From Lactobacillus sp. ESL0700 (GTDB lineage: Bacteria; Bacillota; Bacilli; Lactobacillales; Lactobacillaceae), in contig NZ_CP113930.1 of assembly GCF_029392095.1 (NCBI RefSeq), positions 1,809,001 to 1,873,000 on the forward strand: a stretch of DNA of 64,000 nucleotides. The letters run 5' to 3'. A program made the translations under genes and the position numbers. The notes beneath the pieces are model-generated. The model saw only the letters and a program-made list of their open reading frames with translations, had not been told where the DNA came from and searched no databases. This document shows, piece by piece, positions 1-64,000 of this stretch. The first letter of the stretch is position 1. Every line of letters starts with the position of its first letter.

Positions 1-914
1 TTGCTCTTTAGCCGAGCCATTCCATCTTGAACATAAACCGGTAATTCACCTAACATGTAGTCACCATCGGGCATCATCCCAGCTTCCATACAGTCAGTAA
101 TCAAAGCAATATGTTCAGCACCCTTTAATTGAACTAAAGCGCGCACCATTTCCTTTTTAACATGGTGCCCATCACAAATTAGCTCATCAGTTACATTGTG
201 CATTGCCATTGCCGCGTTAGAAATTGATGGCGCGTGGTGCGACGGGTCTGGCATCCCGTTAAATGTATGAGTGAACATGGTTGCGCCGTCTTCAATTCCA
301 GCCGCAGCTTGCTCAAAGTTAGCACTTGAGTGTCCTAAAGAAACGACAACACCCTCTTTGACCGCACTGCGAATAAATTCTCTAGTACCCTTACGTTCAG
401 GAGCAAGAGAAATTTTGTTAAGCATGCCATGTGACTCATCCCGCCACTTATTAAACTGGTCAATATCTGGATCGAGTAAATATTTCGGATTTTCAGCACC
501 AGCATGCTCAGCAGTAAAGTAAGGCCCTTCAAAGTGCAAACCTTGAATTTTAGCACCCGTTTCTTCACCCTGATGGTCGCCAAACATCCGACAAATGCGA
601 CTTAAGGTATCAGCACCAGCAGTATAAGTTGTTGGCAGCCAACTGGTAACACCAGATTGCAAAAAGCCTTCAGACAAGCGATTAATTCCTGCCCAGTCAC
701 TCTTCATCACGTCTTCTTTAAGTGAGCCGTGAACGTGAGTGTCAACTAATCCCGGAGCAATCCACTTGCCGGAATAATCAACAATCTTGCCCTCCGGCTT
801 TTCTTGTTCTGAATAATAATAGCCAAACTGCCCGTTATCTTGGATTTCAAGATAGCCTCCTTGGGTAGTTATATTTTCCATAAAAAATTTATCAGCGTGA
901 ATATAATAAGTCAT
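1..914 (-). CDS. nagA: N-acetylglucosamine-6-phosphate deacetylase (partial)
   Basis: Cytoplasmic amidohydrolase that deacetylates GlcNAc-6-P to GlcN-6-P, feeding NagB in amino-sugar use. Reading the minus strand from ATG at 914 gives about 304 residues before the window ends; the family is near 380, so roughly 75 C-terminal residues are missing only because of the edge. Visible motifs are DTHVHG (residues 58-63, metal ligands), HFEGPY (127-132), a GHS segment and HTFNGM, all typical of NagA. The start is fixed by GAAGGAGG six bases upstream. It diverges from the GH31 gene at 1069. Confidence 0.95.
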   Translation of the reverse strand, partial: MTYYIHADKFFMENITTQGGYLEIQDNGQFGYYYSEQEKPEGKIVDYSGKWIAPGLVDTHVHGSLKEDVMKSDWAGINRLSEGFLQSGVTSWLPTTYTAGADTLSRICRMFGDHQGEETGAKIQGLHFEGPYFTAEHAGAENPKYLLDPDIDQFNKWRDESHGMLNKISLAPERKGTREFIRSAVKEGVVVSLGHSSANFEQAAAGIEDGATMFTHTFNGMPDPSHHAPSISNAAMAMHNVTDELICDGHHVKKEMVRALVQLKGAEHIALITDCMEAGMMPDGDYMLGELPVYVQDGMARLKS

Positions 915-1068
915 TATTTCCTCCTTCTTTACCAAAATTCACTTCATCATAATAAGTTTATTTTAAACCATTAAATTGGTATTAACCAGTTTAATCACAA
1001 ATACTACAGAAAAACTTGTTTTTTTAGTTATAATAGGTATTAAGCAAATTAAATAGGAAGCAAAAATT

Positions 1069-4059
1069 ATGACAGATGATATGCAAACAGGCAAACACCA
1101 ACTAGGTGCATTAACTGGCGCCAATAGATGTGAAAATTATTATGAATTGCATTACGCAACCGGCGAAGTTGCGCAATTTTATGTTTTAGCTGACGGTATT
1201 TTTCGCTTTGTGCTTAATCCAGATATTGATTCCGCAGCAGAGCAAACGTCAGCGCTTCAGCTTAATTTTAGTAATGAATCTTTTGAACATTCACAAGTAC
1301 GCGCAACCAGCGACTCATTAATTATCCAAGCAGGCAATTACCAAGTTATTTTTGCGCAAAAACCTGCTGTGATGAGTATCTTTGATGAAACGCTGCATCG
1401 CACCCGAATGAAGCAGGCACAACCACTTGAATTAGCAGCTAACCAAACCCGTGAATTTTTAAAGCAAAACAAAAACGAGTTTTACTTTGGTGGTGGTCTG
1501 CAAAATGGTTACTTTAGTCACAAAGGACGTAAAATCGCCATCAAGAGTGATCACATTACCGGCAAGGGCGGCGTTATTACTCAAGTGCCGTTCTTCTGGT
1601 CTAATGCTGGCTACGGGGAATTGCGCAACACTCACTCAAGCGGCAGCTACGACTTTGGCGTGAACAATAGTGGCTTAACCACAATCAGTCACCAAGATCG
1701 TGTTTTTGATAATTTTTATATTATTGGCGACACGCCGCAAGCTATTTTAGCTAAATATTATGCGTTAACCGGTAAACCAATGATGTTACCTAAATATACG
1801 TTGGGCTTGGGGCACATTGGCAATTTCTGCACAACCTTATGGCAGCCTAGTGAAACCAAAGAACGTAATGCCAGCAAGTTCGGCAACAATTATTACACCC
1901 GAACAAGCGACACGGAGAAAGCTGCCGGCAAGGCTTCACTTAATGGCGAGGAAGACTACCATTTTTCAGCACGGGCCATGCTTGACCGGTACAAGACATT
2001 GCACTTTCCACTAAGCTGGTTTGTGCCGAATTATGGCGTGACCAATCCACCAGTTGATGCTCTCAATTACTTTAACGAGTATGCACAAAACCAAGATATT
2101 GCGCCCGGATTTTGGCATGATGAAAGCTTGTCAATATTGCCAGAGCATGCTGCTTTTACTCTAACTGCCAGTCACGCAACTAACGACCGTGCTCTCTTAA
2201 GTAATGCTTTACAACGCAAAAAACCGCTGGTTATGCAAAACACTGGTTGCCAAGGGATGCAAAAAGCAGCAGCCTTAGCCTTTGGTGCAATTGGTGGTAA
2301 TTGGGAAAACATCGCCACGCAAGTTGCCGGCTTTATCGGCAGTAACCTTTCTGGTCAGCCACTTGTTGGTGCTGCTGTTGACGGTACCACTGGCGGTGGC
2401 AATGCTCAGATTAGCGTCCGCGACTTCGAGTGGAAGAGTTTTACGCCACTATTATTTAGTCTTGACGATCAAGGTAATTTTAGTAAAACGCCGTTTGCTT
2501 ATAATAAAAAAATAACGGAAATCAATCGTTCCTATTCAATTCTGCGAGCACAATTGCAAAGCTACCTCTATACCCTTAATCATCAGGCGCAGGCTGGCAA
2601 TCCGATTGTGCAGCCTCTATTTATCGCCTTCCCTGATGAGCGCAGTAATTATACTGAGCAATTTAGCAGCGAATTTATGCTGGGCAGCAATCTGTTAATT
2701 GCCCCAATTACTAATGGTCGTGAGGATGAAAATGGCGACTCACGTAAAGACAACCTTTACTTACCAGATAGTCGAACAATGTGGCTTGACCTGTTTACTG
2801 GCGAAAAGTACGCTGGCGGCCGCGTCTACAATAACCTGTCTTATCCAGTTTGGCACCTGCCCGTCTTTGTTCGCGGCGGCAGTGTATTTGATCTTGGAAA
2901 ACGTGACTACGTTCTGTATCCACAAGGACAAAGCAGAACAATTGTTTACGATGACGATGATTTGACAGATTTTAACCATAATTATTGTGAAACCAGCATT
3001 GATACCAATCAAACTGCCGGGAATTTAACAATTACTATTAATCCGGTCAAGGGCAATTATCCAGGATTTGATGTTGAGCAGCCAACTAACTTAGCAATCA
3101 TGTGCGATGCCTACCCTGACCAAACTGAAGTTAAAATCAATGATCAAATAATTAAGCTGCAAGAATACGGCACCATTGATGCCTTTAACCACGCTCGCGA
3201 AGGGATTTTCTTCAATACGAATTACAATCCTGTGCCCGAATTTAATCAGTATCACGATGCTAAGCAAACAGCATTGCAAATTAAGTTGGCAGATCGCGAT
3301 GTTACTAACAGTAAGATTAAAATTACGATTCACAATTATACTTATGGTGAAAATGTGTTAGTCCATGCCATTACCGATGGATTACTGCCTTCACCTAAAT
3401 TACCGGCTGTTGACCCAAGTAAAATCTCAGCGCATTCGTTTGAACTTGCTTGGTCCAAACAAGGTGCCGTCCAAATTGAAATCAATGGTCTCTTGTATGA
3501 AGGGATTACTGGCAATTGCTTTACTTTCCATGAGTTATTACCTAATACTCGCTACATTATTCGCATGCGTTATGCGGCAGGGAATAAGGTTTCCGAATGG
3601 TCAGACCCGTTTGGCGTGATTACTAAGCACGCGGCAATTGATTACGCCGTTAGCGACATTCACGTTACCAGCAATTATCCTAGTAATCCCGCACAGCCGC
3701 TCACTTACCTAACTGACTTGAAGCTGGCAAGTGAATGGCAAACAGCGCAGGCATTAACTCCAGACAAACCGCTGGAATTGACCTTTACCTTTAATCAGGT
3801 TGAAAAGTTAAGCCGGATGTCATTTGTACCTCATAATATCGACCATTATTGCGATCCGATTGACATCAGTGTCGCCGTATCAACTGACGGCTATAATTAT
3901 GTTACTTATGCCGACCACCTCAAGTGGAAAGCTGATAGCAAAAACAAGGTCATCGGTTTGCGCGATGTCTGTGCAAAGGCAATTCGACTAACAATCTATC
4001 AAGCTTCAGGACCACTAGTTGCCTCTCGTGAAGTAATCTTTTTTAGGGCGAAGAAGTAA
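1069..4059 (+). CDS. GH31-family protein with FN3 and discoidin-like modules; catalytic Asp residues apparently replaced
   Basis: A 996-residue cytoplasmic-type protein (no signal peptide). It has the GH31 order: N-terminal beta domain (about 1-230), (beta/alpha)8 barrel (about 240-560, with WFVPNYG, GGNWENI and SGQPLVG segments), proximal and distal beta domains, an FN3-like module (about 780-860) and an F5/8C (discoidin)-like module (about 865-990). It most resembles the GH31 branch containing bacterial alpha-N-acetylgalactosaminidase-like enzymes. In that branch the nucleophile lies in a KTDVAW-type motif and the acid/base in a W(S/T)GDQ-type motif. By my eye alignment the positions here are A367 (in LTASHA) and A407 (in AFGAIGG). 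The call to the fold is firm; activity is doubtful. SD AGGAAG precedes the ATG. Confidence 0.8.
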   Translation: MTDDMQTGKHQLGALTGANRCENYYELHYATGEVAQFYVLADGIFRFVLNPDIDSAAEQTSALQLNFSNESFEHSQVRATSDSLIIQAGNYQVIFAQKPAVMSIFDETLHRTRMKQAQPLELAANQTREFLKQNKNEFYFGGGLQNGYFSHKGRKIAIKSDHITGKGGVITQVPFFWSNAGYGELRNTHSSGSYDFGVNNSGLTTISHQDRVFDNFYIIGDTPQAILAKYYALTGKPMMLPKYTLGLGHIGNFCTTLWQPSETKERNASKFGNNYYTRTSDTEKAAGKASLNGEEDYHFSARAMLDRYKTLHFPLSWFVPNYGVTNPPVDALNYFNEYAQNQDIAPGFWHDESLSILPEHAAFTLTASHATNDRALLSNALQRKKPLVMQNTGCQGMQKAAALAFGAIGGNWENIATQVAGFIGSNLSGQPLVGAAVDGTTGGGNAQISVRDFEWKSFTPLLFSLDDQGNFSKTPFAYNKKITEINRSYSILRAQLQSYLYTLNHQAQAGNPIVQPLFIAFPDERSNYTEQFSSEFMLGSNLLIAPITNGREDENGDSRKDNLYLPDSRTMWLDLFTGEKYAGGRVYNNLSYPVWHLPVFVRGGSVFDLGKRDYVLYPQGQSRTIVYDDDDLTDFNHNYCETSIDTNQTAGNLTITINPVKGNYPGFDVEQPTNLAIMCDAYPDQTEVKINDQIIKLQEYGTIDAFNHAREGIFFNTNYNPVPEFNQYHDAKQTALQIKLADRDVTNSKIKITIHNYTYGENVLVHAITDGLLPSPKLPAVDPSKISAHSFELAWSKQGAVQIEINGLLYEGITGNCFTFHELLPNTRYIIRMRYAAGNKVSEWSDPFGVITKHAAIDYAVSDIHVTSNYPSNPAQPLTYLTDLKLASEWQTAQALTPDKPLELTFTFNQVEKLSRMSFVPHNIDHYCDPIDISVAVSTDGYNYVTYADHLKWKADSKNKVIGLRDVCAKAIRLTIYQASGPLVASREVIFFRAKK

Positions 4060-4081
4060 TTCATCAAATTTTAAAAGTTAT

Positions 4082-4126
4082 AAAATAACTCAAGTTTCAT
4101 CCAAAGAAGCTTGAGTTATTTTATTA
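4082..4126 (+). terminator. Rho-independent terminator after GH31 gene
   Basis: AAAATAACTCAAG pairs with CTTGAGTTATTTT around a 15-base loop, followed by a T/A-rich run. It lies between the GH31 stop (4059) and the CPBP protease start (4165). Confidence 0.75.
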
Positions 4127-4164
4127 TTTTAGAATAATATTATATAAAAAGAGGGTACACATCA

Positions 4165-5319
4165 ATGACAAATAAAACTATTAAACTTTGGCACTTTTTA
4201 CAAACTCTAGCTCAAATCATACTTTTTACTATTTCGTGTCTAATTTATGATTACGATTATGCTTATTTAATTAGCATATTTTTGCTTTGTATTTGTGAGT
4301 TCACCTTATTGTTGCCTGCTAACAAGAGGCTATTAAAATTACAACATTTTAATTATTACTTTGAAGTATTAGCCATCTGTTACACACTGCCTCATGTCCT
4401 TAACGAAACGCTATATTTAATTCAGGACAACAATATCTCCAATCTAAATTTCTATATAATACTAGCCATACTCTACTCACTTGTGATGTTTATTCCCATG
4501 GCTAAGTTAGCGTTAAATCAAATAACAAATCTATATGGCAAATTATTACTGCTACCACTAATCTTTCTAGCTACAGTATTTTCGCCTAGGCAGATCACTG
4601 CTGGACTTAAATACACTGGGGTACTAAAGGTAATCCTAAATTCAGAAATAACTGGTGCACTTGCTTTTATCATCATCACCTACATCGCAATGAAAAAAGC
4701 AAATACCTTCTTCTTGCATTTTAAGCTAAGCAATAAAATGTCGGTGGCTCCTATTTTAGTGATCATTCTTGCATTTATCTTAAAACTGCTGTCTGATATT
4801 ATGCCGGCTCTGCTAATCTGGCCTAATATCATTGACGGCTTCGATTATTACATTTCCCAAATAAATTATTCAATGTTACTAACAGCATTAAGAGCTGGTA
4901 CTGCTGAAGAATGGCTTCTAAGATTCTGCATTCTAAGCATTCTGATAAGTATTTTAAAAAATGCGCGCCAACAATTACTTTGGGTGACGTTAATCGATGG
5001 TCTGCTCTTTTCAATCTTCCATATCTGTAATCTTGGTTCTCAATCGCTCAACACAACACTAGGTCAAATGTTGTCGACACTTAGCTTTGGAATATTTATT
5101 ACTGCAGTATACCTTTATACTAATTCAATCTTAATCCCAATTACTTTTCACTTTTTGCATGACCTGATTGCGCTTGTCTTGGTTAATGCACCCGTAATGA
5201 GCCCTAACCATTTACAACCTTGGCAGTCATTGGTCTTAGAATTCATCATTGCTCTTCTCATAGCCGGATTCCTAACCTCGAAGCAACGAAAAGAAACTAT
5301 CTATCATAACCTCGCGTAA
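4165..5319 (+). CDS. CPBP family intramembrane glutamic protease
   Basis: A 384-residue polytopic membrane protein with about ten hydrophobic segments. The CPBP (CAAX protease/bacteriocin-processing, Abi) signatures are present in order in the C-terminal half: EEWLLR (EExxxR) near residue 251, FSIFH (FxxxH) near 286 and HFLHD (HxxxD) near 332. Family members cleave membrane substrates and in lactic acid bacteria often serve bacteriocin self-immunity, but no bacteriocin gene is adjacent, so the substrate is unknown. SD-like AGAGGG sits upstream of the ATG. It converges on the Rgg gene at 5328. Confidence 0.85.
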   Translation: MTNKTIKLWHFLQTLAQIILFTISCLIYDYDYAYLISIFLLCICEFTLLLPANKRLLKLQHFNYYFEVLAICYTLPHVLNETLYLIQDNNISNLNFYIILAILYSLVMFIPMAKLALNQITNLYGKLLLLPLIFLATVFSPRQITAGLKYTGVLKVILNSEITGALAFIIITYIAMKKANTFFLHFKLSNKMSVAPILVIILAFILKLLSDIMPALLIWPNIIDGFDYYISQINYSMLLTALRAGTAEEWLLRFCILSILISILKNARQQLLWVTLIDGLLFSIFHICNLGSQSLNTTLGQMLSTLSFGIFITAVYLYTNSILIPITFHFLHDLIALVLVNAPVMSPNHLQPWQSLVLEFIIALLIAGFLTSKQRKETIYHNLA

Positions 5320-5327
5320 TACTTTCT

Positions 5328-6173
5328 TTAGTTATTTGCAAGCTCTTCAAGCTCCTTACCATACTCTGGCATTCCAGCAATTTTGATAGTTTTTGCTATT
5401 CCTTTTACTTCATCAAGATACTGCTCATTCTGATCGAAATGATACTTAATAATGTCTTCAAATGCTGGAGCAATAGCTTTATAAAAGAATATATTTGGTT
5501 TAGTTTTTATTTGTTGTTCACTATTAATAAAAAATTCTGTTTCATCAAATCTTTTATTACGAATACATAAAATCATCATATTAATAATTATAGCTAAAAC
5601 CAATTTTTGAACTCTTATACTACTTGATCCAATAAATTGCTTTACTAGTCTTTTTGAAATTACCAAGTTACTATCTAAATCATAGAAGCTCATAAGATTG
5701 CAATACATATTTAAATTGTCAGAACTAAAATGCGAAATATTAAAAGTTTTTTCTTTCATTCTATCTATAATGTTTTTATCTATACTAGAAAGATCTTTAT
5801 TAAGCATTGCAATTAAAATATCGATTGTATTTAACTTATTTTCTTTATCTGGAAATTTGCTTTCGGCAACAAAACTCCGTACTTGTTGTAAATCATGGAC
5901 AGAATCTTGAAAATAGGCTTCGTCAATCATTTTATCAATTTCTTGATTTTCATCGTGGACAGATTGATCCTGATAATTTAATTTGCCAAAAAAATCAATT
6001 AATGGAACTTTATTAGCATGCAATAAATCAACCAAATCTTCCGCCGAGATTCTGCTTATTTTTTTTTCGACTTTAGCATAAAATGATGGGCTTATTACGG
6101 CTCCAGCCCATTCCCTTTGCGTTTTTCTTTGTTCAATTCGATAATCCTTGAGCAATTCACCAATAGTCAACAT
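5328..6173 (-). CDS. Rgg/GadR/MutR-family transcriptional regulator (copy 1)
   Basis: A 281-residue regulator. Residues 1-65 form an XRE-type helix-turn-helix (IGELLKDYRIEQRKTQ start, SPSFYAKVEKK recognition region), followed by an all-helical Rgg-type C-terminal domain that in relatives binds short peptides. AAGGAGG precedes the ATG. It is transcribed away from the MFS gene at 6275 across a 101-bp intergenic region containing a palindrome, and it is a paralogue of the 280-aa regulator at 11076-11918, which has the same arrangement. I infer that it controls the adjacent transporter. No SHP-like peptide ORF was found beside it. Confidence 0.85.
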   Translation of the reverse strand: MLTIGELLKDYRIEQRKTQREWAGAVISPSFYAKVEKKISRISAEDLVDLLHANKVPLIDFFGKLNYQDQSVHDENQEIDKMIDEAYFQDSVHDLQQVRSFVAESKFPDKENKLNTIDILIAMLNKDLSSIDKNIIDRMKEKTFNISHFSSDNLNMYCNLMSFYDLDSNLVISKRLVKQFIGSSSIRVQKLVLAIIINMMILCIRNKRFDETEFFINSEQQIKTKPNIFFYKAIAPAFEDIIKYHFDQNEQYLDEVKGIAKTIKIAGMPEYGKELEELANN

Positions 6174-6196
6174 TATTCCTCCTTTATTTTAGATTT

Positions 6197-6216
6197 TGTC
6201 AAATATGACACTTTTA
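6197..6216. promoter_or_regulatory. Putative Rgg operator (copy 1)
   Basis: TGTCAAATATGACA is a near-perfect palindrome, continuing as CTTTTA. Nearly the same string (TCAAATACGACACTTTTA) sits in the equivalent place of the second Rgg/MFS pair at 11963-11984, in otherwise diverged intergenic DNA. Binding by Rgg is inference. Confidence 0.55.
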
Positions 6217-6274
6217 TCTACTTTTATTATAGCCAAAATATAATGAATACAAGATTAAATAAAGGAGAAAAATT

Positions 6275-7534
6275 ATGGACATTTTTTTAAAGAACAAAAA
6301 TTATCGTAAATTCACAATTGCAAGTTGGCTATCTAGTGCTGGCAACATTCTTTTCTACTTAGCATTAATGACCTACGCTAGTAAACTGAAAAATTACGCT
6401 TTAGCTTTGTCATTAATTTCAATTACTGAAGCAGTTCCTGATTTACTTCAAAGTATCGGCGGCTACTTCGCTGACCGCACTAAAAATAAATTTCAAGTTA
6501 TTATTCGTTTAGCAATCATCCGCTTTATTCTATATATGATTGTGGGTGCATTATTCGTCACTAACATTGCTGGTTGGAATTTAGTATTACTGGTGATTGC
6601 TATTAACTTCATTTCTGATGTTTCTGGCATGTATTCCAGTGGCTTGCAAACTCCATTAATTGTTGGTTTAGTTGGGGAAAAAGAAGTATCTGTAGCCGAA
6701 GGGTTCACAGGTGGTATCTCCCAATTAATTTCAATGGGTGCACAATTTGTTGGCTCAGCCTTGCTGTTATTCATGTCATATTCCTCTCTAGCAATTCTTA
6801 ACGCTCTAACCTTCTTAGTAGCTGGTTTAATCTACGCTAATATTGCTAAAAATATTGCCAAGACACCTGCTAAAGATGAACTACAAACCGTTAACGATCA
6901 AAATTTCTTGGCAACTTTTAAATCTTCATTTAATCAGGCTAAGCAAGCGCACGGTTTGCTAACAATCGTTATAGTAGTTGCATTACTAAATGGTATTTTG
7001 TCTGCACTAGAACCATTAATTTCAATTTCTTTTGCGGCTAATAAAAACATGTTAATTGGTACTTTCAGTTTTACCATTGCAATTTTCGGAGCTGTCGTTT
7101 CTATTGGTACAGCACTGGGGAGCGCAATCGGTACTAAGCTACTAAAGGACACATCATTATTTATTATCATCTTACTTGATACGATTTCAGGTATCCTTAT
7201 GCTCGGATCAATGCTTATGCAAAATTCGATTGCTTGCTTCATCTTCGGTGCTATTCTTGGCTTTTTTGCCGGGACTGCTAGTCCAAAATTATATCAATGG
7301 TTAGTACAGTCAGTTGATCGAAAGATTTTAGCGTCTACTATGGGAGCACTGAGTACTATTCTTGTCATCGCTGGTCCTTTAACAAATGCAATCTTTTCAA
7401 GTATTGCTGGTACAGCTGGTCTCAATTATGCATTAATAGGTTTAATAGCACTCAGTGCTGTAACATTTTTAATTACATTAATTGTTATGTTTAAAACTAG
7501 AAATAACAAACAAGTTGAGGTAACGGCAGAATAA
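6275..7534 (+). CDS. MFS transporter, Rgg-linked (copy 1)
   Basis: A 419-residue major facilitator with 12 predicted membrane helices and the N-terminal start MDIFLKNKNYRKF. It belongs to the MFS_1/MFS_3-like exporters of lactic acid bacteria (macrolide-efflux-like). AAAGGAG lies seven bases before the ATG. It is divergently paired with the Rgg gene at 5328-6173 and closely related along its whole length to the 418-residue MFS at 12048. The substrate cannot be read from the sequence; export of a toxic compound or of a signalling peptide are both possible. Confidence 0.85.
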   Translation: MDIFLKNKNYRKFTIASWLSSAGNILFYLALMTYASKLKNYALALSLISITEAVPDLLQSIGGYFADRTKNKFQVIIRLAIIRFILYMIVGALFVTNIAGWNLVLLVIAINFISDVSGMYSSGLQTPLIVGLVGEKEVSVAEGFTGGISQLISMGAQFVGSALLLFMSYSSLAILNALTFLVAGLIYANIAKNIAKTPAKDELQTVNDQNFLATFKSSFNQAKQAHGLLTIVIVVALLNGILSALEPLISISFAANKNMLIGTFSFTIAIFGAVVSIGTALGSAIGTKLLKDTSLFIIILLDTISGILMLGSMLMQNSIACFIFGAILGFFAGTASPKLYQWLVQSVDRKILASTMGALSTILVIAGPLTNAIFSSIAGTAGLNYALIGLIALSAVTFLITLIVMFKTRNNKQVEVTAE

Positions 7535-7587
7535 ATTAAATAAATTGTCCATAAATAGCACTCATTAAAAAATAATTATAAAGCTAC

Positions 7588-7615
7588 TTGATTTTAATAT
7601 TGCAAATGCTAATAT
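7588..7615 (+). promoter_or_regulatory. Promoter for small membrane protein
   Basis: TTGATT and TAATAT are separated by 16 bp, about 40 bp upstream of the small ORF at 7657. Confidence 0.5.
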
Positions 7616-7656
7616 ATTTATATCCAAAAGAAAGTAGTACCTAATGTATTGAAGAA

Positions 7657-7899
7657 GTGCCTAACAAATGGCAACTTCTAGAGATGTCTATTAATAAAAT
7701 GAAAAAACCAATCAAAAAGCCAATGAAATTATACAAAAAAATAACTGGTGAAAAAATCTTTTTAGTCATATGTGCTATATACACAATAGTAATGTGGCTT
7801 TCACTAGTTTTTAATTTTTATGCATTTGTTATTGAACTTAAAATAGCTGTATTGATAGCATTAGCATTTTACCTTATAAATTGGCTTTTTATAAAATAA
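7657..7899 (+). CDS. Small membrane protein of unknown function
   Basis: Up to 80 residues: a lysine-rich N-terminus (KKPIKKP), then two hydrophobic segments (about residues 30-50 and 57-78). I do not recognise the family. The GTG at 7657 gives the longest form with a weak GAAGAA upstream; ATG codons at 7684 and 7699 are alternatives without a better ribosome site. A promoter-like pair lies upstream. It stands alone between the MFS gene and the HigBA relic. Confidence 0.45.
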   Translation: MPNKWQLLEMSINKMKKPIKKPMKLYKKITGEKIFLVICAIYTIVMWLSLVFNFYAFVIELKIAVLIALAFYLINWLFIK

Positions 7900-7917
7900 A
7901 AACAGTTTGTGCTTTGA

Positions 7918-7965
7918 AGTGTCCCATAATAGTTAGATATAAAACTAGTTACGGGGCATTTTTCA
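7918..7965 (+). terminator. Terminator-like hairpin
   Basis: GTCCC and GGGGC arms enclose a partly paired AT-rich stem and are followed by ATTTTT. It ends the small membrane gene and abuts the HigB remnant. Confidence 0.45.
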
Positions 7966-8212
7966 ATTAGCCAGTTAAAATTACTGCAAGCTTTAGGACC
8001 TGGTATTAGACCACCACAATCTAAGGTTCTTAAGGGCTATAAATATCCCATTATGGAGTTGCGTCCTTTGCCGGATAGAGTTTTTTATGCGAGTTACGAT
8101 GTAAATAAATTTATCTTGTTAACCCCACTATACAAAAAAGCAGAATAAAACTGATAAGAAGCAAGTTGAACGAGCAATTAGTCTTTTAGAAAATTGGCTA
8201 GAAAGGCAGTGA
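7963..8212 (+). pseudogene. HigB/Gp49-like toxin remnant, N-truncated and frameshifted
   Basis: The frame from 7963 reads a RelE/HigB (Gp49) toxin core: GPGIRPPQSKVLKGYKYPI, ELRPLPDRVFYASY and FILLTPLYKKAE. It stops at TAA 8146-8148. A shift continues the family C-terminus (TDKKQVERAISLLENWLE) to the stop at 8210-8212, four bases before the antitoxin ATG. The N-terminal part of the toxin is absent, so the gene is dead. The order toxin then HTH antitoxin is that of higBA modules. Confidence 0.7.
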
Positions 8213-8216
8213 TTAG

Positions 8217-8450
8217 ATGAAACTTAATGATATTGAGAGTAGTTTTTCGTCTATTTCAGAAGATGAAAAAGTAATTATTGACACGTTGGCTAAGCTTTGT
8301 GCTGAAAGGATTAAGCGTAATATTCCACAAACAGTATTTGCGAAAAGAATTGGCATGAAGCAGCCACAATTAGCTAAATTGGAAATGTTAGATTCTGTAC
8401 CAACATTGGCAACATTAAATCGGTATGCAAATGGATTGGGTTCAGTTTAA
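8217..8450 (+). CDS. HigA-like XRE antitoxin, C-terminally shortened
   Basis: 77 residues with a Cro/XRE helix-turn-helix (QTVFAKRIGMKQPQLAKLE, about residues 40-58). Typical HigA antitoxins of this type continue some 15-20 residues past the NRYANGLG motif, but here the frame ends after GLGSV, so a truncated antitoxin is likely. It follows the broken higB-like toxin by four bases. It may still bind its operator or be decaying with its partner. Confidence 0.6.
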   Translation: MKLNDIESSFSSISEDEKVIIDTLAKLCAERIKRNIPQTVFAKRIGMKQPQLAKLEMLDSVPTLATLNRYANGLGSV

Positions 8451-8483
8451 TCAATCGAAAAAAGCAGACTAAAATTCAAAAAC

Positions 8484-8515
8484 AAAAATAGCCCAGGAAC
8501 ACCTGAGCTATTTTG
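8484..8515 (-). terminator. Terminator of the 51-aa peptide gene
   Basis: AAAATAGC(T/C)CAGG pairs with CCTGAGCTATTTT around a short loop; read on the minus strand it ends in a T run directly after the peptide stop. An almost identical terminator without the gene remains at 59713-59743. Confidence 0.75.
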
Positions 8516-8521
8516 TTTGTT

Positions 8522-8677
8522 TTACCTGAAAATCCGTAGAATTTCTTTGAGTAAATCAGCTATTTTGTCGAGCAAATTCGCTAATTTATCCAAATCCGTA
8601 CCTAAAGCCCGCAAAGCAGGCGTTAGCTCCGTTAGTAGTAAACAAATAAGAATTATAGAAAGCACGTTTTTTATCAT
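8522..8677 (-). CDS. 51-aa hydrophobic/amphipathic peptide, candidate toxin
   Basis: MIKNVLSIILICLLLTEL begins the product: a short membrane-like segment (residues 4-17), followed by a regular amphipathic helix (residues 28-50, leucine/isoleucine face with alternating charges). The ribosome site AAAGGAGGTGA is unusually strong, and the stop is followed at once by a terminator. Such architecture fits type I toxins or small membrane-active peptides, but I do not recognise a named family. A divergent small RNA at 8756-8853 starts with a copy of the antisense of this gene's first codons, suggesting antisense control. Confidence 0.6.
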   Translation of the reverse strand: MIKNVLSIILICLLLTELTPALRALGTDLDKLANLLDKIADLLKEILRIFR

Positions 8678-8755
8678 GTTTTCACCTCCTTTCAAGGAGG
8701 ATCAAAAACGTACAAATTAATTTTAACATATCTCAATTAGTGTTATACTTAATTT

Positions 8756-8853
8756 AAGAATTATAGAAGTACATATTTATCATGTACAAAAACGTGCTCT
8801 GCAAGTTAATTACTTGCAAGCCGGCTGAGCGGTCCCAACGGATCGCTTTTTTT
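8756..8853 (+). ncRNA. Candidate antisense antitoxin RNA for the 51-aa peptide
   Basis: Extended -10 TGTTATACT (8741-8749) places the start near 8756. The first 29 bases share AAGAATTATAGAA and TTTATCATG with the complementary strand of the peptide's start region (8648-8678), so the RNA could pair with the mRNA over its start codon and first ten codons. A GCAAG/CTTGC hairpin and a terminator (GCGGTCC...GGATCGC then seven T) follow. RNAII-type antitoxins of Fst/par systems use the same direct-repeat principle, but there the two RNAs converge; here they diverge. Confidence 0.55.
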
Positions 8854-8971
8854 GTTTTTAATAATCTAAAGTGTTCAACTTCATTCTACAATCTGCTCAA
8901 ATTTTTCTTCAACAATTTATTCTCACTATTAGTTAACCGTGTTTTTGCAATTTTCTTATTATAAAATAAAT

Positions 8972-9000
8972 TTGTTCATTTGCTAAATACAAGATATACT
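8972..9000 (+). promoter_or_regulatory. topB promoter
   Basis: TTGTTC, 17-bp spacer, TATACT, 58 bp before the topB start. Confidence 0.65.
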
Positions 9001-9057
9001 AATTAAGCCAAACAAGAGTTTGCCCACAATTTTATCTTTAGCAAGGAACTGATTAAT

Positions 9058-11067
9058 TTGAAACTTTTACTTTTAACAGAAAAAGCTAGTGCGGCGAAGA
9101 ATTTTGCCAAGGCATTAGGCGGTCTAAGTGGCAGCTTCAATCATGACAGCTACCAAATTGTCCACGCTCACGGTCATCTTTTACAATTCAAGGAACCACA
9201 CGAAATGGTTGCTCAGGATAAGGCCGCCAAATACAGTGACTGGCACGACTTGAGCAACTATCCGTGGAACTTGCTCGACTTCACTTGGGAAAAAGAGGTT
9301 ATCCCTGGTATGCAAAAGACCTTGGCTAATATTAAGCATGCAGCACAAAAGTGTGATGCGATTGTAATTGCAACTGATGATGATCCGACGGGCGAAGGTG
9401 ACCTGCTCGGCTGGGAAATTGTCAACGCTATTAACTGGCACAAGCAAGTTTTTCGTATTCGTTTTGCCGATGAAACAAAAGCTAACATCAAAAAGGCCTT
9501 GTTGCAAAAAGTCGACGTCACTAATCAATACCAACAAGGCGAGTTCTTAGAAGCAACTGGGCGCGAACGTTTCGACTTTGCCTCAATGCAGCTGTCGCGC
9601 ATTGCCTTGATTATCGCCAGACAAGCTGGATTTCAACCCAAGACTTTGCGATTAGGACGCCTCAAGTCAACCATTGTTAATCAGGTTTACCAGCAAGAGA
9701 CAGCTCGACAAAATTACGTAAAAAAATCCTATTACGAAGTGCGCTTTCATGATGCCAACCAGAATACTTTTACCCAAGTTAAAAATGCCAAATTCATGAC
9801 ACCAGACCAAGCTAAACTAGAATTATTAAACTTCCACGATTCCGCAATTGTTGTTGATGATAAAATCGCCAAACACCAAGCACCGCCAGACCTGCTTGAC
9901 CTAAGTCACCTTGCAATTTTAGTTGGTAAAAAAGGCTATGCTTCCAAAGAAGTGCTTGCAACTTATCAAAAAATGTACGAGGCCGGTATTTTATCCTATC
10001 CCCGAACAGAAGATACTAAAATCACGCAGGAACAGTTCGCAGAATTATTGCCGCTAGTTAAGCAAATCGCTCGAGTTACCCACATTGACCCCAAGCTACT
10101 TACGCACACAACAATTCGGCGGAAGTTTTTAGCTAAAAATGCCACTCACGGCGCTAACCGACCAGGTCTGAATGTGCCGCAAAGCTTAACGGAAATCGAG
10201 CAAAAATTCGGTAACTGTGGTCGGGCAATTTATGTAGCAGTTGCCAAAAGTTTTTTGGCGATTTTAGCCGAAGATTATCTTTACGACCAAGAACGAGCTC
10301 ACCTTGCCGACTATCCCAAATTCACCTGCACAATTAATTTACCTCGCAAGTTGAATTACAAGCTGATTTTTGATGAAAACGACCTCAATGATACACATGC
10401 TAAGCAAGTTTTACCATTTGGTCCAACTGCGCAGCCCTTTGTCTACGAAGGCCACAACCCCAAGCCTAAGGCACCAACACACCGATTTATTATTGATTTT
10501 CTTAAAAAAGACAAAATTGGTACTGGGGCAACTCAAGAACAAACTTTAGCCAACATCTCAACTGGTAAAGGTGCGCTAATTAAAAATACTAAAGAAAAAT
10601 ATTCGCTCACCTTTCCCGGCCTAATCCAATCAATCTTGTGCGACCAAACTTATATTGCCTCTCCCCAAGTTACCGAGCAATTACAAAACACGATGAAAAT
10701 GGTCAAACTAGGCAAATTTGACTATCGCAATGTGCCGTTTTTGATTAATCAAATTGTTAAGCATGACTTATTAATCGAGCAAAAGAATGCGGACAATTTA
10801 AAGAAAAATCCCCAGCTAGCTAAACTGCAACCAGCTAACAAGCATGCGTTTACGCCTAAAACTAAAGTTACGGGAACTTGGCGTGGCAAAGATGTCGCAA
10901 TCAATCAAACTTGGGGCAAACATACTTTTAACGAGCGCGAACTTCGACAGCTTTTTGCCAGCAAGTCAATTACATTCGTCTTAAATAAGCGGACAATCAC
11001 TGGTAAGTTGGCTAAGCAAACTTACCGCGGCCATCAATTCATAGGATTTAGGGCAGACTTTAACTAG
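9058..11067 (+). CDS. topB: DNA topoisomerase III
   Basis: A 669-residue type IA topoisomerase that passes single strands to decatenate DNA. The TOPRIM domain is at the N-terminus (LLLTEKASAAKNFAKALGG; the acidic ATDDDPTGEGDLLG near residue 105) and the catalytic tyrosine lies in GILSYPRTEDTKI near residue 320. The start is TTG at 9058, with AAGGA seven bases upstream. There is no zinc-finger tail. Chromosomal and plasmid-borne forms both exist in lactobacilli; here it stands alone between relics and the second Rgg cassette. Confidence 0.93.
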   Translation: MKLLLLTEKASAAKNFAKALGGLSGSFNHDSYQIVHAHGHLLQFKEPHEMVAQDKAAKYSDWHDLSNYPWNLLDFTWEKEVIPGMQKTLANIKHAAQKCDAIVIATDDDPTGEGDLLGWEIVNAINWHKQVFRIRFADETKANIKKALLQKVDVTNQYQQGEFLEATGRERFDFASMQLSRIALIIARQAGFQPKTLRLGRLKSTIVNQVYQQETARQNYVKKSYYEVRFHDANQNTFTQVKNAKFMTPDQAKLELLNFHDSAIVVDDKIAKHQAPPDLLDLSHLAILVGKKGYASKEVLATYQKMYEAGILSYPRTEDTKITQEQFAELLPLVKQIARVTHIDPKLLTHTTIRRKFLAKNATHGANRPGLNVPQSLTEIEQKFGNCGRAIYVAVAKSFLAILAEDYLYDQERAHLADYPKFTCTINLPRKLNYKLIFDENDLNDTHAKQVLPFGPTAQPFVYEGHNPKPKAPTHRFIIDFLKKDKIGTGATQEQTLANISTGKGALIKNTKEKYSLTFPGLIQSILCDQTYIASPQVTEQLQNTMKMVKLGKFDYRNVPFLINQIVKHDLLIEQKNADNLKKNPQLAKLQPANKHAFTPKTKVTGTWRGKDVAINQTWGKHTFNERELRQLFASKSITFVLNKRTITGKLAKQTYRGHQFIGFRADFN

Positions 11068-11075
11068 CAGAACGC

Positions 11076-11918
11076 TTATTTATACTTTACATAAAATTTC
11101 TGCAGTTCCTCACTATATTCTGTCATCCCCGTAAATGCCAAATTGGCAATAACGGCCTTACACTGCTCCAGCAGTTTTTCATCACCAGTTCGGTGATACA
11201 TAATTATATTTACCATGAATTGCAAGATGTTTTTAAAGAAAAATGTCTCTGGGATTACTGCAACTTGGCCTGCATGTTCAATAAAGAAGTCTGCCTCATC
11301 CTCACGCTGATTTTCAATGCACTGAATGACTAAATTAGTAATCAGTCCCAGAGTAATTGCCTGCAACTTTACCTTTGGAGAATGAATGAACTGCTTAACT
11401 ACCCTCTTAGAAATAATTAAATTACTATCAATATCAAATAAACCCATGTAATTGCAGTACAAAGTCAGACTTGTTTCATCAAAATCTGCAACCTTAAAAA
11501 TCAATTGTTTTAAGGCTTGTTGTTCTTCTGCTGGCAGCTTTTCATCCGTTATTTCCGCAATTTCTGCATCAATGTAGACCAGATCATCTTCCTTATCCGC
11601 AAAATTGCTTTCTTTAAACATTCGTCTGATTTTACGTAAGTCTTCAACTGAATTTTTATAATTTGCTTCCGCTGCTAAATTAAACAGCTGGTTTTCTCGT
11701 TCCTTGTCCGTTTCTTGATCCTGATTAAGTTGCTTAAAAAATTTATCCGGTGAAATATTATTGTGGTTCAATAGCAATAGTAGGTCTTCCGCCGTAATCC
11801 GATGAACATTCTTTTCAACTTTAGAATAATAAGAAGGACTGACAATATCGCCAACCCACTCCTTTTGTGTTTTTAAGCTCTCTAAGCGGTACTTTTTTAA
11901 TAGCTCTCCAATAGTCAC
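11076..11918 (-). CDS. Rgg/GadR/MutR-family transcriptional regulator (copy 2)
   Basis: About 280 residues with the same N-terminal HTH and helical C-terminal layout as the regulator at 5328-6173. I start it at the GTG at 11916-11918 (MTIGELLKKYRLES), because this aligns with the paralogue's start and has AGGGAG nine bases upstream. The longer ATG at 11960 would add 14 residues (MSYSQVNQ...) lying inside the shared operator region, with no ribosome site. It diverges from the MFS gene at 12048. Confidence 0.85.
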   Translation of the reverse strand: MTIGELLKKYRLESLKTQKEWVGDIVSPSYYSKVEKNVHRITAEDLLLLLNHNNISPDKFFKQLNQDQETDKERENQLFNLAAEANYKNSVEDLRKIRRMFKESNFADKEDDLVYIDAEIAEITDEKLPAEEQQALKQLIFKVADFDETSLTLYCNYMGLFDIDSNLIISKRVVKQFIHSPKVKLQAITLGLITNLVIQCIENQREDEADFFIEHAGQVAVIPETFFFKNILQFMVNIIMYHRTGDEKLLEQCKAVIANLAFTGMTEYSEELQKFYVKYK

Positions 11919-11962
11919 TGTCAGATACTCCCTGAATTGATTAACTTGCGAATACGACATTT

Positions 11963-11984
11963 TGTATCAAATACGACACTTTTA
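11963..11984. promoter_or_regulatory. Putative Rgg operator (copy 2)
   Basis: TGTATCAAATACGACACTTTTA corresponds to the palindrome at 6197-6216. A second half-site, AATACGACATTTT, lies at 11951-11963, giving two direct AATACGACA elements. Confidence 0.5.
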
Positions 11985-12047
11985 CTTTCTCCTATTTTAA
12001 CTCAAATATACTAAATATATGTTAAATGAAAAAAGGAGTTATCAATC

Positions 12048-13304
12048 ATGGGCGTTTTCTTAAAGAACAAAAATTACCGTAAATTATCATTTGCTAGCTG
12101 GCTATCAACTGCTGGCGATATTCTCTTCTACTTAGCACTGATGACCTATGCTAGCAAATTGCATAATTATACGTTAGCCATCTCATTAATCTCAATTACC
12201 GAAGCTATTCCGCGATTGATTGAAAGTTTAAGTGGTTATTACGCTGACAGAACTAAGAACAAGTTCAAAATGATTGTTTGGCTAGCCATCATTCGCTTTA
12301 TTCTTTATCTAATTGTTGGCTTACTGTTTGTCACTAACATTGCTGGCTGGAATCTCATTCTGCTTGTTATTGGCATCAACTTTATCTCTGATATTTCCGG
12401 AATGTATTCTGGTGGTCTAACAACCCCGCTAATTGTCAATCTTGTTGGGCAAAATGAGGTAGCTGAAGCCACAGGTTTTACTAACGGTATTTCACAAATT
12501 ATTTCAACAGTTGCCCGATTCGTTGGCTCCGTCTTACTGCTATACTTGTCATATTCCAACTTAGCAATCGTCAACGCACTAACCTTTCTGTTTGCTGGTC
12601 TGCTCTATGCCAGTGTAGGTCATAATTACCTTAAAAGTCATCCTCAAGAAGACGTTGCAGTTAATCAACAAGGCTTCTTTACCACCCTTAAGTCATCATT
12701 TAGTCAAATCAAAAAGGCCAACGGTCTGCTAACTGTCATCTCAGTTATTGCCTTACTAAACGGTATCTTGATGACCCTTGAGCCACTAATTTCAATTGTT
12801 GTTGCTGGGAATAAGAGTATGTTAATTGGTACTTATACCTTTACTATCGCTCTAATTGGGGCTGTAGAATCAATCGGCTTTGCTCTTGGCAGCGCTATTG
12901 GAACCACCATTTTTAAGAAAACATCATTATTTGTCAATGCATTGATTGACACGATAATTAGTGCAGGGACCACATTGGCCATTATCAACAAAAACATCAT
13001 TGCTACTTTAATTTTTATTACCTTGCTTAGTTTCTTTGCTGGTGTTGCCAGTCCTAAGATGATGCAATGGCTTGTTTCATCAGTTGACCGCACGATTTTA
13101 TCTTCGTCAGTTGGCGCTTTAAATACAATTTTACAAATTGCTGGCCCATTAATGACCGCCATTTTCACCAGTATTGCCAGTGCAATTGGCATCAACTACG
13201 CACTATTTGCTTTAATCATTGTTAGTGTAATTGTCTTCGCCATTATTCTTTACGTGATGAATAAGACAAAAAAGACAGTGGCAAATGTGCAACCAGCAGA
13301 ATAA
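12048..13304 (+). CDS. MFS transporter, Rgg-linked (copy 2)
   Basis: 418 residues, 12 membrane helices, beginning MGVFLKNKNYRKLSFASWL. It aligns without large gaps to the MFS at 6275-7534, sharing long blocks such as YASKL, SLISITEA and GMYS. AAAAGGAG precedes the ATG. Divergent pairing with an Rgg regulator repeats the arrangement 6 kb upstream, so an ancient tandem duplication of the whole cassette is likely. Substrate unknown. Confidence 0.85.
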   Translation: MGVFLKNKNYRKLSFASWLSTAGDILFYLALMTYASKLHNYTLAISLISITEAIPRLIESLSGYYADRTKNKFKMIVWLAIIRFILYLIVGLLFVTNIAGWNLILLVIGINFISDISGMYSGGLTTPLIVNLVGQNEVAEATGFTNGISQIISTVARFVGSVLLLYLSYSNLAIVNALTFLFAGLLYASVGHNYLKSHPQEDVAVNQQGFFTTLKSSFSQIKKANGLLTVISVIALLNGILMTLEPLISIVVAGNKSMLIGTYTFTIALIGAVESIGFALGSAIGTTIFKKTSLFVNALIDTIISAGTTLAIINKNIIATLIFITLLSFFAGVASPKMMQWLVSSVDRTILSSSVGALNTILQIAGPLMTAIFTSIASAIGINYALFALIIVSVIVFAIILYVMNKTKKTVANVQPAE

Positions 13305-13315
13305 CTCATTAATCT

Positions 13316-13350
13316 AAAAAGACGAGACTTCATCAAACCTCGTCTTTTTT
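13316..13350. terminator. Bidirectional terminator
   Basis: AAAAAGACGAG and CTCGTCTTTTTTT flank a 12-base loop between the convergent MFS gene and the 94-aa gene. Confidence 0.8.
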
Positions 13351-13634
13351 TAGTTTTGTAAATCTTCTTGAGAAATTTCAATTGATGGATAATGACCCAT
13401 ATCTGGCAAATAGGTATCTACTGGGCAACTATAAATCATGTAAAATTCGTCATCGTTTTTATGCCCATTTAATTGCGTAAACTTTTGCTTGGCTAATTGA
13501 ACATCACTTGTCACATAAACTACACTAACAACACCAATTGGTTTATTTTCCTTTTGTTCCACATTTCCTTTAAGAATTAACTTCAAATTACCATCTGGCT
13601 TTAATGCCATCTCTACCATTTCATCAAAGCTCAT
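13350..13634 (-). CDS. Conserved-looking hypothetical protein, 94 aa
   Basis: A soluble protein with no recognised domain. It alternates short strands (LKLILKG, GVVSVVYV) and an acidic C-terminus, and has one Cys. It has a strong ribosome site (AGGAGG before ATG) and a terminator just past the stop, so it is a real gene. It is followed upstream by a 310-aa membrane protein in the same direction (35-bp gap), and the two may be co-transcribed. Confidence 0.7.
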   Translation of the reverse strand: MSFDEMVEMALKPDGNLKLILKGNVEQKENKPIGVVSVVYVTSDVQLAKQKFTQLNGHKNDDEFYMIYSCPVDTYLPDMGHYPSIEISQEDLQN

Positions 13635-13668
13635 TTACTAACCTCCTATTCATTAATAGCGAACAATT

Positions 13669-14601
13669 TTATTCAAACTGATCTTTTTTAATCACGCGAT
13701 AAATTGAAATTACTAAAACTAGCAACGCGCAGCCCATTGCCACATAAGCCATTGGTCCCACGCTTACCGCCGCTTGTGCCTGTGCATTTGACATTTGGTT
13801 TTCCACTGCGTAAGCCACAATCCACTTACGCATTAAAGTTGGCGTTAAGACAAAGCTAATCGTGGTCACGGCCGATGCAATCAACATTGTATTTCGAGAA
13901 TATGGTTCTCTAAAAAATTGGGCCAATACGCAAAATGCTGGTGCAATCATCAACAGCAATACCCAAATCACAATCCAGCGGCCAGCACTGCTGTTCATCA
14001 TCTGTGCGCTATTAGTCGCGTACCGATAAGTTCCCCATAGCTGTCCACCGGTCAATGTGTTAAGCAAATTCAAAAAATACGACCCCTGTTGACCATAGAC
14101 ACCGCCGCGATCAGACAATAACCCCTGCACAATTTGAAAGCCATCGGTTGACCCAGCAGACGAAAAATCAACATTGACTACTTTTTTCATATAAGTTGCC
14201 AAAAAGATAATGATTGCCCCACCAAACTGCAGAGCCCGCAACATACTTAATTTACGCGATGCCTTTAATTTAAATTCCAGACTTAAAACGCGATCTGGAT
14301 GGTGACTGCGTCCAATAAAGTAAATGCCGATCACTACCAGCACCATTAATAGAAGCAGCAACCACCACAATTTTGCCATAATGAAGAAAATTGCCAGGAC
14401 AATAATTGCAACAGCAAGATACGGACGATCAGAGAAAATCTCCCAGAAATTCAACTTTAAATGGCGATAATTTGTCCGCGTTGGCACACGCAGCTGGCGC
14501 GACTGCACGTCAGAATTTTGCACAACTTTGTTCTTATCTGCCTTACTTTTTACATATTGTTTACGATATTCACGCCTTGTTATGCGCGGATCTTTCCCCA
14601 T
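13669..14601 (-). CDS. Hypothetical polytopic membrane protein
   Basis: 310 residues. A basic cytoplasmic N-terminus (about 1-50) is followed by two close membrane helices (about 58-95), then helices near 120-140, 210-230, 240-260 and 280-302. The extracellular loop between about 140 and 205 is Gly/Ser/Asn rich. I do not recognise a functional family. ATG is preceded by AAAGGATGAGG. It is divergent from the MFS gene at 14737. Confidence 0.7.
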   Translation of the reverse strand: MGKDPRITRREYRKQYVKSKADKNKVVQNSDVQSRQLRVPTRTNYRHLKLNFWEIFSDRPYLAVAIIVLAIFFIMAKLWWLLLLLMVLVVIGIYFIGRSHHPDRVLSLEFKLKASRKLSMLRALQFGGAIIIFLATYMKKVVNVDFSSAGSTDGFQIVQGLLSDRGGVYGQQGSYFLNLLNTLTGGQLWGTYRYATNSAQMMNSSAGRWIVIWVLLLMIAPAFCVLAQFFREPYSRNTMLIASAVTTISFVLTPTLMRKWIVAYAVENQMSNAQAQAAVSVGPMAYVAMGCALLVLVISIYRVIKKDQFE

Positions 14602-14736
14602 AATGTCCTCATCCTTTCAGAAACACTATCCTAACATGTTTGCTAACCAAATTTCTTGTTTTTAGGAAATTCTTAGCAATTTTTATGTGCTAAAATAGAA
14701 AAGATTAATATTTTTTCATATAGAAGGATGATCATT

Positions 14737-15972
14737 TTGACAAAATCTTACAAGTTACCAGCTGGGTGGCATAAATCTTTCTATACCCTCTGGCTCGGCT
14801 GCTTTATTACAGGTATGGGCTACTCAATGACGATGCCCTTTATTTCTTTATTCATTGCTGACCTTGGTCATTATAGCAAGCTACAAATCAACCTATATTC
14901 TGGGTTAGCATTTGCCATGACCTTCATTGCCCAAGCAATCGTTTCCCCTTATTGGGGCAACCTTGCTGACCGCAAGGGGCGCAAATTAATGTGTATGCGC
15001 GCCAGTGGCGTCATGGCATTAACAATTACCTCTATTGGCTTCGCGCCCAACGCAATTTATATTATTGTTATGCGGTTTATTCAAGGAGCATTTTCCGGCT
15101 ACATTAACAATGCCACGGCTTTAATTGCCGGCGAAACTCCGCGCCAACGCAGCGGTTGGGTTATGAGTCAAATGATGACTGCCGGAACCGCCGGTAACTT
15201 AGTCGGACCACTTCTTGGTGGTGCCTTATCTAGTTTCTTTGGTAATTGGTTAGGTGGTGTCTGGGGCTACCGAATTCCGTTTTTCATTACGGGATTTCTA
15301 ATGTTCTTGGTTTTCCTCGGTTCTACATTCCTCGTCCATGAAGAATTCACACCTATCTCTCGTGAAGAAATGAAGCCAATGAGCGAAATCATGCACACCT
15401 TGCCCAACTTAAAGTTGATTGTCGTAATGTTCATTACCACTTTACTGGTTCAAGCTGCCAACATGTCAATTGACCCAATTGTTTCGCTTTATGTCAAATC
15501 AATGATGCCTAACAGTAAGAACATTGCCTTTGTTGCTGGGGTTGTTGCTGCAACACCTGGTCTTGGGACGCTACTTGCTGCATCAAGTGTGGGCCACAAA
15601 ATGGACGAAATTGGCCCCTTGAAGATTTTGCGTTTAGGTTTAATTGTTGGTGCTGTTCTCTTTGCCCCAATGGCCTTGACCCATTCACCGTGGGTCTTAG
15701 CTGGATTAAGATTCTTACTTGGAATTGCCAGCGCCGCAATGCTACCAGCAGCCCAAACAGTCTTAACTCTTAACACACCAACGGAAAGCTTTGGCCGGAT
15801 CTTTAGTTACAATCAATCGTTCCAAGCAGTTGGTTCTGTCTTTGGTTCCATGATGGGATCAATTATTTCCGGTGTCTTCAATTATGCGACTGTCTTTTGG
15901 ACAACTGGCTTTACCCTATTAATCAATTTCATTCTGATTATTTTCTTCAGTTTAAAAAAACAAAGTAAATAA
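14737..15972 (+). CDS. MFS multidrug efflux-type transporter
   Basis: About 411 residues, 12 helices, with the antiporter motif A in the first loop (GNLADRKGRK, about residue 75) and motif C-like GNLVGPLLGG in helix 5. These features mark DHA1 drug/proton antiporters (PmrA/NorA group). I choose the TTG at 14737 because AGAAGG lies nine bases upstream; the ATG at 14728 would touch the SD. An extended -10 (TGCTAAAAT) lies at 14689-14696. A strong terminator follows. Confidence 0.85.
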   Translation: MTKSYKLPAGWHKSFYTLWLGCFITGMGYSMTMPFISLFIADLGHYSKLQINLYSGLAFAMTFIAQAIVSPYWGNLADRKGRKLMCMRASGVMALTITSIGFAPNAIYIIVMRFIQGAFSGYINNATALIAGETPRQRSGWVMSQMMTAGTAGNLVGPLLGGALSSFFGNWLGGVWGYRIPFFITGFLMFLVFLGSTFLVHEEFTPISREEMKPMSEIMHTLPNLKLIVVMFITTLLVQAANMSIDPIVSLYVKSMMPNSKNIAFVAGVVAATPGLGTLLAASSVGHKMDEIGPLKILRLGLIVGAVLFAPMALTHSPWVLAGLRFLLGIASAAMLPAAQTVLTLNTPTESFGRIFSYNQSFQAVGSVFGSMMGSIISGVFNYATVFWTTGFTLLINFILIIFFSLKKQSK

Positions 15973-15987
15973 CATTTAATGGCATTT

Positions 15988-16025
15988 AAAAAGTCTGGTC
16001 ACAATATCTGTGATCAGACTTTTTT
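15988..16025. terminator. Terminator between convergent genes
   Basis: AAAAAGTCTGGTCACA pairs with TGTGATCAGACTTTTTT; it serves the MFS gene and probably the phosphatase gene on the other strand. Confidence 0.85.
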
Positions 16026-16054
16026 ACTTTCTGAAAGGGTAGTTAATAAGTTGA

Positions 16055-16885
16055 TTACTTATCTGCTGCTTTTTTACCAGCGTTGAAATACTTCAAATCG
16101 CCAACAGGTCCTGCTAATTTAAATTTACCATTTTTGTAAACTAATTTAGTAACAGCATCATTAGCTATACCAACGCCTTGGTATTCTGGGTAGTCTTGAG
16201 CTGACAAGAACATATTAATCGCCATCCCTGAACTAACTACAAGAACATTGCCGCCCTTCTTTTGTTGTTTCTTAGCAATTGCAGTCAATACGGCTGTCAT
16301 TCGCTTTTGAACAGTTGTTGATTGCTCAGCGCGATATTGTTCTGGCAAAGTCGTGTTCAATTTATTAGCCTTGTCTAAAGCATAATAACCATCTTGCATC
16401 TTGTTTTGGAACAATTTGCCTGTTTTTGCTTGGAAGTCAGCTACATCCTTATAACCATAGTACTCTGCGATTTCTGGGACATTCTTGCCAATATCCTGTC
16501 TACCTTCATAACTACCATAGTTACATTCGCGCAAACGTGGATCAATCTGTAATTTAATCTTCTTATTGCCAGAATAATCCAAAGCACCTTGTGCCGTCTT
16601 TTCTTGACGAGTTAAATCACCAGAATATGCTGCTCTAAATTTAACTCCTTTTAAGCCTAAGCCAAGGTATTGTGCACCTTTAACACCATTATCAGTCAAA
16701 GTGAAATCACTCCAGCCTTGAGCAAGGTGCATTACATTAGCCGTGGTTTCTCCATGCCGTGCCAAATAGATTGTTACTGGCTTATTAGCTGCTTTATTGC
16801 TTTTAGCTTCGGTCACATTTGCACCAACTAAAAACAAAGTAATTACGCTAACAAATGAAATAAGTGTTTTGAGCCATTTTTTCAT
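16055..16885 (-). CDS. Secreted histidine phosphatase family protein
   Basis: 276 residues. A signal peptide (MKKWLKTLISFVSVITLFLV...EAKS, cleavage near residue 27) precedes a histidine phosphatase (phosphoglycerate-mutase-like) domain. The catalytic RHGET motif is at about residue 44, RECNYG follows, and a second-half VVSSGMAI segment stands where the second catalytic His is often found; in this copy it reads SSG, not SHG. It is probably an extracellular phosphatase. It ends the beta-glucoside operon strand, 13 bp after the GH1 gene, and may be read from it. Confidence 0.85.
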   Translation of the reverse strand: MKKWLKTLISFVSVITLFLVGANVTEAKSNKAANKPVTIYLARHGETTANVMHLAQGWSDFTLTDNGVKGAQYLGLGLKGVKFRAAYSGDLTRQEKTAQGALDYSGNKKIKLQIDPRLRECNYGSYEGRQDIGKNVPEIAEYYGYKDVADFQAKTGKLFQNKMQDGYYALDKANKLNTTLPEQYRAEQSTTVQKRMTAVLTAIAKKQQKKGGNVLVVSSGMAINMFLSAQDYPEYQGVGIANDAVTKLVYKNGKFKLAGPVGDLKYFNAGKKAADK

Positions 16886-16898
16886 AATTATTTACCAT

Positions 16899-18362
<1,464 letters not shown>

Positions 18363-18368
18363 TTAATA

Positions 18369-20351
18369 TTATTTTAAAGCCAACAGTTTATCGGCAATCT
18401 TGACTTGACCGTCTGCAATTACCTTAACTTCATTATAATCCTTTGAGTTGGTTACGATCACAGGTGTGGTAACAACATAACCTGCCTTTTTAATTGCATC
18501 AATATCAAATTCAATTAATGGCTCGCCAGCTTTAACAGTTTGGTTCTTTTTGACTAAGGTCTTAAAACCTTTACCATCAAGTTCAACTGTATCCATCCCA
18601 ATATGAATCATCACTTCGGCACCATTATCAGACTTAAGTCCAATAGCATGTCCCGTTGGGAAGACCATTGCAACTGTCCCATCAACTGGCGAACAAACTT
18701 TGCCATCACTTGGTTCAATTGCGACTCCTTGACCCATCGCACCACTTGAAAATACTTGGTCTTTAATATCTTTTAAATCAACAACTTCACCAGCTAATGG
18801 TGCAACAACATCTTCTGGAGTTACATCAACTTTAGGAGCTTCATCTTTAGCTTCTACATCTGCAGCAATTGTTTTAACTTCACTATTAGCATTGTTTTCA
18901 GCAGTAGCAACACCTGCAGGAACAGGTTCACCATCAAGTGGAGCATCAACGCTCTTTTTACCAAATAACATTTGTAAAACAAAACCTAAAACTGTGGCAA
19001 TGGCCATCGCCATCATCAGGCCGTAAACTGTACCGTCAACTCCATTTTTACCGATTGCGTCAGGAATTGAGAATACACCCATTCCGGCCATGATAAAGCA
19101 CTTAGCACCAACGCCACCGATGATACCACCACCGATTGCGGCAGCAATACAACTGATAATAAACGGCTTTTTACGTGGTAAAGTCACACCGTAAATAGCT
19201 GGTTCAGTAACACCGAAGATTCCTGAAACAAAGGCAGGAATTGCCAAACTACGAGTTTTTTCATTCTTAGTTTGGAAAATAATTGCACCAACTACCCCGG
19301 TTTGAGCAAATGAAGCAGCTAATGAAAGAACAAGAATTGGGTCATAACCTAATGCGGCAATGTTGGTCATCATTGTCGCAACAAAGCCCCAGTGAACACC
19401 GAAGATAACAAATACTTGCCAGAATGCACCCATCAAGATACCTGCAAGAATTGGACTAAATGTGTAAACAGCATTCATCAAGGTAGCAATGGCATCACCA
19501 AGCCAAGTAGCAACTGGTCCAATGACAATAAAGGTAATTGGAATAGTAATTAATAATACCGCAAATGGTACCAAGAACGTTTTAACTACATCAGGAATTA
19601 CCTTTTTAGCCACCTTTTGGACTTTTGAAGCAAACCAAACGGCGATAATAATTGGAATAACTGATGAAGTATAGTTCATCGAAATTACCGGAATCCCCAA
19701 GAAAGTCATGTGGACTGGCGATTGAATGAACGTTCCCTTAAATAAGGTATATAGCGCGGTCTTGCTGCTAGCCATAGCAACAATGGTTGGGTAACATAGG
19801 GCAGCACCAATTGTCGCACCCATGTATTCACCTACGCCAAATTTCTTACCGGCAGTAATCCCCAGGATAACTGGCAAGAAGTAGAATAAACAGTCACCAA
19901 TTGCATTTAAAACAATGTATGTACCTGAAGTTTGTGCTACCCAGCCAAATGCCAAAAACATGGCATTGAAGCCTTTAATCATTCCGGCCGCACACATCGG
20001 TCCAAGCATTGGCGTGAAGATACTGGAAATCATGTCGATAAACTTATCGGCAAGACTCATATTGCTGGTATCAACATAATCATCAGCAACTGTGCCACCA
20101 TCTGAAAAGCCACCAACTTTAATCAGTGTGTCGTAAACAGCAGCAACGTTATTTCCGATAACTACTTGATATTGACCGCCCGACTTAACTAATGAGATAA
20201 CCCCATCAGTAGCCTTCATTGCGGCATCATTAGCCTTCTTTTCATCCTTCAACTTAAAACGTAACCGTGTCGTACAGTGAACAACGCTAGCAACATTGTC
20301 TTTACCGCCGACATTGGCAATAATCTTTTGACTTAAATCTTCGTAAGCCAT
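18369..20351 (-). CDS. bglF: PTS beta-glucoside transporter EIIBCA
   Basis: About 660 residues. EIIB comes first (phospho-cysteine in HCTTRLRF, about residue 26), then a ten-helix EIIC (about 105-460), an Ala/Glu-rich linker, and EIIA (phospho-histidine in MIHIGMDTVEL, about residue 580). It imports and phosphorylates beta-glucosides such as cellobiose, salicin or esculin. I start at ATG 20349-20351 (MAYEDLSQ), preceded by AGGAGG. A longer frame to 20417 would run through the terminator hairpin and is rejected. Confidence 0.93.
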   Translation of the reverse strand: MAYEDLSQKIIANVGGKDNVASVVHCTTRLRFKLKDEKKANDAAMKATDGVISLVKSGGQYQVVIGNNVAAVYDTLIKVGGFSDGGTVADDYVDTSNMSLADKFIDMISSIFTPMLGPMCAAGMIKGFNAMFLAFGWVAQTSGTYIVLNAIGDCLFYFLPVILGITAGKKFGVGEYMGATIGAALCYPTIVAMASSKTALYTLFKGTFIQSPVHMTFLGIPVISMNYTSSVIPIIIAVWFASKVQKVAKKVIPDVVKTFLVPFAVLLITIPITFIVIGPVATWLGDAIATLMNAVYTFSPILAGILMGAFWQVFVIFGVHWGFVATMMTNIAALGYDPILVLSLAASFAQTGVVGAIIFQTKNEKTRSLAIPAFVSGIFGVTEPAIYGVTLPRKKPFIISCIAAAIGGGIIGGVGAKCFIMAGMGVFSIPDAIGKNGVDGTVYGLMMAMAIATVLGFVLQMLFGKKSVDAPLDGEPVPAGVATAENNANSEVKTIAADVEAKDEAPKVDVTPEDVVAPLAGEVVDLKDIKDQVFSSGAMGQGVAIEPSDGKVCSPVDGTVAMVFPTGHAIGLKSDNGAEVMIHIGMDTVELDGKGFKTLVKKNQTVKAGEPLIEFDIDAIKKAGYVVTTPVIVTNSKDYNEVKVIADGQVKIADKLLALK

Positions 20352-20372
20352 ATTTCCTCCTAAACTAGGCAA

Positions 20373-20443
20373 AATAAAAACCCGTGAACATAAAGAGCCT
20401 GCCCTTGCTATTAACAAGTTTGCTCTTTTATTGTTCTCGGGTT
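20373..20443 (-). terminator. Conditional terminator ahead of bglF
   Basis: AACCCG/CGGGTTTTT and AAAGAGC/GCTCTTT arms form a long hairpin with a T run. Its 5' arm overlaps the RAT at 20440-20467, so antiterminator binding would block it. Confidence 0.8.
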
Positions 20444-20467
20444 AATGCCTGCCTTACCAGTAACACA
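20440..20467 (-). promoter_or_regulatory. RAT antiterminator-binding site 2
   Basis: The minus strand reads GTGTTACTGG, then GGCAGGCA, then TTAACC: the usual ribonucleic antiterminator layout bound by BglG/LicT dimers. Confidence 0.8.
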
Positions 20468-20481
20468 CCAGATAAACTATG

Positions 20482-21372
20482 TTATTTGTCAGTTGTCAGC
20501 TCAGTCTCGTCATCAGAATTTGAACTATTCTGTCTGTGCGTTACCCGCCAGACATGCAGAGTCAGATAAACCTGATCATCGGGCTGCAACTGCCAACCAG
20601 CTTGCTTTTGTAAATAAGTACCAATCTTTAAGACTGTTTCATAAGCTGTCTGATACTTTGCCTTCATTAATTCCAATAGCGACCGATCAAGCTCACTGCC
20701 ACTTTCATCATCATTAATGCCGCAAATATGGCGAACCATAAAGGCCCTTAAGTGGGTCATGAAGCGGTTAAAATTAAATGATTCCGTGTCAAGCTGCATC
20801 CCATATTGATATTCAATAATGGCAATCACACCACGGATTAATTTAGTAATCTTAATCGTATCCTGCAGCTTAGTTTGATCAGAGCCAGCATTAATAAAGT
20901 GATATGTCAGATAAACAGCTTCACTGCGTGGTAAAGTCATGTCTGTCTTACTTTCAATCAACTTAATCGCCGATAGAGCAACATCATACTCTTTAGGAAA
21001 TAATTTACGAATCTCCCACCGGACCGTTTCTTGTCCTAAGTCAATGCCTTCATCAGCTCTTTTAAGCAAAAAGTCGATATGATCAGCCAGCGCAAAATAT
21101 TGATAATCAGAAAACTTGGTCTGCAGTTTCTCCGAAGCAATCTGAATGACCTCAGTTGTCAGTGCTAATGTACGCGTATCAATATCACTAATACTATTGG
21201 CCAACTCAATATTCTTCTCAACTGCGACAAACCGGCGGCTAATCTTGCTCTCGTCAATTTCAGCGCCAGCTTTTTTACCAAAGCCGATCCCGTTGCCGAT
21301 TACCACCCAGTCAACACCGGACTTATCAGACACTAAAGCAGCATTGTTATTAAAATTCTTGACAAATTTCAC
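20482..21372 (-). CDS. licT: BglG/LicT-family transcriptional antiterminator
   Basis: 296 residues: an RNA-binding CAT domain (about 1-58, NNNAALV and GNGIGFGKKAG motifs), then PRD1 (about 65-170, with DHIDFLLKR His) and PRD2 (about 171-285, with TYH and HLRAF His). PTS-dependent phosphorylation of the PRDs controls RNA binding. It is first in the operon with bglF and bglA and has a RAT/terminator both before and after it, so it autoregulates. Confidence 0.93.
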   Translation of the reverse strand: MKFVKNFNNNAALVSDKSGVDWVVIGNGIGFGKKAGAEIDESKISRRFVAVEKNIELANSISDIDTRTLALTTEVIQIASEKLQTKFSDYQYFALADHIDFLLKRADEGIDLGQETVRWEIRKLFPKEYDVALSAIKLIESKTDMTLPRSEAVYLTYHFINAGSDQTKLQDTIKITKLIRGVIAIIEYQYGMQLDTESFNFNRFMTHLRAFMVRHICGINDDESGSELDRSLLELMKAKYQTAYETVLKIGTYLQKQAGWQLQPDDQVYLTLHVWRVTHRQNSSNSDDETELTTDK

Positions 21373-21392
21373 TTTGCTAACCTCTTTTTAAT

Positions 21393-21449
21393 AAAAAAAC
21401 CTACAAATAACCAATAGCAGATCATGAGTTATTGTTTATTTATAGGTTT
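21393..21449 (-). terminator. Conditional terminator ahead of licT
   Basis: AAACCTA(T)AAATAA pairs with TTATTTGTAGGTTT and ends in seven T on the minus strand. Its 5' arm is shared with RAT 1. Confidence 0.8.
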
Positions 21450-21473
21450 ATGCCTGATCGAATCAGTAACACG
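21444..21473 (-). promoter_or_regulatory. RAT antiterminator-binding site 1
   Basis: Minus strand GTGTTACTGATT, CAGGCA and TAAACC match the second RAT at 20440-20467. Confidence 0.8.
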
Positions 21474-21489
21474 CTTATTTACTCTTAAA

Positions 21490-21518
21490 ATTATAAATCA
21501 GTATTAAAGCGATTTCAA
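21490..21518 (-). promoter_or_regulatory. bgl operon promoter with cre-like overlap
   Basis: TTGAAA (21513-21518), 17-bp spacer, TATAAT (21490-21495) on the minus strand. A cre-like sequence at 21503-21518 (one mismatch to the consensus) overlaps the -35, consistent with catabolite repression. Confidence 0.75.
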
Positions 21519-21637
21519 TAGTTATTTACATATTTTTTATCAGCGTTACTACAATTGATCAGTATTTCTCATTTTTATAATTACGGTTTAAAATATAGGT
21601 TAAAGACATTTTATTACAGAACTTATTGGAGATTATA

Positions 21638-22711
21638 ATGGGACTTAATAAACCACTTTTAAATGCACTTAGCGACGCCAAGAGAGGTCCGCAAAATTTA
21701 ATTACCGATGTTGCTGGTATTACTGTAGGTCACAAGACACTAAAGACTGACCGGTTGAACACGGGGGTAACAGTAATTAAACCTTGCCAAGACAATATTT
21801 TTAGGAAAAAAATGCCTGCAGCTGTACACGTGATTAATGGCTTTGGCAAAAGTACTGGTATTGTGCAAATCAATGAGCTAGGGACATTAGAAACACCAAT
21901 TGTTTTAACTAATACTCTCAGTGTTGGGACTGCCTACACTGCTCTAGTTAAGCACATGCTTAAGGAAAATCCTGAAATCGGTACTACCACTGGTAGTGTT
22001 AATCCAGTAGTCATGGAATGTAACGATAGTAGCATTAATCATATTCGTGATTTAGGTGTGACAGAAGATGACGTTAACGATGCCTTTGCGGCAGCCGACA
22101 CAACTTTTGCAGAAGGACCCGTTGGCAGCGGTACTGGCATGCGTTGCTATCAATTAAAAGGCGGCATTGGCTCGGCTTCAAGACAAGTGACAATTGATGG
22201 GCATTTATTCACAATGGGTGCATTGGTAATGTCAAACTTTGGTTCACTTAAAGATTTAACGATTTATGGTAAAAATATTGGTCAAAAATTTGACCAAAAA
22301 CGCGAGTCGAAGGAAAAAGGCAGTATTATCACAATTATCGCTACCGACATTCCGTTTAATTCTCGGCAGTTAAAGCGAATTGCACGCCGTTCAAGCGTAG
22401 GTATTACCCGCAGTGGCTCCTTCACCGGTAACGGTAGCGGCGAAATCACTCTTGCCTTTTCAACAGCCAATCGTGTGAGTCACTTCCCAGAAACAGAGTT
22501 AAGCTCGATTCAAGCAATCACCGATGACAAGATTGACCGCTACTTCCGAATTACTGTTGACATTGTTAACGAAGCCATTCTTAGTTCGTTAGCCCACGGC
22601 AGAACTTTCATTAATTGCGATGGCAAACCTGTTTACGGCTTACCAGATGCGTTAAACGAGTTGGGCAATGACCCAGATGCAATCAAGTTGAAGCAGCAAT
22701 TGGGACTTTAA
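21638..22711 (+). CDS. P1 family (S58) peptidase, DmpA/aminopeptidase-like
   Basis: About 357 residues of the DmpA/P1 N-terminal-nucleophile family, which self-cleaves into two chains and hydrolyses N-terminal residues from peptides. Landmarks are NLITDVAGITVGH at the start, GTGMRCYQLKGGIGSASR (the GxxGxAS-type segment before the core) and FTMGALVMSNFG, whose small residues mark the nucleophile region. The ATG at 21638 is chosen over TTG at 21626 because TTGGAG lies six bases upstream. It has no linked partner and ends in a terminator. Confidence 0.85.
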   Translation: MGLNKPLLNALSDAKRGPQNLITDVAGITVGHKTLKTDRLNTGVTVIKPCQDNIFRKKMPAAVHVINGFGKSTGIVQINELGTLETPIVLTNTLSVGTAYTALVKHMLKENPEIGTTTGSVNPVVMECNDSSINHIRDLGVTEDDVNDAFAAADTTFAEGPVGSGTGMRCYQLKGGIGSASRQVTIDGHLFTMGALVMSNFGSLKDLTIYGKNIGQKFDQKRESKEKGSIITIIATDIPFNSRQLKRIARRSSVGITRSGSFTGNGSGEITLAFSTANRVSHFPETELSSIQAITDDKIDRYFRITVDIVNEAILSSLAHGRTFINCDGKPVYGLPDALNELGNDPDAIKLKQQLGL

Positions 22712-22728
22712 TTAATCTCACCTAACAC

Positions 22729-22768
22729 AATAAGTCATGAAGCTTAACTACTTCATGACTTATTTTTC
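22729..22768 (+). terminator. Terminator after P1 peptidase
   Basis: AATAAGTCATGAAG pairs with CTTCATGACTTATTTTT. Confidence 0.85.
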
Positions 22769-22782
22769 TTAGCGGCGTTCCT

Positions 22783-22838
22783 GTTACCGGTAACGACAAT
22801 TTTACCCTCTAGTTAAATGCTATAATGGTTACCAATAA
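22783..22838 (+). promoter_or_regulatory. dexB promoter with two LacI-type operator elements
   Basis: A perfect palindrome GTTACCGGTAAC at 22783-22794, an extended -10 TGCTATAAT at 22818-22826, and a half-site GGTTACCAA at 22827-22835. The same GTTACC element occurs at both maltodextrin promoters (33015 and 36531), suggesting a shared LacI-family regulator. Confidence 0.65.
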
Positions 22839-22868
22839 TAGCGATTACATTTTATAGGAGAAAATATT

Positions 22869-24485
22869 ATGACACCGTGGTGGAAAAAAGCAGTTATCTA
22901 TCAAATTTATCCCAAATCTTTCCAAGACAGTAATGGCGACGGCATTGGTGACCTGCGCGGAATCATCTCGCGCCTCAATTACTTACAAAAGTTAGGGATT
23001 GATGCCATCTGGCTATCTCCTATTTACCTATCGCCGGGTGTTGACAACGGTTATGATATTGCGGACTACGAAAAAATCGACCCGCAATACGGCACAATGG
23101 CTGAGATAGAACAATTAATTGCTGAGGCAAAGAAGCGGAACATTCGAATCATTATGGATCTCGTCGTTAACCATACTTCAGATAAACATCCGTGGTTTAT
23201 TGAAGCACGAAAAAGCAAGACTAATCCTTACCGCGATTTTTATATTTGGCGTGATCCAGTTGATAATCACGAACCTAATGATTTGAAGTCGGACTTTTCT
23301 GGATCAGCTTGGCAGTATGACCAGCAGACTAAGCAATATTATCTTCACTTTTTTGCGGCCCAACAACCCGACTTAAATTGGCAAAATCCTAAGTTGCGCC
23401 AAAAAATCTACGACATGATGAATTTTTGGTTAGATAAGGGCATCGGCGGTTTTCGCATGGATGTTATTGAGTTAATTGGGAAAGAACCGGATAAGAAAAT
23501 CCGTGAAAATGGCCCTAAGCTGCACACTTACATTCAAGAAATGCACGAGCACACGTTAGCTCATCGCGACGTTATGACTGTTGGCGAAACTTGGAGTGCT
23601 GACATTAAAGGCGCTACGCAATATTCCGATCCTGACAGGCATGAACTATCAATGGTCTTTCAATTTGAAGATCAAGGGATTGACCAGCAAGTTGGCAAGT
23701 CAAAGTGGGACTTGCGTCCTTTTAACGTCAGTGAACTCAAGAAAATCCTCATTAAATGGCAAACTGAACTTGATTATAACCATGCTTGGAACAGTCTTTT
23801 TTGGGAAAATCACGATATTCCGCGAGTTATTTCTCGCTGGGGTAATGACAACAAGTACCGCGTGCAATCAGCTAAAATGTTTGCGATTGCCCTACACCTA
23901 ATGCACGGCACACCATATATTTTTAATGGCGAAGAAATCGGCATGACTAATTGTCCTATCCAAGACATCAGTGAAGTCGAAGACCTAGAGAGCATCAATA
24001 TGTATCATGAGCGGCTTAAGACAGGTTACACTAAAGAAGAATTAATTCACGCAATTAATGTCAAAGGGCGCGACAATGCCCGCAGACCAATGCAGTGGTC
24101 GAATGAGGAGAATGCTGGCTTTTCTAGCGCTAAGCCGTGGCTTGCAACTAACCCTAATTACCGTGAGATTAACGTCAAGCAGGCTTTGGCTGACCCTAAT
24201 TCAATCTTTTATACTTACCAGAAGTTAATTAAACTGCGACATGAACATGAGATTGTCATTAACGGCAGCTTTGAGCCCATCACTACTAATGACAACGTCT
24301 TAGCTTACTACCGCCAACTAAATAAAAAACGCTGGCTGATAGTTGCTAATTTTAGTGACAAAGAAATCGCGTTTTCATCTGCCGATACAATTCAAGAAAT
24401 GTTAGTTTCTAATTATCCTGAGCGCCAAACTCTTCAAAACATTACGCTGCAGCCCTATGAGGCCTTTGCTGTTAGTGTTAAGTAA
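22869..24485 (+). CDS. dexB: Glucan 1,6-alpha-glucosidase / oligo-1,6-glucosidase (GH13_31)
   Basis: 538-residue cytoplasmic GH13. Conserved regions: VVNHTSDKH, GFRMDVIELIG (nucleophile Asp, about residue 196), TVGETW (acid/base Glu, about 238) and ENHDIPR (about 314). In GH13_31 a Val after the nucleophile Asp, as here, is associated with alpha-1,6 specificity. It therefore probably trims isomalto-oligosaccharides or panose, in contrast to the paralogue at 34776 with Ala there. AGGAG precedes the ATG. Confidence 0.9.
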   Translation: MTPWWKKAVIYQIYPKSFQDSNGDGIGDLRGIISRLNYLQKLGIDAIWLSPIYLSPGVDNGYDIADYEKIDPQYGTMAEIEQLIAEAKKRNIRIIMDLVVNHTSDKHPWFIEARKSKTNPYRDFYIWRDPVDNHEPNDLKSDFSGSAWQYDQQTKQYYLHFFAAQQPDLNWQNPKLRQKIYDMMNFWLDKGIGGFRMDVIELIGKEPDKKIRENGPKLHTYIQEMHEHTLAHRDVMTVGETWSADIKGATQYSDPDRHELSMVFQFEDQGIDQQVGKSKWDLRPFNVSELKKILIKWQTELDYNHAWNSLFWENHDIPRVISRWGNDNKYRVQSAKMFAIALHLMHGTPYIFNGEEIGMTNCPIQDISEVEDLESINMYHERLKTGYTKEELIHAINVKGRDNARRPMQWSNEENAGFSSAKPWLATNPNYREINVKQALADPNSIFYTYQKLIKLRHEHEIVINGSFEPITTNDNVLAYYRQLNKKRWLIVANFSDKEIAFSSADTIQEMLVSNYPERQTLQNITLQPYEAFAVSVK

Positions 24486-24486
24486 T

Positions 24487-24520
24487 AAAAATAAGCCATG
24501 AGATTTCATGGCTTATTTTT
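24487..24520 (+). terminator. Terminator after dexB
   Basis: AAAAATAAGCCATGA pairs with TCATGGCTTATTTTT. Confidence 0.85.
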
Positions 24521-24562
24521 ACATTCATAATTATTACCATTCCTTTGTGTTATACTTTTTAT

Positions 24563-24661
24563 GGAATTAATATGATGTTTTGTCTAACACGAAACATTGA
24601 ATGTGTAACAAGTTAGTCACTTGTTATGTACATAGGGCGATCTCAGTTGATCGCTTTTTTT
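24563..24661 (+). ncRNA. Candidate small RNA related to the 8756 antisense RNA
   Basis: Extended -10 TGTTATACT (24548-24556), an internal hairpin AACAAGT/ACTTGTT, and a terminator (GCGATC...GATCGC plus seven T) give the same layout as the RNA at 8756-8853. No peptide ORF with complementary sequence was found beside it, so it may be an orphan antitoxin-like RNA or act on a distant target. Confidence 0.45.
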
Positions 24662-24667
24662 GTTGCA

Positions 24668-24694
24668 TTCAAAAAAACTCTCAGTATTTACTGA
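24668..24694 (-). terminator. Terminator of macrodomain gene
   Basis: Minus strand CTCAGTAAATACTGAG hairpin followed by seven T, 12 bp after the macrodomain stop. Confidence 0.75.
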
Positions 24695-24705
24695 GGGGCT
24701 TATTT

Positions 24706-25206
24706 TTATATTTGCGTTTGATAAAGTGCAGCCGTTTTTTCATCGAATGCACACATTATCACTTCAATATTATATGATGCATTCTTTTGCAGCCAACTGT
24801 TTACCGTTCTAAAAGCAATCATCGCCGCTCGCCGCGCTGGAAAGCCGTAAGCACCCGTTGAAATTGCTGGGAAAGCAATACTGTGCAAATGATATTCTTT
24901 AGCTAAATCAAGACAATTAATATAACAGGCGCGCAAAAACGAATCATCACTTGCCCGTCCCGAGTAAATCGGGCCAACTGTATGAATCACAAATTTAGCT
25001 GGTAAATGATAACCCTTAGTTATTTTAGCCTGACCCGTTTCGCAGCCATGCAAAGTACGACATTCTTCAAGTAATTCCGGTCCAGCAGCCTTGTGAATTG
25101 CACCATCAACACCTAATCCACCTAGTAAAGTCTTGTTGGCTGCATTAACAATCGCATCAACTTTTAACGTAGTAATGTCAGCTTGAATAATTTTAATTGT
25201 TGCCAT
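24706..25206 (-). CDS. Macrodomain ADP-ribose/O-acetyl-ADP-ribose hydrolase
   Basis: 166 residues, a single MacroD/YmdB-type macrodomain. ADP-ribose-binding motifs are visible: [22 protein letters not shown] (about residues 16-37, with catalytic-type Asn/Asp), and GAYGFP with the preceding AISTG (about 115-124). It removes acetyl from O-acetyl-ADP-ribose or ADP-ribose from acidic side chains. A lone gene with its own terminator; AGGGGAGG lies before the ATG. Confidence 0.9.
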
Positions 25207-25260
25207 TATTTACCTCCCCTTTCTCTATATTTTAACCCAACTTAATCTCTAGCCATGCAA

Positions 25261-25290
25261 AAAAGTGCAGCCATATTAGCTGCACTTTTA
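25261..25290 (-). terminator. Terminator at the end of the mal operon
   Basis: AAAAGTGCAGC pairs with GCTGCACTTTT; it lies 13 bp past the malG stop on the minus strand. Confidence 0.8.
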
Positions 25291-25302
25291 ATGAATAGAT
25301 AT

Positions 25303-26160
25303 TTATCCTTTTTCTGCACCAGCGGTAATCCCGTTGACGTAGAATTTTTGCATAAAGATAAATAAAATTGTAATCGGAATTGCAATAATTACACATCCTG
25401 CCACAAATTCCGCAAAGTATGCTGTGGCATTACCCTTAGAATTATGTACCATATTGTACAAACCATAGGCAATAGTGTAATTCTTCGGGTTACCTGAGGT
25501 TGATAAGATGATACCTGAGAAAATGAAGTCAGTCCACGGACCGATAAAAGCGGTCAAAGCTGTATAAACAATCATCGGTTTAGCTAATGGCAAATCAATA
25601 TGAGTAAAAATTTGCCATTTGGTTGCACCATCAATTTCCGCAGCTTCATCAATCGAAAACGGTATGGTATCAAAGAAACCTTTAGCAACGTAGAAGCCCA
25701 AGCCGGCACCACCGACATAGACCAGCAGCAGGCCGCCCAAGTTTAACATGTTCAAGCCCTTCAAAATATAGTAGAGAGCAATCATTGACATGAAGCCTGG
25801 GAACATCCCTAATACCAAAGCGATCTGCATGAATGGCTTTCTAAATGAAAAGCGTAGACGTGACAAAACGTAAGCTACAGAAATTGTCAAGAATGTGGAA
25901 ATAATCATCGAAAAAATGGAAATAACCAGCGTATTAATAATCCAATTAACTAACGGATATTGTGGATTATTAAAGATGCCAATGTAATTTTGCAATGTAA
26001 ATTGCTCTGGCCAAAAAGTTGAAACAAATCCGGTATCATTGTATGAAAAGCTAGCCAAAATAATCCAAACAATCGGCAAAATCCACACAACAGCTAAAAT
26101 TGTTAATAGTAAATAACGGAAAATTAGCGAAAGGCGTCTTTGATTTTGATAAGATTTCAT
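25303..26160 (-). CDS. malG: Maltodextrin ABC transporter permease MalG
   Basis: 285 residues, six membrane helices. The MetI-type EAA loop (EAAEIDGATKWQIFTHIDLPLAKP, about residues 168-191) contacts the MsmK/MalK ATPase. It is last in the malP-pgmB-msmK-malE-malF-malG run, two bases after malF. It partners MalF and the MalE lipoprotein for maltose/maltodextrin uptake. Confidence 0.95.
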   Translation of the reverse strand: MKSYQNQRRLSLIFRYLLLTILAVVWILPIVWIILASFSYNDTGFVSTFWPEQFTLQNYIGIFNNPQYPLVNWIINTLVISIFSMIISTFLTISVAYVLSRLRFSFRKPFMQIALVLGMFPGFMSMIALYYILKGLNMLNLGGLLLVYVGGAGLGFYVAKGFFDTIPFSIDEAAEIDGATKWQIFTHIDLPLAKPMIVYTALTAFIGPWTDFIFSGIILSTSGNPKNYTIAYGLYNMVHNSKGNATAYFAEFVAGCVIIAIPITILFIFMQKFYVNGITAGAEKG

Positions 26161-26162
26161 TT

Positions 26163-27521
26163 TTAGCCCTCCTTGTAAGCATTAGTATGCCGATACGCAA
26201 TCAATGAGAAGACCGCACTGATAATAAAGATTAGGATACCTAAAACTGCAGATGCGTTGTACTTTTGCTCTTGACCAAAGGTCAAATTGTAAAGCCAGGT
26301 AACCAGCAAGTCAGTTGACCCAGCACCATTGTAATTATTATTCATTGGTGCACCACCAGTTAACAAGAAGATAACGTTAAAGTTGTTGATGTTACCAATG
26401 AACTGTTGGATTAATGATGGCGCCATCACAAACAAAATCTGTGGGAATGTGATTGACTTGAAGACCTGAATTGCATTCGCACCGTCAATCTTAGCAGCTT
26501 CAATTTGGTCAGTTGGCAAGTTCTGAATAATTGCAGTTGAAATGAGCATTGATACGGGAATACCAATCCACATATTAACCACAATAACAGTAATTCGTGC
26601 AACTAACGGTGAAGCCTGATTATCAATAAAATGAATTGGATGCGCAATCCAACCAATATTCATCAAAATACCATTGAGTGCACCTTGATAATCCAAAAAC
26701 TGCGCCATCATCAATAAAGAAACAAATTGTGGTACTGCCCAAACAATTACAAAAATTGTTCGCCAGACTCCTTTAAATTTAATTCCTTTAGATTCAATTA
26801 ACAAAGCTAGCAAAACACCAAAAAAGAAAGTGGTAAAAGTTGCAGCTACTGCCCAAACTAACGTCCAACCTAATACTGGGAAAAATGTCCCTGATAAATC
26901 CCCACTGATAACATTGCCAAATGCTTGGAAACCAGTCCAAGAAAAAGCAATCGGATGTTGACGATCATAATTAGTAAAAGCCATTGAAATCATAAACACA
27001 GTAGGAAGCACTGTAAAACTCAAAATACCAATAATCGGAAAAGCCATCAAGGTATCATGCAAGCGCGAATCAAGCAGGTTAGCTAGCTCTTCTTTATTAG
27101 TTAAAATGTGTTCATTATCTCTTTTTAAAACATAGTTTTTCCTAGTTGAGCGCAAGTTAACTATATATAAATAAATCATCCCAACACAAATAAAAATTGA
27201 CAATAGTCCAAACAATAAAATTAAGACTGAATTTGAAGGTTGTTTAGTAATATACACTCCCTGTGCTTTATCAAAGACAACCTTTTTAGTCTTATCTGGA
27301 CCCAAACTTGTTAAAATACTCATTGCTGAGATTCCACCAAAGATTAGCCAAATGAAAAAGGCTATTTCAGAAATCAATAACGATATTCCTTTGACCCATT
27401 GCTTATTTTCCAAGGCATTGGAACCCATAAGGAAAAACGAAAGCTTAGTAGCAATGCTACCTTTCGACCACACTTCGTGAAAAGTTGCTGCAGGAGCCAG
27501 ATGTTTTTTCTTTTTAAACAT
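26163..27521 (-). CDS. malF: Maltodextrin ABC transporter permease MalF
   Basis: 452 residues. An N-terminal two-helix extension typical of Gram-positive MalF (about 25-120) precedes the six-helix permease core with the EAA loop (EAAKIDGANAIQVFKSITFP, about 345-364). The start is ATG 27519-27521 (MFKKKKHL) with GGGGAAA upstream; a longer frame to 27560 runs into the malE-malF hairpin and lacks an SD. It forms the membrane channel with MalG. Confidence 0.95.
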   Translation of the reverse strand: MFKKKKHLAPAATFHEVWSKGSIATKLSFFLMGSNALENKQWVKGISLLISEIAFFIWLIFGGISAMSILTSLGPDKTKKVVFDKAQGVYITKQPSNSVLILLFGLLSIFICVGMIYLYIVNLRSTRKNYVLKRDNEHILTNKEELANLLDSRLHDTLMAFPIIGILSFTVLPTVFMISMAFTNYDRQHPIAFSWTGFQAFGNVISGDLSGTFFPVLGWTLVWAVAATFTTFFFGVLLALLIESKGIKFKGVWRTIFVIVWAVPQFVSLLMMAQFLDYQGALNGILMNIGWIAHPIHFIDNQASPLVARITVIVVNMWIGIPVSMLISTAIIQNLPTDQIEAAKIDGANAIQVFKSITFPQILFVMAPSLIQQFIGNINNFNVIFLLTGGAPMNNNYNGAGSTDLLVTWLYNLTFGQEQKYNASAVLGILIFIISAVFSLIAYRHTNAYKEG

Positions 27522-27541
27522 AATTTCCCCGATTCTTGAAT

Positions 27542-27575
27542 AAAAAGGCTGGACTATCATAGCCCAACCTTTTTA
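27542..27575 (-). terminator. Intercistronic hairpin between malE and malF
   Basis: Minus strand AAAGGTTGG and CCAGCCTTTTT arms around GCTATGATAGT with a T run. It is a likely partial terminator or 3'-stabiliser making the binding protein more abundant than the permeases. Confidence 0.65.
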
Positions 27576-27588
27576 CTTATAAGATTAA

Positions 27589-28809
27589 CTATTTCTTGGA
27601 TGCAGCTTTATCTAACTTAGCAAGTTGTGCCTTATATTGAGCAGGCTTTACCTTGCCATCATAAGCTCCACTAATTAATGGCGTTGCACTATTCCAAAAT
27701 TCTGCCATTTGTGGCAATTTTGGCATTAAGACTGAATTACCAGGTTTAGCCATAGCAATAACAGCATCTGCCACTGCATCATTAGTTATCTCAGGATCAC
27801 TAACTGCAGACTTCAAAACTGGAATTTGACCAGCTTGTTTATGACTAATTAATTGTGCCTTCTTATTGGTAATGAATGCAGCAAGTTCGGCAGCTGCCTT
27901 TGGATACTTGGTATGTGCACTAACTGCAAAACCTTCAATTCCTAAGAATGCTTCCATTTGAACATCTTTGCCACCAACATTAATCATTGGATATTTAGCA
28001 ACTGCAAAATTCTTACCTAAAATTTTCTTAATATTAGCAGCATCCCAAGGACCGTCTAAAATTGCTTGTGCATTACCCTTCTTTAATTGGTTTAATGCAT
28101 TAGAAGTTTGCATTACGCCTTTATTATTCTTTTGTTCAGCGTACCATTTCAGAGCGTTAACACCAGCGGCTGAATTAAAGGTTGAACCTTTCAAATCTTC
28201 ACCATTGTTACCATATAACTTAGTTCCTGCTGAAAAGAATACTGGCCACATTGAATACGGTACAGCGAAGTCAACTGCAATCACACCCTTAGATGTCAAT
28301 GTCTTCCAATTCTTAACATCACTAGTAGAAAGCTTGGACTTGTTGTAATACAGTGTTTGTGCTTGTTGAGCATATGGATAAGCATAAATCTTACCTTTCC
28401 AAGTTACTCCCTTAGCAGCAGTAGGAATATAATTAGCCTTAATATTCTTAGTGTCAGCTGGTGACAGTGGATTAATGTAGCCAGCATCAGCCATTTGTCC
28501 TAATTGATCATTTGGTACTTCAAAAACGTCACCAGCTTTTGAAGCATCTTTACCTACATCTGTTTTCGCATTAGCTGAACCTGATGGACTTTGCGTTACG
28601 CGAACTTTAATATCCTTATGCTCTTTGGTAAAATCTTTAACGATTTGCTTGTAATATGGCACTTGCTGAGTGTCAACCCACAATGTTAAATTACCGCTGT
28701 CGCTTCCCTTACTACTTGATGAACTTGAGCCGCCATTAGAACATGCAGCTAGTGTCATTGCAGCCAAGATAGCTGTACTACTTAAAGCAACTTTCTTCCA
28801 AATTTTCAT
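27589..28809 (-). CDS. malE: Maltose/maltodextrin-binding lipoprotein MalE
   Basis: 406 residues. The lipoprotein signal has lipobox LAAC (Cys about 23), followed by a Ser/Gly-rich linker and a family 1 solute-binding fold (GDVFEVPND, ILDGPWDAANI, EAFLGIEGFAVS). It captures maltodextrins outside the membrane for MalFG. A strong AGGAGG lies before the ATG. It sits between the ATPase gene and malF, with hairpins on both sides. Confidence 0.95.
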   Translation of the reverse strand: MKIWKKVALSSTAILAAMTLAACSNGGSSSSSSKGSDSGNLTLWVDTQQVPYYKQIVKDFTKEHKDIKVRVTQSPSGSANAKTDVGKDASKAGDVFEVPNDQLGQMADAGYINPLSPADTKNIKANYIPTAAKGVTWKGKIYAYPYAQQAQTLYYNKSKLSTSDVKNWKTLTSKGVIAVDFAVPYSMWPVFFSAGTKLYGNNGEDLKGSTFNSAAGVNALKWYAEQKNNKGVMQTSNALNQLKKGNAQAILDGPWDAANIKKILGKNFAVAKYPMINVGGKDVQMEAFLGIEGFAVSAHTKYPKAAAELAAFITNKKAQLISHKQAGQIPVLKSAVSDPEITNDAVADAVIAMAKPGNSVLMPKLPQMAEFWNSATPLISGAYDGKVKPAQYKAQLAKLDKAASKK

Positions 28810-28850
28810 GTTAGTTACCTCCTAAATAAAAATAACATGTTTTTTAAAGC

Positions 28851-28870
28851 CAATGATTACCGAATCATTG
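28851..28870 (-). other. Perfect hairpin between msmK and malE
   Basis: CAATGATT, loop, AATCATTG: an 8-bp perfect stem with a CGGT loop on the mRNA. There is no adjacent T run, so a processing or stability element is more likely than a terminator. Confidence 0.5.
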
Positions 28871-28880
28871 ATTGATTAAC

Positions 28881-29987
28881 TTAATTAACAATTGCCAAGG
28901 TCGTATCCTTATCAAAGAAGTGTGCCTTATTAACATCAAAGCCCATTCTGACCTTTTCACCTGGTTGGTAAAGGTCACGAGCATTAATGTTAGCTACAAA
29001 TTCAGTTTCATCTACCTTTTGGTATAACTGAATTGTGGCCCCGAGCAACTCTGAAACAACTACTGTTGAATCAACTGCTGAATCTGGCCATGTTTCCAAG
29101 AATGCCTGTTCAGCATGGATATCTTCTGGACGAATACCGAAAACAACATCGCGGTCGTTGTAGCCATTTTCTTCAAGCAATTTTGCCTTACCTTCCGGAA
29201 CGGCAATCTTTAAGCCCTTGCCATCCGAAATCCAGCCATCATGATAATGAACATTAAAGAAGTTCATTTGTGGTGAGCCGATAAAGCCAGCAACGAACTG
29301 GTTAATTGGGTGATTATAAACTTCTTGCGGCGTCCCAATTTGTTCGATTTTACCAACCGACATTACAACCACGCGATCTGCCAATGTCATGGCTTCTGTT
29401 TGATCGTGAGTAACATAGATTGTTGTTGTGCCTAAATCTTGGTGCAGTTTAGCAATTTCTGCCCGCATCGACACCCGCAATTTAGCATCCAAGTTAGATA
29501 AGGGCTCATCCATTAAGAAAATCGGTGCATCACGCACAATCGCTCTTCCTAATGCCACTCTTTGCCGTTGACCACCGGACAATTCTGCAGGCTTTTTATC
29601 CAAGTATTCCTGCAAGTTCAAGATTTCTGCAGCATGGTGAACTCGTTGATCAATCTCGGATTTTTTATAATGACGTAATTTAAGACCAAAGGCCATGTTG
29701 TCATAGATTGACATGTGGGGATACAGCGCGTAGTTTTGGAAAACCATCGCAATATGCCGGTCTTTGGGAGCAACATCATTCATTACCTGATGATCAACTT
29801 CCATCGTTCCCTTGCTAATGTCTTCTAGCCCAGCAATCATTCTCAAAGTAGTCGATTTACCACACCCTGATGGGCCAACAAAAACGATAAATTCTTTATC
29901 TTTAATGTGTAAATCAAAATCATTAACAGAATATTGATCATTACCCTCATATTTTTTGTACATATGGTTTAAATCAACTTCAACCAT
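28881..29987 (-). CDS. msmK: Sugar ABC transporter ATPase (MsmK/MalK)
   Basis: About 368 residues: Walker [11 protein letters not shown] (about 38-47), Q-loop, signature LSGGQRQR (about 135-142), Walker [12 protein letters not shown]-loop [12 protein letters not shown], and a C-terminal OB-type regulatory domain. It powers MalFG and in related bacteria also other sugar importers. The start is ATG 29985-29987 ([12 protein letters not shown]), four bases after the pgmB stop; an upstream frame to 30020 lies inside pgmB. Confidence 0.94.
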
Positions 29988-29991
29988 TCTT

Positions 29992-30669
29992 TTACCTACT
30001 TTCTTCTGACCCTTTAGCAAAAACGGCCATTATTTCATCCAACTTCAATTCTTTTGTGGTTGTCACGATATAATCAGCTTGCTTAAGTAGCTGCTGATTG
30101 CCAATGCCAACAGCAAATTGGCCTGCCGCCTTAATTGCTTCTACACCCGCTGCAGCATCCTCAAAGCTGATCACTTCATCTGTTGCTAATCCCAAAAGTT
30201 CCTGTGCTTTGACGTAAATTTCAGGATCAGGCTTACCACGATGTAACGTCGCCGGATCAACAATGTCATCGAACTGATCTGCAATCCCTAACTTATTAAG
30301 AATTTTAGGGGCATTCTTAGAAGCCGAAGCAATACACATTTTTAATCCTGCATCATGGGCATCCCTTAATAACTCGGAAATCCCAGGCAAAATATCTTGC
30401 GGCGTCATTGTTTGCACTTGCTGTAAAAATTTTTCGTTCTTTTGTTCAGCGAACTTGTCTTTTTGCTCAGAAGTGTACTTATCCTCTTGATTACCATAAT
30501 GCAAAATCAGATTAAGTGAATCCATTCGTGAAATTCCACGCAGCGAATCCAGCTGTGCTGAAGTAAGATTAATCCCCAATTCTTGCGCTAAATTATTCCA
30601 AGCTGCTAAGTGAAACTTGGCGGAATCTGTTAACACACCATCTAAATCAAAAATTAGTCCTTTAAGCAC
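29992..30669 (-). CDS. pgmB: beta-Phosphoglucomutase
   Basis: 225 residues, HAD superfamily: nucleophile motif DLDGVLTDS (residues 8-16), ASASKNAPK, and [11 protein letters not shown] for metal binding. It converts beta-glucose-1-phosphate from maltose phosphorolysis to glucose-6-phosphate, so it belongs with malP directly upstream, which it overlaps by 16 bp (translational coupling). Confidence 0.95.
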
Positions 30670-32927
30670 TTAGCTTCACCCTCTTTTAATTCAACTTTAT
30701 GTCCGCTAACTAAAACTGTTAAGTCTTCACCCTGAAGCAAAGTCAGTTTTGTTTCATCATGATTAACCTGAACCTTTATTAAGCGGTTTCGATAATTAAT
30801 TATAAAACTATAACCATCCCAATTGTTAGGTACAAAAGGATTAAATTTTAATTGATCATGATCGTAACGCATCCCGGCAAAGCCTTGAACAATTGCCAGC
30901 CATGAACCACTCATTGACGTAATGTGCAGCCCATCATCTGTATCATTATTGTAGTTATCAAGGTCTAGTCGCGCCGTACGCTCATAAAACTCAACTGACT
31001 GTTGTTTTTTACCTAATTCAGCTGCCAAAATCGAATGCACACAAGCTGAAAGTGAACTTTCATGAACTGTTAATGGCTCATAGAAGTCAAAGTTCCGTTC
31101 TTTTTGTTCTTTGGTATAGCGATCATTTAAAAAGTAAATTCCTTGCAGAACGTCAGCCTGCTTGATAAACGGCGAGCGCAAAATCTTATCCCAAGACCAA
31201 TGTTGATTGATTGGTCGCTGCGTATCGGGAATTTCCGTAGCTGGCCTGATGTCTTTGTCTAAGAAGTCATCCTGCTGCAAGAAAATTCCGCGTTCTTGAT
31301 CTTCAGGTAAATAGATATTATCAACTATGTCCTGCCACTTGCGCTTTTCTTCTTCGGTTACATTGAGCCGCTCTTGAGCTGCTTGATCAGCTAATGGCAA
31401 GCGTTCAAGCGTGTATTGCAACAACCACCGTGCCATTGAGCTGGTAAACCAGTTGTTGTTAACGTTATTTTCATACTCATTAGGACCAGTAACACCGTGC
31501 ATGACATACTTCTTGCGCCACTTAGAATAGTGAACTCGACCAGCCCAAAAGCGAGCTGTCCCAACTAAGACATCCATGCCCGCGTTCTTAACGTAAGACT
31601 CATCGCCGGTATACTTGGTGTATTGATAAATCGCAAACGGAATATCGCTGTTGCGGTGGATTTCCTCAAACGTAATTTCCCACTCATTGTGGCATTCAAT
31701 TCCGTTAAAAGTAACCATTGGAAAGAGTGCGCCATTTAGGCCCTGCTCTTGAGCATTATGATATGCACCTGGTAATTGGTCATGCCGGTACTGCAATAAC
31801 GCCCGCGTCACGTTGGGTTGCGCCACGCAGAGATACATTGGGAAGATAAAGGCTTCTGTGTCCCAATAAGTTGCGCCGCCGTATTTTTCACCAGTAAAGC
31901 CCTTAGGGCCGACATTTAATCTCTTATCCTCGCCATAGTAAGTCATGAAGAGCTGTAAAATATTAAATCTAATTCCCTGTTGAGCAGCGTCGTCACCGGC
32001 AATAACTACATCACTTTTAGCCCAGCGCTTTTGCCAGACAGCTGTATGCTCTGCCAGATTTTGCGTAAATGTTTTAGATTGCAGCTGCTTCATTAATTCG
32101 TCAGCTCGCTGAGCCTGCCTTTCGGGTTCAACATCACGACTAGTAACGACGATAACATCCTTTTCTAAGTCGTAGCTTTCACCTGCCTGCAAATTGACAG
32201 TCACGCATTCACTTAATTGTGCAGTAGAAGTTGTCACTTCTCCTGTTACTAGTTGGTCAGCGTGTCTCAAACTTGCCTTCAATAGAACCGTAAATTGAGG
32301 AACTTGATAAGGATTAGGCTTGGTCTTAACTTGGATTGTGCGATCAGCCTGACTTTCGCTAATCGCAAGCCAAAACTGCTCATCATAATTACTATCTTCA
32401 TTAACAACTGTTCCATCTAAGGTCGAATTAAACGCAATTTGTGCTGTGCCTTCTAAAACCGTCGCCTTAACTTTAATCAAAGCCGCTTCTTTTAAACTAA
32501 TATGTAAAAAGCGCTCAAATTCAAATTTTACTTTAACGTTTTGTCCTTCATAGATAAAACTACGTGATAGCAATCCCTGATGCATATCAAGTGCTAAGTG
32601 AAAATCACTGAATTTATTCTTAGCTAAGTCCAGCTGCTCGCCGTTAATCGTAATGCCAATCCCCAGAAAACTCGGAGCATTGATACTTTTACCAAAATAC
32701 TTTGGATAGCCGTTCTTCCACCAGCCAACTCGCGTTTTATCAGGGAACCATACCCCAGCTAAGTAACTGCCCTGCAGACTATCGCCAGAGTATCCTTCCT
32801 CAAAGTTGCCACGTACCCCCATATAATCATTGCCAATTGCCGTGATACTTTCCTGTAGTCGTTTATCGGCTGGAGAAAAGTCTGTCGTAGCAACTTGCCA
32901 TGGATTAACCTCAAAAATTCGTTTCAT
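30654..32927 (-). CDS. malP: Maltose phosphorylase (GH65)
   Basis: 757 residues. An N-terminal beta-sandwich, then the (alpha/alpha)6 barrel with GGATYWDTEAFIFPMYL and the general acid Glu in VTGPNEYENNVNNNW (about residue 485), then a phosphate-binding HESSLSACVHSILA segment. It splits maltose with phosphate to glucose and beta-G1P in the cytoplasm. It is first in the malP-pgmB-msmK-malEFG transcript, behind a promoter with cre and LacI-type operator. Confidence 0.95.
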   Translation of the reverse strand: MKRIFEVNPWQVATTDFSPADKRLQESITAIGNDYMGVRGNFEEGYSGDSLQGSYLAGVWFPDKTRVGWWKNGYPKYFGKSINAPSFLGIGITINGEQLDLAKNKFSDFHLALDMHQGLLSRSFIYEGQNVKVKFEFERFLHISLKEAALIKVKATVLEGTAQIAFNSTLDGTVVNEDSNYDEQFWLAISESQADRTIQVKTKPNPYQVPQFTVLLKASLRHADQLVTGEVTTSTAQLSECVTVNLQAGESYDLEKDVIVVTSRDVEPERQAQRADELMKQLQSKTFTQNLAEHTAVWQKRWAKSDVVIAGDDAAQQGIRFNILQLFMTYYGEDKRLNVGPKGFTGEKYGGATYWDTEAFIFPMYLCVAQPNVTRALLQYRHDQLPGAYHNAQEQGLNGALFPMVTFNGIECHNEWEITFEEIHRNSDIPFAIYQYTKYTGDESYVKNAGMDVLVGTARFWAGRVHYSKWRKKYVMHGVTGPNEYENNVNNNWFTSSMARWLLQYTLERLPLADQAAQERLNVTEEEKRKWQDIVDNIYLPEDQERGIFLQQDDFLDKDIRPATEIPDTQRPINQHWSWDKILRSPFIKQADVLQGIYFLNDRYTKEQKERNFDFYEPLTVHESSLSACVHSILAAELGKKQQSVEFYERTARLDLDNYNNDTDDGLHITSMSGSWLAIVQGFAGMRYDHDQLKFNPFVPNNWDGYSFIINYRNRLIKVQVNHDETKLTLLQGEDLTVLVSGHKVELKEGEAKCLKD

Positions 32928-32959
32928 TAAATTCGCTCCCTCTTTTGTGAGGTATTTTT

Positions 32960-32974
32960 TGTTTACGCTTTCAT
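32960..32974 (-). promoter_or_regulatory. cre site for CcpA upstream of malP
   Basis: Minus strand ATGAAAGCGTAAACA fits the catabolite-responsive consensus at every fixed position. It lies just downstream of the -10, so bound CcpA would block transcription when glucose is present. Confidence 0.75.
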
Positions 32975-32975
32975 T

Positions 32976-33026
32976 ATTACTGAAATAATTAGTATTGACA
33001 ATGCCAAAAACGCTGTTACCGGTATC
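32976..33026 (-). promoter_or_regulatory. malP promoter and LacI-type operator
   Basis: TTGTCA (32998-33003) and a TAATAAT-type -10 with 16-17 bp spacing on the minus strand. GTTACCGGTATC at 33015-33026, just upstream of the -35, is the same element as at 22783 and 36531. Confidence 0.6.
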
Positions 33027-33040
33027 AAAATAACTACTAA

Positions 33041-33070
33041 AAAAAGATGACCTTATATTTTGATCATCTC
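33041..33070 (-). terminator. Terminator after neopullulanase
   Basis: AGATGATC pairs with GGTCATCT (one wobble), followed by seven T on the minus strand, ten bases past the stop at 33080. It separates two mal transcripts. Confidence 0.75.
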
Positions 33071-33079
33071 TTTTATTAA

Positions 33080-34801
33080 CTATTTAACTGTAATAACAAA
33101 GCCTTTTGGTGCAAGTACGTCGTTAGCATAATTTTGACTTAAAGCTGCTGAAGCTGTCAGCGATGCAGCCTGATCCGTTGTATTGAAATAGGCTGTTAAC
33201 TGCTCATTACCAGTCCGCGTTACCTTGATTAAGCCGTCCTCTGTTACTGTCAAGGAAGTTTGACCACTACTCAAGACTGCTTTGTGCTGCAACCGGAACT
33301 TAATTAACGCATGAACCTGCTGCCAAATTGGCGAATCAGCTTGTTGCCAATCCATTGGCTTACGACAATCGGGATCTTCACCGCCAGTCATTCCCATTTC
33401 AGTACCATAATAGATACATGGACTGCCAGGCTGCATAAACATAAATGTCAAAGCTTGCATCCCTAACTGTTGATCATCGCCCGCTACTGTAAATAACCGC
33501 GCTGTATCATGAGAATCAAGCATATTAAGCATCGCCCGATTATTATTGTCGCGATACATCATCAATTGGTCTGTTAATGCCTGCGTCAATTCAATGGCGG
33601 ACTTATTATGCTTAAAGAAATGATCCTCTATTTGCAGTGTGTAAGGATAATTCATCACACCGGAAAATTCATCCCCATTCAGCCACGGCCGTGCATTATG
33701 CCAAATTTCACCAACAATATAAAAATCAGGTTTAATCGCTGTTACTGCATCATGGAATCTTCGCCAAAAATGGTGGTCAACCTCGTTAGCAACATCTAAC
33801 CGCCAAGCATCAATATCAAAGTACTTGACCCAGTAAGTTGCGATTTCTAACAAGAAATCCTGAACTTCCGGATTGGCCGTGTTGAGTTTTGGCATATGTT
33901 CCTCAAAGGCAAAGGTATCATAATTTGGCTCACCCTCACCCTTGGTTGGATTTTGGTAAGGACTAACTGGAAAACTATTAATATGAAACCAATCTGCGAA
34001 GCGAGACTTGGCGCCATTCTTAACAACATCCTGCCACTGCATTGATTGACTTCCCAAGTGATTAAAGACCGCATCCAGCATCACTCTTATTCCCCGGCGA
34101 TGGGCTTCATTAACTACTTTGGCAAACAAATCCTTATCGCCAAAGTCAGGGTCAATCTGCAAATAGTCAATCGTATCATACTTATGATTCGAACTTGCTT
34201 TAAATACTGGGCACAGGTAAAGGCCATTGATCCCTAATTCTTGTAAGTAATCTAACTTATCTAAAATTCCTTGCAAGTCGCCGCCGTAATAATCATCACG
34301 ACCAGGATGATCACTAGAATTCCACGGCTTAGTCCCTTGCGGATCATTGCTCTTATCGCCATTGGCAAATCGTTCCGGAAAAATCTGATACCAAACTGTA
34401 TCTTTAACCCAATCAGGTGTTATATCCATGTCGATTTGATGTAAATAAGGCAACTTAAAGTAGCTGCTATCTGCAAGCAAATTTTGCTCATTATAAGTGC
34501 TAATCCCCCGATCACCAACAATCTTGTGTTCACCGTCTTGACCAATTACTTCAAACGTATATTTCAAGCGGCGATATGGTGCTGTCAGAGTTGCACCCCA
34601 GTGATCACTAACTTGCCCTTGACCTATCTTGGTCATTGCGATTGTTCGATCGGTCTTCGTGTCTAAATAATTATCTGTGTAGTGCACAATGACTTGTTTA
34701 ACATCATCCTTAGCACTGTGAAACCTCACACGCACATGGTGTGGACTAATTACAAAACAATCTTCACTTTCTGTTCTATGCTTTAAAGCTGCTAATTGCA
34801 T
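33080..34801 (-). CDS. Neopullulanase/maltogenic amylase (GH13_20)
   Basis: About 573 residues. An N-terminal CBM34-like domain (about 1-120) precedes the GH13 barrel with WYQIFPERFANGD, DAVFNHLG, WRLDVANEVDH (nucleophile Asp about 325), VGEIWHNA (acid/base Glu about 354) and NMLDSHDT. The N-domain and the ERFANGD segment mark the cyclomaltodextrinase/neopullulanase group, intracellular in lactobacilli, degrading imported maltodextrins. ATG at 34801 has GGAGG upstream and overlaps the preceding gene's end by 26 bp. Confidence 0.92.
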   Translation of the reverse strand: MQLAALKHRTESEDCFVISPHHVRVRFHSAKDDVKQVIVHYTDNYLDTKTDRTIAMTKIGQGQVSDHWGATLTAPYRRLKYTFEVIGQDGEHKIVGDRGISTYNEQNLLADSSYFKLPYLHQIDMDITPDWVKDTVWYQIFPERFANGDKSNDPQGTKPWNSSDHPGRDDYYGGDLQGILDKLDYLQELGINGLYLCPVFKASSNHKYDTIDYLQIDPDFGDKDLFAKVVNEAHRRGIRVMLDAVFNHLGSQSMQWQDVVKNGAKSRFADWFHINSFPVSPYQNPTKGEGEPNYDTFAFEEHMPKLNTANPEVQDFLLEIATYWVKYFDIDAWRLDVANEVDHHFWRRFHDAVTAIKPDFYIVGEIWHNARPWLNGDEFSGVMNYPYTLQIEDHFFKHNKSAIELTQALTDQLMMYRDNNNRAMLNMLDSHDTARLFTVAGDDQQLGMQALTFMFMQPGSPCIYYGTEMGMTGGEDPDCRKPMDWQQADSPIWQQVHALIKFRLQHKAVLSSGQTSLTVTEDGLIKVTRTGNEQLTAYFNTTDQAASLTASAALSQNYANDVLAPKGFVITVK

Positions 34802-36467
34802 TTTTTCCTCCATTATTACTTAAGACAACACCTGAATACGGCATTAACAAAAGCTCGTTGCCTGTCAGGTGGTATTGTCCAGCGACCAATTTTTCCTCGT
34901 AATTGCCCTCAGGCAACGTAATTTTGATTTTTTCACTACTCAATGAAACGGCCACAATTGCCTGTTCATTCTTCAATTTGCGTTGATATACATAACTATC
35001 CTGACCAGTGGAATACAGATTAAAGTTGCCATCTTGAAACAGTGATGTCTTTTTCAGTGCAATCAGCCGGCGATAAAAGTTAAACGTACTATTTAGATCA
35101 GCAATTTCTCCACTAACACTTGCATGATCCAACTTTTTGCCCGTGAGCCACGGCTTAACTGTTGAAAAGCCGCCTGACTTTTCGTCAGTCCACGGCATTG
35201 GACAGCGTGCCGGCATCTTATGCGTTTGACTAACTAGCGCTAAAGCTTCTTCTTCACTTTTACCCGCTTGTTCAGCTTGCTTGATAAATTCGTTAACCGA
35301 ATCATCAGCAAACGTCGCAGGATCAGTAAATTCGTAATTTTTAAGGCCCAATTCTTCACCATAATAAATTATTGGAATGCCGCGCTCTAAGTACATTAGC
35401 ATTGCCAGACTGCAAATTTGAGTTGGCGTTTTAGCAATTCGCGTAGCGACACGCGGCATGTCATGATTATTCCAATACAGAATTGGCTGCGCAATATTCC
35501 CTAGGGTCTGCTGCCATACTGCCTGCGTCTGTTTAAAATTCAACCAATCAAGGGGCTTAGGTTGATATTGTGCCGGCAAATTAGGATCGAGCTGACTTTC
35601 ATCATCTGTAAAGTAACGAAAAGTAATTACGTTATCCATCAATTGCCGATCTTTAGCCGTATAATCAACCGCCAAATTGACATTAGCACTGGCTGCCTCA
35701 CCCAAGAGCAAGGTTTCTGGATAGTCATGCTTGATTTGCTGGCAAAATGGGCGCAGCCATTCTTGAACCTGTGGTAAATTGGCAAAAAATGGTTCTGCAA
35801 CTACTGTGTCATCTTCAGAACTGTCTAATGGAAAATCCTGGTTCAAATCAGCCTTGGCAATATGAATAAACGCGTCTAATCGCAGCCCATCTATTCCCTT
35901 ATCAAGCCAATATTCCGCAATTTTAAGCATTTCCTCGCGAACTTGCGGGTTCCGCCAATTAAGATCTGGCATGTGCTTATCAAACAAATGAAAGTATGAC
36001 TCACCGGTTTGCGCTGGGTCTAGTTCCCACACACTGCCGCCAAAGAAGCTACCCCAATTATTCGGTCGCTCATTGTTTTTTCCAGCAAAAATATAATAAT
36101 CACGATATGAACTATCAGGATGCTTGATCGCTTGCTGGAACCAGTAATTTTGGTCAGATGTATGATTCAGGACAAAATCCATAATTACATGGATTCCAGC
36201 CTGGTGAAATGCCGCTATTAAGTCCGTCATTTCGGCCATTGTTCCCATCTGCGGGTCAATCGCCAAATAATCAGCAACATCATAGCCGTTATCAACTTGT
36301 GGCGAAACAAAAATCGGATTAAGCCAAACCGCATTAATTCCCAACTTTTGCAAATAAGGGATGCGCTTTTTAATCCCATTCAAATCGCCAATACCATCAC
36401 CATTACTATCCTGAAAAGACTTAGGATATATCTGGTAAATTACTGCATGTTCATACCAATGCTTCAT
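34776..36467 (-). CDS. malL: alpha-Glucosidase/oligo-1,6-glucosidase family (GH13_31)
   Basis: About 563 residues: YQIYPKSFQDSNGDGIGDL, DFVLNHTSDQ, GLRLDAFIHIAKADL (nucleophile Asp about 206), LLGEAA (acid/base Glu) and WNNHDMPR. The residue after the nucleophile is Ala rather than the Val of the dexB product, so its linkage preference should differ; alpha-1,4 linked oligomers are my inference from the neighbours. First gene of the malL-neopullulanase transcript, SD GGAGGAG. Confidence 0.88.
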   Translation of the reverse strand: MKHWYEHAVIYQIYPKSFQDSNGDGIGDLNGIKKRIPYLQKLGINAVWLNPIFVSPQVDNGYDVADYLAIDPQMGTMAEMTDLIAAFHQAGIHVIMDFVLNHTSDQNYWFQQAIKHPDSSYRDYYIFAGKNNERPNNWGSFFGGSVWELDPAQTGESYFHLFDKHMPDLNWRNPQVREEMLKIAEYWLDKGIDGLRLDAFIHIAKADLNQDFPLDSSEDDTVVAEPFFANLPQVQEWLRPFCQQIKHDYPETLLLGEAASANVNLAVDYTAKDRQLMDNVITFRYFTDDESQLDPNLPAQYQPKPLDWLNFKQTQAVWQQTLGNIAQPILYWNNHDMPRVATRIAKTPTQICSLAMLMYLERGIPIIYYGEELGLKNYEFTDPATFADDSVNEFIKQAEQAGKSEEEALALVSQTHKMPARCPMPWTDEKSGGFSTVKPWLTGKKLDHASVSGEIADLNSTFNFYRRLIALKKTSLFQDGNFNLYSTGQDSYVYQRKLKNEQAIVAVSLSSEKIKITLPEGNYEEKLVAGQYHLTGNELLLMPYSGVVLSNNGGKNAISSFKA

Positions 36468-36502
36468 AGTAATCTCCTCCAAGCTCTAGTTTAACGAATA
36501 AT

Positions 36503-36517
36503 AGAAATCGGTTTCAA
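36503..36517 (-). promoter_or_regulatory. cre site upstream of malL
   Basis: Minus strand TTGAAACCGATTTCT matches the cre consensus at all fixed positions. Confidence 0.7.
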
Positions 36518-36528
36518 CAAAATAATTA

Positions 36529-36544
36529 TTGTTACCGTTACCAA
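36529..36544 (-). promoter_or_regulatory. LacI-type operator upstream of malL
   Basis: TTGTTACCGTTACCAA on the plus strand contains two GTTACC half-sites in direct order, related to the palindromes at 22783 and 33015. Confidence 0.5.
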
Positions 36545-36554
36545 ATTTTTGCTC

Positions 36555-36590
36555 AAAAAAATACTGGTGCTGTTCGCACCAGTATTATTA
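36555..36590 (-). terminator. Terminator of the lacI-type regulator
   Basis: AATACTGGTGC pairs with GCACCAGTATT, followed by seven T on the minus strand immediately after the stop at 36588. Confidence 0.85.
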
Positions 36591-37538
36591 TCTCGTTGAT
36601 TCTCGTCTTACTAAAGTCGGCTCAAGCATTGCCTCACCTTGTGGTGAGCCTTGCTGCATAATCTTTTGTAGCAGCATCTTGGCAAGCAGCTCGCCCATTT
36701 CAAAAATCGGCTGTTTAATTGTTGTCAGCTTCAAGTTAGAAACTTGATCCAAAAAGACACCATCATAACCGATTACACCAAAGTCATCAGGTACACGTGC
36801 CTTTTCATTGAGCAATTGCCTAACAACTCCTGTTGCAATCCGGTCACTAGCACAAATAAAGCAGGTATCCTTTTTGAACTGCTGAAAATTATCCTGAATC
36901 ACTTTTTGGGCCGCGTGGCTATGGTTAGCAATCCGAAAAATTTGTGGAATTAGCTTATTTTTTTGTAATGTATTGATATAACCCGTTTCTCGTGAATATT
37001 CAAAAGGCTCCTGCACGTCGATACCAATAAACACAATATGGCTATATAAGCGCGATAATGCATATTCGGTCGCAATTTTGCCGCCAAGTTGATTATTATT
37101 ATCAACAAAATCATAGCCGCGGTGATTCTCACCAAAGAGAATAAATGGCTTTTGCAAGCTGTCAAACAAGGCATAGTCATGCGAACGAGCACCTGTAATC
37201 AAGTACCCATCAAAATTACCATCCTTAATCTGCTTACGATCAGTCACCAACTGAATTGCATACTGCTTTTTAGACAGACCGCGAGCAATCCCAAATAATA
37301 AGTTCATATAATATGGTTCAGTTGTATCAATATCTTCTAACGTAACAAATTTGACCACATTGGTTCGATTATTAACTAACGCCTGGGCAACGTAATTCGG
37401 ATGATAATCTAGTTCTGCCATTGCATCATCTACCAACTTACGCAATTCTGCCGTTACTTGCTCGGGATGATTGATCACCCGCGAAACCGTCATTTTTGAT
37501 ACATTAGCTTTTTTAGCGACATCAAGTAAAGTTACCAT
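36588..37538 (-). CDS. malR: LacI-family regulator of maltodextrin genes
   Basis: 316 residues. N-terminal LacI HTH (VTLLDVAKKANVSKMTVSRVINHP, residues 2-25) with hinge helix (YVAQALVNNRTN), then a periplasmic-binding-protein-like sensor domain. It lies next to malL and is the obvious candidate to bind the GTTACC elements at 22783, 33015 and 36531. The ptp-like gene is 9 bp upstream on the same strand, so they are likely co-transcribed. Confidence 0.88.
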   Translation of the reverse strand: MVTLLDVAKKANVSKMTVSRVINHPEQVTAELRKLVDDAMAELDYHPNYVAQALVNNRTNVVKFVTLEDIDTTEPYYMNLLFGIARGLSKKQYAIQLVTDRKQIKDGNFDGYLITGARSHDYALFDSLQKPFILFGENHRGYDFVDNNNQLGGKIATEYALSRLYSHIVFIGIDVQEPFEYSRETGYINTLQKNKLIPQIFRIANHSHAAQKVIQDNFQQFKKDTCFICASDRIATGVVRQLLNEKARVPDDFGVIGYDGVFLDQVSNLKLTTIKQPIFEMGELLAKMLLQKIMQQGSPQGEAMLEPTLVRRESTR

Positions 37539-37547
37539 TATCTGCCT

Positions 37548-38321
37548 CTATTCTAAATACATCTGCCTTAATTGAGCCAAGTCATCTGCAGTAAAGCCCA
37601 ATTGTTTTTTGAAGAAGTTAGCAAAGTCGCCCCAGCCGCCACGGATGGTCTCTGTAATGCCGCGAATTGCAATCCCCTCACCCTTAGTAACGTTCATTTT
37701 CGCAACCATTTGTGAAATATCATCATTACTTGGCAATTGCTTAGAGATGGCAAAGTCGTACAGTTCGTTGGTCAATAAATAATCGCGAGCAATGGTATCG
37801 TCGCCGACACCTAAAGCCATTAAAATCAGGGCAGACACCATGCCCGTCCTATCTTTACCTGCACTGCAATGATAGACAAGTGCCTCATCTTGTGGTAATT
37901 CCAGTAATTGCGCAAAAACGCGGGCAAAAATATCCTGACTATGCGGACTAAGAAGGGTCTGCTGGTATATGCGCCCGATAAAATTATCCTTCATATCGGG
38001 AATATGATGCAAAAAGCGGTATACCTTATGGTCATTTTGTTGATCGGCAATATCTTCAGAATAAACGGGAACATCAATAAATTCTCGTTTAGACCATGTC
38101 TTATCAGGAGAAGACTCTTTTTCATACGCCGAACGCAAATCACAATCAACGGTTACGTGCATTGCAGCCAGTTTTTGCTGGTCGTGCGGCGTAAGTGAAC
38201 TCAGTGAATCCGAGCGATAAATTTTATTCCATTTAACTGTTTGACCATTTTCAGTTTGATAACCACCGACATCCCTAAAATTAAGTGGGCCATCAAGAGC
38301 TACAATTCGTTCGTGTGCCAT
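37548..38321 (-). CDS. Tyrosine/dual-specificity protein phosphatase
   Basis: 257 residues. The CX5R phosphatase loop is HCSAGKDRTG (about residues 151-160). The N-terminal LNFRDVGGYQTENG motif and YRSDSLSSLT place it in the bacterial Tyr_phosphatase_3 (PtpB/Lmo1800-like) family. It dephosphorylates phosphotyrosine or phosphoinositides in vitro in relatives; its substrate here is unknown. It lies between glpK (33 bp) and the lacI gene (9 bp) on one strand. Confidence 0.88.
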   Translation of the reverse strand: MAHERIVALDGPLNFRDVGGYQTENGQTVKWNKIYRSDSLSSLTPHDQQKLAAMHVTVDCDLRSAYEKESSPDKTWSKREFIDVPVYSEDIADQQNDHKVYRFLHHIPDMKDNFIGRIYQQTLLSPHSQDIFARVFAQLLELPQDEALVYHCSAGKDRTGMVSALILMALGVGDDTIARDYLLTNELYDFAISKQLPSNDDISQMVAKMNVTKGEGIAIRGITETIRGGWGDFANFFKKQLGFTADDLAQLRQMYLE

Positions 38322-38354
38322 TAGTTCTCACTTCTTTTCACTTAGGCCAACTCA

Positions 38355-39896
<1,542 letters not shown>

Positions 39897-39995
39897 TTAC
39901 TTATCTAGCTGCGGTTTTACAAGAAATAATTATATCATTGGTCCCCTTTTAAGTTATACTATGAAGTAAAGTTTTAACTGAAAGAAGGTAGTATA

Positions 39996-40808
39996 TTGAA
40001 GAAAGAAATTATTGCGTTAACAATCGCAGGCAACGACAGTGATGGCAGTGCTGGGATGACAGCTGACTTGCACTCATTTTATGCCCGCGGTGTGTACGGC
40101 ATGGGACTATTAACTGCCGCGGTTGCTGGCAATACTACCGGTATTTACGCACAGGAAATTATGCCACTTACATTCATTCAAAAGCAGTTCACGGTTTTGA
40201 ATGAAGATTTTAAGATTGACGCATTAAAGACCGGTATGCTGGCTAATAAGGAAGTTATCAGCTGTGTTGCCGCTAATTTGCGCAAATACGACATGGGGAA
40301 AATTGTTCTTGATCCCGTTATCATGACCAAGCATGGCAATACTCTACTCGACGATGACGCGTATCAAGCCTTTTTAGATGAATTATTACCAATGGCTGAC
40401 ATCATCACTCCCAATTTCTATGAGCAACAAAAGTTGACTGGCCTCGACCTTAATAATATAGAAGAAATTAAGCAAGGTGCACGTAAATTACAACAAATGG
40501 GCGCTAAAAATGTCCTCATGAAGGGCCGTCATGATAATAATACTCAAAAAGCAGTTACCGATATTTTATTAACTGCTGATGGCAAATTTTATGAATTCAC
40601 CAAGCCTTTTATTGATACTGATCGGATTAACGGTACTGGTGACACTTTATCCGCTGTTATTGCAGCCGAGCTAGCCAAAGGCAAGTCTGTTATCGATAGT
40701 GTTAAAATCGCTAAAGACTTTACTTATGAAGCAATTGCTCACCCAATCGCTGTTGGTTCCAAATATGGACCAATCAATCATTTTGCGGCACAGCAAGATA
40801 CAAAGTAA
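39996..40808 (+). CDS. ThiD/PdxK-like phosphomethylpyrimidine or pyridoxal kinase
   Basis: 270 residues, ribokinase fold: LTIAGNDSDGSAGMTADLHSF at the start, ALKTGML, DPVIMTKHGN (the KHG replaces the SGxGL of some relatives) and the anion-hole GTGDTLSAVIAAELA near residue 215. Family members phosphorylate HMP/HMP-P or pyridoxine/pyridoxal, and sequence alone does not decide. Start TTG at 39996 with AAAGAAGG upstream. Gene stands alone. Confidence 0.85.
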   Translation: MKKEIIALTIAGNDSDGSAGMTADLHSFYARGVYGMGLLTAAVAGNTTGIYAQEIMPLTFIQKQFTVLNEDFKIDALKTGMLANKEVISCVAANLRKYDMGKIVLDPVIMTKHGNTLLDDDAYQAFLDELLPMADIITPNFYEQQKLTGLDLNNIEEIKQGARKLQQMGAKNVLMKGRHDNNTQKAVTDILLTADGKFYEFTKPFIDTDRINGTGDTLSAVIAAELAKGKSVIDSVKIAKDFTYEAIAHPIAVGSKYGPINHFAAQQDTK

Positions 40809-40854
40809 TAACCAAATTCTATTCGATTTTTGCTATAATTAAGAAACGTAGAAA

Positions 40855-41175
40855 AGTTAAAAAGGGCGGTGGCTACCGTTTGAAAGAAGATGATGCTTAT
40901 GGCATTTACTGGACTAATACTCCAATCTCTTAATAGAAAGGTCAGTCACTTGTAAGTGGTTACGAAGTAGCAACAATCGTGTTGCTATCAGTTACGTTTC
41001 TTGTTGATGTGTTGACGTATATCGACAATCGCAAGAAATAACTGCAAACAAAAACGCCCTGACTAATAACTTGACAGTTACAGGGCGTATTTTTAAAAAA
41101 TACAATCCAGTAGCCACCGTCCTTTGAAGACGGCTCTACGTAGAGAAGTCCTATACCAGTAGGGCTTCTTTTTAT
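40855..41175 (+). ncRNA. Decayed type I toxin mRNA region (holin-like toxin family)
   Basis: The whole module is homologous to the intact one at 46915-47240. Shared parts are a 5' GGCGGTGGCTAC that pairs with 3' GTAGCCACCGTC, a short leader ORF (MAFTGLILQSLNRKVSHL), the toxin frame, and a 3' terminator (GAAGTCCTA/TAGGGCTTC then T run). See the pseudogene and antisense entries. Confidence 0.6.
40952..41041 (+). pseudogene. Holin-like type I toxin, start codon lost
   Basis: The frame VSGYEVATIVLLSVTFLVDV continues to LTYIDNRKK and a stop at 41041, lining up residue by residue with the intact toxin at 47003. The codon corresponding to the initiator ATG is GTA, and no usable start lies in frame before the upstream stop. 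The membrane segment and the LTYID motif are otherwise intact. Confidence 0.6.
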
Positions 41176-41185
41176 TTATACCGAC
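41045..41185 (-). ncRNA. Antisense antitoxin RNA (copy 1)
   Basis: Minus strand promoter TTGCAC (41209-41214), 17-bp spacer, TACAAT (41186-41191). The RNA would start near 41180, cover the 3' half of the toxin mRNA including its terminator, and end at a strong hairpin (ACGCCCTG/CAGGGCGT, 41050-41095) followed by T residues. Same promoter and layout as at 47105-47253. Confidence 0.6.
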
Positions 41186-41390
41186 ATTGTAACATGATTA
41201 AAATTGGTGTGCAATTTTGCGACGAATTAAGTTGGCAATTTTTCAATATATTATAATCTATCAAAGTTCAGAATTTATAAGCACAATCGCAACATCTTAA
41301 AAAATAGTTAATTCGAATAATAATTACTATCTTCCTTTGCCGGACACAAGCTATTTAAGCTATACTAAGAGCAAGATGAAAGGTTGAGAC

Positions 41391-42059
41391 GTGATGGCTG
41401 ACAAGACAATTAAAATTGCATACTTATATGAAGACTTAATGAACACCTATGGTGATTCAGGCGATGTTAAAATTATTCGTTACCTATTAAAAAAGCAGAA
41501 TTACACCACTCAGGTTGATAATGTTTCCTTAGGTGACCCCTTCAATGCCTTTGATTATGATTTTGTCTTCTTCGGTGGTGGCCAAGACTTTGAGCAAACC
41601 GTTGTTGCTAAAGACTTACCGCGGCACAAAGAAACATTAACCGATTATATTAATGCCGGTCATCCAATGCTTGGCGTTTGTGGTGGTTACCAGCTTGTTG
41701 GCACATACTACAAAACAATTGGCGGCACCACGATTAAAGGGTTAGATATTTTACCATTTCACACCGTTTTTAAGGCTGATAAGCGCATGATTGGCGACAC
41801 TCACTACACTACTCAATGGGGCGAAGTTAAGGCATTTGAAAATCATTCAGGCCAAACTTATTTTGACAGTCAGAAGCTGCGGCCATTGGGTAAAATGATC
41901 ACTGGCTATGGTAACAATCCCCAAGATGGGCTTGAGGGTTTACATTATCACAACTTCATTGGAACATACTCTCACGGTCCAATTTTGCGTAACTTAAATG
42001 TTGCTAACGCGATTGTTAAGATGGTGCTTGATTGGCACCAAGAACGTGTGGCTGATTAA
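41391..42059 (+). CDS. GatD-like type 1 glutamine amidotransferase
   Basis: 222 residues, class I (CobQ-type) amidotransferase: nucleophile Cys in GVCGGYQ (about residue 97) and catalytic His in TYSHGPIL (about 193). It matches GatD, the glutaminase subunit that with MurT amidates lipid II D-Glu. MurT is normally adjacent, but no Mur ligase gene is beside it here, so it may be a paralogue or act in trans. GTG at 41391 or ATG at 41394 both follow GAAAGG. Confidence 0.85.
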   Translation: MMADKTIKIAYLYEDLMNTYGDSGDVKIIRYLLKKQNYTTQVDNVSLGDPFNAFDYDFVFFGGGQDFEQTVVAKDLPRHKETLTDYINAGHPMLGVCGGYQLVGTYYKTIGGTTIKGLDILPFHTVFKADKRMIGDTHYTTQWGEVKAFENHSGQTYFDSQKLRPLGKMITGYGNNPQDGLEGLHYHNFIGTYSHGPILRNLNVANAIVKMVLDWHQERVAD

Positions 42060-42071
42060 ATTATTACAATC

Positions 42072-42105
42072 AAAAACCTCCTCAGTTAAATCTGAAGAGG
42101 TTTTT
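42072..42105. terminator. Bidirectional terminator gatD-like/pox
   Basis: AAAAACCTC-CTCAG and CTGA-AGAGGTTTTT arms between convergent genes. Confidence 0.8.
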
Positions 42106-42122
42106 ATGTTCACCTGATATTT

Positions 42123-43883
42123 TTATTGATTATCTACTGCGTCAGCTAATAGTTGGCTAAATGTAGGTTGTTCTGTTACTGATAACTCGTAGGTCTTACG
42201 GTAATCGGCTACTGCCTCTATACCAAAAACATTTTCGTCAGTCATAACAACATTAGTATCAATTGGATCAATATCTAAAATTTTAGCATCCAAGACAATT
42301 GGCAAATTATTACCACTAGCCTGCAGCTGCTCAATCTTGGTCATTGCTGCCTTTAATTCTACTAAATTAGTTGCGGTTAAGCCAATTGCACCCATACTCT
42401 CAGCTGCTTTGGCCCAATCTGCACCAACTAGATCAATACCATAAGGCGCCTGATTAGCTTGCAATTTTTCATGTCCAATAAAGCCGAAGGACTTATTCTC
42501 TAAAACAACATTAACTACAGGTAAATGATACTTAACTTCTGTTAATAAATCCGGCATTACCATTGCATAACCACCATCCCCAGAAATTGTCCAAACTTGT
42601 CGCCTAGCAAACGATAATTTGGCTGCAAGACCAGCTGGTAAGCCAAAACCCATTGTGCCATACCAAGCTGACATTGCATATTTCTGATCCTGATCAAATG
42701 GCAATTGCCGTAAAGCCCATTCAGTATTATTGCCGACATCAAGGCCGAAGATTGCATCCTTTGTTGAATTTTCCTTAATTGCCTGAATCACACTTTCGGC
42801 ACGCAAACCAGCATGATCATCAGCAGCTAACTTCTCCAGCCACTTTACCCATAAAACGCGGTCTTTCTGGGCTGCTTTTAAGAATGCAGTTGGCTCTGCT
42901 TGATAATCAACTGCAGCTAACTTTTCTAAAAAGTCTTTGGCATCAGCCAAAACAGTAATGTCAGCATCGTGTTGCTTACCCAAATCGGCTAAATTGTTGT
43001 TAACTTGAATAATTGTCTTGTCATTTGGCAAAAAGCGAGCAAACGGATAGTTAGTTCCAATATATAAAATTAAGTCGCTGTCTTGAGAAACATCAAAAGC
43101 AGGTTTAGTTCCTAAACGTCCACGTGCGCCCATGTAGTTGGGATGGTCGGTAGGAAAAACATCGGCAGCTGGTGCAGTAGTCAAAACTGGTAAGCCAAAC
43201 TTATCAGCAACTGCCACTGCAGCAACGCGATTACCACGTGCACCTTGTCCTAACCACATAATTGGCTTATTTGCATTCTTAATTGCAGCAAAAACGGCAG
43301 CAACATCGCTTTCTTTAGCAGCAATTTCATTATCAGTAGCACTCAAAGCAGCTGTTTTAGTTGCCACATACTCAATTTCTTGTCCAGAAAGATCATCCGG
43401 CAATACAACAACTGAAACTGACTTAGTTGCATATGCAGACCGAATTGCTTCATCAATCAAGCTAGGTATCTGCTCCGCATTAGCTGCCAATTTATGAAAT
43501 TGTGCTACATCAGCATAAATTGGATCTTGATTCATTTCTTGGAAGAAATTAGTATTCATAAATGCTGTTGAAGTCTGTCCAACTAAGGCTAAAACTGGTA
43601 CGTGGTCCATTTTGGCATCATAAAGTCCATTTAACATATGTACTGAGCCTGGACCTGCAGAACCAAAAGCAACACCAATTTTACCAGTTAACTTAGCGTC
43701 AGCTGCTGCGGCTAAGGCTCCGACTTCCTCATGTCTTACCTGAATATATCTGATGTGATCACGCTCTTGGTACAACCCATCAACCGTATTATTAATTGAA
43801 TCGGCGGTAATACCATAAACATGATCGACGTCCCATTTTTCTAATACCTTTGCAAGTGCTTGACCTGCCATCATCTTCGTCAT
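42123..43883 (-). CDS. pox: Pyruvate oxidase
   Basis: 586 residues, ThDP/FAD enzyme converting pyruvate, phosphate and O2 to acetyl phosphate, H2O2 and CO2. Shown by the N-terminal PYR domain with the catalytic Glu region RHEEVGALAAAADAKLTG, the central FAD domain, and the C-terminal ThDP motif GDGGYAMVMPDLLTEVKYHL...NVVLENKS. ATG 43881-43883 (MTKMMAG) has TGGAG eight bases upstream. The promoter carries two identical palindromes, indicating dedicated regulation. Confidence 0.93.
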   Translation of the reverse strand: MTKMMAGQALAKVLEKWDVDHVYGITADSINNTVDGLYQERDHIRYIQVRHEEVGALAAAADAKLTGKIGVAFGSAGPGSVHMLNGLYDAKMDHVPVLALVGQTSTAFMNTNFFQEMNQDPIYADVAQFHKLAANAEQIPSLIDEAIRSAYATKSVSVVVLPDDLSGQEIEYVATKTAALSATDNEIAAKESDVAAVFAAIKNANKPIMWLGQGARGNRVAAVAVADKFGLPVLTTAPAADVFPTDHPNYMGARGRLGTKPAFDVSQDSDLILYIGTNYPFARFLPNDKTIIQVNNNLADLGKQHDADITVLADAKDFLEKLAAVDYQAEPTAFLKAAQKDRVLWVKWLEKLAADDHAGLRAESVIQAIKENSTKDAIFGLDVGNNTEWALRQLPFDQDQKYAMSAWYGTMGFGLPAGLAAKLSFARRQVWTISGDGGYAMVMPDLLTEVKYHLPVVNVVLENKSFGFIGHEKLQANQAPYGIDLVGADWAKAAESMGAIGLTATNLVELKAAMTKIEQLQASGNNLPIVLDAKILDIDPIDTNVVMTDENVFGIEAVADYRKTYELSVTEQPTFSQLLADAVDNQ

Positions 43884-43918
43884 TATAAAAACTCCATTCT
43901 TCAAAGTTATTCTTAAAG

Positions 43919-43974
43919 CTTACTTTTTGTAAGTGCATTTCACATAATACCACTTACTTTTTGTAAGTCAATAA
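43919..43974 (-). promoter_or_regulatory. pox promoter with two palindromic operators
   Basis: CTTACTTTTTGTAAG occurs at 43919-43933 and again, extended to ACTTACTTTTTGTAAGT, at 43952-43968. On the minus strand TTGACT and TATTAT (16-bp spacer) frame the upstream palindrome, and the other lies just past the start. The arrangement fits a dimeric repressor; HxlR/DUF24-type regulators bind palindromes of this style, but that assignment is a guess. Confidence 0.65.
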
Positions 43975-44010
43975 AAAACAATAATTTTGACAGAGTTTTT
44001 AAAGCATACT

Positions 44011-44042
44011 AAAAAAGCGACCCTCAAAGGATCGCCTTTTTT
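44011..44042. terminator. Terminator after accessory cas6e
   Basis: AAAAGGCGATCC/GGGTCGCTTTTTT hairpin on the minus strand, ten bases past the cas6e-2 stop. Confidence 0.8.
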
Positions 44043-44051
44043 ATTCAAATA

Positions 44052-44675
44052 TTATTCAGCTAAAGGAATAGCTGTCATGAGGCCCATGCCAAAGGTCTTC
44101 TCTAGACCTATGCCACTAGTTAAAGCCTGCTTAAACAAGTTAGCATCCTTAACTCGCAGCTTACCCATAAACGTTACTCTGCTGAGACGCACTCTCCGGC
44201 CATCTCGATGCAGTACAACTGGCCACTCACGACTAGTAATTTTAAATTCAGAACGTTTTAACTGGAAGCCAGCTTTTTCTGCTTGCTCAATAAGCCATTG
44301 CGCCTGATCTTTCACAGTAATCAATGGTGTTACCTTCCCTTCAGCCGACTTAAACGACGGATTAGCAGTTAGCTGAAAGTTCATCAGTTGACCAGGTTCA
44401 ATATTATCTAAAAACTTGTCATAGTTTTTAGTAACTACAGTACCAACAACGCCAAAACGTGAAAGCAGAATACTATCTGGCTTATTTTGACTAACGATTA
44501 ACAAATAATTTTTGTTCACCAAACGGTCAAGCCGCCATAGGTGGAGCATTTGCTCTTTTGAATCAATCTCATCAGGAAAGCTTTGCTCTACCCAATTGTG
44601 AAACGCAGAAAGTTGTGTTAATTTCTTAGCATTGCGCCAATTATTAACATCAATTTCAACTCTTGATAGATACAT
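44052..44675 (-). CDS. cas6e: Cas6e endoribonuclease, accessory copy
   Basis: 207 residues, the type I-E crRNA-processing nuclease, paralogous to 51384-52022 (identical first ten residues MYLSRVEIDV and near-identical SAFHNWVEQSFPDEI). The candidate catalytic His26 and the C-terminal glycine-rich loop FGMGLMT are kept, so it looks functional. ATG 44673-44675 has GGGAGCG upstream. It lies 47 bp after accessory cas7 with its own terminator. No cas5, cse1 or cse2 copy accompanies it. Confidence 0.93.
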   Translation of the reverse strand: MYLSRVEIDVNNWRNAKKLTQLSAFHNWVEQSFPDEIDSKEQMLHLWRLDRLVNKNYLLIVSQNKPDSILLSRFGVVGTVVTKNYDKFLDNIEPGQLMNFQLTANPSFKSAEGKVTPLITVKDQAQWLIEQAEKAGFQLKRSEFKITSREWPVVLHRDGRRVRLSRVTFMGKLRVKDANLFKQALTSGIGLEKTFGMGLMTAIPLAE

Positions 44676-44722
44676 TTTCGCTCCCTTCAATAACTTTAAT
44701 GCCTGCTTAAAAAGCAGCCAAT

Positions 44723-45823
44723 TTAGTCATTAACATCTTCGCTTTGCATTGCTTTAGTCAATGCATCAGTAACTTGCTTCAGTAAATCTGATAAGTTACC
44801 AGCTTGATTGTTAATTCTTGAAGGATGGTTTGTGAGTATTACGTTCATCAACGGTTCTTCTACAAATCTCTTAGTTGCCATGTATTCGTCTTCTAGTCTT
44901 GTAATTGACTTAGAAATGCATTCCTTTTTGGAGATAATTGGTTCTTCAAAAGCAGAAGCCAAATTAATTGGTGTGCCCTCTCTTAAAGTAATCATGATGT
45001 AATTTGGCAAAGTCTTATTAGCAAATGTCATACGTGTACTTGCAGGCATTGAAAGAATAAAGGCCTTAACAAATTCTGCAACACTCTTAACAATATCGCC
45101 ACCATTAAGGTTGTTTGCCAAAGTATTAACACTTACATTAGCATAACGATACAAAATTGCTGAATCATATTCAACTGCACCAAGCATGTCAACATCAGTT
45201 GCTTTATCTGGGTGTGAATCATCAAATGCTGTAAAGTAATCGTACTCTGATTTAATCTCATGCGTTGAAATTGCATGTGCTACTTGAGCTGCTGCACTAA
45301 CATTCAATCTTGGATTATCTGCAACAATACGACCAAATAAAGCCAAGTCTAAAGAATTATTAGTTTGCAAAATCCGTGTAACATCATTTTTAGCATTTCG
45401 ATCAGTAAAATTATCATGAGTTAAGGCATACTGTGCCAATTTTTCAATTTGATCAGGACTAATCATCAAATAAGTATCTGTCAAAACTCTACCAGTACTT
45501 TGGTCCCGCTTAAATTTAAGTCCAGCTGCACCCAAAGTAGCAATTGACTTGTCGATTGCTGAATTAGCGTCTAAAGATCCATCTAAGGCAGTTAGCTTGT
45601 AAGCCAATAACTCGGCAACTTCTTTAGTCTTTGTTGCAACTGCAGCATTTTCAGCTTTAAAGAAATCATGTACAGCCTTTTGCCAGTTTTGTGCAGAAAC
45701 TCGTGCACGTGTTACCCCACCATAAAACGCGGTCTTTGCTGCACCCGTAGAATCTTGATTAATATTAGAAGAAGGTACTTTCTGTAATATATTCAGATCA
45801 AGATATAAATTCGTATTACTCAT
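44723..45823 (-). CDS. cas7e: Cas7/Cse4 Cascade backbone protein, accessory copy
   Basis: 366 residues, exactly the length of the main cas7 at 52717 and alignable throughout (NLYLDLN start, PSSNIN, YGGVTRARVS, LDLALFGR, AQVAHAISTHE, FANKTLPNYIM, EDVND end), but clearly diverged. In Cascade six Cas7 copies coat the guide. The intact frame, AAGGAG ribosome site and own promoter suggest it is expressed. It heads a two-gene unit with cas6e-2. Confidence 0.94.
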   Translation of the reverse strand: MSNTNLYLDLNILQKVPSSNINQDSTGAAKTAFYGGVTRARVSAQNWQKAVHDFFKAENAAVATKTKEVAELLAYKLTALDGSLDANSAIDKSIATLGAAGLKFKRDQSTGRVLTDTYLMISPDQIEKLAQYALTHDNFTDRNAKNDVTRILQTNNSLDLALFGRIVADNPRLNVSAAAQVAHAISTHEIKSEYDYFTAFDDSHPDKATDVDMLGAVEYDSAILYRYANVSVNTLANNLNGGDIVKSVAEFVKAFILSMPASTRMTFANKTLPNYIMITLREGTPINLASAFEEPIISKKECISKSITRLEDEYMATKRFVEEPLMNVILTNHPSRINNQAGNLSDLLKQVTDALTKAMQSEDVND

Positions 45824-45879
45824 TCCAATTACTCCTTTTCAGTATTGTTGACCATGTATTTTAAACATTGTCCAGCCTT

Positions 45880-45907
45880 CATATAATTGCATGCTGGATA
45901 CTTACAA
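45880..45907 (-). promoter_or_regulatory. Promoter of accessory cas7-cas6e
   Basis: TTGTAA (45902-45907), 16 bp, TATATG (45880-45885) on the minus strand, 57 bp before the cas7-2 ATG. Confidence 0.5.
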
Positions 45908-46421
45908 ACTGCTAAGATTTACCTAATTTACTGATATGCTAGCTTTCAACGCACCTAAACATAACCTAATACTTTAACAAAAGTATTGTGGTTAGGTTAA
46001 AAGTACTTTTTAAATAATTGAGGAATTGAATATAAGCCCCAATTCATTCGTTAACACACTCTTTATAAATACATATTATGTAATAAAAGCGATTTTTTTG
46101 CAAGCTATTTTACAAAAGCTAAATATAGTATAAAAATAATATTTTATTTAACAAGTTAGCCAAAAATAAGCTGCTATTTACAAAATGTAAGGGCTATTCA
46201 TAATTCATGACTAATTATGTAATATTAATAATAATTTGATATATAGATAATATTTTTGTTATGTATGCTAAACATTATAGTCTTCTGGTTATTTCTGCTC
46301 TACTCATCAAGCATGTTATGTACCATTATTCATAAATTAATCCTGATAGCCATTATTAATGTAGGAAATTTAATAAAATTGCATAAACAAAAAGCACTGA
46401 TACTATATCAGTGCCCGTGAT
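45908..46421. other. AT-rich intergenic region with hairpins
   Basis: No gene is supported. An imperfect hairpin with AACCTA...ATACTTT/AAAGTAT TAGGTT arms lies at about 45970-46005, upstream of the accessory cas promoter. A terminator (GCACTGATA/TATCAGTGC, 46392-46415) serves the small minus-strand ORF beginning at 46538. Confidence 0.4.
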
Positions 46422-46538
46422 TTAATATCTTTCACGCATTTTCTTATCTCGGTAGTAGTCTATTATGCAAATTATGTAAAAAATATATAGGGAAAGTAGA
46501 CCGCTAAATGTTAAAATTCCCGAAAATAGTTTTTTCAT
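46422..46538 (-). CDS. 38-aa single-pass membrane peptide (tentative)
   Basis: MKKLFSGILTFSGLLSLYIF begins the product, which has one hydrophobic helix and a charged tail (DKKMRERY). The stop is followed after about 7 bp by a strong terminator hairpin with a T run. The ribosome site is weak. A small membrane peptide is plausible; no family recognised. Confidence 0.35.
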   Translation of the reverse strand: MKKLFSGILTFSGLLSLYIFYIICIIDYYRDKKMRERY

Positions 46539-46900
46539 TAAGAAAATTCTAGCCACATCACTGCTAGCTTTACATTAAGACTAAAATTACCAGTTAAAGA
46601 AGTTTGTGAAATTTTCATGTTTCACGCCTAAGAGCCTTGATTTAGCAAGGCTCTTATACTTATGCTTTTCATAATTTCACAATTAGATCAATTGAAAAAA
46701 GCCTAGGATAATCTAGACTTTCAACAGCTGAACTATTTACGTAGTTTGTTAATGATTTCTTTGACATCATCTAACACATCTTAAGCTTTTGCAAACACAA
46801 GATACAGTATGAGTAAAAATTAGTATTTTGTACGAGATACTTAATGTGCATGAAAGCAACTGAACTTGCACTGTCAACCATTATCAAGATATAATTGATA
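46539..46900. other. Non-coding stretch
   Basis: It holds a perfect 10-bp hairpin AAGAGCCTTG/CAAGGCTCTT at about 46630-46655, without a clear T run, and a weaker hairpin near 46700. No supported gene. Confidence 0.4.
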
Positions 46901-47002
46901 GTGAAACATAAGGTAAAGTTTTAAAGGGCAGTGGCTGTTTAATTCCAAGGAGATGATTATCTATGGGAACATGGAGCAAATTATTGAAAGGATTAGCAGT
47001 TA

Positions 47003-47098
47003 ATGAGCGTCCACGATGCAATTTCTTTAATGTTGCAGTTTGGTTTAGTGCTGTTGGCACTGTTGACTTATATCGACAGCAACCATCACAACAAATAA
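47003..47098 (+). CDS. Holin-like type I toxin, 31 aa
   Basis: MSVHDAISLMLQFGLVLLAL begins this small hydrophobic toxin (TxpA/'putative holin-like toxin' type found in Firmicutes), ending LTYIDSNHHNK. One membrane helix spans about residues 7-23. AAAGGA lies ten bases before the ATG. A leader ORF from 46963 with AAGGAG upstream overlaps it in another frame. The mRNA ends at the GAAGTTCTA/TAGGACTTC terminator near 47240. Its 5' AAAGGGCAGTGGCTG can pair with CGGCCACCGCTCTTT near the 3' end, a long-range fold typical of translation-inert type I toxin mRNAs. Confidence 0.8.
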   Translation: MSVHDAISLMLQFGLVLLALLTYIDSNHHNK

Positions 47099-47104
47099 GC
47101 GCAA

Positions 47105-47253
47105 CAAAAAAAGACCGTCCCACATATAAACTTTGGCAAGTTATGGGATAGCCTTTAGCTAAACTATAATTTTCGGCCACCGCTCTTTGAAGGCGGAAGC
47201 TTGTGTTTAAGAAGTTCTATTAGTAGTAGGACTTCTTTTTATTTACAATTGTA
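47105..47253 (-). ncRNA. Antisense antitoxin RNA (copy 2)
   Basis: Minus strand promoter TTGCAT (47276-47281), 17-bp spacer, TACAAT (47253-47258). The transcript overlaps the toxin mRNA 3' region and ends after a hairpin with a run of seven T at about 47104-47110. Promoter and position are conserved in the decayed copy at 41045-41214. Confidence 0.7.
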
Positions 47254-47455
47254 TTGTAGCATGTTTAAAATTGGTATGCAATTTTGACGGAAATTTCAAA
47301 CGTTCTTAAACGTTGACTGAAAATAAAATTTGTTTAGCTTATGAAACATAAAAATTTCACAAACTTTTTTGGCAATTTTGGCTTTGATATAAAGCCGAAT
47401 TTTACTACTTCGGATAAAATGTTGATTATGTAAAGTTAGCAGTGGTATAGCTAAA

Positions 47456-47857
47456 TTATTCGATTCGTTCTAATTTTTCTTCTAGTGCTTCCGTTAGTAA
47501 TTGCGAAAAATTGATTTTTGCTTCTTTGCCTTTTTCAGCCAATCGTAATGGTATCCTAGTATTTTTATTAACCATTCTATCTTTTATGCACTTCTTAGCC
47601 TGTAACATATCGGCAACAATATAACTAACAATTTTATCTGGATTTTTTCGTTGTATATCAGATAGAGAACTAGCTTTATATTCTTTACCTGATACTAACA
47701 AAAATCCTTCTAGACATTCTTCAGCTCGTTTGATTGAAGCTGGTATACCAACTCCTTCAGTAATTGCACCTGGAATATCTGGAAAGGTTACCGTGTAGTT
47801 ACCCGCTTCATTTTTTGAGTCATCAAAAACAGCTGGATATGCATAATATTTTTTCAT
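47456..47857 (-). CDS. hicB: HicB-family antitoxin, orphan
   Basis: 133 residues. The N-terminal HicB fold (YYAYPAVFDDS...GNYTVTFPDIPGAITEG) resembles a degraded RNase H domain; a C-terminal ribbon-helix-helix-like part follows (RIPLRLAEKGKEAKINFSQLLTEALEEKL). HicB normally neutralises the HicA mRNA interferase encoded next to it, but no hicA-like ORF lies on either side. Strong SD AAGGGAG. It could be a relic or a stand-alone repressor/anti-toxin. Confidence 0.85.
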   Translation of the reverse strand: MKKYYAYPAVFDDSKNEAGNYTVTFPDIPGAITEGVGIPASIKRAEECLEGFLLVSGKEYKASSLSDIQRKNPDKIVSYIVADMLQAKKCIKDRMVNKNTRIPLRLAEKGKEAKINFSQLLTEALEEKLERIE

Positions 47858-48069
47858 TTATTTATCTCCCTTAACTTATATATTTATTATACGCCCAAGC
47901 AATCATAAGCAAATATTTATTTTAAAATAAATAAAAAGTAGGTACTTTTAGTAACTACCTTTTTTGCAAAATTTTAAGTTTAAGTTATTGTTGTTAAAAA
48001 TCTTTGTCAGAAAAAAATTTTAGCATTAAAATCTTTATCTAAATGCTTTCTTGGCGTCTTTTCTTTTGA

Positions 48070-48507
48070 CTAAGATTGAGCCTGGTTAGTTGCTGAACTT
48101 TCAGTTGCTTCTTGATCGATCTGATTACTAAGAGCTAACCTTACAAATTTTGATTTTGAAATTGTTGGATTTGCTTTAAATAATTCAATAGCTTTATTAT
48201 CAATAATCTTTTCAGTATTTACAAGTTTGGTAATGTTATCTTGCTTATTCTTTGAAAAGCGGTAAGACCATTGCTTTTTAGCGTTTTCTGCGCGTAATTC
48301 ACGCTCAAGCTGGAACTCACTCACATGGCCATTAATCCTGCCGGCAATCATTTCATACAAGTCATCAATACCAGTGATTGGTACTGCTCAATTCAAGGTT
48401 AAGCACCGTATCAATCAAAATAGTACCGCCGCCAATATCAACTATAACAACTTTTTCATCTTGCATATCTTCATTGGTCAAGTAGCCTTCATTGTCCAGT
48501 AGCTCAG
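48070..48507 (-). pseudogene. ParM-like plasmid partition ATPase remnant
   Basis: The frame ending at 48365 carries a ParM/StbA actin-type phosphate motif (KVVIVDIGGGTILIDTV). After a frameshift near 48362 the same protein continues (LYEMIAGRINGHVSEFQLERE to NPTISKSKFVRLALSNQI). The start is missing: the upstream end runs directly into the degenerate CRISPR repeat at 48508. It is a broken plasmid segregation gene, evidence that plasmid DNA once lay here. Confidence 0.65.
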
Positions 48508-49511
48508 GATCGCCCTCACGCTTGTGGGGAATACGTTTTAACCAACTTTGACTTAGAAATATACGGAGGATCACCCCCACGCATGTGGGGGAATACTAAA
48601 TGGTGTTGCATCAGATGATAATAAAAACAGGATCACCCCCACCTATGTGGGGAATACTGATAGTCTGCATCGCTATATTGAATGCCACCAGGATCACCCC
48701 CACCTATGTGGGGAATACTTAGAAAAAGCTGAGTTTCAAGAAGCAACGATGGGATCACCCCCACGCATGTGGGGAATACTATTTTTATCAAAGACTCCGA
48801 GCGAAACAAAAAGGATCACCCCCACGCATGTGGGGAATACTTTGTGATGGTGTGATAACTAATACCAAATTTAGGATCACCCCCACGCATGTGGGGAATA
48901 CTATTTTCCTCCAAACAAAAAACCAAGCTTGCGAGGATCACCCCCACGCATGTGGGGAATACGGTTTATGAAGCTATTCAAGAAGCATTTAGAGAGGATC
49001 ACCCCCACGCATGTGGGGAATACTAAATAATCATGACTGATGAACAACTAACCAAGGGAGCACCCCCACGCATGTGGGGAATACTAGCTGATGTAGCTAA
49101 TCACATGGGTGCAATCCGGATCACCCCCACGCATGTGGGGAATACAACCTGATGCGGACCAAATTCAAGAAAATCTAAGGATCACCCCCACGCATGTGGG
49201 GAATACTTTTTAGCTTGATTACTTGAATTAGTTAGATTAGGATCACCCCCACGCATGTGGGGAATACCTTTAGCTTTCTTCACAGCTTGACGGGCAATCG
49301 GGATCACCCCCACGCATGTGGGGAATACGTGGAGTTCACTCTGGAAAATGGTGACCGGCAGGGATCACCCCCACGCATGTGGGGAATACATATTTTGCCA
49401 GAGAAATACCGGATCCAACTAAGGATCACCCCCACGCATGTGGGGAATACTCGGATGTTCTGGAATATCCGGCACGTCATCTAGGATCACCCCCACGCAT
49501 GTGGGGAATAC
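48508..49511 (-). CRISPR. Type I-E CRISPR array 1 (17 repeats, 16 spacers)
   Basis: 28-bp repeats every 61 bp. In crRNA orientation (minus strand) the repeat is GTATT, stem CCCCAC, loop ATGC, stem GTGGGG, tail GTGATCC. Repeat starts: 48508, 48568, 48630, 48691, 48752, 48813, 48874, 48935, 48996, 49057, 49118, 49179, 49240, 49301, 49362, 49423, 49484. The four low-coordinate repeats are degenerate (loop changes, an extra G at 48568), marking the trailer. The leader is at the high end, against cas2. Spacers are 33 bp and all look different. Confidence 0.98.
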
Positions 49512-49576
49512 AGTAAAAGATCCCTATGATACCAACATTCCTAAAATTTAATCCTACCGTTTTTTATTAGTTTGTT
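49512..49576 (-). promoter_or_regulatory. Array 1 leader, overlapping the cas2 3' end
   Basis: GTAAAAGATCCC abuts the last repeat and TTTTTTATTAGTTTGT lies 48 bp further. Both elements recur at the same spacing beside array 2 (61228-61292). The second element is inside the cas2 coding sequence. Confidence 0.65.
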
Positions 49577-50436
49577 TGCTAATTCCATTGTAGCCTGAGC
49601 ATCAGATAATGCATTATGTGGCTGCAAATTTTCAATATTATAAAACTTTAATACTGTCGCCAACTGGTAGTTATCGAGAAACTTTTCGGTTTTCTTAACT
49701 ATCGCCATTAAATCAATTGTTTTATTATCTAATTCTGCTAAGTTACAAGTAACTAGACCACTAGACAAAAACGTTTCATCAAAATGAAAATTATAACCCA
49801 TTAAAATAGAAGACTTGATAAAATCTTTTAGCTGAACAAGAGCTAAACTAAGTGGTATCCCATTATCTGCCAGCATCTTTTCAGTTATACCCGTAAGCTC
49901 AGTTATTGGTTTAGGTATTTTTTGATCGATTTTAATTAATTGATCAAATTTTTGATAACTACCATCTTTTAGCTTTTTAATAGCACCTATTGCAATAATT
50001 TGATCACGACCAGCTTTTAATCCTGTTGTTTCAAGATCCAACACAGTAATTTCCGGCTGTGAAATTTTAGTGTGAACCTTTTTCTGATTATGTGCCATCA
50101 CTTTTGCACGATGAAATTTAGCTGCATTACTAAAACCATACTTTGTAGCTTGCGGCATATTATCAACATTCAGCCGCATCACTAGCGGAATACCATCATA
50201 ATCAACAACATCATAATTTCGTCGTGTCGTTTTAATCTCGTAACCCAACTCAGTATTGGTACTATAAACCATGGTCGCTTCACCACTACCAATATTTTTC
50301 TCTACTCGTTGCCACAATAAATCACGTATCCTTGCACTAACATTGCCCACATAGACACCTGTTTGTACTTCTTGATACCACTTAGTAAGGTCGCCTCGCA
50401 ATGACTGTGGCACTTTAGTTAAAGTAACTACAATCA

Positions 50437-50437
<1 letters not shown>
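49541..50437 (-). CDS. cas2: Cas2 fused to a DEDDh exonuclease domain
   Basis: 298 residues. Residues 1-95 are the I-E type Cas2 (MIVVTLTKVPQSLRGDL, VYSTNTELGYEI). After a linker, residues from about 128 form a DnaQ-like 3'-5' exonuclease with DLETTGL (Exo I), NFHFDETFL (Exo II) and HNALSDAQA (Exo III), all acidic residues present. Such fusions are known in some I-E systems, where the nuclease trims prespacers. It overlaps cas1 by one base. Confidence 0.95.
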
Positions 50438-52022
<1,585 letters not shown>

Positions 52023-52034
52023 TTGCGCTCCTTT

Positions 52035-52736
52035 TTATAAAGCTGACAAAGCATCATGCTCAGTATCTGATTTAAAAACAGGATTGGTAAGTTCAACTAC
52101 TGTGGTTTTAACCTCGCGAAAGCCATACTGACGTGCTTTTGAATCAAATGATATAGCTTCATCTTTTACTTCCATACTCGATTTATTAACATCCGGCAAT
52201 AAATCCGCATCCGCAATGATTTCCGCTCTAAATGTGGCACTGCGCCTTTGCCGTTTTTGATACCAATCAGAGGCTCTCCACGGCAATTGTTTTAACACAG
52301 AAACTGGATCGCCATCTTTAATATCCATTTGTAAAACGCCAGCAGGAACATTTGCACGTCTGCCTAAAAATAAGGCATAATGCGGGTGCTTTAATGCAAA
52401 ATGGATTTTTTCAATGGTAGTCTCGTCACCACCAACAGCTACAACAAAAACAGCATCTTGCAAGTAGTCACGATAGGTGATCTTTCGTGTATCTTTTTTC
52501 CATTCAACCGTCTGAAAATCGGTTAAAGTTATCCCATGTTGGTCAATTCGAACAGCAAATTGTAAATCATTTAACTGCTTAATCCGTTGATCATCACGAC
52601 CATATCCCAATGCTGCGGCAATTATCCCTATTATTGCACTTTTTGCTGGATAATCGCCTGTTGTCCGCCGTTCAAATGATGCTTCATTGCCATAAGACTG
52701 CAAAGGCGCAGTCAACCTAATCGTTAGTGTCTTCAT
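52035..52736 (-). CDS. cas5e: Cas5e Cascade subunit
   Basis: 233 residues. The RAMP fold opens TIRLTAPLQSYGNEASFERRTTGDYPAKSAIIGIIAAALG; it binds the crRNA 5' handle and bridges Cse1 and Cas7. It starts 20 bp inside the cas7 end. This is the only cas5 in the window, so both Cas7/Cas6e sets would have to share it. Confidence 0.95.
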   Translation of the reverse strand: MKTLTIRLTAPLQSYGNEASFERRTTGDYPAKSAIIGIIAAALGYGRDDQRIKQLNDLQFAVRIDQHGITLTDFQTVEWKKDTRKITYRDYLQDAVFVVAVGGDETTIEKIHFALKHPHYALFLGRRANVPAGVLQMDIKDGDPVSVLKQLPWRASDWYQKRQRRSATFRAEIIADADLLPDVNKSSMEVKDEAISFDSKARQYGFREVKTTVVELTNPVFKSDTEHDALSAL

Positions 52737-53817
52737 CTTGCATAACCTTTGTCAAAGCTGCAGATATCTGATCTAGTAATTCAGAAAGTTTTGTGACTTT
52801 TTCAAGTTGCCCACTACCATCTCGCGAAAGCACAACATTAAGAAGAGGCTCTTCAAGCATGCTATTAGTAGATTGATATTCATCTTCTAACTTCTGAATA
52901 GAATTTTTAACAAAACCACCTTTGGTCACAACTGGTTCTTCAAATGCTGAAACCAAATTAACTGGAGTATCTGGACGCAGTGTAACCATAATATAATTTG
53001 GCAAAGTCTTATTTGCAAACGTGTTTTGTTTACCTGTTGGCATTGACAAAGTAAAGGCTTTAATAAAGGCAATTATACTTTGAATAGCATCTTGATTGCC
53101 TAAATTTTTAGCCAAATCTTTAACATTAATATTTGCATAGCGGTATAAAGTTGCAGAATCATATTCAATCGTTCCCAGCATTGCTGCACCATTAGCATCA
53201 TCTGATTGCAAATCATCGAGTGCTGTGAAGTAGTCATATTCTGGAATAATTTCATGTGTCGAAATTGCATGGGCAACTTGAGCCGACGCATCAACATTTA
53301 ATTCTGGATTATCAGCAACCATCCGGCCAAACAAAGCTAAGTCTAAGGAATTATCCTCCTTCAAGATTTGCTTAATTTCCTTCTTAATATCTTTATCATC
53401 AAATTTATCATGGTTAAGTGCATACTGGGCTAATTTATCAACTTGTCCAGGACTAACTAATAAAAGCGCGCCTGTTAAAGTCTTGCCTGACTTCTTATCC
53501 TTTTTAACCTTAATTCCTGCAGCAGTCAAAATTGCTGTTGCCTTTTCCATAGCAGCTTCTTCGTCCAAAGAATTATCCAAAGATTGCACTTTTTTTGCCA
53601 AAAATTCGGCAACTTCTTTAGTCCTTGTTCCAACCGAGGCACTTTCGTCTCTAAAGTAATCACGCATCGCTTTTTTCCAGCTTTGTGAAGAAACACGCGC
53701 CCGTGTAACACCACCATACAATGCCGTTTTAGGTGCACCAGTATCATCACGGTTAATGTTTGACGATGGCACTGTTTGTAATACATTAAGATCTAAATAT
53801 AAGTTTTTGTTAGTCAT
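52717..53817 (-). CDS. cas7e: Cas7/Cse4 Cascade backbone protein (main operon)
   Basis: 366 residues, RRM-type RAMP forming the six-fold filament on the guide (NLYLDLNVLQTVPSSNINRD, YGGVTRARVSSQSW, FANKTLPNYIMVTL). Overlaps cse2 by 8 bp, with AAAGGAG. A same-length diverged copy is at 44723-45823. Confidence 0.96.
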   Translation of the reverse strand: MTNKNLYLDLNVLQTVPSSNINRDDTGAPKTALYGGVTRARVSSQSWKKAMRDYFRDESASVGTRTKEVAEFLAKKVQSLDNSLDEEAAMEKATAILTAAGIKVKKDKKSGKTLTGALLLVSPGQVDKLAQYALNHDKFDDKDIKKEIKQILKEDNSLDLALFGRMVADNPELNVDASAQVAHAISTHEIIPEYDYFTALDDLQSDDANGAAMLGTIEYDSATLYRYANINVKDLAKNLGNQDAIQSIIAFIKAFTLSMPTGKQNTFANKTLPNYIMVTLRPDTPVNLVSAFEEPVVTKGGFVKNSIQKLEDEYQSTNSMLEEPLLNVVLSRDGSGQLEKVTKLSELLDQISAALTKVMQDEDTND

Positions 53818-54436
53818 TTTCTTCTCCTTTAATACTATCTGAGTTAGTTACTCTAAAATATTGTTGACCCCACGATAAGCGAACATTACCCGCACGATGA
53901 TAATTTGTCTGAAAATCATATAAATCTTGTGCTAGTAGTGGATAGTCAATTTTTACTGCCTGATTAGTAGCTTTTTGGATTTCTACTAGATGCGTTAGCG
54001 AATTGATAACACTAGCAATATTATTTGTTGCTAGTAATGGTTGAATACGCCGATCTAGTGCTACTCTCACATCTTCATTTGCTCTTAACTTAGAAAGAGC
54101 AGTGAACAAGCTTACCCCATCAGCTTCTGCATTATCTTTAGCTTTTTTCTTTGTTGAATCGCCACAAACTAATTCATCTTTACCTTGCTGCTGAATTGCA
54201 TAAAGGCGTATTGCAGCAAATACAGCAATTTCACCAATTGTCGGCTCACCATTTTTACTTAAAAATTGTTCTGGTAAATACTTCATTAATAATGGCCAAA
54301 CGTTTTGTGCACGCTGACTAGTAATTGTCGCGGCACTTCTTAAGCTTGCTAAAGCGGCTTTATCCAAATTGCCATTATCATAAAGTCGGTCAATGATTTT
54401 AGCCGTTATTTTTCTGATTGCATAATCATATTCCAT
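53810..54436 (-). CDS. cse2: Cse2/Cas11 small subunit
   Basis: About 208 residues, the helical small subunit that stabilises the R-loop in Cascade. Recognised by the position between cse1 and cas7 and by the pattern of basic helices (SAATITSQRAQNVWPLLMKY, AIRLYAIQQQ, LTHLVEIQK). ATG at 54436 or TTG at 54439 both follow AAGGAG, within the last cse1 codons. Confidence 0.93.
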   Translation of the reverse strand: MEYDYAIRKITAKIIDRLYDNGNLDKAALASLRSAATITSQRAQNVWPLLMKYLPEQFLSKNGEPTIGEIAVFAAIRLYAIQQQGKDELVCGDSTKKKAKDNAEADGVSLFTALSKLRANEDVRVALDRRIQPLLATNNIASVINSLTHLVEIQKATNQAVKIDYPLLAQDLYDFQTNYHRAGNVRLSWGQQYFRVTNSDSIKGEEND

Positions 54437-54443
54437 CAAGTCA

Positions 54444-56153
54444 TCACTCCTTCTTCAATTCAGAATTAACACGATATTTAAAATAGTTATTAATCGTGAA
54501 AATATTTCTAAGGCCTTTATCGGTAAGAACCCCTTTTACATCACGTGATGAACTAGTATCCATTACCTTTTTAGCTTCTGCAAAAGCATGCTGTTTAAGC
54601 TGCTTTTCCCAAAGTAATACCTTTTCACCACGTTCATCATGATTAGTTAAGCCTGCGAGCCAATCTTTAAACGGTTGATTTAATCCATAATAAAACTTGG
54701 CGCTTAAGCGATTAGCAAACTCCTTAAGCGAATTGTCTTTAAATCCGCGAATTTCGCCAACATCACGTGCAAATTGCCAAAAGTATGACCCAACTGTCTG
54801 CGTCTTTTCAATCACTGCTTCAATTTGCGCTGGCCAATAATCTGCATCATTTTCATCAAAAAGAACATCGGCATTAATAGTCATATCATCAGTAACTTCA
54901 GCAACCGGAGATTGTGATGTCGCATTATCATCATCAATCAAGTCCACGGACGCCAATGTCAATAATTTATTGTGCGGAATTGCCTGTTTTTCTTTAAGTA
55001 ATCGCAGCCAAACAACAATTCCTGGCTCCCTGTTATCATGAACCTTATTGGCATTAACGTAATTACCGAAACTGCGCCACATTGCTTTGCCTAATGACTG
55101 CAATCTTCTAACTGCTGGCCTATAAGTCGCTGTCTTTTTATCATATTTCCAGACTGTCATCGGTTCAATCATTGCATTATCACTGACAATTTTGGGCAAT
55201 CCTGCACTAAAGATAGTTGGCTCCCCAGTATTATTCCATTCAATATGCAAAATCCGTGACCAACTTGTATACAGCTCTGCAATATTATTCGGTAAAAGAT
55301 TTTTTTGGCGTTCACTCACGTACTCTTTTGCGCTTACATATTCCCAGACTGGTCTTTGCCGTGCTGGCTCTTGACTAAATAAAACTAGGTTTAACATCAA
55401 AGTTTCAAAAAGAGTTTTACCCTGAGCAAAAACAGGATTTAATTTATACAGCCAACCAGGTGAAACTGAGAATTTTTCATCTGCTTTAATCTTAGTTTTA
55501 TCAGTTACCCCAGTAAAGCTTTGGTAAGTAATTATCCATCTAGCCAATTCATCGACTGCAATTTGGTTTTTACCTTCACCAGCTTTCGGTGCAAAGAGCG
55601 CTGGAGTATTGTTACTTTCAGAAATGCGTCTATTAATTTGCTTAACTGATACTGTTCCTGTACCCTTGGCAACAGCCTTATTATCTGGAACTAGCTCATC
55701 ATATTCAGCTTTTGTTACCTGATAAAAAGGATGGTCACCAAAGAAAGCAAATTTATCAGCGTAATGCTCTAAATATTTAGTAACAATCTCTGTAAAATGT
55801 CCTTTTTGGTATAAACTTTGCCAAGTTGCTAATAAGTCATCATCAATTTCGTCTTCATCATAATCATCAGAAATTACCGCACCAGCTTTAAACGAATCCT
55901 TTTCATCTTCTAACCATTCATAAGATTGACCAGCTGCATCAAAACGAGAATAGACTGTCGTTAAGATTGCTAATAAAAGTCGCATAATCGCTAAATCTTG
56001 TGCTCGCATGTCACCAGCTAATTGCCGATAATTTTGCGCATTTTTAAATAATTCAATTAAAGAAACTCGTTGCTCTTGACCGGTTTGCCTATCGATTACT
56101 TTAAGCCAAGAATCCGTAGTTAAATTAAAATCTTTTTCAATCATCATCATCAT
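54444..56153 (-). CDS. cse1: Cse1/Cas8e large subunit
   Basis: About 569 residues, PAM-reading large subunit of I-E Cascade. Typical opening (FNLTTDSWLKVIDRQTGQEQRVSL), the central GEGKNQIAVDELARWIITYQSF region, and a C-terminal four-helix bundle. Its start is a run of four ATG codons overlapping the five GAT codons ending cas3, so the exact initiator is uncertain within 9 bp. Confidence 0.95.
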   Translation of the reverse strand: MMMMIEKDFNLTTDSWLKVIDRQTGQEQRVSLIELFKNAQNYRQLAGDMRAQDLAIMRLLLAILTTVYSRFDAAGQSYEWLEDEKDSFKAGAVISDDYDEDEIDDDLLATWQSLYQKGHFTEIVTKYLEHYADKFAFFGDHPFYQVTKAEYDELVPDNKAVAKGTGTVSVKQINRRISESNNTPALFAPKAGEGKNQIAVDELARWIITYQSFTGVTDKTKIKADEKFSVSPGWLYKLNPVFAQGKTLFETLMLNLVLFSQEPARQRPVWEYVSAKEYVSERQKNLLPNNIAELYTSWSRILHIEWNNTGEPTIFSAGLPKIVSDNAMIEPMTVWKYDKKTATYRPAVRRLQSLGKAMWRSFGNYVNANKVHDNREPGIVVWLRLLKEKQAIPHNKLLTLASVDLIDDDNATSQSPVAEVTDDMTINADVLFDENDADYWPAQIEAVIEKTQTVGSYFWQFARDVGEIRGFKDNSLKEFANRLSAKFYYGLNQPFKDWLAGLTNHDERGEKVLLWEKQLKQHAFAEAKKVMDTSSSRDVKGVLTDKGLRNIFTINNYFKYRVNSELKKE

Positions 56154-58905
56154 CCTTTGTATAACTCAAACCAAATTGTTCCGAATACTGCAATTTCCAC
56201 TTACCAAGAGTAGTTGTTAAATTCTCATCTAAAGGAAGAGCTAAGGCTCCCTTGAGCCAAACGCTATTTTGCCAGTCTGCATAATACTTACTAGTAATCT
56301 TTTCTAAGGATTTAATTACATCATCAATTGCAGTTACATACTGTGTCATTGCTGTTGGTAGTCTGATTACTTGCTCTGAAATATCATAATCTGAAACCTG
56401 AGCCAAATCTTGACCATTAATTAAAAAGTCACCCTTAGCTGTATGCTTAAGCAAAATAACTTCAATTGTTTCTTGAATATCCCGAACAGCCCTACTTGCC
56501 TTTTCTTCATCCTTATCAACACCTGATTGCTCATAATTCAGCCAGCCATGAATTGGTTCCTTAAGTTGCGGATTTTTAATTTGAAATTTTTTAGCTTTTT
56601 CTTTTTCTTCATTAATGTACAAGTCAAATTCTTCTTTTGCCTTTTCAATTCCAGCAACTTTAGAATCAGTTTCAGGATTATAAACTTGCTGGACAAGATT
56701 AGAAATATCATCAGGTAACGTAATAGTATCTGGCAAAAAATGATCCGTCTTCATCAACAAATATTTATGATAAATACTCTCATTAGCTGCACCATAATCG
56801 CCCAAGTCATTAATTCCCATCACATAAAGTTGTGGCTGCTCTAAACTTTTTGGTCTAACAATTTCATGACGATGCAACCGCCCCGCTCGCTGCAAAATCA
56901 AATCAATTGGTGCAATATCTGTATAAAGAACATCAAAGTCAATATCCAAAGATTGCTCTAAAACCTGTGTCCCAATTACAACTAATTTTTCGGGTCGCTT
57001 GTCTTTTTTGTTTTTCTTATCTTTTTTACCAATTGCATTTTGCAATTTGGTTTCCTGTGCTGTTCGTTCTGGTGCTAAAAAAGCAGAGTGTAAAACCATG
57101 AATTCCACATCGGTTTGCGCAACTAATTTAGCCAATGCTTGTGCACGCTTAACTGTATTTACAATAACTCCAGCAATTCCACCAGCCTTTATCTTGTCTA
57201 AAATGGCAGCTACTAATTCATCATCAGGTAAATTAATTCTTTCAACCTGCAACTTTTGTACTTTCTGGTCGCTTTGACCAGGAAATTCTGAAATTTGCTT
57301 TAACTGACAGCCATCCAGAATACTTACTAATGGATATGCTTGGTTATTTTCCCAATCAGCAGGTGCTTTAAATTGTTTACGTTCTTTTCGGTTATATTTA
57401 CCTTTCAAATAGGCTTTAATCAGAGCTTGCCTTTTTTCTATTGGCAATGTTGCTGACAAAATTACAATAGGAACATGGTATGTACCTAGCCATGTGATTG
57501 CTTTATACAAATATTGACTCATGTATGCATCATAAGCATGGACCTCATCAATCACGACTATTTTGCCGCTCAATCCTAAATGCTTTAAAAACAAATGCTT
57601 TTGCTTTAATCCCATTGAAAGTAGATTATCGATCGTACCAATCGTGAACTTAGTCAGGATAGTCTTTTTCCCAGAAAACCAACTATTAACTGTAACAGCC
57701 CCAGTATCTGTATCATCTGCCACATTTTCCGCATCAGGTAGCCTTTTGTATTCGCTATTAAACGCTTTTTTACTGTGCATTAATTCAATTGAAAAATCAC
57801 TTTGTTGCTCAGCAGATAGTTTTTGCAACCAATACTCAACTCGTTTAAACATGGCATTACTAGTTGCTTGTGTTGGCAATCCCATAAACAACCCATCTGC
57901 ACCGGTAATATAAGCTAACTGTTCAGCAGCAACCAGTGCAATCTCTGTTTTACCTAAACCCATTGGTGCTTCGACAATAATCATTCCCGGATCAGTTGTT
58001 TCACCAATTGCTTTAGTTATTGTCTTTTGAACGGGTCTTGCTTTAAACTGCCATCTCTTTTCATATGGGTCAGTTGTTTCAGAAACTTTTTGCGGCTCCC
58101 ATTCATCGCCAAGATACCAATTATGCATCGCTTGCTCAAAACGTTCTTCCATATTTAAATCATGCCAAGTTTGATCTAGTCTAATTAATGGAAAGAGCTC
58201 TTCACCATTATGTGTACGCTCACTTGAAGCTAGCCAATCAGCCATAATTATTAGGCCTTCCAATATCACAGCTTGCGGTTGAGTAATGTCCGGAATATCT
58301 GCAACACTTTGATAACCTGCAATTGCTAAACCATATTCAAATAATTCTTTTTGGACTTGCTGCCAAGGTGTTTTCAGGGTTTCATTTTGATCACTTTGAT
58401 AATAATTTGCTGTATGATTCCTAATTTCATCATAAGGAGTAGTAGACTCAGGCTTACCATGATGGCCGCCAATCAATGCGGCCACATTTTCTGGCACACC
58501 AAATTTTAGTAATAAAGCTTCTCCTGCTCGGTTATGAGGGGATTCTCTTCGCAACGGTAATTCCAAATTATCAAGATCATAGAACCCTTGCCTGATTAGC
58601 TTTTCAATCAAAGCATTATCTAAATCATCATCATGAATATATGCTTTTTTAGTTTGAAAAGCTGGTGTAGCCTTACCGAGGTCATGAATAAAGCCCAAGA
58701 ACTTGACTAATTTATGAATTTCGTCATCAGAAAAATTTCCTTTTAAAAATTGACGCTGATTATTAGACAGCCAATGATTATATAAAAAATTAATTACATT
58801 TTTAGTATCTGTTAAGTGAGCAATCAATGGTAACCATTTTTGTTGACCGTCTTCTGTATTTTTCTTTGCCCACAATGCTAAAGTTTTACTTGATAAAGCT
58901 GGCAT
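56137..58905 (-). CDS. cas3: Cas3 helicase-nuclease
   Basis: 922 residues. HD nuclease domain with FIHDLGK (His74-Asp75) and GGHHGKPE, then an SF2 helicase: Walker A APMGLGKTEIAL (about 310), DEVHAYD box, LSATLP, and QRAGRLHRH. It degrades DNA marked by Cascade. The ATG at 58903-58905 follows AGAAGG by nine bases. The C-terminus is five Asp. It is the first gene of the operon, under the promoter at 58948-58976. Confidence 0.96.
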   Translation of the reverse strand: MPALSSKTLALWAKKNTEDGQQKWLPLIAHLTDTKNVINFLYNHWLSNNQRQFLKGNFSDDEIHKLVKFLGFIHDLGKATPAFQTKKAYIHDDDLDNALIEKLIRQGFYDLDNLELPLRRESPHNRAGEALLLKFGVPENVAALIGGHHGKPESTTPYDEIRNHTANYYQSDQNETLKTPWQQVQKELFEYGLAIAGYQSVADIPDITQPQAVILEGLIIMADWLASSERTHNGEELFPLIRLDQTWHDLNMEERFEQAMHNWYLGDEWEPQKVSETTDPYEKRWQFKARPVQKTITKAIGETTDPGMIIVEAPMGLGKTEIALVAAEQLAYITGADGLFMGLPTQATSNAMFKRVEYWLQKLSAEQQSDFSIELMHSKKAFNSEYKRLPDAENVADDTDTGAVTVNSWFSGKKTILTKFTIGTIDNLLSMGLKQKHLFLKHLGLSGKIVVIDEVHAYDAYMSQYLYKAITWLGTYHVPIVILSATLPIEKRQALIKAYLKGKYNRKERKQFKAPADWENNQAYPLVSILDGCQLKQISEFPGQSDQKVQKLQVERINLPDDELVAAILDKIKAGGIAGVIVNTVKRAQALAKLVAQTDVEFMVLHSAFLAPERTAQETKLQNAIGKKDKKNKKDKRPEKLVVIGTQVLEQSLDIDFDVLYTDIAPIDLILQRAGRLHRHEIVRPKSLEQPQLYVMGINDLGDYGAANESIYHKYLLMKTDHFLPDTITLPDDISNLVQQVYNPETDSKVAGIEKAKEEFDLYINEEKEKAKKFQIKNPQLKEPIHGWLNYEQSGVDKDEEKASRAVRDIQETIEVILLKHTAKGDFLINGQDLAQVSDYDISEQVIRLPTAMTQYVTAIDDVIKSLEKITSKYYADWQNSVWLKGALALPLDENLTTTLGKWKLQYSEQFGLSYTKDDDDD

Positions 58906-58922
58906 TACTTTCAACCTTCTTT

Positions 58923-58946
58923 TATTTTAATAATCATAATCAAATT
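58923..58946 (-). promoter_or_regulatory. Predicted target of the CreR-like guide over the cas3 transcription start
   Basis: Minus strand TTGATTATGATTATTAAAAT matches the guide encoded at 59060-59081 with mismatches only at guide positions 6, 9, 18 and 21 (crRNA numbering after an 8-nt handle). AA lies at the PAM position (58945-58946). The site begins at the +1 region of the cas3 promoter. Confidence 0.6.
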
Positions 58947-58947
58947 A

Positions 58948-58976
58948 AATATATACCGGAATAAAATTTATTGCAA
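58948..58976 (-). promoter_or_regulatory. cas operon promoter
   Basis: TTGCAA (58971-58976), 17-bp spacer, TATATT (58948-58953) on the minus strand; start expected near 58941, 36 bp before the cas3 ATG. Confidence 0.75.
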
Positions 58977-59002
58977 GCGTTTTTAAAAATAATTTTAAAT
59001 AA

Positions 59003-59110
59003 ATAGGTTATAACACCATGCTATAACCTATAAATTAGCCCCACAAATGTGGGGAATACCATATTAATAATTATCATCAATGGATGACCCTCATTATTAT
59101 GAGGAATACA
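59003..59110 (-). ncRNA. CreR-like stand-alone pseudo-crRNA gene upstream of cas3
   Basis: On the minus strand: extended -10 TGGTATAAT (59117-59125), start at the first base of a 28-nt repeat-like unit (59082-59109; stem CCTCAT, loop AATA, stem ATGAGG, tail GTCATCC), 22 nt of guide (59060-59081), a second 28-nt repeat-like unit (59032-59059; perfect stem CCCCAC/GTGGGG but altered tail), then a 10-bp perfect hairpin ATAGGTTATA/TATAACCTAT (59003-59031) with a TTTATTT tail. Cas6e cleavage would give an 8-nt handle, about 21 nt of guide and a normal 3' stem-loop. CreR and CreA RNAs have this architecture; repression of cas3 is inference. Confidence 0.65.
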
Positions 59111-59135
59111 TCTTTAATTATACCATCTTCAAATA

Positions 59136-59361
59136 ATGTTGCTTTCTTACTACCAAATTGACCCAGACAATCTCTCTAAGCAGGATTCATACATCCCTGG
59201 TATTATCCCTGGTGAAGACACGGCAATTTACATTTCTGACTTGCTTTACAATCTGGCATTACCTGGTGCTTTATTCTTAACCATCATTTCAGTTGTGCCA
59301 TTAATGGCTGCTAATACGATTTCGCCAAGCTTGCAGTTAGGTCTTAGTATTAACCGAAAAT
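59136..59361 (+). pseudogene. SecY-family translocon fragment
   Basis: About 75 residues match an internal SecY segment (QIDPDNLSKQDSYIPGI, then LALPGALFLTIISVVPLMAA). Neither end of the gene is present; SecY proteins exceed 400 residues. The frame ends artificially at the junction with the Fic fragment near 59360. It is a rearrangement scar, not a gene. Confidence 0.6.
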
Positions 59362-59688
59362 GGGTACCCGGTAATTAACGTTAATCCTTCCAAAAAAGCT
59401 CGAGATAAATACATGATGGCATTGGCCACAGCAGAAGCGCCAGAAAATGATCCTCAACCATTTAGAGAACTAATCGCTGATTACGTTGAAAAAGAATTAG
59501 GCAGCAGAATTAAAACTCTGCAGTTAAATGAAAAGTATACTCAAGAAGCAGAAGAATCATTTAATCGTAGTGGACTAGACTGGAACAAATTAGAAAAAGA
59601 AAGTAAAGAAAGACTTGCGCAAGCCGAATTAGCAGCACAATATGAAACACAAAAAGTGCTTAAACAAGATGGCCCGAAATTAGAATGA
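59362..59688 (+). pseudogene. C-terminal fragment of a Fic-family protein
   Basis: The frame GYPVINVNPSKKARDKYMMA followed by FRELIADYVEKEL is what follows the Fic active-site loop in Fic/DOC AMP-transferases. The HPFxxGNGR motif itself is missing, so the enzyme is inactive. It is fused head-on to the SecY fragment at about 59360. Fic modules travel with mobile DNA. Confidence 0.5.
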
Positions 59689-59712
59689 AATTCTATAAAT
59701 TATTGAATAGCA

Positions 59713-59743
59713 AAAATAGCTCAGGAAAGCCTGAGCTATTTTG
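59713..59743. terminator. Orphan terminator, twin of 8484-8515
   Basis: AAAATAGCTCAGG/CCTGAGCTATTTT, nearly identical to the terminator of the 51-aa peptide gene; no peptide ORF is left beside it. Confidence 0.65.
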
Positions 59744-59774
59744 TTACTCTATTTAAACAAATACTTGATAAGAC

Positions 59775-59842
59775 AAGGTAGCATAAAACTGAAGTGATGT
59801 GCATCACCTGCCGGTAGCAGTCGTAATCGACGGCTTTTTATG
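59775..59842 (+). ncRNA. Possible relic small RNA
   Basis: An AAGTGATG/CATCACCT hairpin and a GTCG/CGAC terminator hairpin followed by GGCTTTTT resemble the layout of the RNAs at 8756 and 24563, and it sits next to the twin terminator. No convincing promoter. Confidence 0.3.
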
Positions 59843-59917
59843 CAAATAAATACTTCTCAGATTAGTTTTTGAGAGGTTATTTTTATTCTGTATTAATCAC
59901 AATTTAATAGGATTAAT

Positions 59918-61227
59918 TTTCAACCCTCACCATTGTGGGGAATACCAGTATTTTGCCCATATTGATAATCCGGAAAATGGATCACTCCCACCTCTGTGGG
60001 GGAATACATACCTTGACCCAAGCGCTGTGGAACAACATTAGGAGCACCCCCACGCTTGTGGGGAATACGAAGGCGGATTCGGCAAGGATAAAAAAGCAAT
60101 GGGATTACCCCCACGCTTGTGGGGAATACTCGCCTTCTTTAACCGTAACCTTGCGGTCGCCAGGATCACCCCCACGTCTGTGGGGAATACTTATAGGCTT
60201 TTTCGTCTGGGTAATGGTTATAAGGGATCACCCTCACGTCTGTGGGGAATACTCTAGTAAGGAGGTGATAAGCGTGCGAAGTATAGGATCACCCTCACGT
60301 CTGTGGGGAATACGCTTGGGTTATTACTACTGTTTGGTAGCAGCAGGGATCACCCTCACGTCTGTGGGGAATACCCCTTCAGCTTTTTTAATCTTAGCTT
60401 CCAAAGGGATCACCCTCACGTCTGTGGGGAATACAGCAGCGGAATTCGAGGAGCATGACGTTGACTAGGATCACCCTCACGTCTGTGGGGAATACCAGCC
60501 GATCCCTACTATGTTTATCCGAAAGACAGGATCACCCTCACGTCTGTGGGGAATACTTGATGTAAATGGGACTGTTAACGCGCCGAAAAGGATCACCCTC
60601 ACGTCTGTGGGGAATACTAAGCAAGCGAAGCTAACAGGTTATCATACCCAGGATCACCCTCACGTCTGTGGGGAATACTTGCTGTCGGTAATCATGCTGT
60701 TAATGCGATTAGGATCACCCTCACGTCTGTGGGGAATACTAAATCTGGCAGTAATCGTGTCGCCACCGGTCAGGATCACCCTCACGTCTGTGGGGAATAC
60801 CAATTTATCGCCCGCAAACAGGCGAAATTGGCGGGATCACCCTCACGTCTGTGGGGAATACTTGGCAGCAAACCAGCGCATCTTTTATACGTTAGGATCA
60901 CCCTCACGTCTGTGGGGAATACTAAGCAATCATATTGGTAGTGTTATAAAAGATAGGATCACCCTCACGTCTGTGGGGAATAAACAACACGGAAGTAACA
61001 GTTGGCGAAAGTAATAGGATCACCCTCACGTCTGTGGGGAATACAAATCATGAACCGTCTTACATACATAACGGTCAGGATCACCCTCACGTCTGTGGGG
61101 AATACTTGTGTGGTTGCTCTTACCTTACTTACTTTTTGGGATCACCCTCACGTCTGTGGGGAATACTTTGTTGCAAGGTAAAATTATCACTCTGTTCGAG
61201 GATCACCCTCACGTCTGTGGGGAATAC
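59918..61227 (-). CRISPR. Type I-E CRISPR array 2 (22 repeats, 21 spacers)
   Basis: 28-bp repeats every 61 bp, read on the minus strand: GTATT, CCCCAC, loop AGAC, GTGAGG, tail GTGATCC. Repeat starts: about 59918 (degenerate), 59979, 60041, 60102, 60163, 60225, 60286, 60347, 60407, 60468, 60529, 60590, 60651, 60712, 60773, 60834, 60895, 60956, 61017, 61078, 61139, 61200. The first five vary: the repeats at 60041, 60102 and 60163 keep the fully paired stem of array 1, while from 60225 on all carry the GTGAGG stem. The repeat at 60956 ends AATAAA. Leader at the high end. Confidence 0.98.
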
Positions 61228-61292
61228 TGTAAAAGATCCCAGCTATATCAGTATCCTTCAAATGGAGAATACACTTTTTTCATTAGTTTGTA
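61228..61292 (-). promoter_or_regulatory. Array 2 leader
   Basis: GTAAAAGATCCC touches the last repeat and TTTTTTCATTAGTTTGT follows 47 bp on, matching the array 1 leader element by element. Confidence 0.65.
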
Positions 61293-61344
61293 AATTTTAA
61301 TTTATGATTACTTATCTTTAATACTTTATCTATTATCTAATGTT

Positions 61345-62256
61345 CTAGGCGTTTTTCCTCCTCTTCTTAGGTGTGACATTCAGCGCCATCGCTGCAGTAA
61401 CTACCAAAAGTGCGCCAAGCCAATCAAGTGGCGACATAATTAAGCCGAAGCACAAAACGGATCCAATTGTTGCGGATAATGGCTCAAAAGCGTCAAGCAA
61501 ACTAGCCGTTGATGCCTTGATAAATCGCAATGAGTTAGTCATTAATTGAAACGGAATAAGCGTACCAATCACAATTACTACGGCAACGGACAGCCAGACT
61601 TGTCCTGTTAAATGTGTGTGCGGCCAGGCTGGATGAATAATTGTCAAACAAATTCCAGCAGAGAGTAGTCCCCAGCCTGTGACCACCAAACTAGAAACGC
61701 GGTGCAATAAATTAATCGGAATTAAAGTGTTGGTTGCCACGCCAACTGCGGCTAATAGCCCCCACATGAGTACTTCGGGCGTAATCGCCAAATGACTAAA
61801 ATTACCATGCGTTGCCAGCAAAATAACACCAATAAATGCCGTGATTGCAGCTAACATATCTAACACACGTAAAGTCTGCTGGTGGCGAATAACTAAGTAA
61901 GCGATCACAAAAAACGGCCCAATAAATTGCAGGATTGTTGCAATCGCCGGATTGGCTTTTTGCACGGTAATAAAATAAAACAACTGCACTGGTAGCAAGC
62001 CAAAAATACCGTACGCGATAATCACCCACGCGTCATGCTTATTTTTCATCGTTGCTATCGGCTTTTGATTAACTGCTCCAGCAATTATTAATAAAACAAC
62101 ACCAGAAACTACCATCCGCATTTGTGTAAGCCAAATCGGCGTAATTTCTGGACTTACGTTAAATAATGACTTGGCAAATAGCCCCGAAATCCCCCACATA
62201 ACACAGGCTAAGCCCGCAAGAAAGGCCCATAAATGTCTCTTCTTAGCTGATACCAT
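61345..62256 (-). CDS. EamA/DMT-family permease
   Basis: 303 residues, ten membrane helices in two EamA repeats (first about 10-140 with GISGLFAK, second about 150-290 with LLDAFEPLSATIGSVLCFG, the typical proline-containing helix of drug/metabolite transporters). It probably exports or imports a small metabolite; substrate unknown. AAAGGAG lies upstream of the ATG. Confidence 0.88.
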   Translation of the reverse strand: MVSAKKRHLWAFLAGLACVMWGISGLFAKSLFNVSPEITPIWLTQMRMVVSGVVLLIIAGAVNQKPIATMKNKHDAWVIIAYGIFGLLPVQLFYFITVQKANPAIATILQFIGPFFVIAYLVIRHQQTLRVLDMLAAITAFIGVILLATHGNFSHLAITPEVLMWGLLAAVGVATNTLIPINLLHRVSSLVVTGWGLLSAGICLTIIHPAWPHTHLTGQVWLSVAVVIVIGTLIPFQLMTNSLRFIKASTASLLDAFEPLSATIGSVLCFGLIMSPLDWLGALLVVTAAMALNVTPKKRRKNA

Positions 62257-62328
62257 TTTTAACTCTCCTTTTTTATTTTTAACTTACCTATAATAACAAA
62301 AATCCCGATTAAGCTAAACCAGCAACCC

Positions 62329-62356
62329 AAAAAAGCATGACCACTCATGCTTTTTT
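62329..62356 (-). terminator. Terminator after tenA
   Basis: AAAAAAGCATGA/TCATGCTTTTTT hairpin overlapping the tenA stop. Confidence 0.8.
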
Positions 62357-63017
62357 AGACCCAATTCTCTTGTTCATATGCCATCTGCCAAAACTGCAAT
62401 TCATAATAACTGCTGCGAACAAATGCCAGTTGCATCTTTTCACGTTCACTTGTAGAACTGGAATTAGCCAACGAGTTGGTTAGGCGCAAAATTCGCTTCA
62501 CATTAGTTGCATACCAATCACCATCATAAGTATCAATCCATTCTTGATAATAGAAAACAGGCGACCCAGAATCTGCTAATTTTTGGCCAATTTCTTGATA
62601 CAACCAGTAGCACGGTACAAGGGAGGCAACTGCTGGACCAATTCCATCCCTCGCCAAAGTCATCTCCAAATGATTAACGTAAGCATATGCTGTTGGTGCA
62701 ATCGGTGTTTGCGCAATTTCATCCGGCGTAATTTTCAATTGCTCAAAAAAACGCTCACGTACCGCTATTTCACTATCCTTTAAGTCCTGGGCCCCAGCAA
62801 GCAAAAATTCTTTAGTCTGCTGATCAGCAGTTTTGGCCGCAATTGCGCAATGAAATTTACTAAATTCATTCAAATAATACCTGTCTTGCAATAAATAAAA
62901 GCGGAATTTAGTCATCGGCAATTCCCCGCTTTTTAATTCCTGCACAAATGGGTGTACCATACTCTTTTGCCATAAACTACTTGCCGCTTGGTGCAACTGG
63001 TCTGTAAATTCTGTCAT
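62355..63017 (-). CDS. tenA: TenA family thiaminase II / aminopyrimidine aminohydrolase
   Basis: 220 residues, all-helical TenA fold: HPFVQELKSGELP (about 22-34), FRFYLLQDRYYL, ASLVPCYWLYQEIG with the active-site Cys (about 136), and a C-terminal ELQFWQMAYEQENW where Glu is catalytic. It recycles degraded thiamine to HMP. Ten bases downstream of the LysR gene, so probably one transcript. Confidence 0.93.
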   Translation of the reverse strand: MTEFTDQLHQAASSLWQKSMVHPFVQELKSGELPMTKFRFYLLQDRYYLNEFSKFHCAIAAKTADQQTKEFLLAGAQDLKDSEIAVRERFFEQLKITPDEIAQTPIAPTAYAYVNHLEMTLARDGIGPAVASLVPCYWLYQEIGQKLADSGSPVFYYQEWIDTYDGDWYATNVKRILRLTNSLANSSSTSEREKMQLAFVRSSYYELQFWQMAYEQENWV

Positions 63018-63027
63018 ATTCTTCTCC

Positions 63028-63921
63028 TTAACTACATAAATTTTGTCGTAAAATTGCTAACAACTGCTGCTCGGCATCTGTTAATCGGTGAGTTTTGCGG
63101 TAAGCCACTGACATATAAAAGTGGGGCTGCTTAGGGTCTGTTAGGTTAACCGTACACAGTTGATCCGCCTTGCTTAACGCGGTTTGCGTTAAAAAGCCGA
63201 TGCCTAAATTTTGCCGGACCATTGCCTTTAATATTTGAATATCATTAGCTTTATAAATAATGTGTGGCTTAACTTGTGCTCTCTTGCATAGTTGTTTAAA
63301 CGCCTGCTCGTGAACAAAAACATTGCTTAGCGTGATAAACGGCTGCTTTTTTAAGTCCGCAAAAGATACTGACTCTTGTGTGGCCAATGGGTTTTCAGGT
63401 GCGACCACAATCTTAAACTGAGTCTTGGCAAACAAATCAACATGTAGCTGGTCATTAATTGTGGGCTCAATTGAGCCTAGCAGTGCAATCTCCAAGTCGC
63501 CTGATTCCAAGAGCTCCTGCAAATGTGATGAGCCCGCCTCAATCGTTTCTAGTGAATTGGTTAAGCCCGCCTTAAACAATTCCGGAAAAATCTGCGGAAA
63601 ATAATAATTACCAATAATTGGCGGTAGTCCCAGTCTAATCACCTGACGCTCAATCTGCGCAATCTCGCGCTTAGTCAAATCGAGCTCCGCTAAAATTGAC
63701 CGCGCATGCAGCGCCAATTGTTGACCTGTTGATGTCGGCCGCAACTGCTGGTGTGAATGATCTCGCACCAGCAAGCTAGTCTGAAAGTCACTCTCAAGTC
63801 GCTTAATTGCCAGCGTTAACGTTGGTTGCGACACACCACATGCCTTGGCTGCTTGCGAGAAGCTGCGCTTTTCTAAAATTGTTAAAAAATACATCAAGTC
63901 TTTAACGTTTAATGCATCCAA
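63028..63921 (-). CDS. LysR-family transcriptional regulator
   Basis: 297 residues. Winged HTH (LMYFLTILEKRSFSQAAKACGVSQPTLTLAIKRLE, residues 10-44), linker helix, and a type 2 periplasmic-binding effector domain (about 90-290). Resembles CynR/CbbR-like regulators. A promoter-like TTGCTC, 17 bp, TATATG lies upstream at about 63945-63975. Its target is not clear; tenA is the nearest candidate. Confidence 0.9.
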   Translation of the reverse strand: MDALNVKDLMYFLTILEKRSFSQAAKACGVSQPTLTLAIKRLESDFQTSLLVRDHSHQQLRPTSTGQQLALHARSILAELDLTKREIAQIERQVIRLGLPPIIGNYYFPQIFPELFKAGLTNSLETIEAGSSHLQELLESGDLEIALLGSIEPTINDQLHVDLFAKTQFKIVVAPENPLATQESVSFADLKKQPFITLSNVFVHEQAFKQLCKRAQVKPHIIYKANDIQILKAMVRQNLGIGFLTQTALSKADQLCTVNLTDPKQPHFYMSVAYRKTHRLTDAEQQLLAILRQNLCS

Positions 63922-64000
63922 ATTACTCTCACCCCTTAATTAATTTGCTCATATAACATTTTATTATAAGTTGAGCAAAGTTTGACAATAAATTTATTAC

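Follow-up and report, generated by a model that had tools for sequence, protein, structure and literature searches.

A Two-Repeat Unit Upstream of cas3 as a Probable Cascade-Guided Autorepressor of a Lactobacillus Type I-E cas Operon

Upstream of cas3 in Lactobacillus sp. ESL0700 lies an isolated pair of degenerate CRISPR repeats, which raises the question of whether this small unit is the decaying end of an array or encodes an RNA by which the CRISPR-Cas system regulates itself. RNAs of the latter kind, the cas-regulating RNAs (CreR), are reported for types I-B, I-E and V-A in passages of PMC13131331, and are also reviewed in parts of PMC12737573 and PMC12948488. The comparison of related loci described here indicates that the unit is very probably a CreR-type, Cascade-guided autorepressor of the cas operon.

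The unit and its match at the cas3 promoter

The window analyzed, a stretch of 64,000 nucleotides (C1:1809001-1873000), carries on its minus strand a type I-E system made up of cas3, cas8e, cse2, cas7, cas5, cas6, cas1 and a cas2-exonuclease. The cas8e profile score (63.3 bits) is below the curated cut-off of 70.05 bits.

56137..58905, minus strand: cas3, first gene of the putatively targeted operon, with a likely ATG at 58905-58903 (AGAAGG stands upstream of it) and an alternative TTG at 58914
49541..56153, minus strand: open reading frames of the I-E operon (cas8e, cse2, cas7, cas5, cas6, cas1, cas2-exonuclease), which would supply Cascade
48507..49511, minus strand: I-E CRISPR array 1, after cas2, source of the canonical crRNAs that would compete
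59918..61227, minus strand: I-E CRISPR array 2, upstream of cas3

Cas2 (49541-50437, minus strand) carries a fused exonuclease domain of the DEDDh (DnaQ-like) type.

The degenerate repeat pair, with 22 nt between its repeats, is located between cas3 and array 2. When at most three mismatches were allowed, the repeat pattern occurred at 37 places in the whole genome, 36 in arrays 1 and 2 and one being repeat 1 of the mini-array; this threshold misses more degenerate repeats, repeat 2 of the mini-array among them. Between the mini-array and array 2 there is also a SecY/SecY2 fragment of 80 aa (59136-59378, plus strand), probably a pseudogene. The parts of the unit are as follows.

59117..59125, minus strand: extended -10 promoter-like sequence TGGTATAAT of the mini-array transcript, conserved in the related loci L003 and L004 and present as TGTTATAAT in L005
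59082..59109, minus strand: repeat 1, a degenerate I-E repeat with a stem that has diverged yet pairs, and with the handle GTCATCC retained
59060..59081, minus strand: 22-nt segment, made up of the 8th handle base (A) followed by the 21 nt of the guide
59080-59060, minus strand: 21-nt guide TTGATGATAATTATTAATATG
59032..59059, minus strand: repeat 2, with the hairpin retained and the 5' handle lost (CTAATTT)
59039..59088, minus strand: predicted mature CreR-type RNA, about 50 nt long, with an 8-nt handle, then the 21-nt guide and a hairpin at the 3' end, as deduced from Cas6e cleavage
59003..59031, minus strand: terminator-like hairpin of 13 pairs followed by a T-rich tail, with the stem re-paired in L003 and L005

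The 22-nt segment lies between the two repeats exactly where a preliminary description of this DNA had placed it. A canonical I-E array has near-identical 28-nt repeats and spacers of about 33 nt, and the unit departs from this in its 22-nt spacer and in the degeneration of both repeats; a mini-CRISPR with degenerate repeats at the cas locus is what is expected of a CreR. Relative to the array repeat, the stem of repeat 1 has two compensated pairs. The promoter was called because its extended -10 is conserved among relatives; a good -35 was not seen, and a simple promoter scan did not return this site. Cas6e cuts at the 3' base of the repeat hairpin, so that the mature RNA is expected to run from 59088 to 59039, shorter than the 60 nt or so previously proposed. 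A fold of the window RNA with the guide paired to repeat 1 is predicted at −23.4 kcal/mol versus −23.2 kcal/mol for the repeat-1 hairpin, which counts against an autorepressor; the L003 and L005 RNAs retain the repeat-1 hairpin in their best fold.

The predicted guide matches a site at the promoter of cas3.

58948..58976, minus strand: cas3 promoter-like TTGCAA-17-TATATT, conserved in three relatives
58923..58946, minus strand: target, consisting of the PAM AAT (58946-58944) and a 21-nt protospacer (58943-58923), matched at 17/21 positions

Recounting the pairing gave the same 17 of 21 positions as the preliminary description, with mismatches at 6, 9, 18 and 21. The PAM, given there as AA, does begin with these two bases and can be refined to AAT, as the base directly before the protospacer is T; the RNA carries A as 8th handle base opposite this PAM. 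The guide is thus partially complementary to the cognate cas promoter beside an AAT PAM, a second feature expected of a CreR. The target had also been thought to overlap the start of cas3. The start codon is not overlapped: the target begins 10 nt past the first base of the -10 box, spans the position at which transcription is expected to start together with the 5' leader, and ends ahead of the cas3 ribosome site.

This geometry bears on the alternative that the unit encodes a CreA-like antitoxin RNA, with which Cascade represses a hidden toxin gene (CreTA) and not the cas genes. Such a unit would have the same anatomy, since two degenerate repeats, with the handle kept in repeat 1 and lost in repeat 2, are described for CreTA in passages of PMC9458426. 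However, the cas3 ATG follows 38 nt after the target of guide position 1, which leaves little room for a separate gene; no other open reading frame of at least 80 aa is present there, and no toxin separate from cas was found at the target. A very short toxic RNA at the target is possible, and the alternative as a whole is very unlikely.

Since the region is AT-rich, the preliminary description had cautioned that chance matching must be excluded, and for this locus the shuffles go part of the way. Searching 58906-59031 on both strands, with 5000 shuffles of each kind, 17/21 was reached anywhere in 1.3% of cases when the guide was shuffled and in 0.42% when the region was; requiring AAN in addition lowered the latter to 0.12%. 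Taken alone, the window locus is suggestive and not proof, with a chance P of about 0.001-0.013 in AT-rich sequence. The pattern AAYTTGATNATNATTATT, written with mismatches 6 and 9 already known and therefore not a blind test, has one exact match in the 2.04-Mb genome, the target site. Other near matches of the guide in the window (16-17/21 at 37085, 11199 and 5577) were rejected as lacking a PAM that starts with AA.

The window also contains a second cas7-cas6 pair (44052-45823, minus strand), whose products share 60% identity with Cas7 and Cas6 of the main system. In a tblastn search of 42001-48500 no relatives of cas8e, cse2, cas5, cas3, cas1 or cas2 were found, and the pair is possibly the partner or the leftover of a second Cascade. 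The mini-array guide has no match in the region upstream of this pair (best 7/10).

Guide-target pairs upstream of cas3 in relatives

Genomes of the genus, of the family and from outside the family were used because a first scan of relatives gave one distinct locus. Among named relatives, the nearest one identified was Lactobacillus sp. ESL0679, which carries L003 and has a Cas3 that is 92% identical. A Cas3 match was present in 25/75 genus genomes and in 92/397 family genomes, some of the family ones weak and partial. From the Lactobacillaceae, 88 type I-E cas3 upstream regions out of 89 entered were analyzed, four of them short (L036, 133 nt; L056, 365 nt; L037, 380 nt; L022, 382 nt). The set leaves out L001 (the same locus as L003), L068 (no start found), the candidate G425, and L024-L026, L028 and L029 (without a cas3 N-terminus, or weak or partial matches). 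Matches were scored over guide positions 1-5 and 7-11 (maximum 10) at sites with the PAM AAN.

The automatic scan covered both strands. The isolated two-repeat units that it listed numbered 32 and came from 30 loci, while the other spacers numbered 232 and came from 36 loci. Within its own locus, the best score of a unit was 10/10 in 20 cases, 9/10 in 6 and 8 or less in 6; these last (L014, the second unit of L076, L077, L086, the minus-strand reading of L088, and L094) count against an autorepressor. Among the other spacers, scores of 9 or 10 were reached by 6/232 with AAN. Three of these (L005, L065, L085) are two-repeat units that the script classed as arrays because of an extra weak hit, that of L057 is the last spacer of an array, that of L012 is an artefact and that of L055 resembles a chance match. 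With AAY, 5/232 other spacers reached at least 9, four of them explained.

In total, 30/88 loci from 8 genera were positive, with 29 two-repeat units and one last array spacer. They comprise 25 automatic units, L005, L065, L085 and L057, together with L022, which was added by hand because its second repeat fell under the scan threshold. Excluded from the positives were L012 (a repeat matching a repeat, with AAG), the L055 array spacer at −542 (9/10, a score expected from the shuffle rate for about 2/232) and L009, which scores 9/10 yet 9/15 and has a far target, and which counts against an autorepressor. So do the 58/88 examined loci that are without an accepted guide-target pair.

The controls gave such scores rarely. 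In dinucleotide-shuffled versions of the own regions, with AAY required, 9 was reached in 28/3200 and 10 in 0/3200. Unit guides placed on the regions of other loci scored 10/10 in 9/2784 trials (guides of L019-L021, L039, L046 and L084 in every case), and other spacers did so in 3/20184.

A looser scan starting from any handle-like motif gave 31 loci at 12/15 or more. From it, L007, L015, L040, L043, L052 and L070 were rejected, their guides not standing behind a repeat, and L086 and L094 were rejected as weak matches.

Upstream of cas3, L009, L077 and L094 carry isolated two-repeat units without a convincing nearby target. These units could be decayed or aimed at another gene.

The repeats of the units decay in an ordered way. 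Over 26 sequences, the handle GTGATCC is kept at a mean of 6.7/7 bases in repeat 1 and 2.7/7 in repeat 2, and the stem score against the array consensus is lower in repeat 1 than in repeat 2 in 23/26, equal in 1 and higher in 2. A repeat 1 with its handle and a repeat 2 with its hairpin fit the need of a single crRNA-like product. At least 5/6 fixed stem pairs of repeat 1 form in 17/26 sequences, and at pairs 8-19, 10-17 and 11-16 the Watson-Crick type differs among loci; the 9/26 repeat-1 sequences off the fixed register were left out of this stem-pair count.

PAM, R-loop positions and co-variation

The PAM of the 26 automatic units that score at least 9/10 (L009 included) is AAT in 13 and AAC in 13, with AAA and AAG in 0, when only AAN is asked; AAN sites in these regions are 45% AAY and 55% AAR. 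This count was made separately from the position-count script, which required AAY. In the arrays of the window, 34/35 spacers begin with T or C, as expected where the third PAM base enters the spacer and the PAM is AAY. Moreover, in a cell-free test described in passages of PMC11288051, the I-E Cascade of L. salivarius, another species than that of the window, repressed a reporter at AAT sites.

For the position counts, 26 non-redundant pairs were retained out of 30 after dropping the near-duplicates L004, L020, L021 and L046. Positions 1-5, 7, 8 and 11 match in all 26 and positions 9 and 10 in 23, a high match that is partly built in by the selection on positions 1-5 and 7-11. Positions 6 and 12 were unused in the selection, and 13-17 served for tie-breaking only. 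The match is 9/26 at position 6 and 6/26 at position 12, beside 26/26 at the neighboring 5, 7 and 11 and 24/26 at 13. It then falls from 18 to 17, 16 and 10 out of 26 over positions 14-17, the background at AAY sites being 28%. Position 18 shows no dip versus its neighbors (0.46 vs 0.48) because matching has already faded there. The window pair is mismatched at position 9, which is matched in 23/26, and this counts against an autorepressor.

In the type I-E complex of Escherichia coli every sixth base is flipped out and unpaired, as described in parts of PMC5904413. The near-background match at positions 6 and 12 beside matched neighbors is the R-loop footprint of type I-E Cascade, and marks long selection through Cascade as opposed to a recent capture or antisense pairing.

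The nearest relatives show the guide and the target changing together. The window, L003 and L005 differ at positions 3, 11, 14 and 15, and every change is common to guide and target; L003 and L004 are identical in both. Own guide-target pairs match at 17, 18 and 18 of 21 positions in the window, L003 and L005, and swapped pairs at 13-16. Guide and target disagree at positions 9, 18 and 21 in all three loci and at position 6 in the window. These relatives also conserve the cas3 promoter and, in the unit, the extended -10, both repeats and a terminator-like hairpin whose stem is re-paired. Complementarity between guide and target thus appears to be maintained by selection, as would be expected of a CreR.

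These observations bear on the reading of the unit as a decayed remnant of an array end with a chance match. Its position between cas3 and array 2, its degenerate repeats, the AT-rich region and a single-locus chance of 0.1-1.3% would all suit such a remnant. However, matching to the own promoter recurs in 30/88 loci with different guides, the AAY PAM and the footprint at 6 and 12, and is rare in other spacers; a handle in repeat 1 and a hairpin in repeat 2 are not expected to persist in a remnant, and the co-variation speaks against it. This reading has even less to recommend it than a CreTA unit.

More improbable still is a fortuitous self-targeting spacer, taken from the cas promoter and tolerated through its mismatches without regulatory use. 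Units may indeed have begun as captured spacers, and the last array spacer of L057 matches a promoter-like stretch downstream; over the 26 non-redundant pairs, however, the paired positions are matched and 6 and 12 are lost, and the joint changes of guide and target in close relatives indicate maintenance by selection. An antisense or trans-acting RNA on the cas3 mRNA, suggested by the small RNA gene adjoining the mRNA that its RNA resembles, can be practically dismissed, since the guide has the sense of the cas3 strand in 27/30 loci, that of the window among them, and so cannot pair with that mRNA, and the PAM together with the 6/12 footprint indicates action by Cascade on DNA.

The Cascade-guided autorepressor proposed in the preliminary description is therefore supported by comparative sequence. 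Independent drift of guide and promoter in related genomes had been named there as the observation that would speak against it, and the opposite was found, with co-variation, the AAY PAM and the 6-nt footprint over 30/88 loci. The unit, its hairpins, the PAM, the partial match, the co-variation and the footprint can be read in the DNA itself, and together they give strong sequence evidence for a defense system that would turn down its own production.

Proposed mechanism, variant wirings and significance

We infer transcription, processing, loading and repression, and also the sensing of crRNA or anti-CRISPR levels. A short transcript from the extended -10 promoter near 59120 would carry the two degenerate repeats, and Cas6 would cut it to a crRNA-like RNA with a handle, the 21-nt guide and a 3' hairpin. 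Loaded into type I-E Cascade, this RNA would lead the complex to the AAT PAM, which adjoins the -10 box at the cas3 promoter. Pairing of guide and template strand would extend to about position 17 and place Cascade over the transcription start. Initiation of cas3 and the genes behind it would be blocked without the full R-loop that Cas3 needs. Repression would ease once array crRNAs occupy Cascade or the complex is disabled; the sensing of crRNA supply and of anti-CRISPR proteins is taken from passages of the CreR reviews (PMC13131331, PMC12737573, PMC12948488). In E. coli, mismatches at positions 19-32 leave Cascade binding unreduced, and interference and priming need more than 18 bp, according to sections of PMC5904413; given these data, the partial match fits binding without cleavage. 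The same paper also reports that off-target Cascade binding, at short matches, left the expression of genes within 1 kb unchanged, which counts against an autorepressor.

Several relatives are wired differently. The unit of L006 has a divergent orientation. The target is the upstream region of the unit itself in L016, L039, L046, L084 and L085, and the start-codon region in L018 and L027. L080 has two tandem target sites, the better one 9/10 by the main score, ahead of an open reading frame that precedes cas3 (−351 to −75 from cas3) and that has HTH family matches, all under the cut-offs. In L109, L111 and L112 the target is followed by a small gene with a Pfam HTH_3 match above the cut-off; this gene lies at about −305 to −113 from cas3, ahead of unit and cas3. 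The small HTH genes ahead of cas3 are possibly relay regulators or co-regulated genes.

Outside the Lactobacillaceae, a 10/10 match after a repeat was found in 5/10 loci (L106, L107, L109, L111 and L112, all of family f5), in a scan that tried every handle-like motif and so had more chances than the main scan; L104 and L114 gave 9/10 hits only, without a repeat.

In L057, an ordinary 33-nt array supplies the matching guide as its last spacer; counted from cas3, this guide lies at −356 and its target at −281 (10/10, AAC). Its target adjoins TATAAT in a promoter-like stretch just downstream of the array, and this spacer is perhaps an autorepressor built into the array.

It seems somewhat probable that Cascade-guided self-repression is common and ancient among the type I-E systems of Lactobacillales, with several wirings, namely at the cas3 promoter, at the upstream region of the unit itself, before an HTH gene and in a last array spacer. 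Some of these wirings may be new.

The tracr-L of type II-A is a natural RNA that directs Cas9 to its own cas promoter. The unit resembles it as a natural RNA predicted to turn a CRISPR effector on its own cas promoter, and differs from it in that tracr-L is a long tracrRNA working with Cas9; RNA and effector are unrelated in the two cases. With CreR it shares a mini-CRISPR beside the cas genes and a partial match to the cas promoter, along with a crRNA-like RNA and Cascade as repressor, both of which are predicted here. Unlike CreR, it has a 21-nt guide in the window, with spacers of 21-23 nt in 19/30 and of 33-36 nt in 10/30 positive loci, and some relatives target the upstream region of the unit itself or a site before a small HTH gene. 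CreTA, as described in passages of PMC9458426, has the same two degenerate repeats, the same asymmetric decay and Cascade-guided repression of a promoter, the last predicted here; its target is a toxin RNA and not the cas operon promoter, and the haloarchaeal repeats, unlike those found here, do not retain hairpins.

CreR in type I-E is already reported (PMC13131331, in the passages cited), and the Lactobacillus unit adds unusually strong evidence of the comparative kind. Among the matches listed in our literature search there was no such unit in Lactobacillaceae; the primary CreR paper lay outside that search, and we do not call the unit unpublished. That primary paper is reportedly Liu et al. 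2023. The examined genus has loci with the unit and loci in which none was found, so that the coupling of Cas levels to crRNA supply by CreR is directly testable.

The loci provide a collection of guides and promoters that have co-evolved in nature under type I-E Cascade, and both the AAY PAM and the flipping-out of bases 6 and 12 can be read off the sequences alone. If self-repression is indeed such a common design, these natural pairs record the R-loop positions that matter in living cells. Endogenous I-E systems of lactobacilli serve for genome editing, and a built-in autorepressor, if true, would bear on cas expression in these editing systems.
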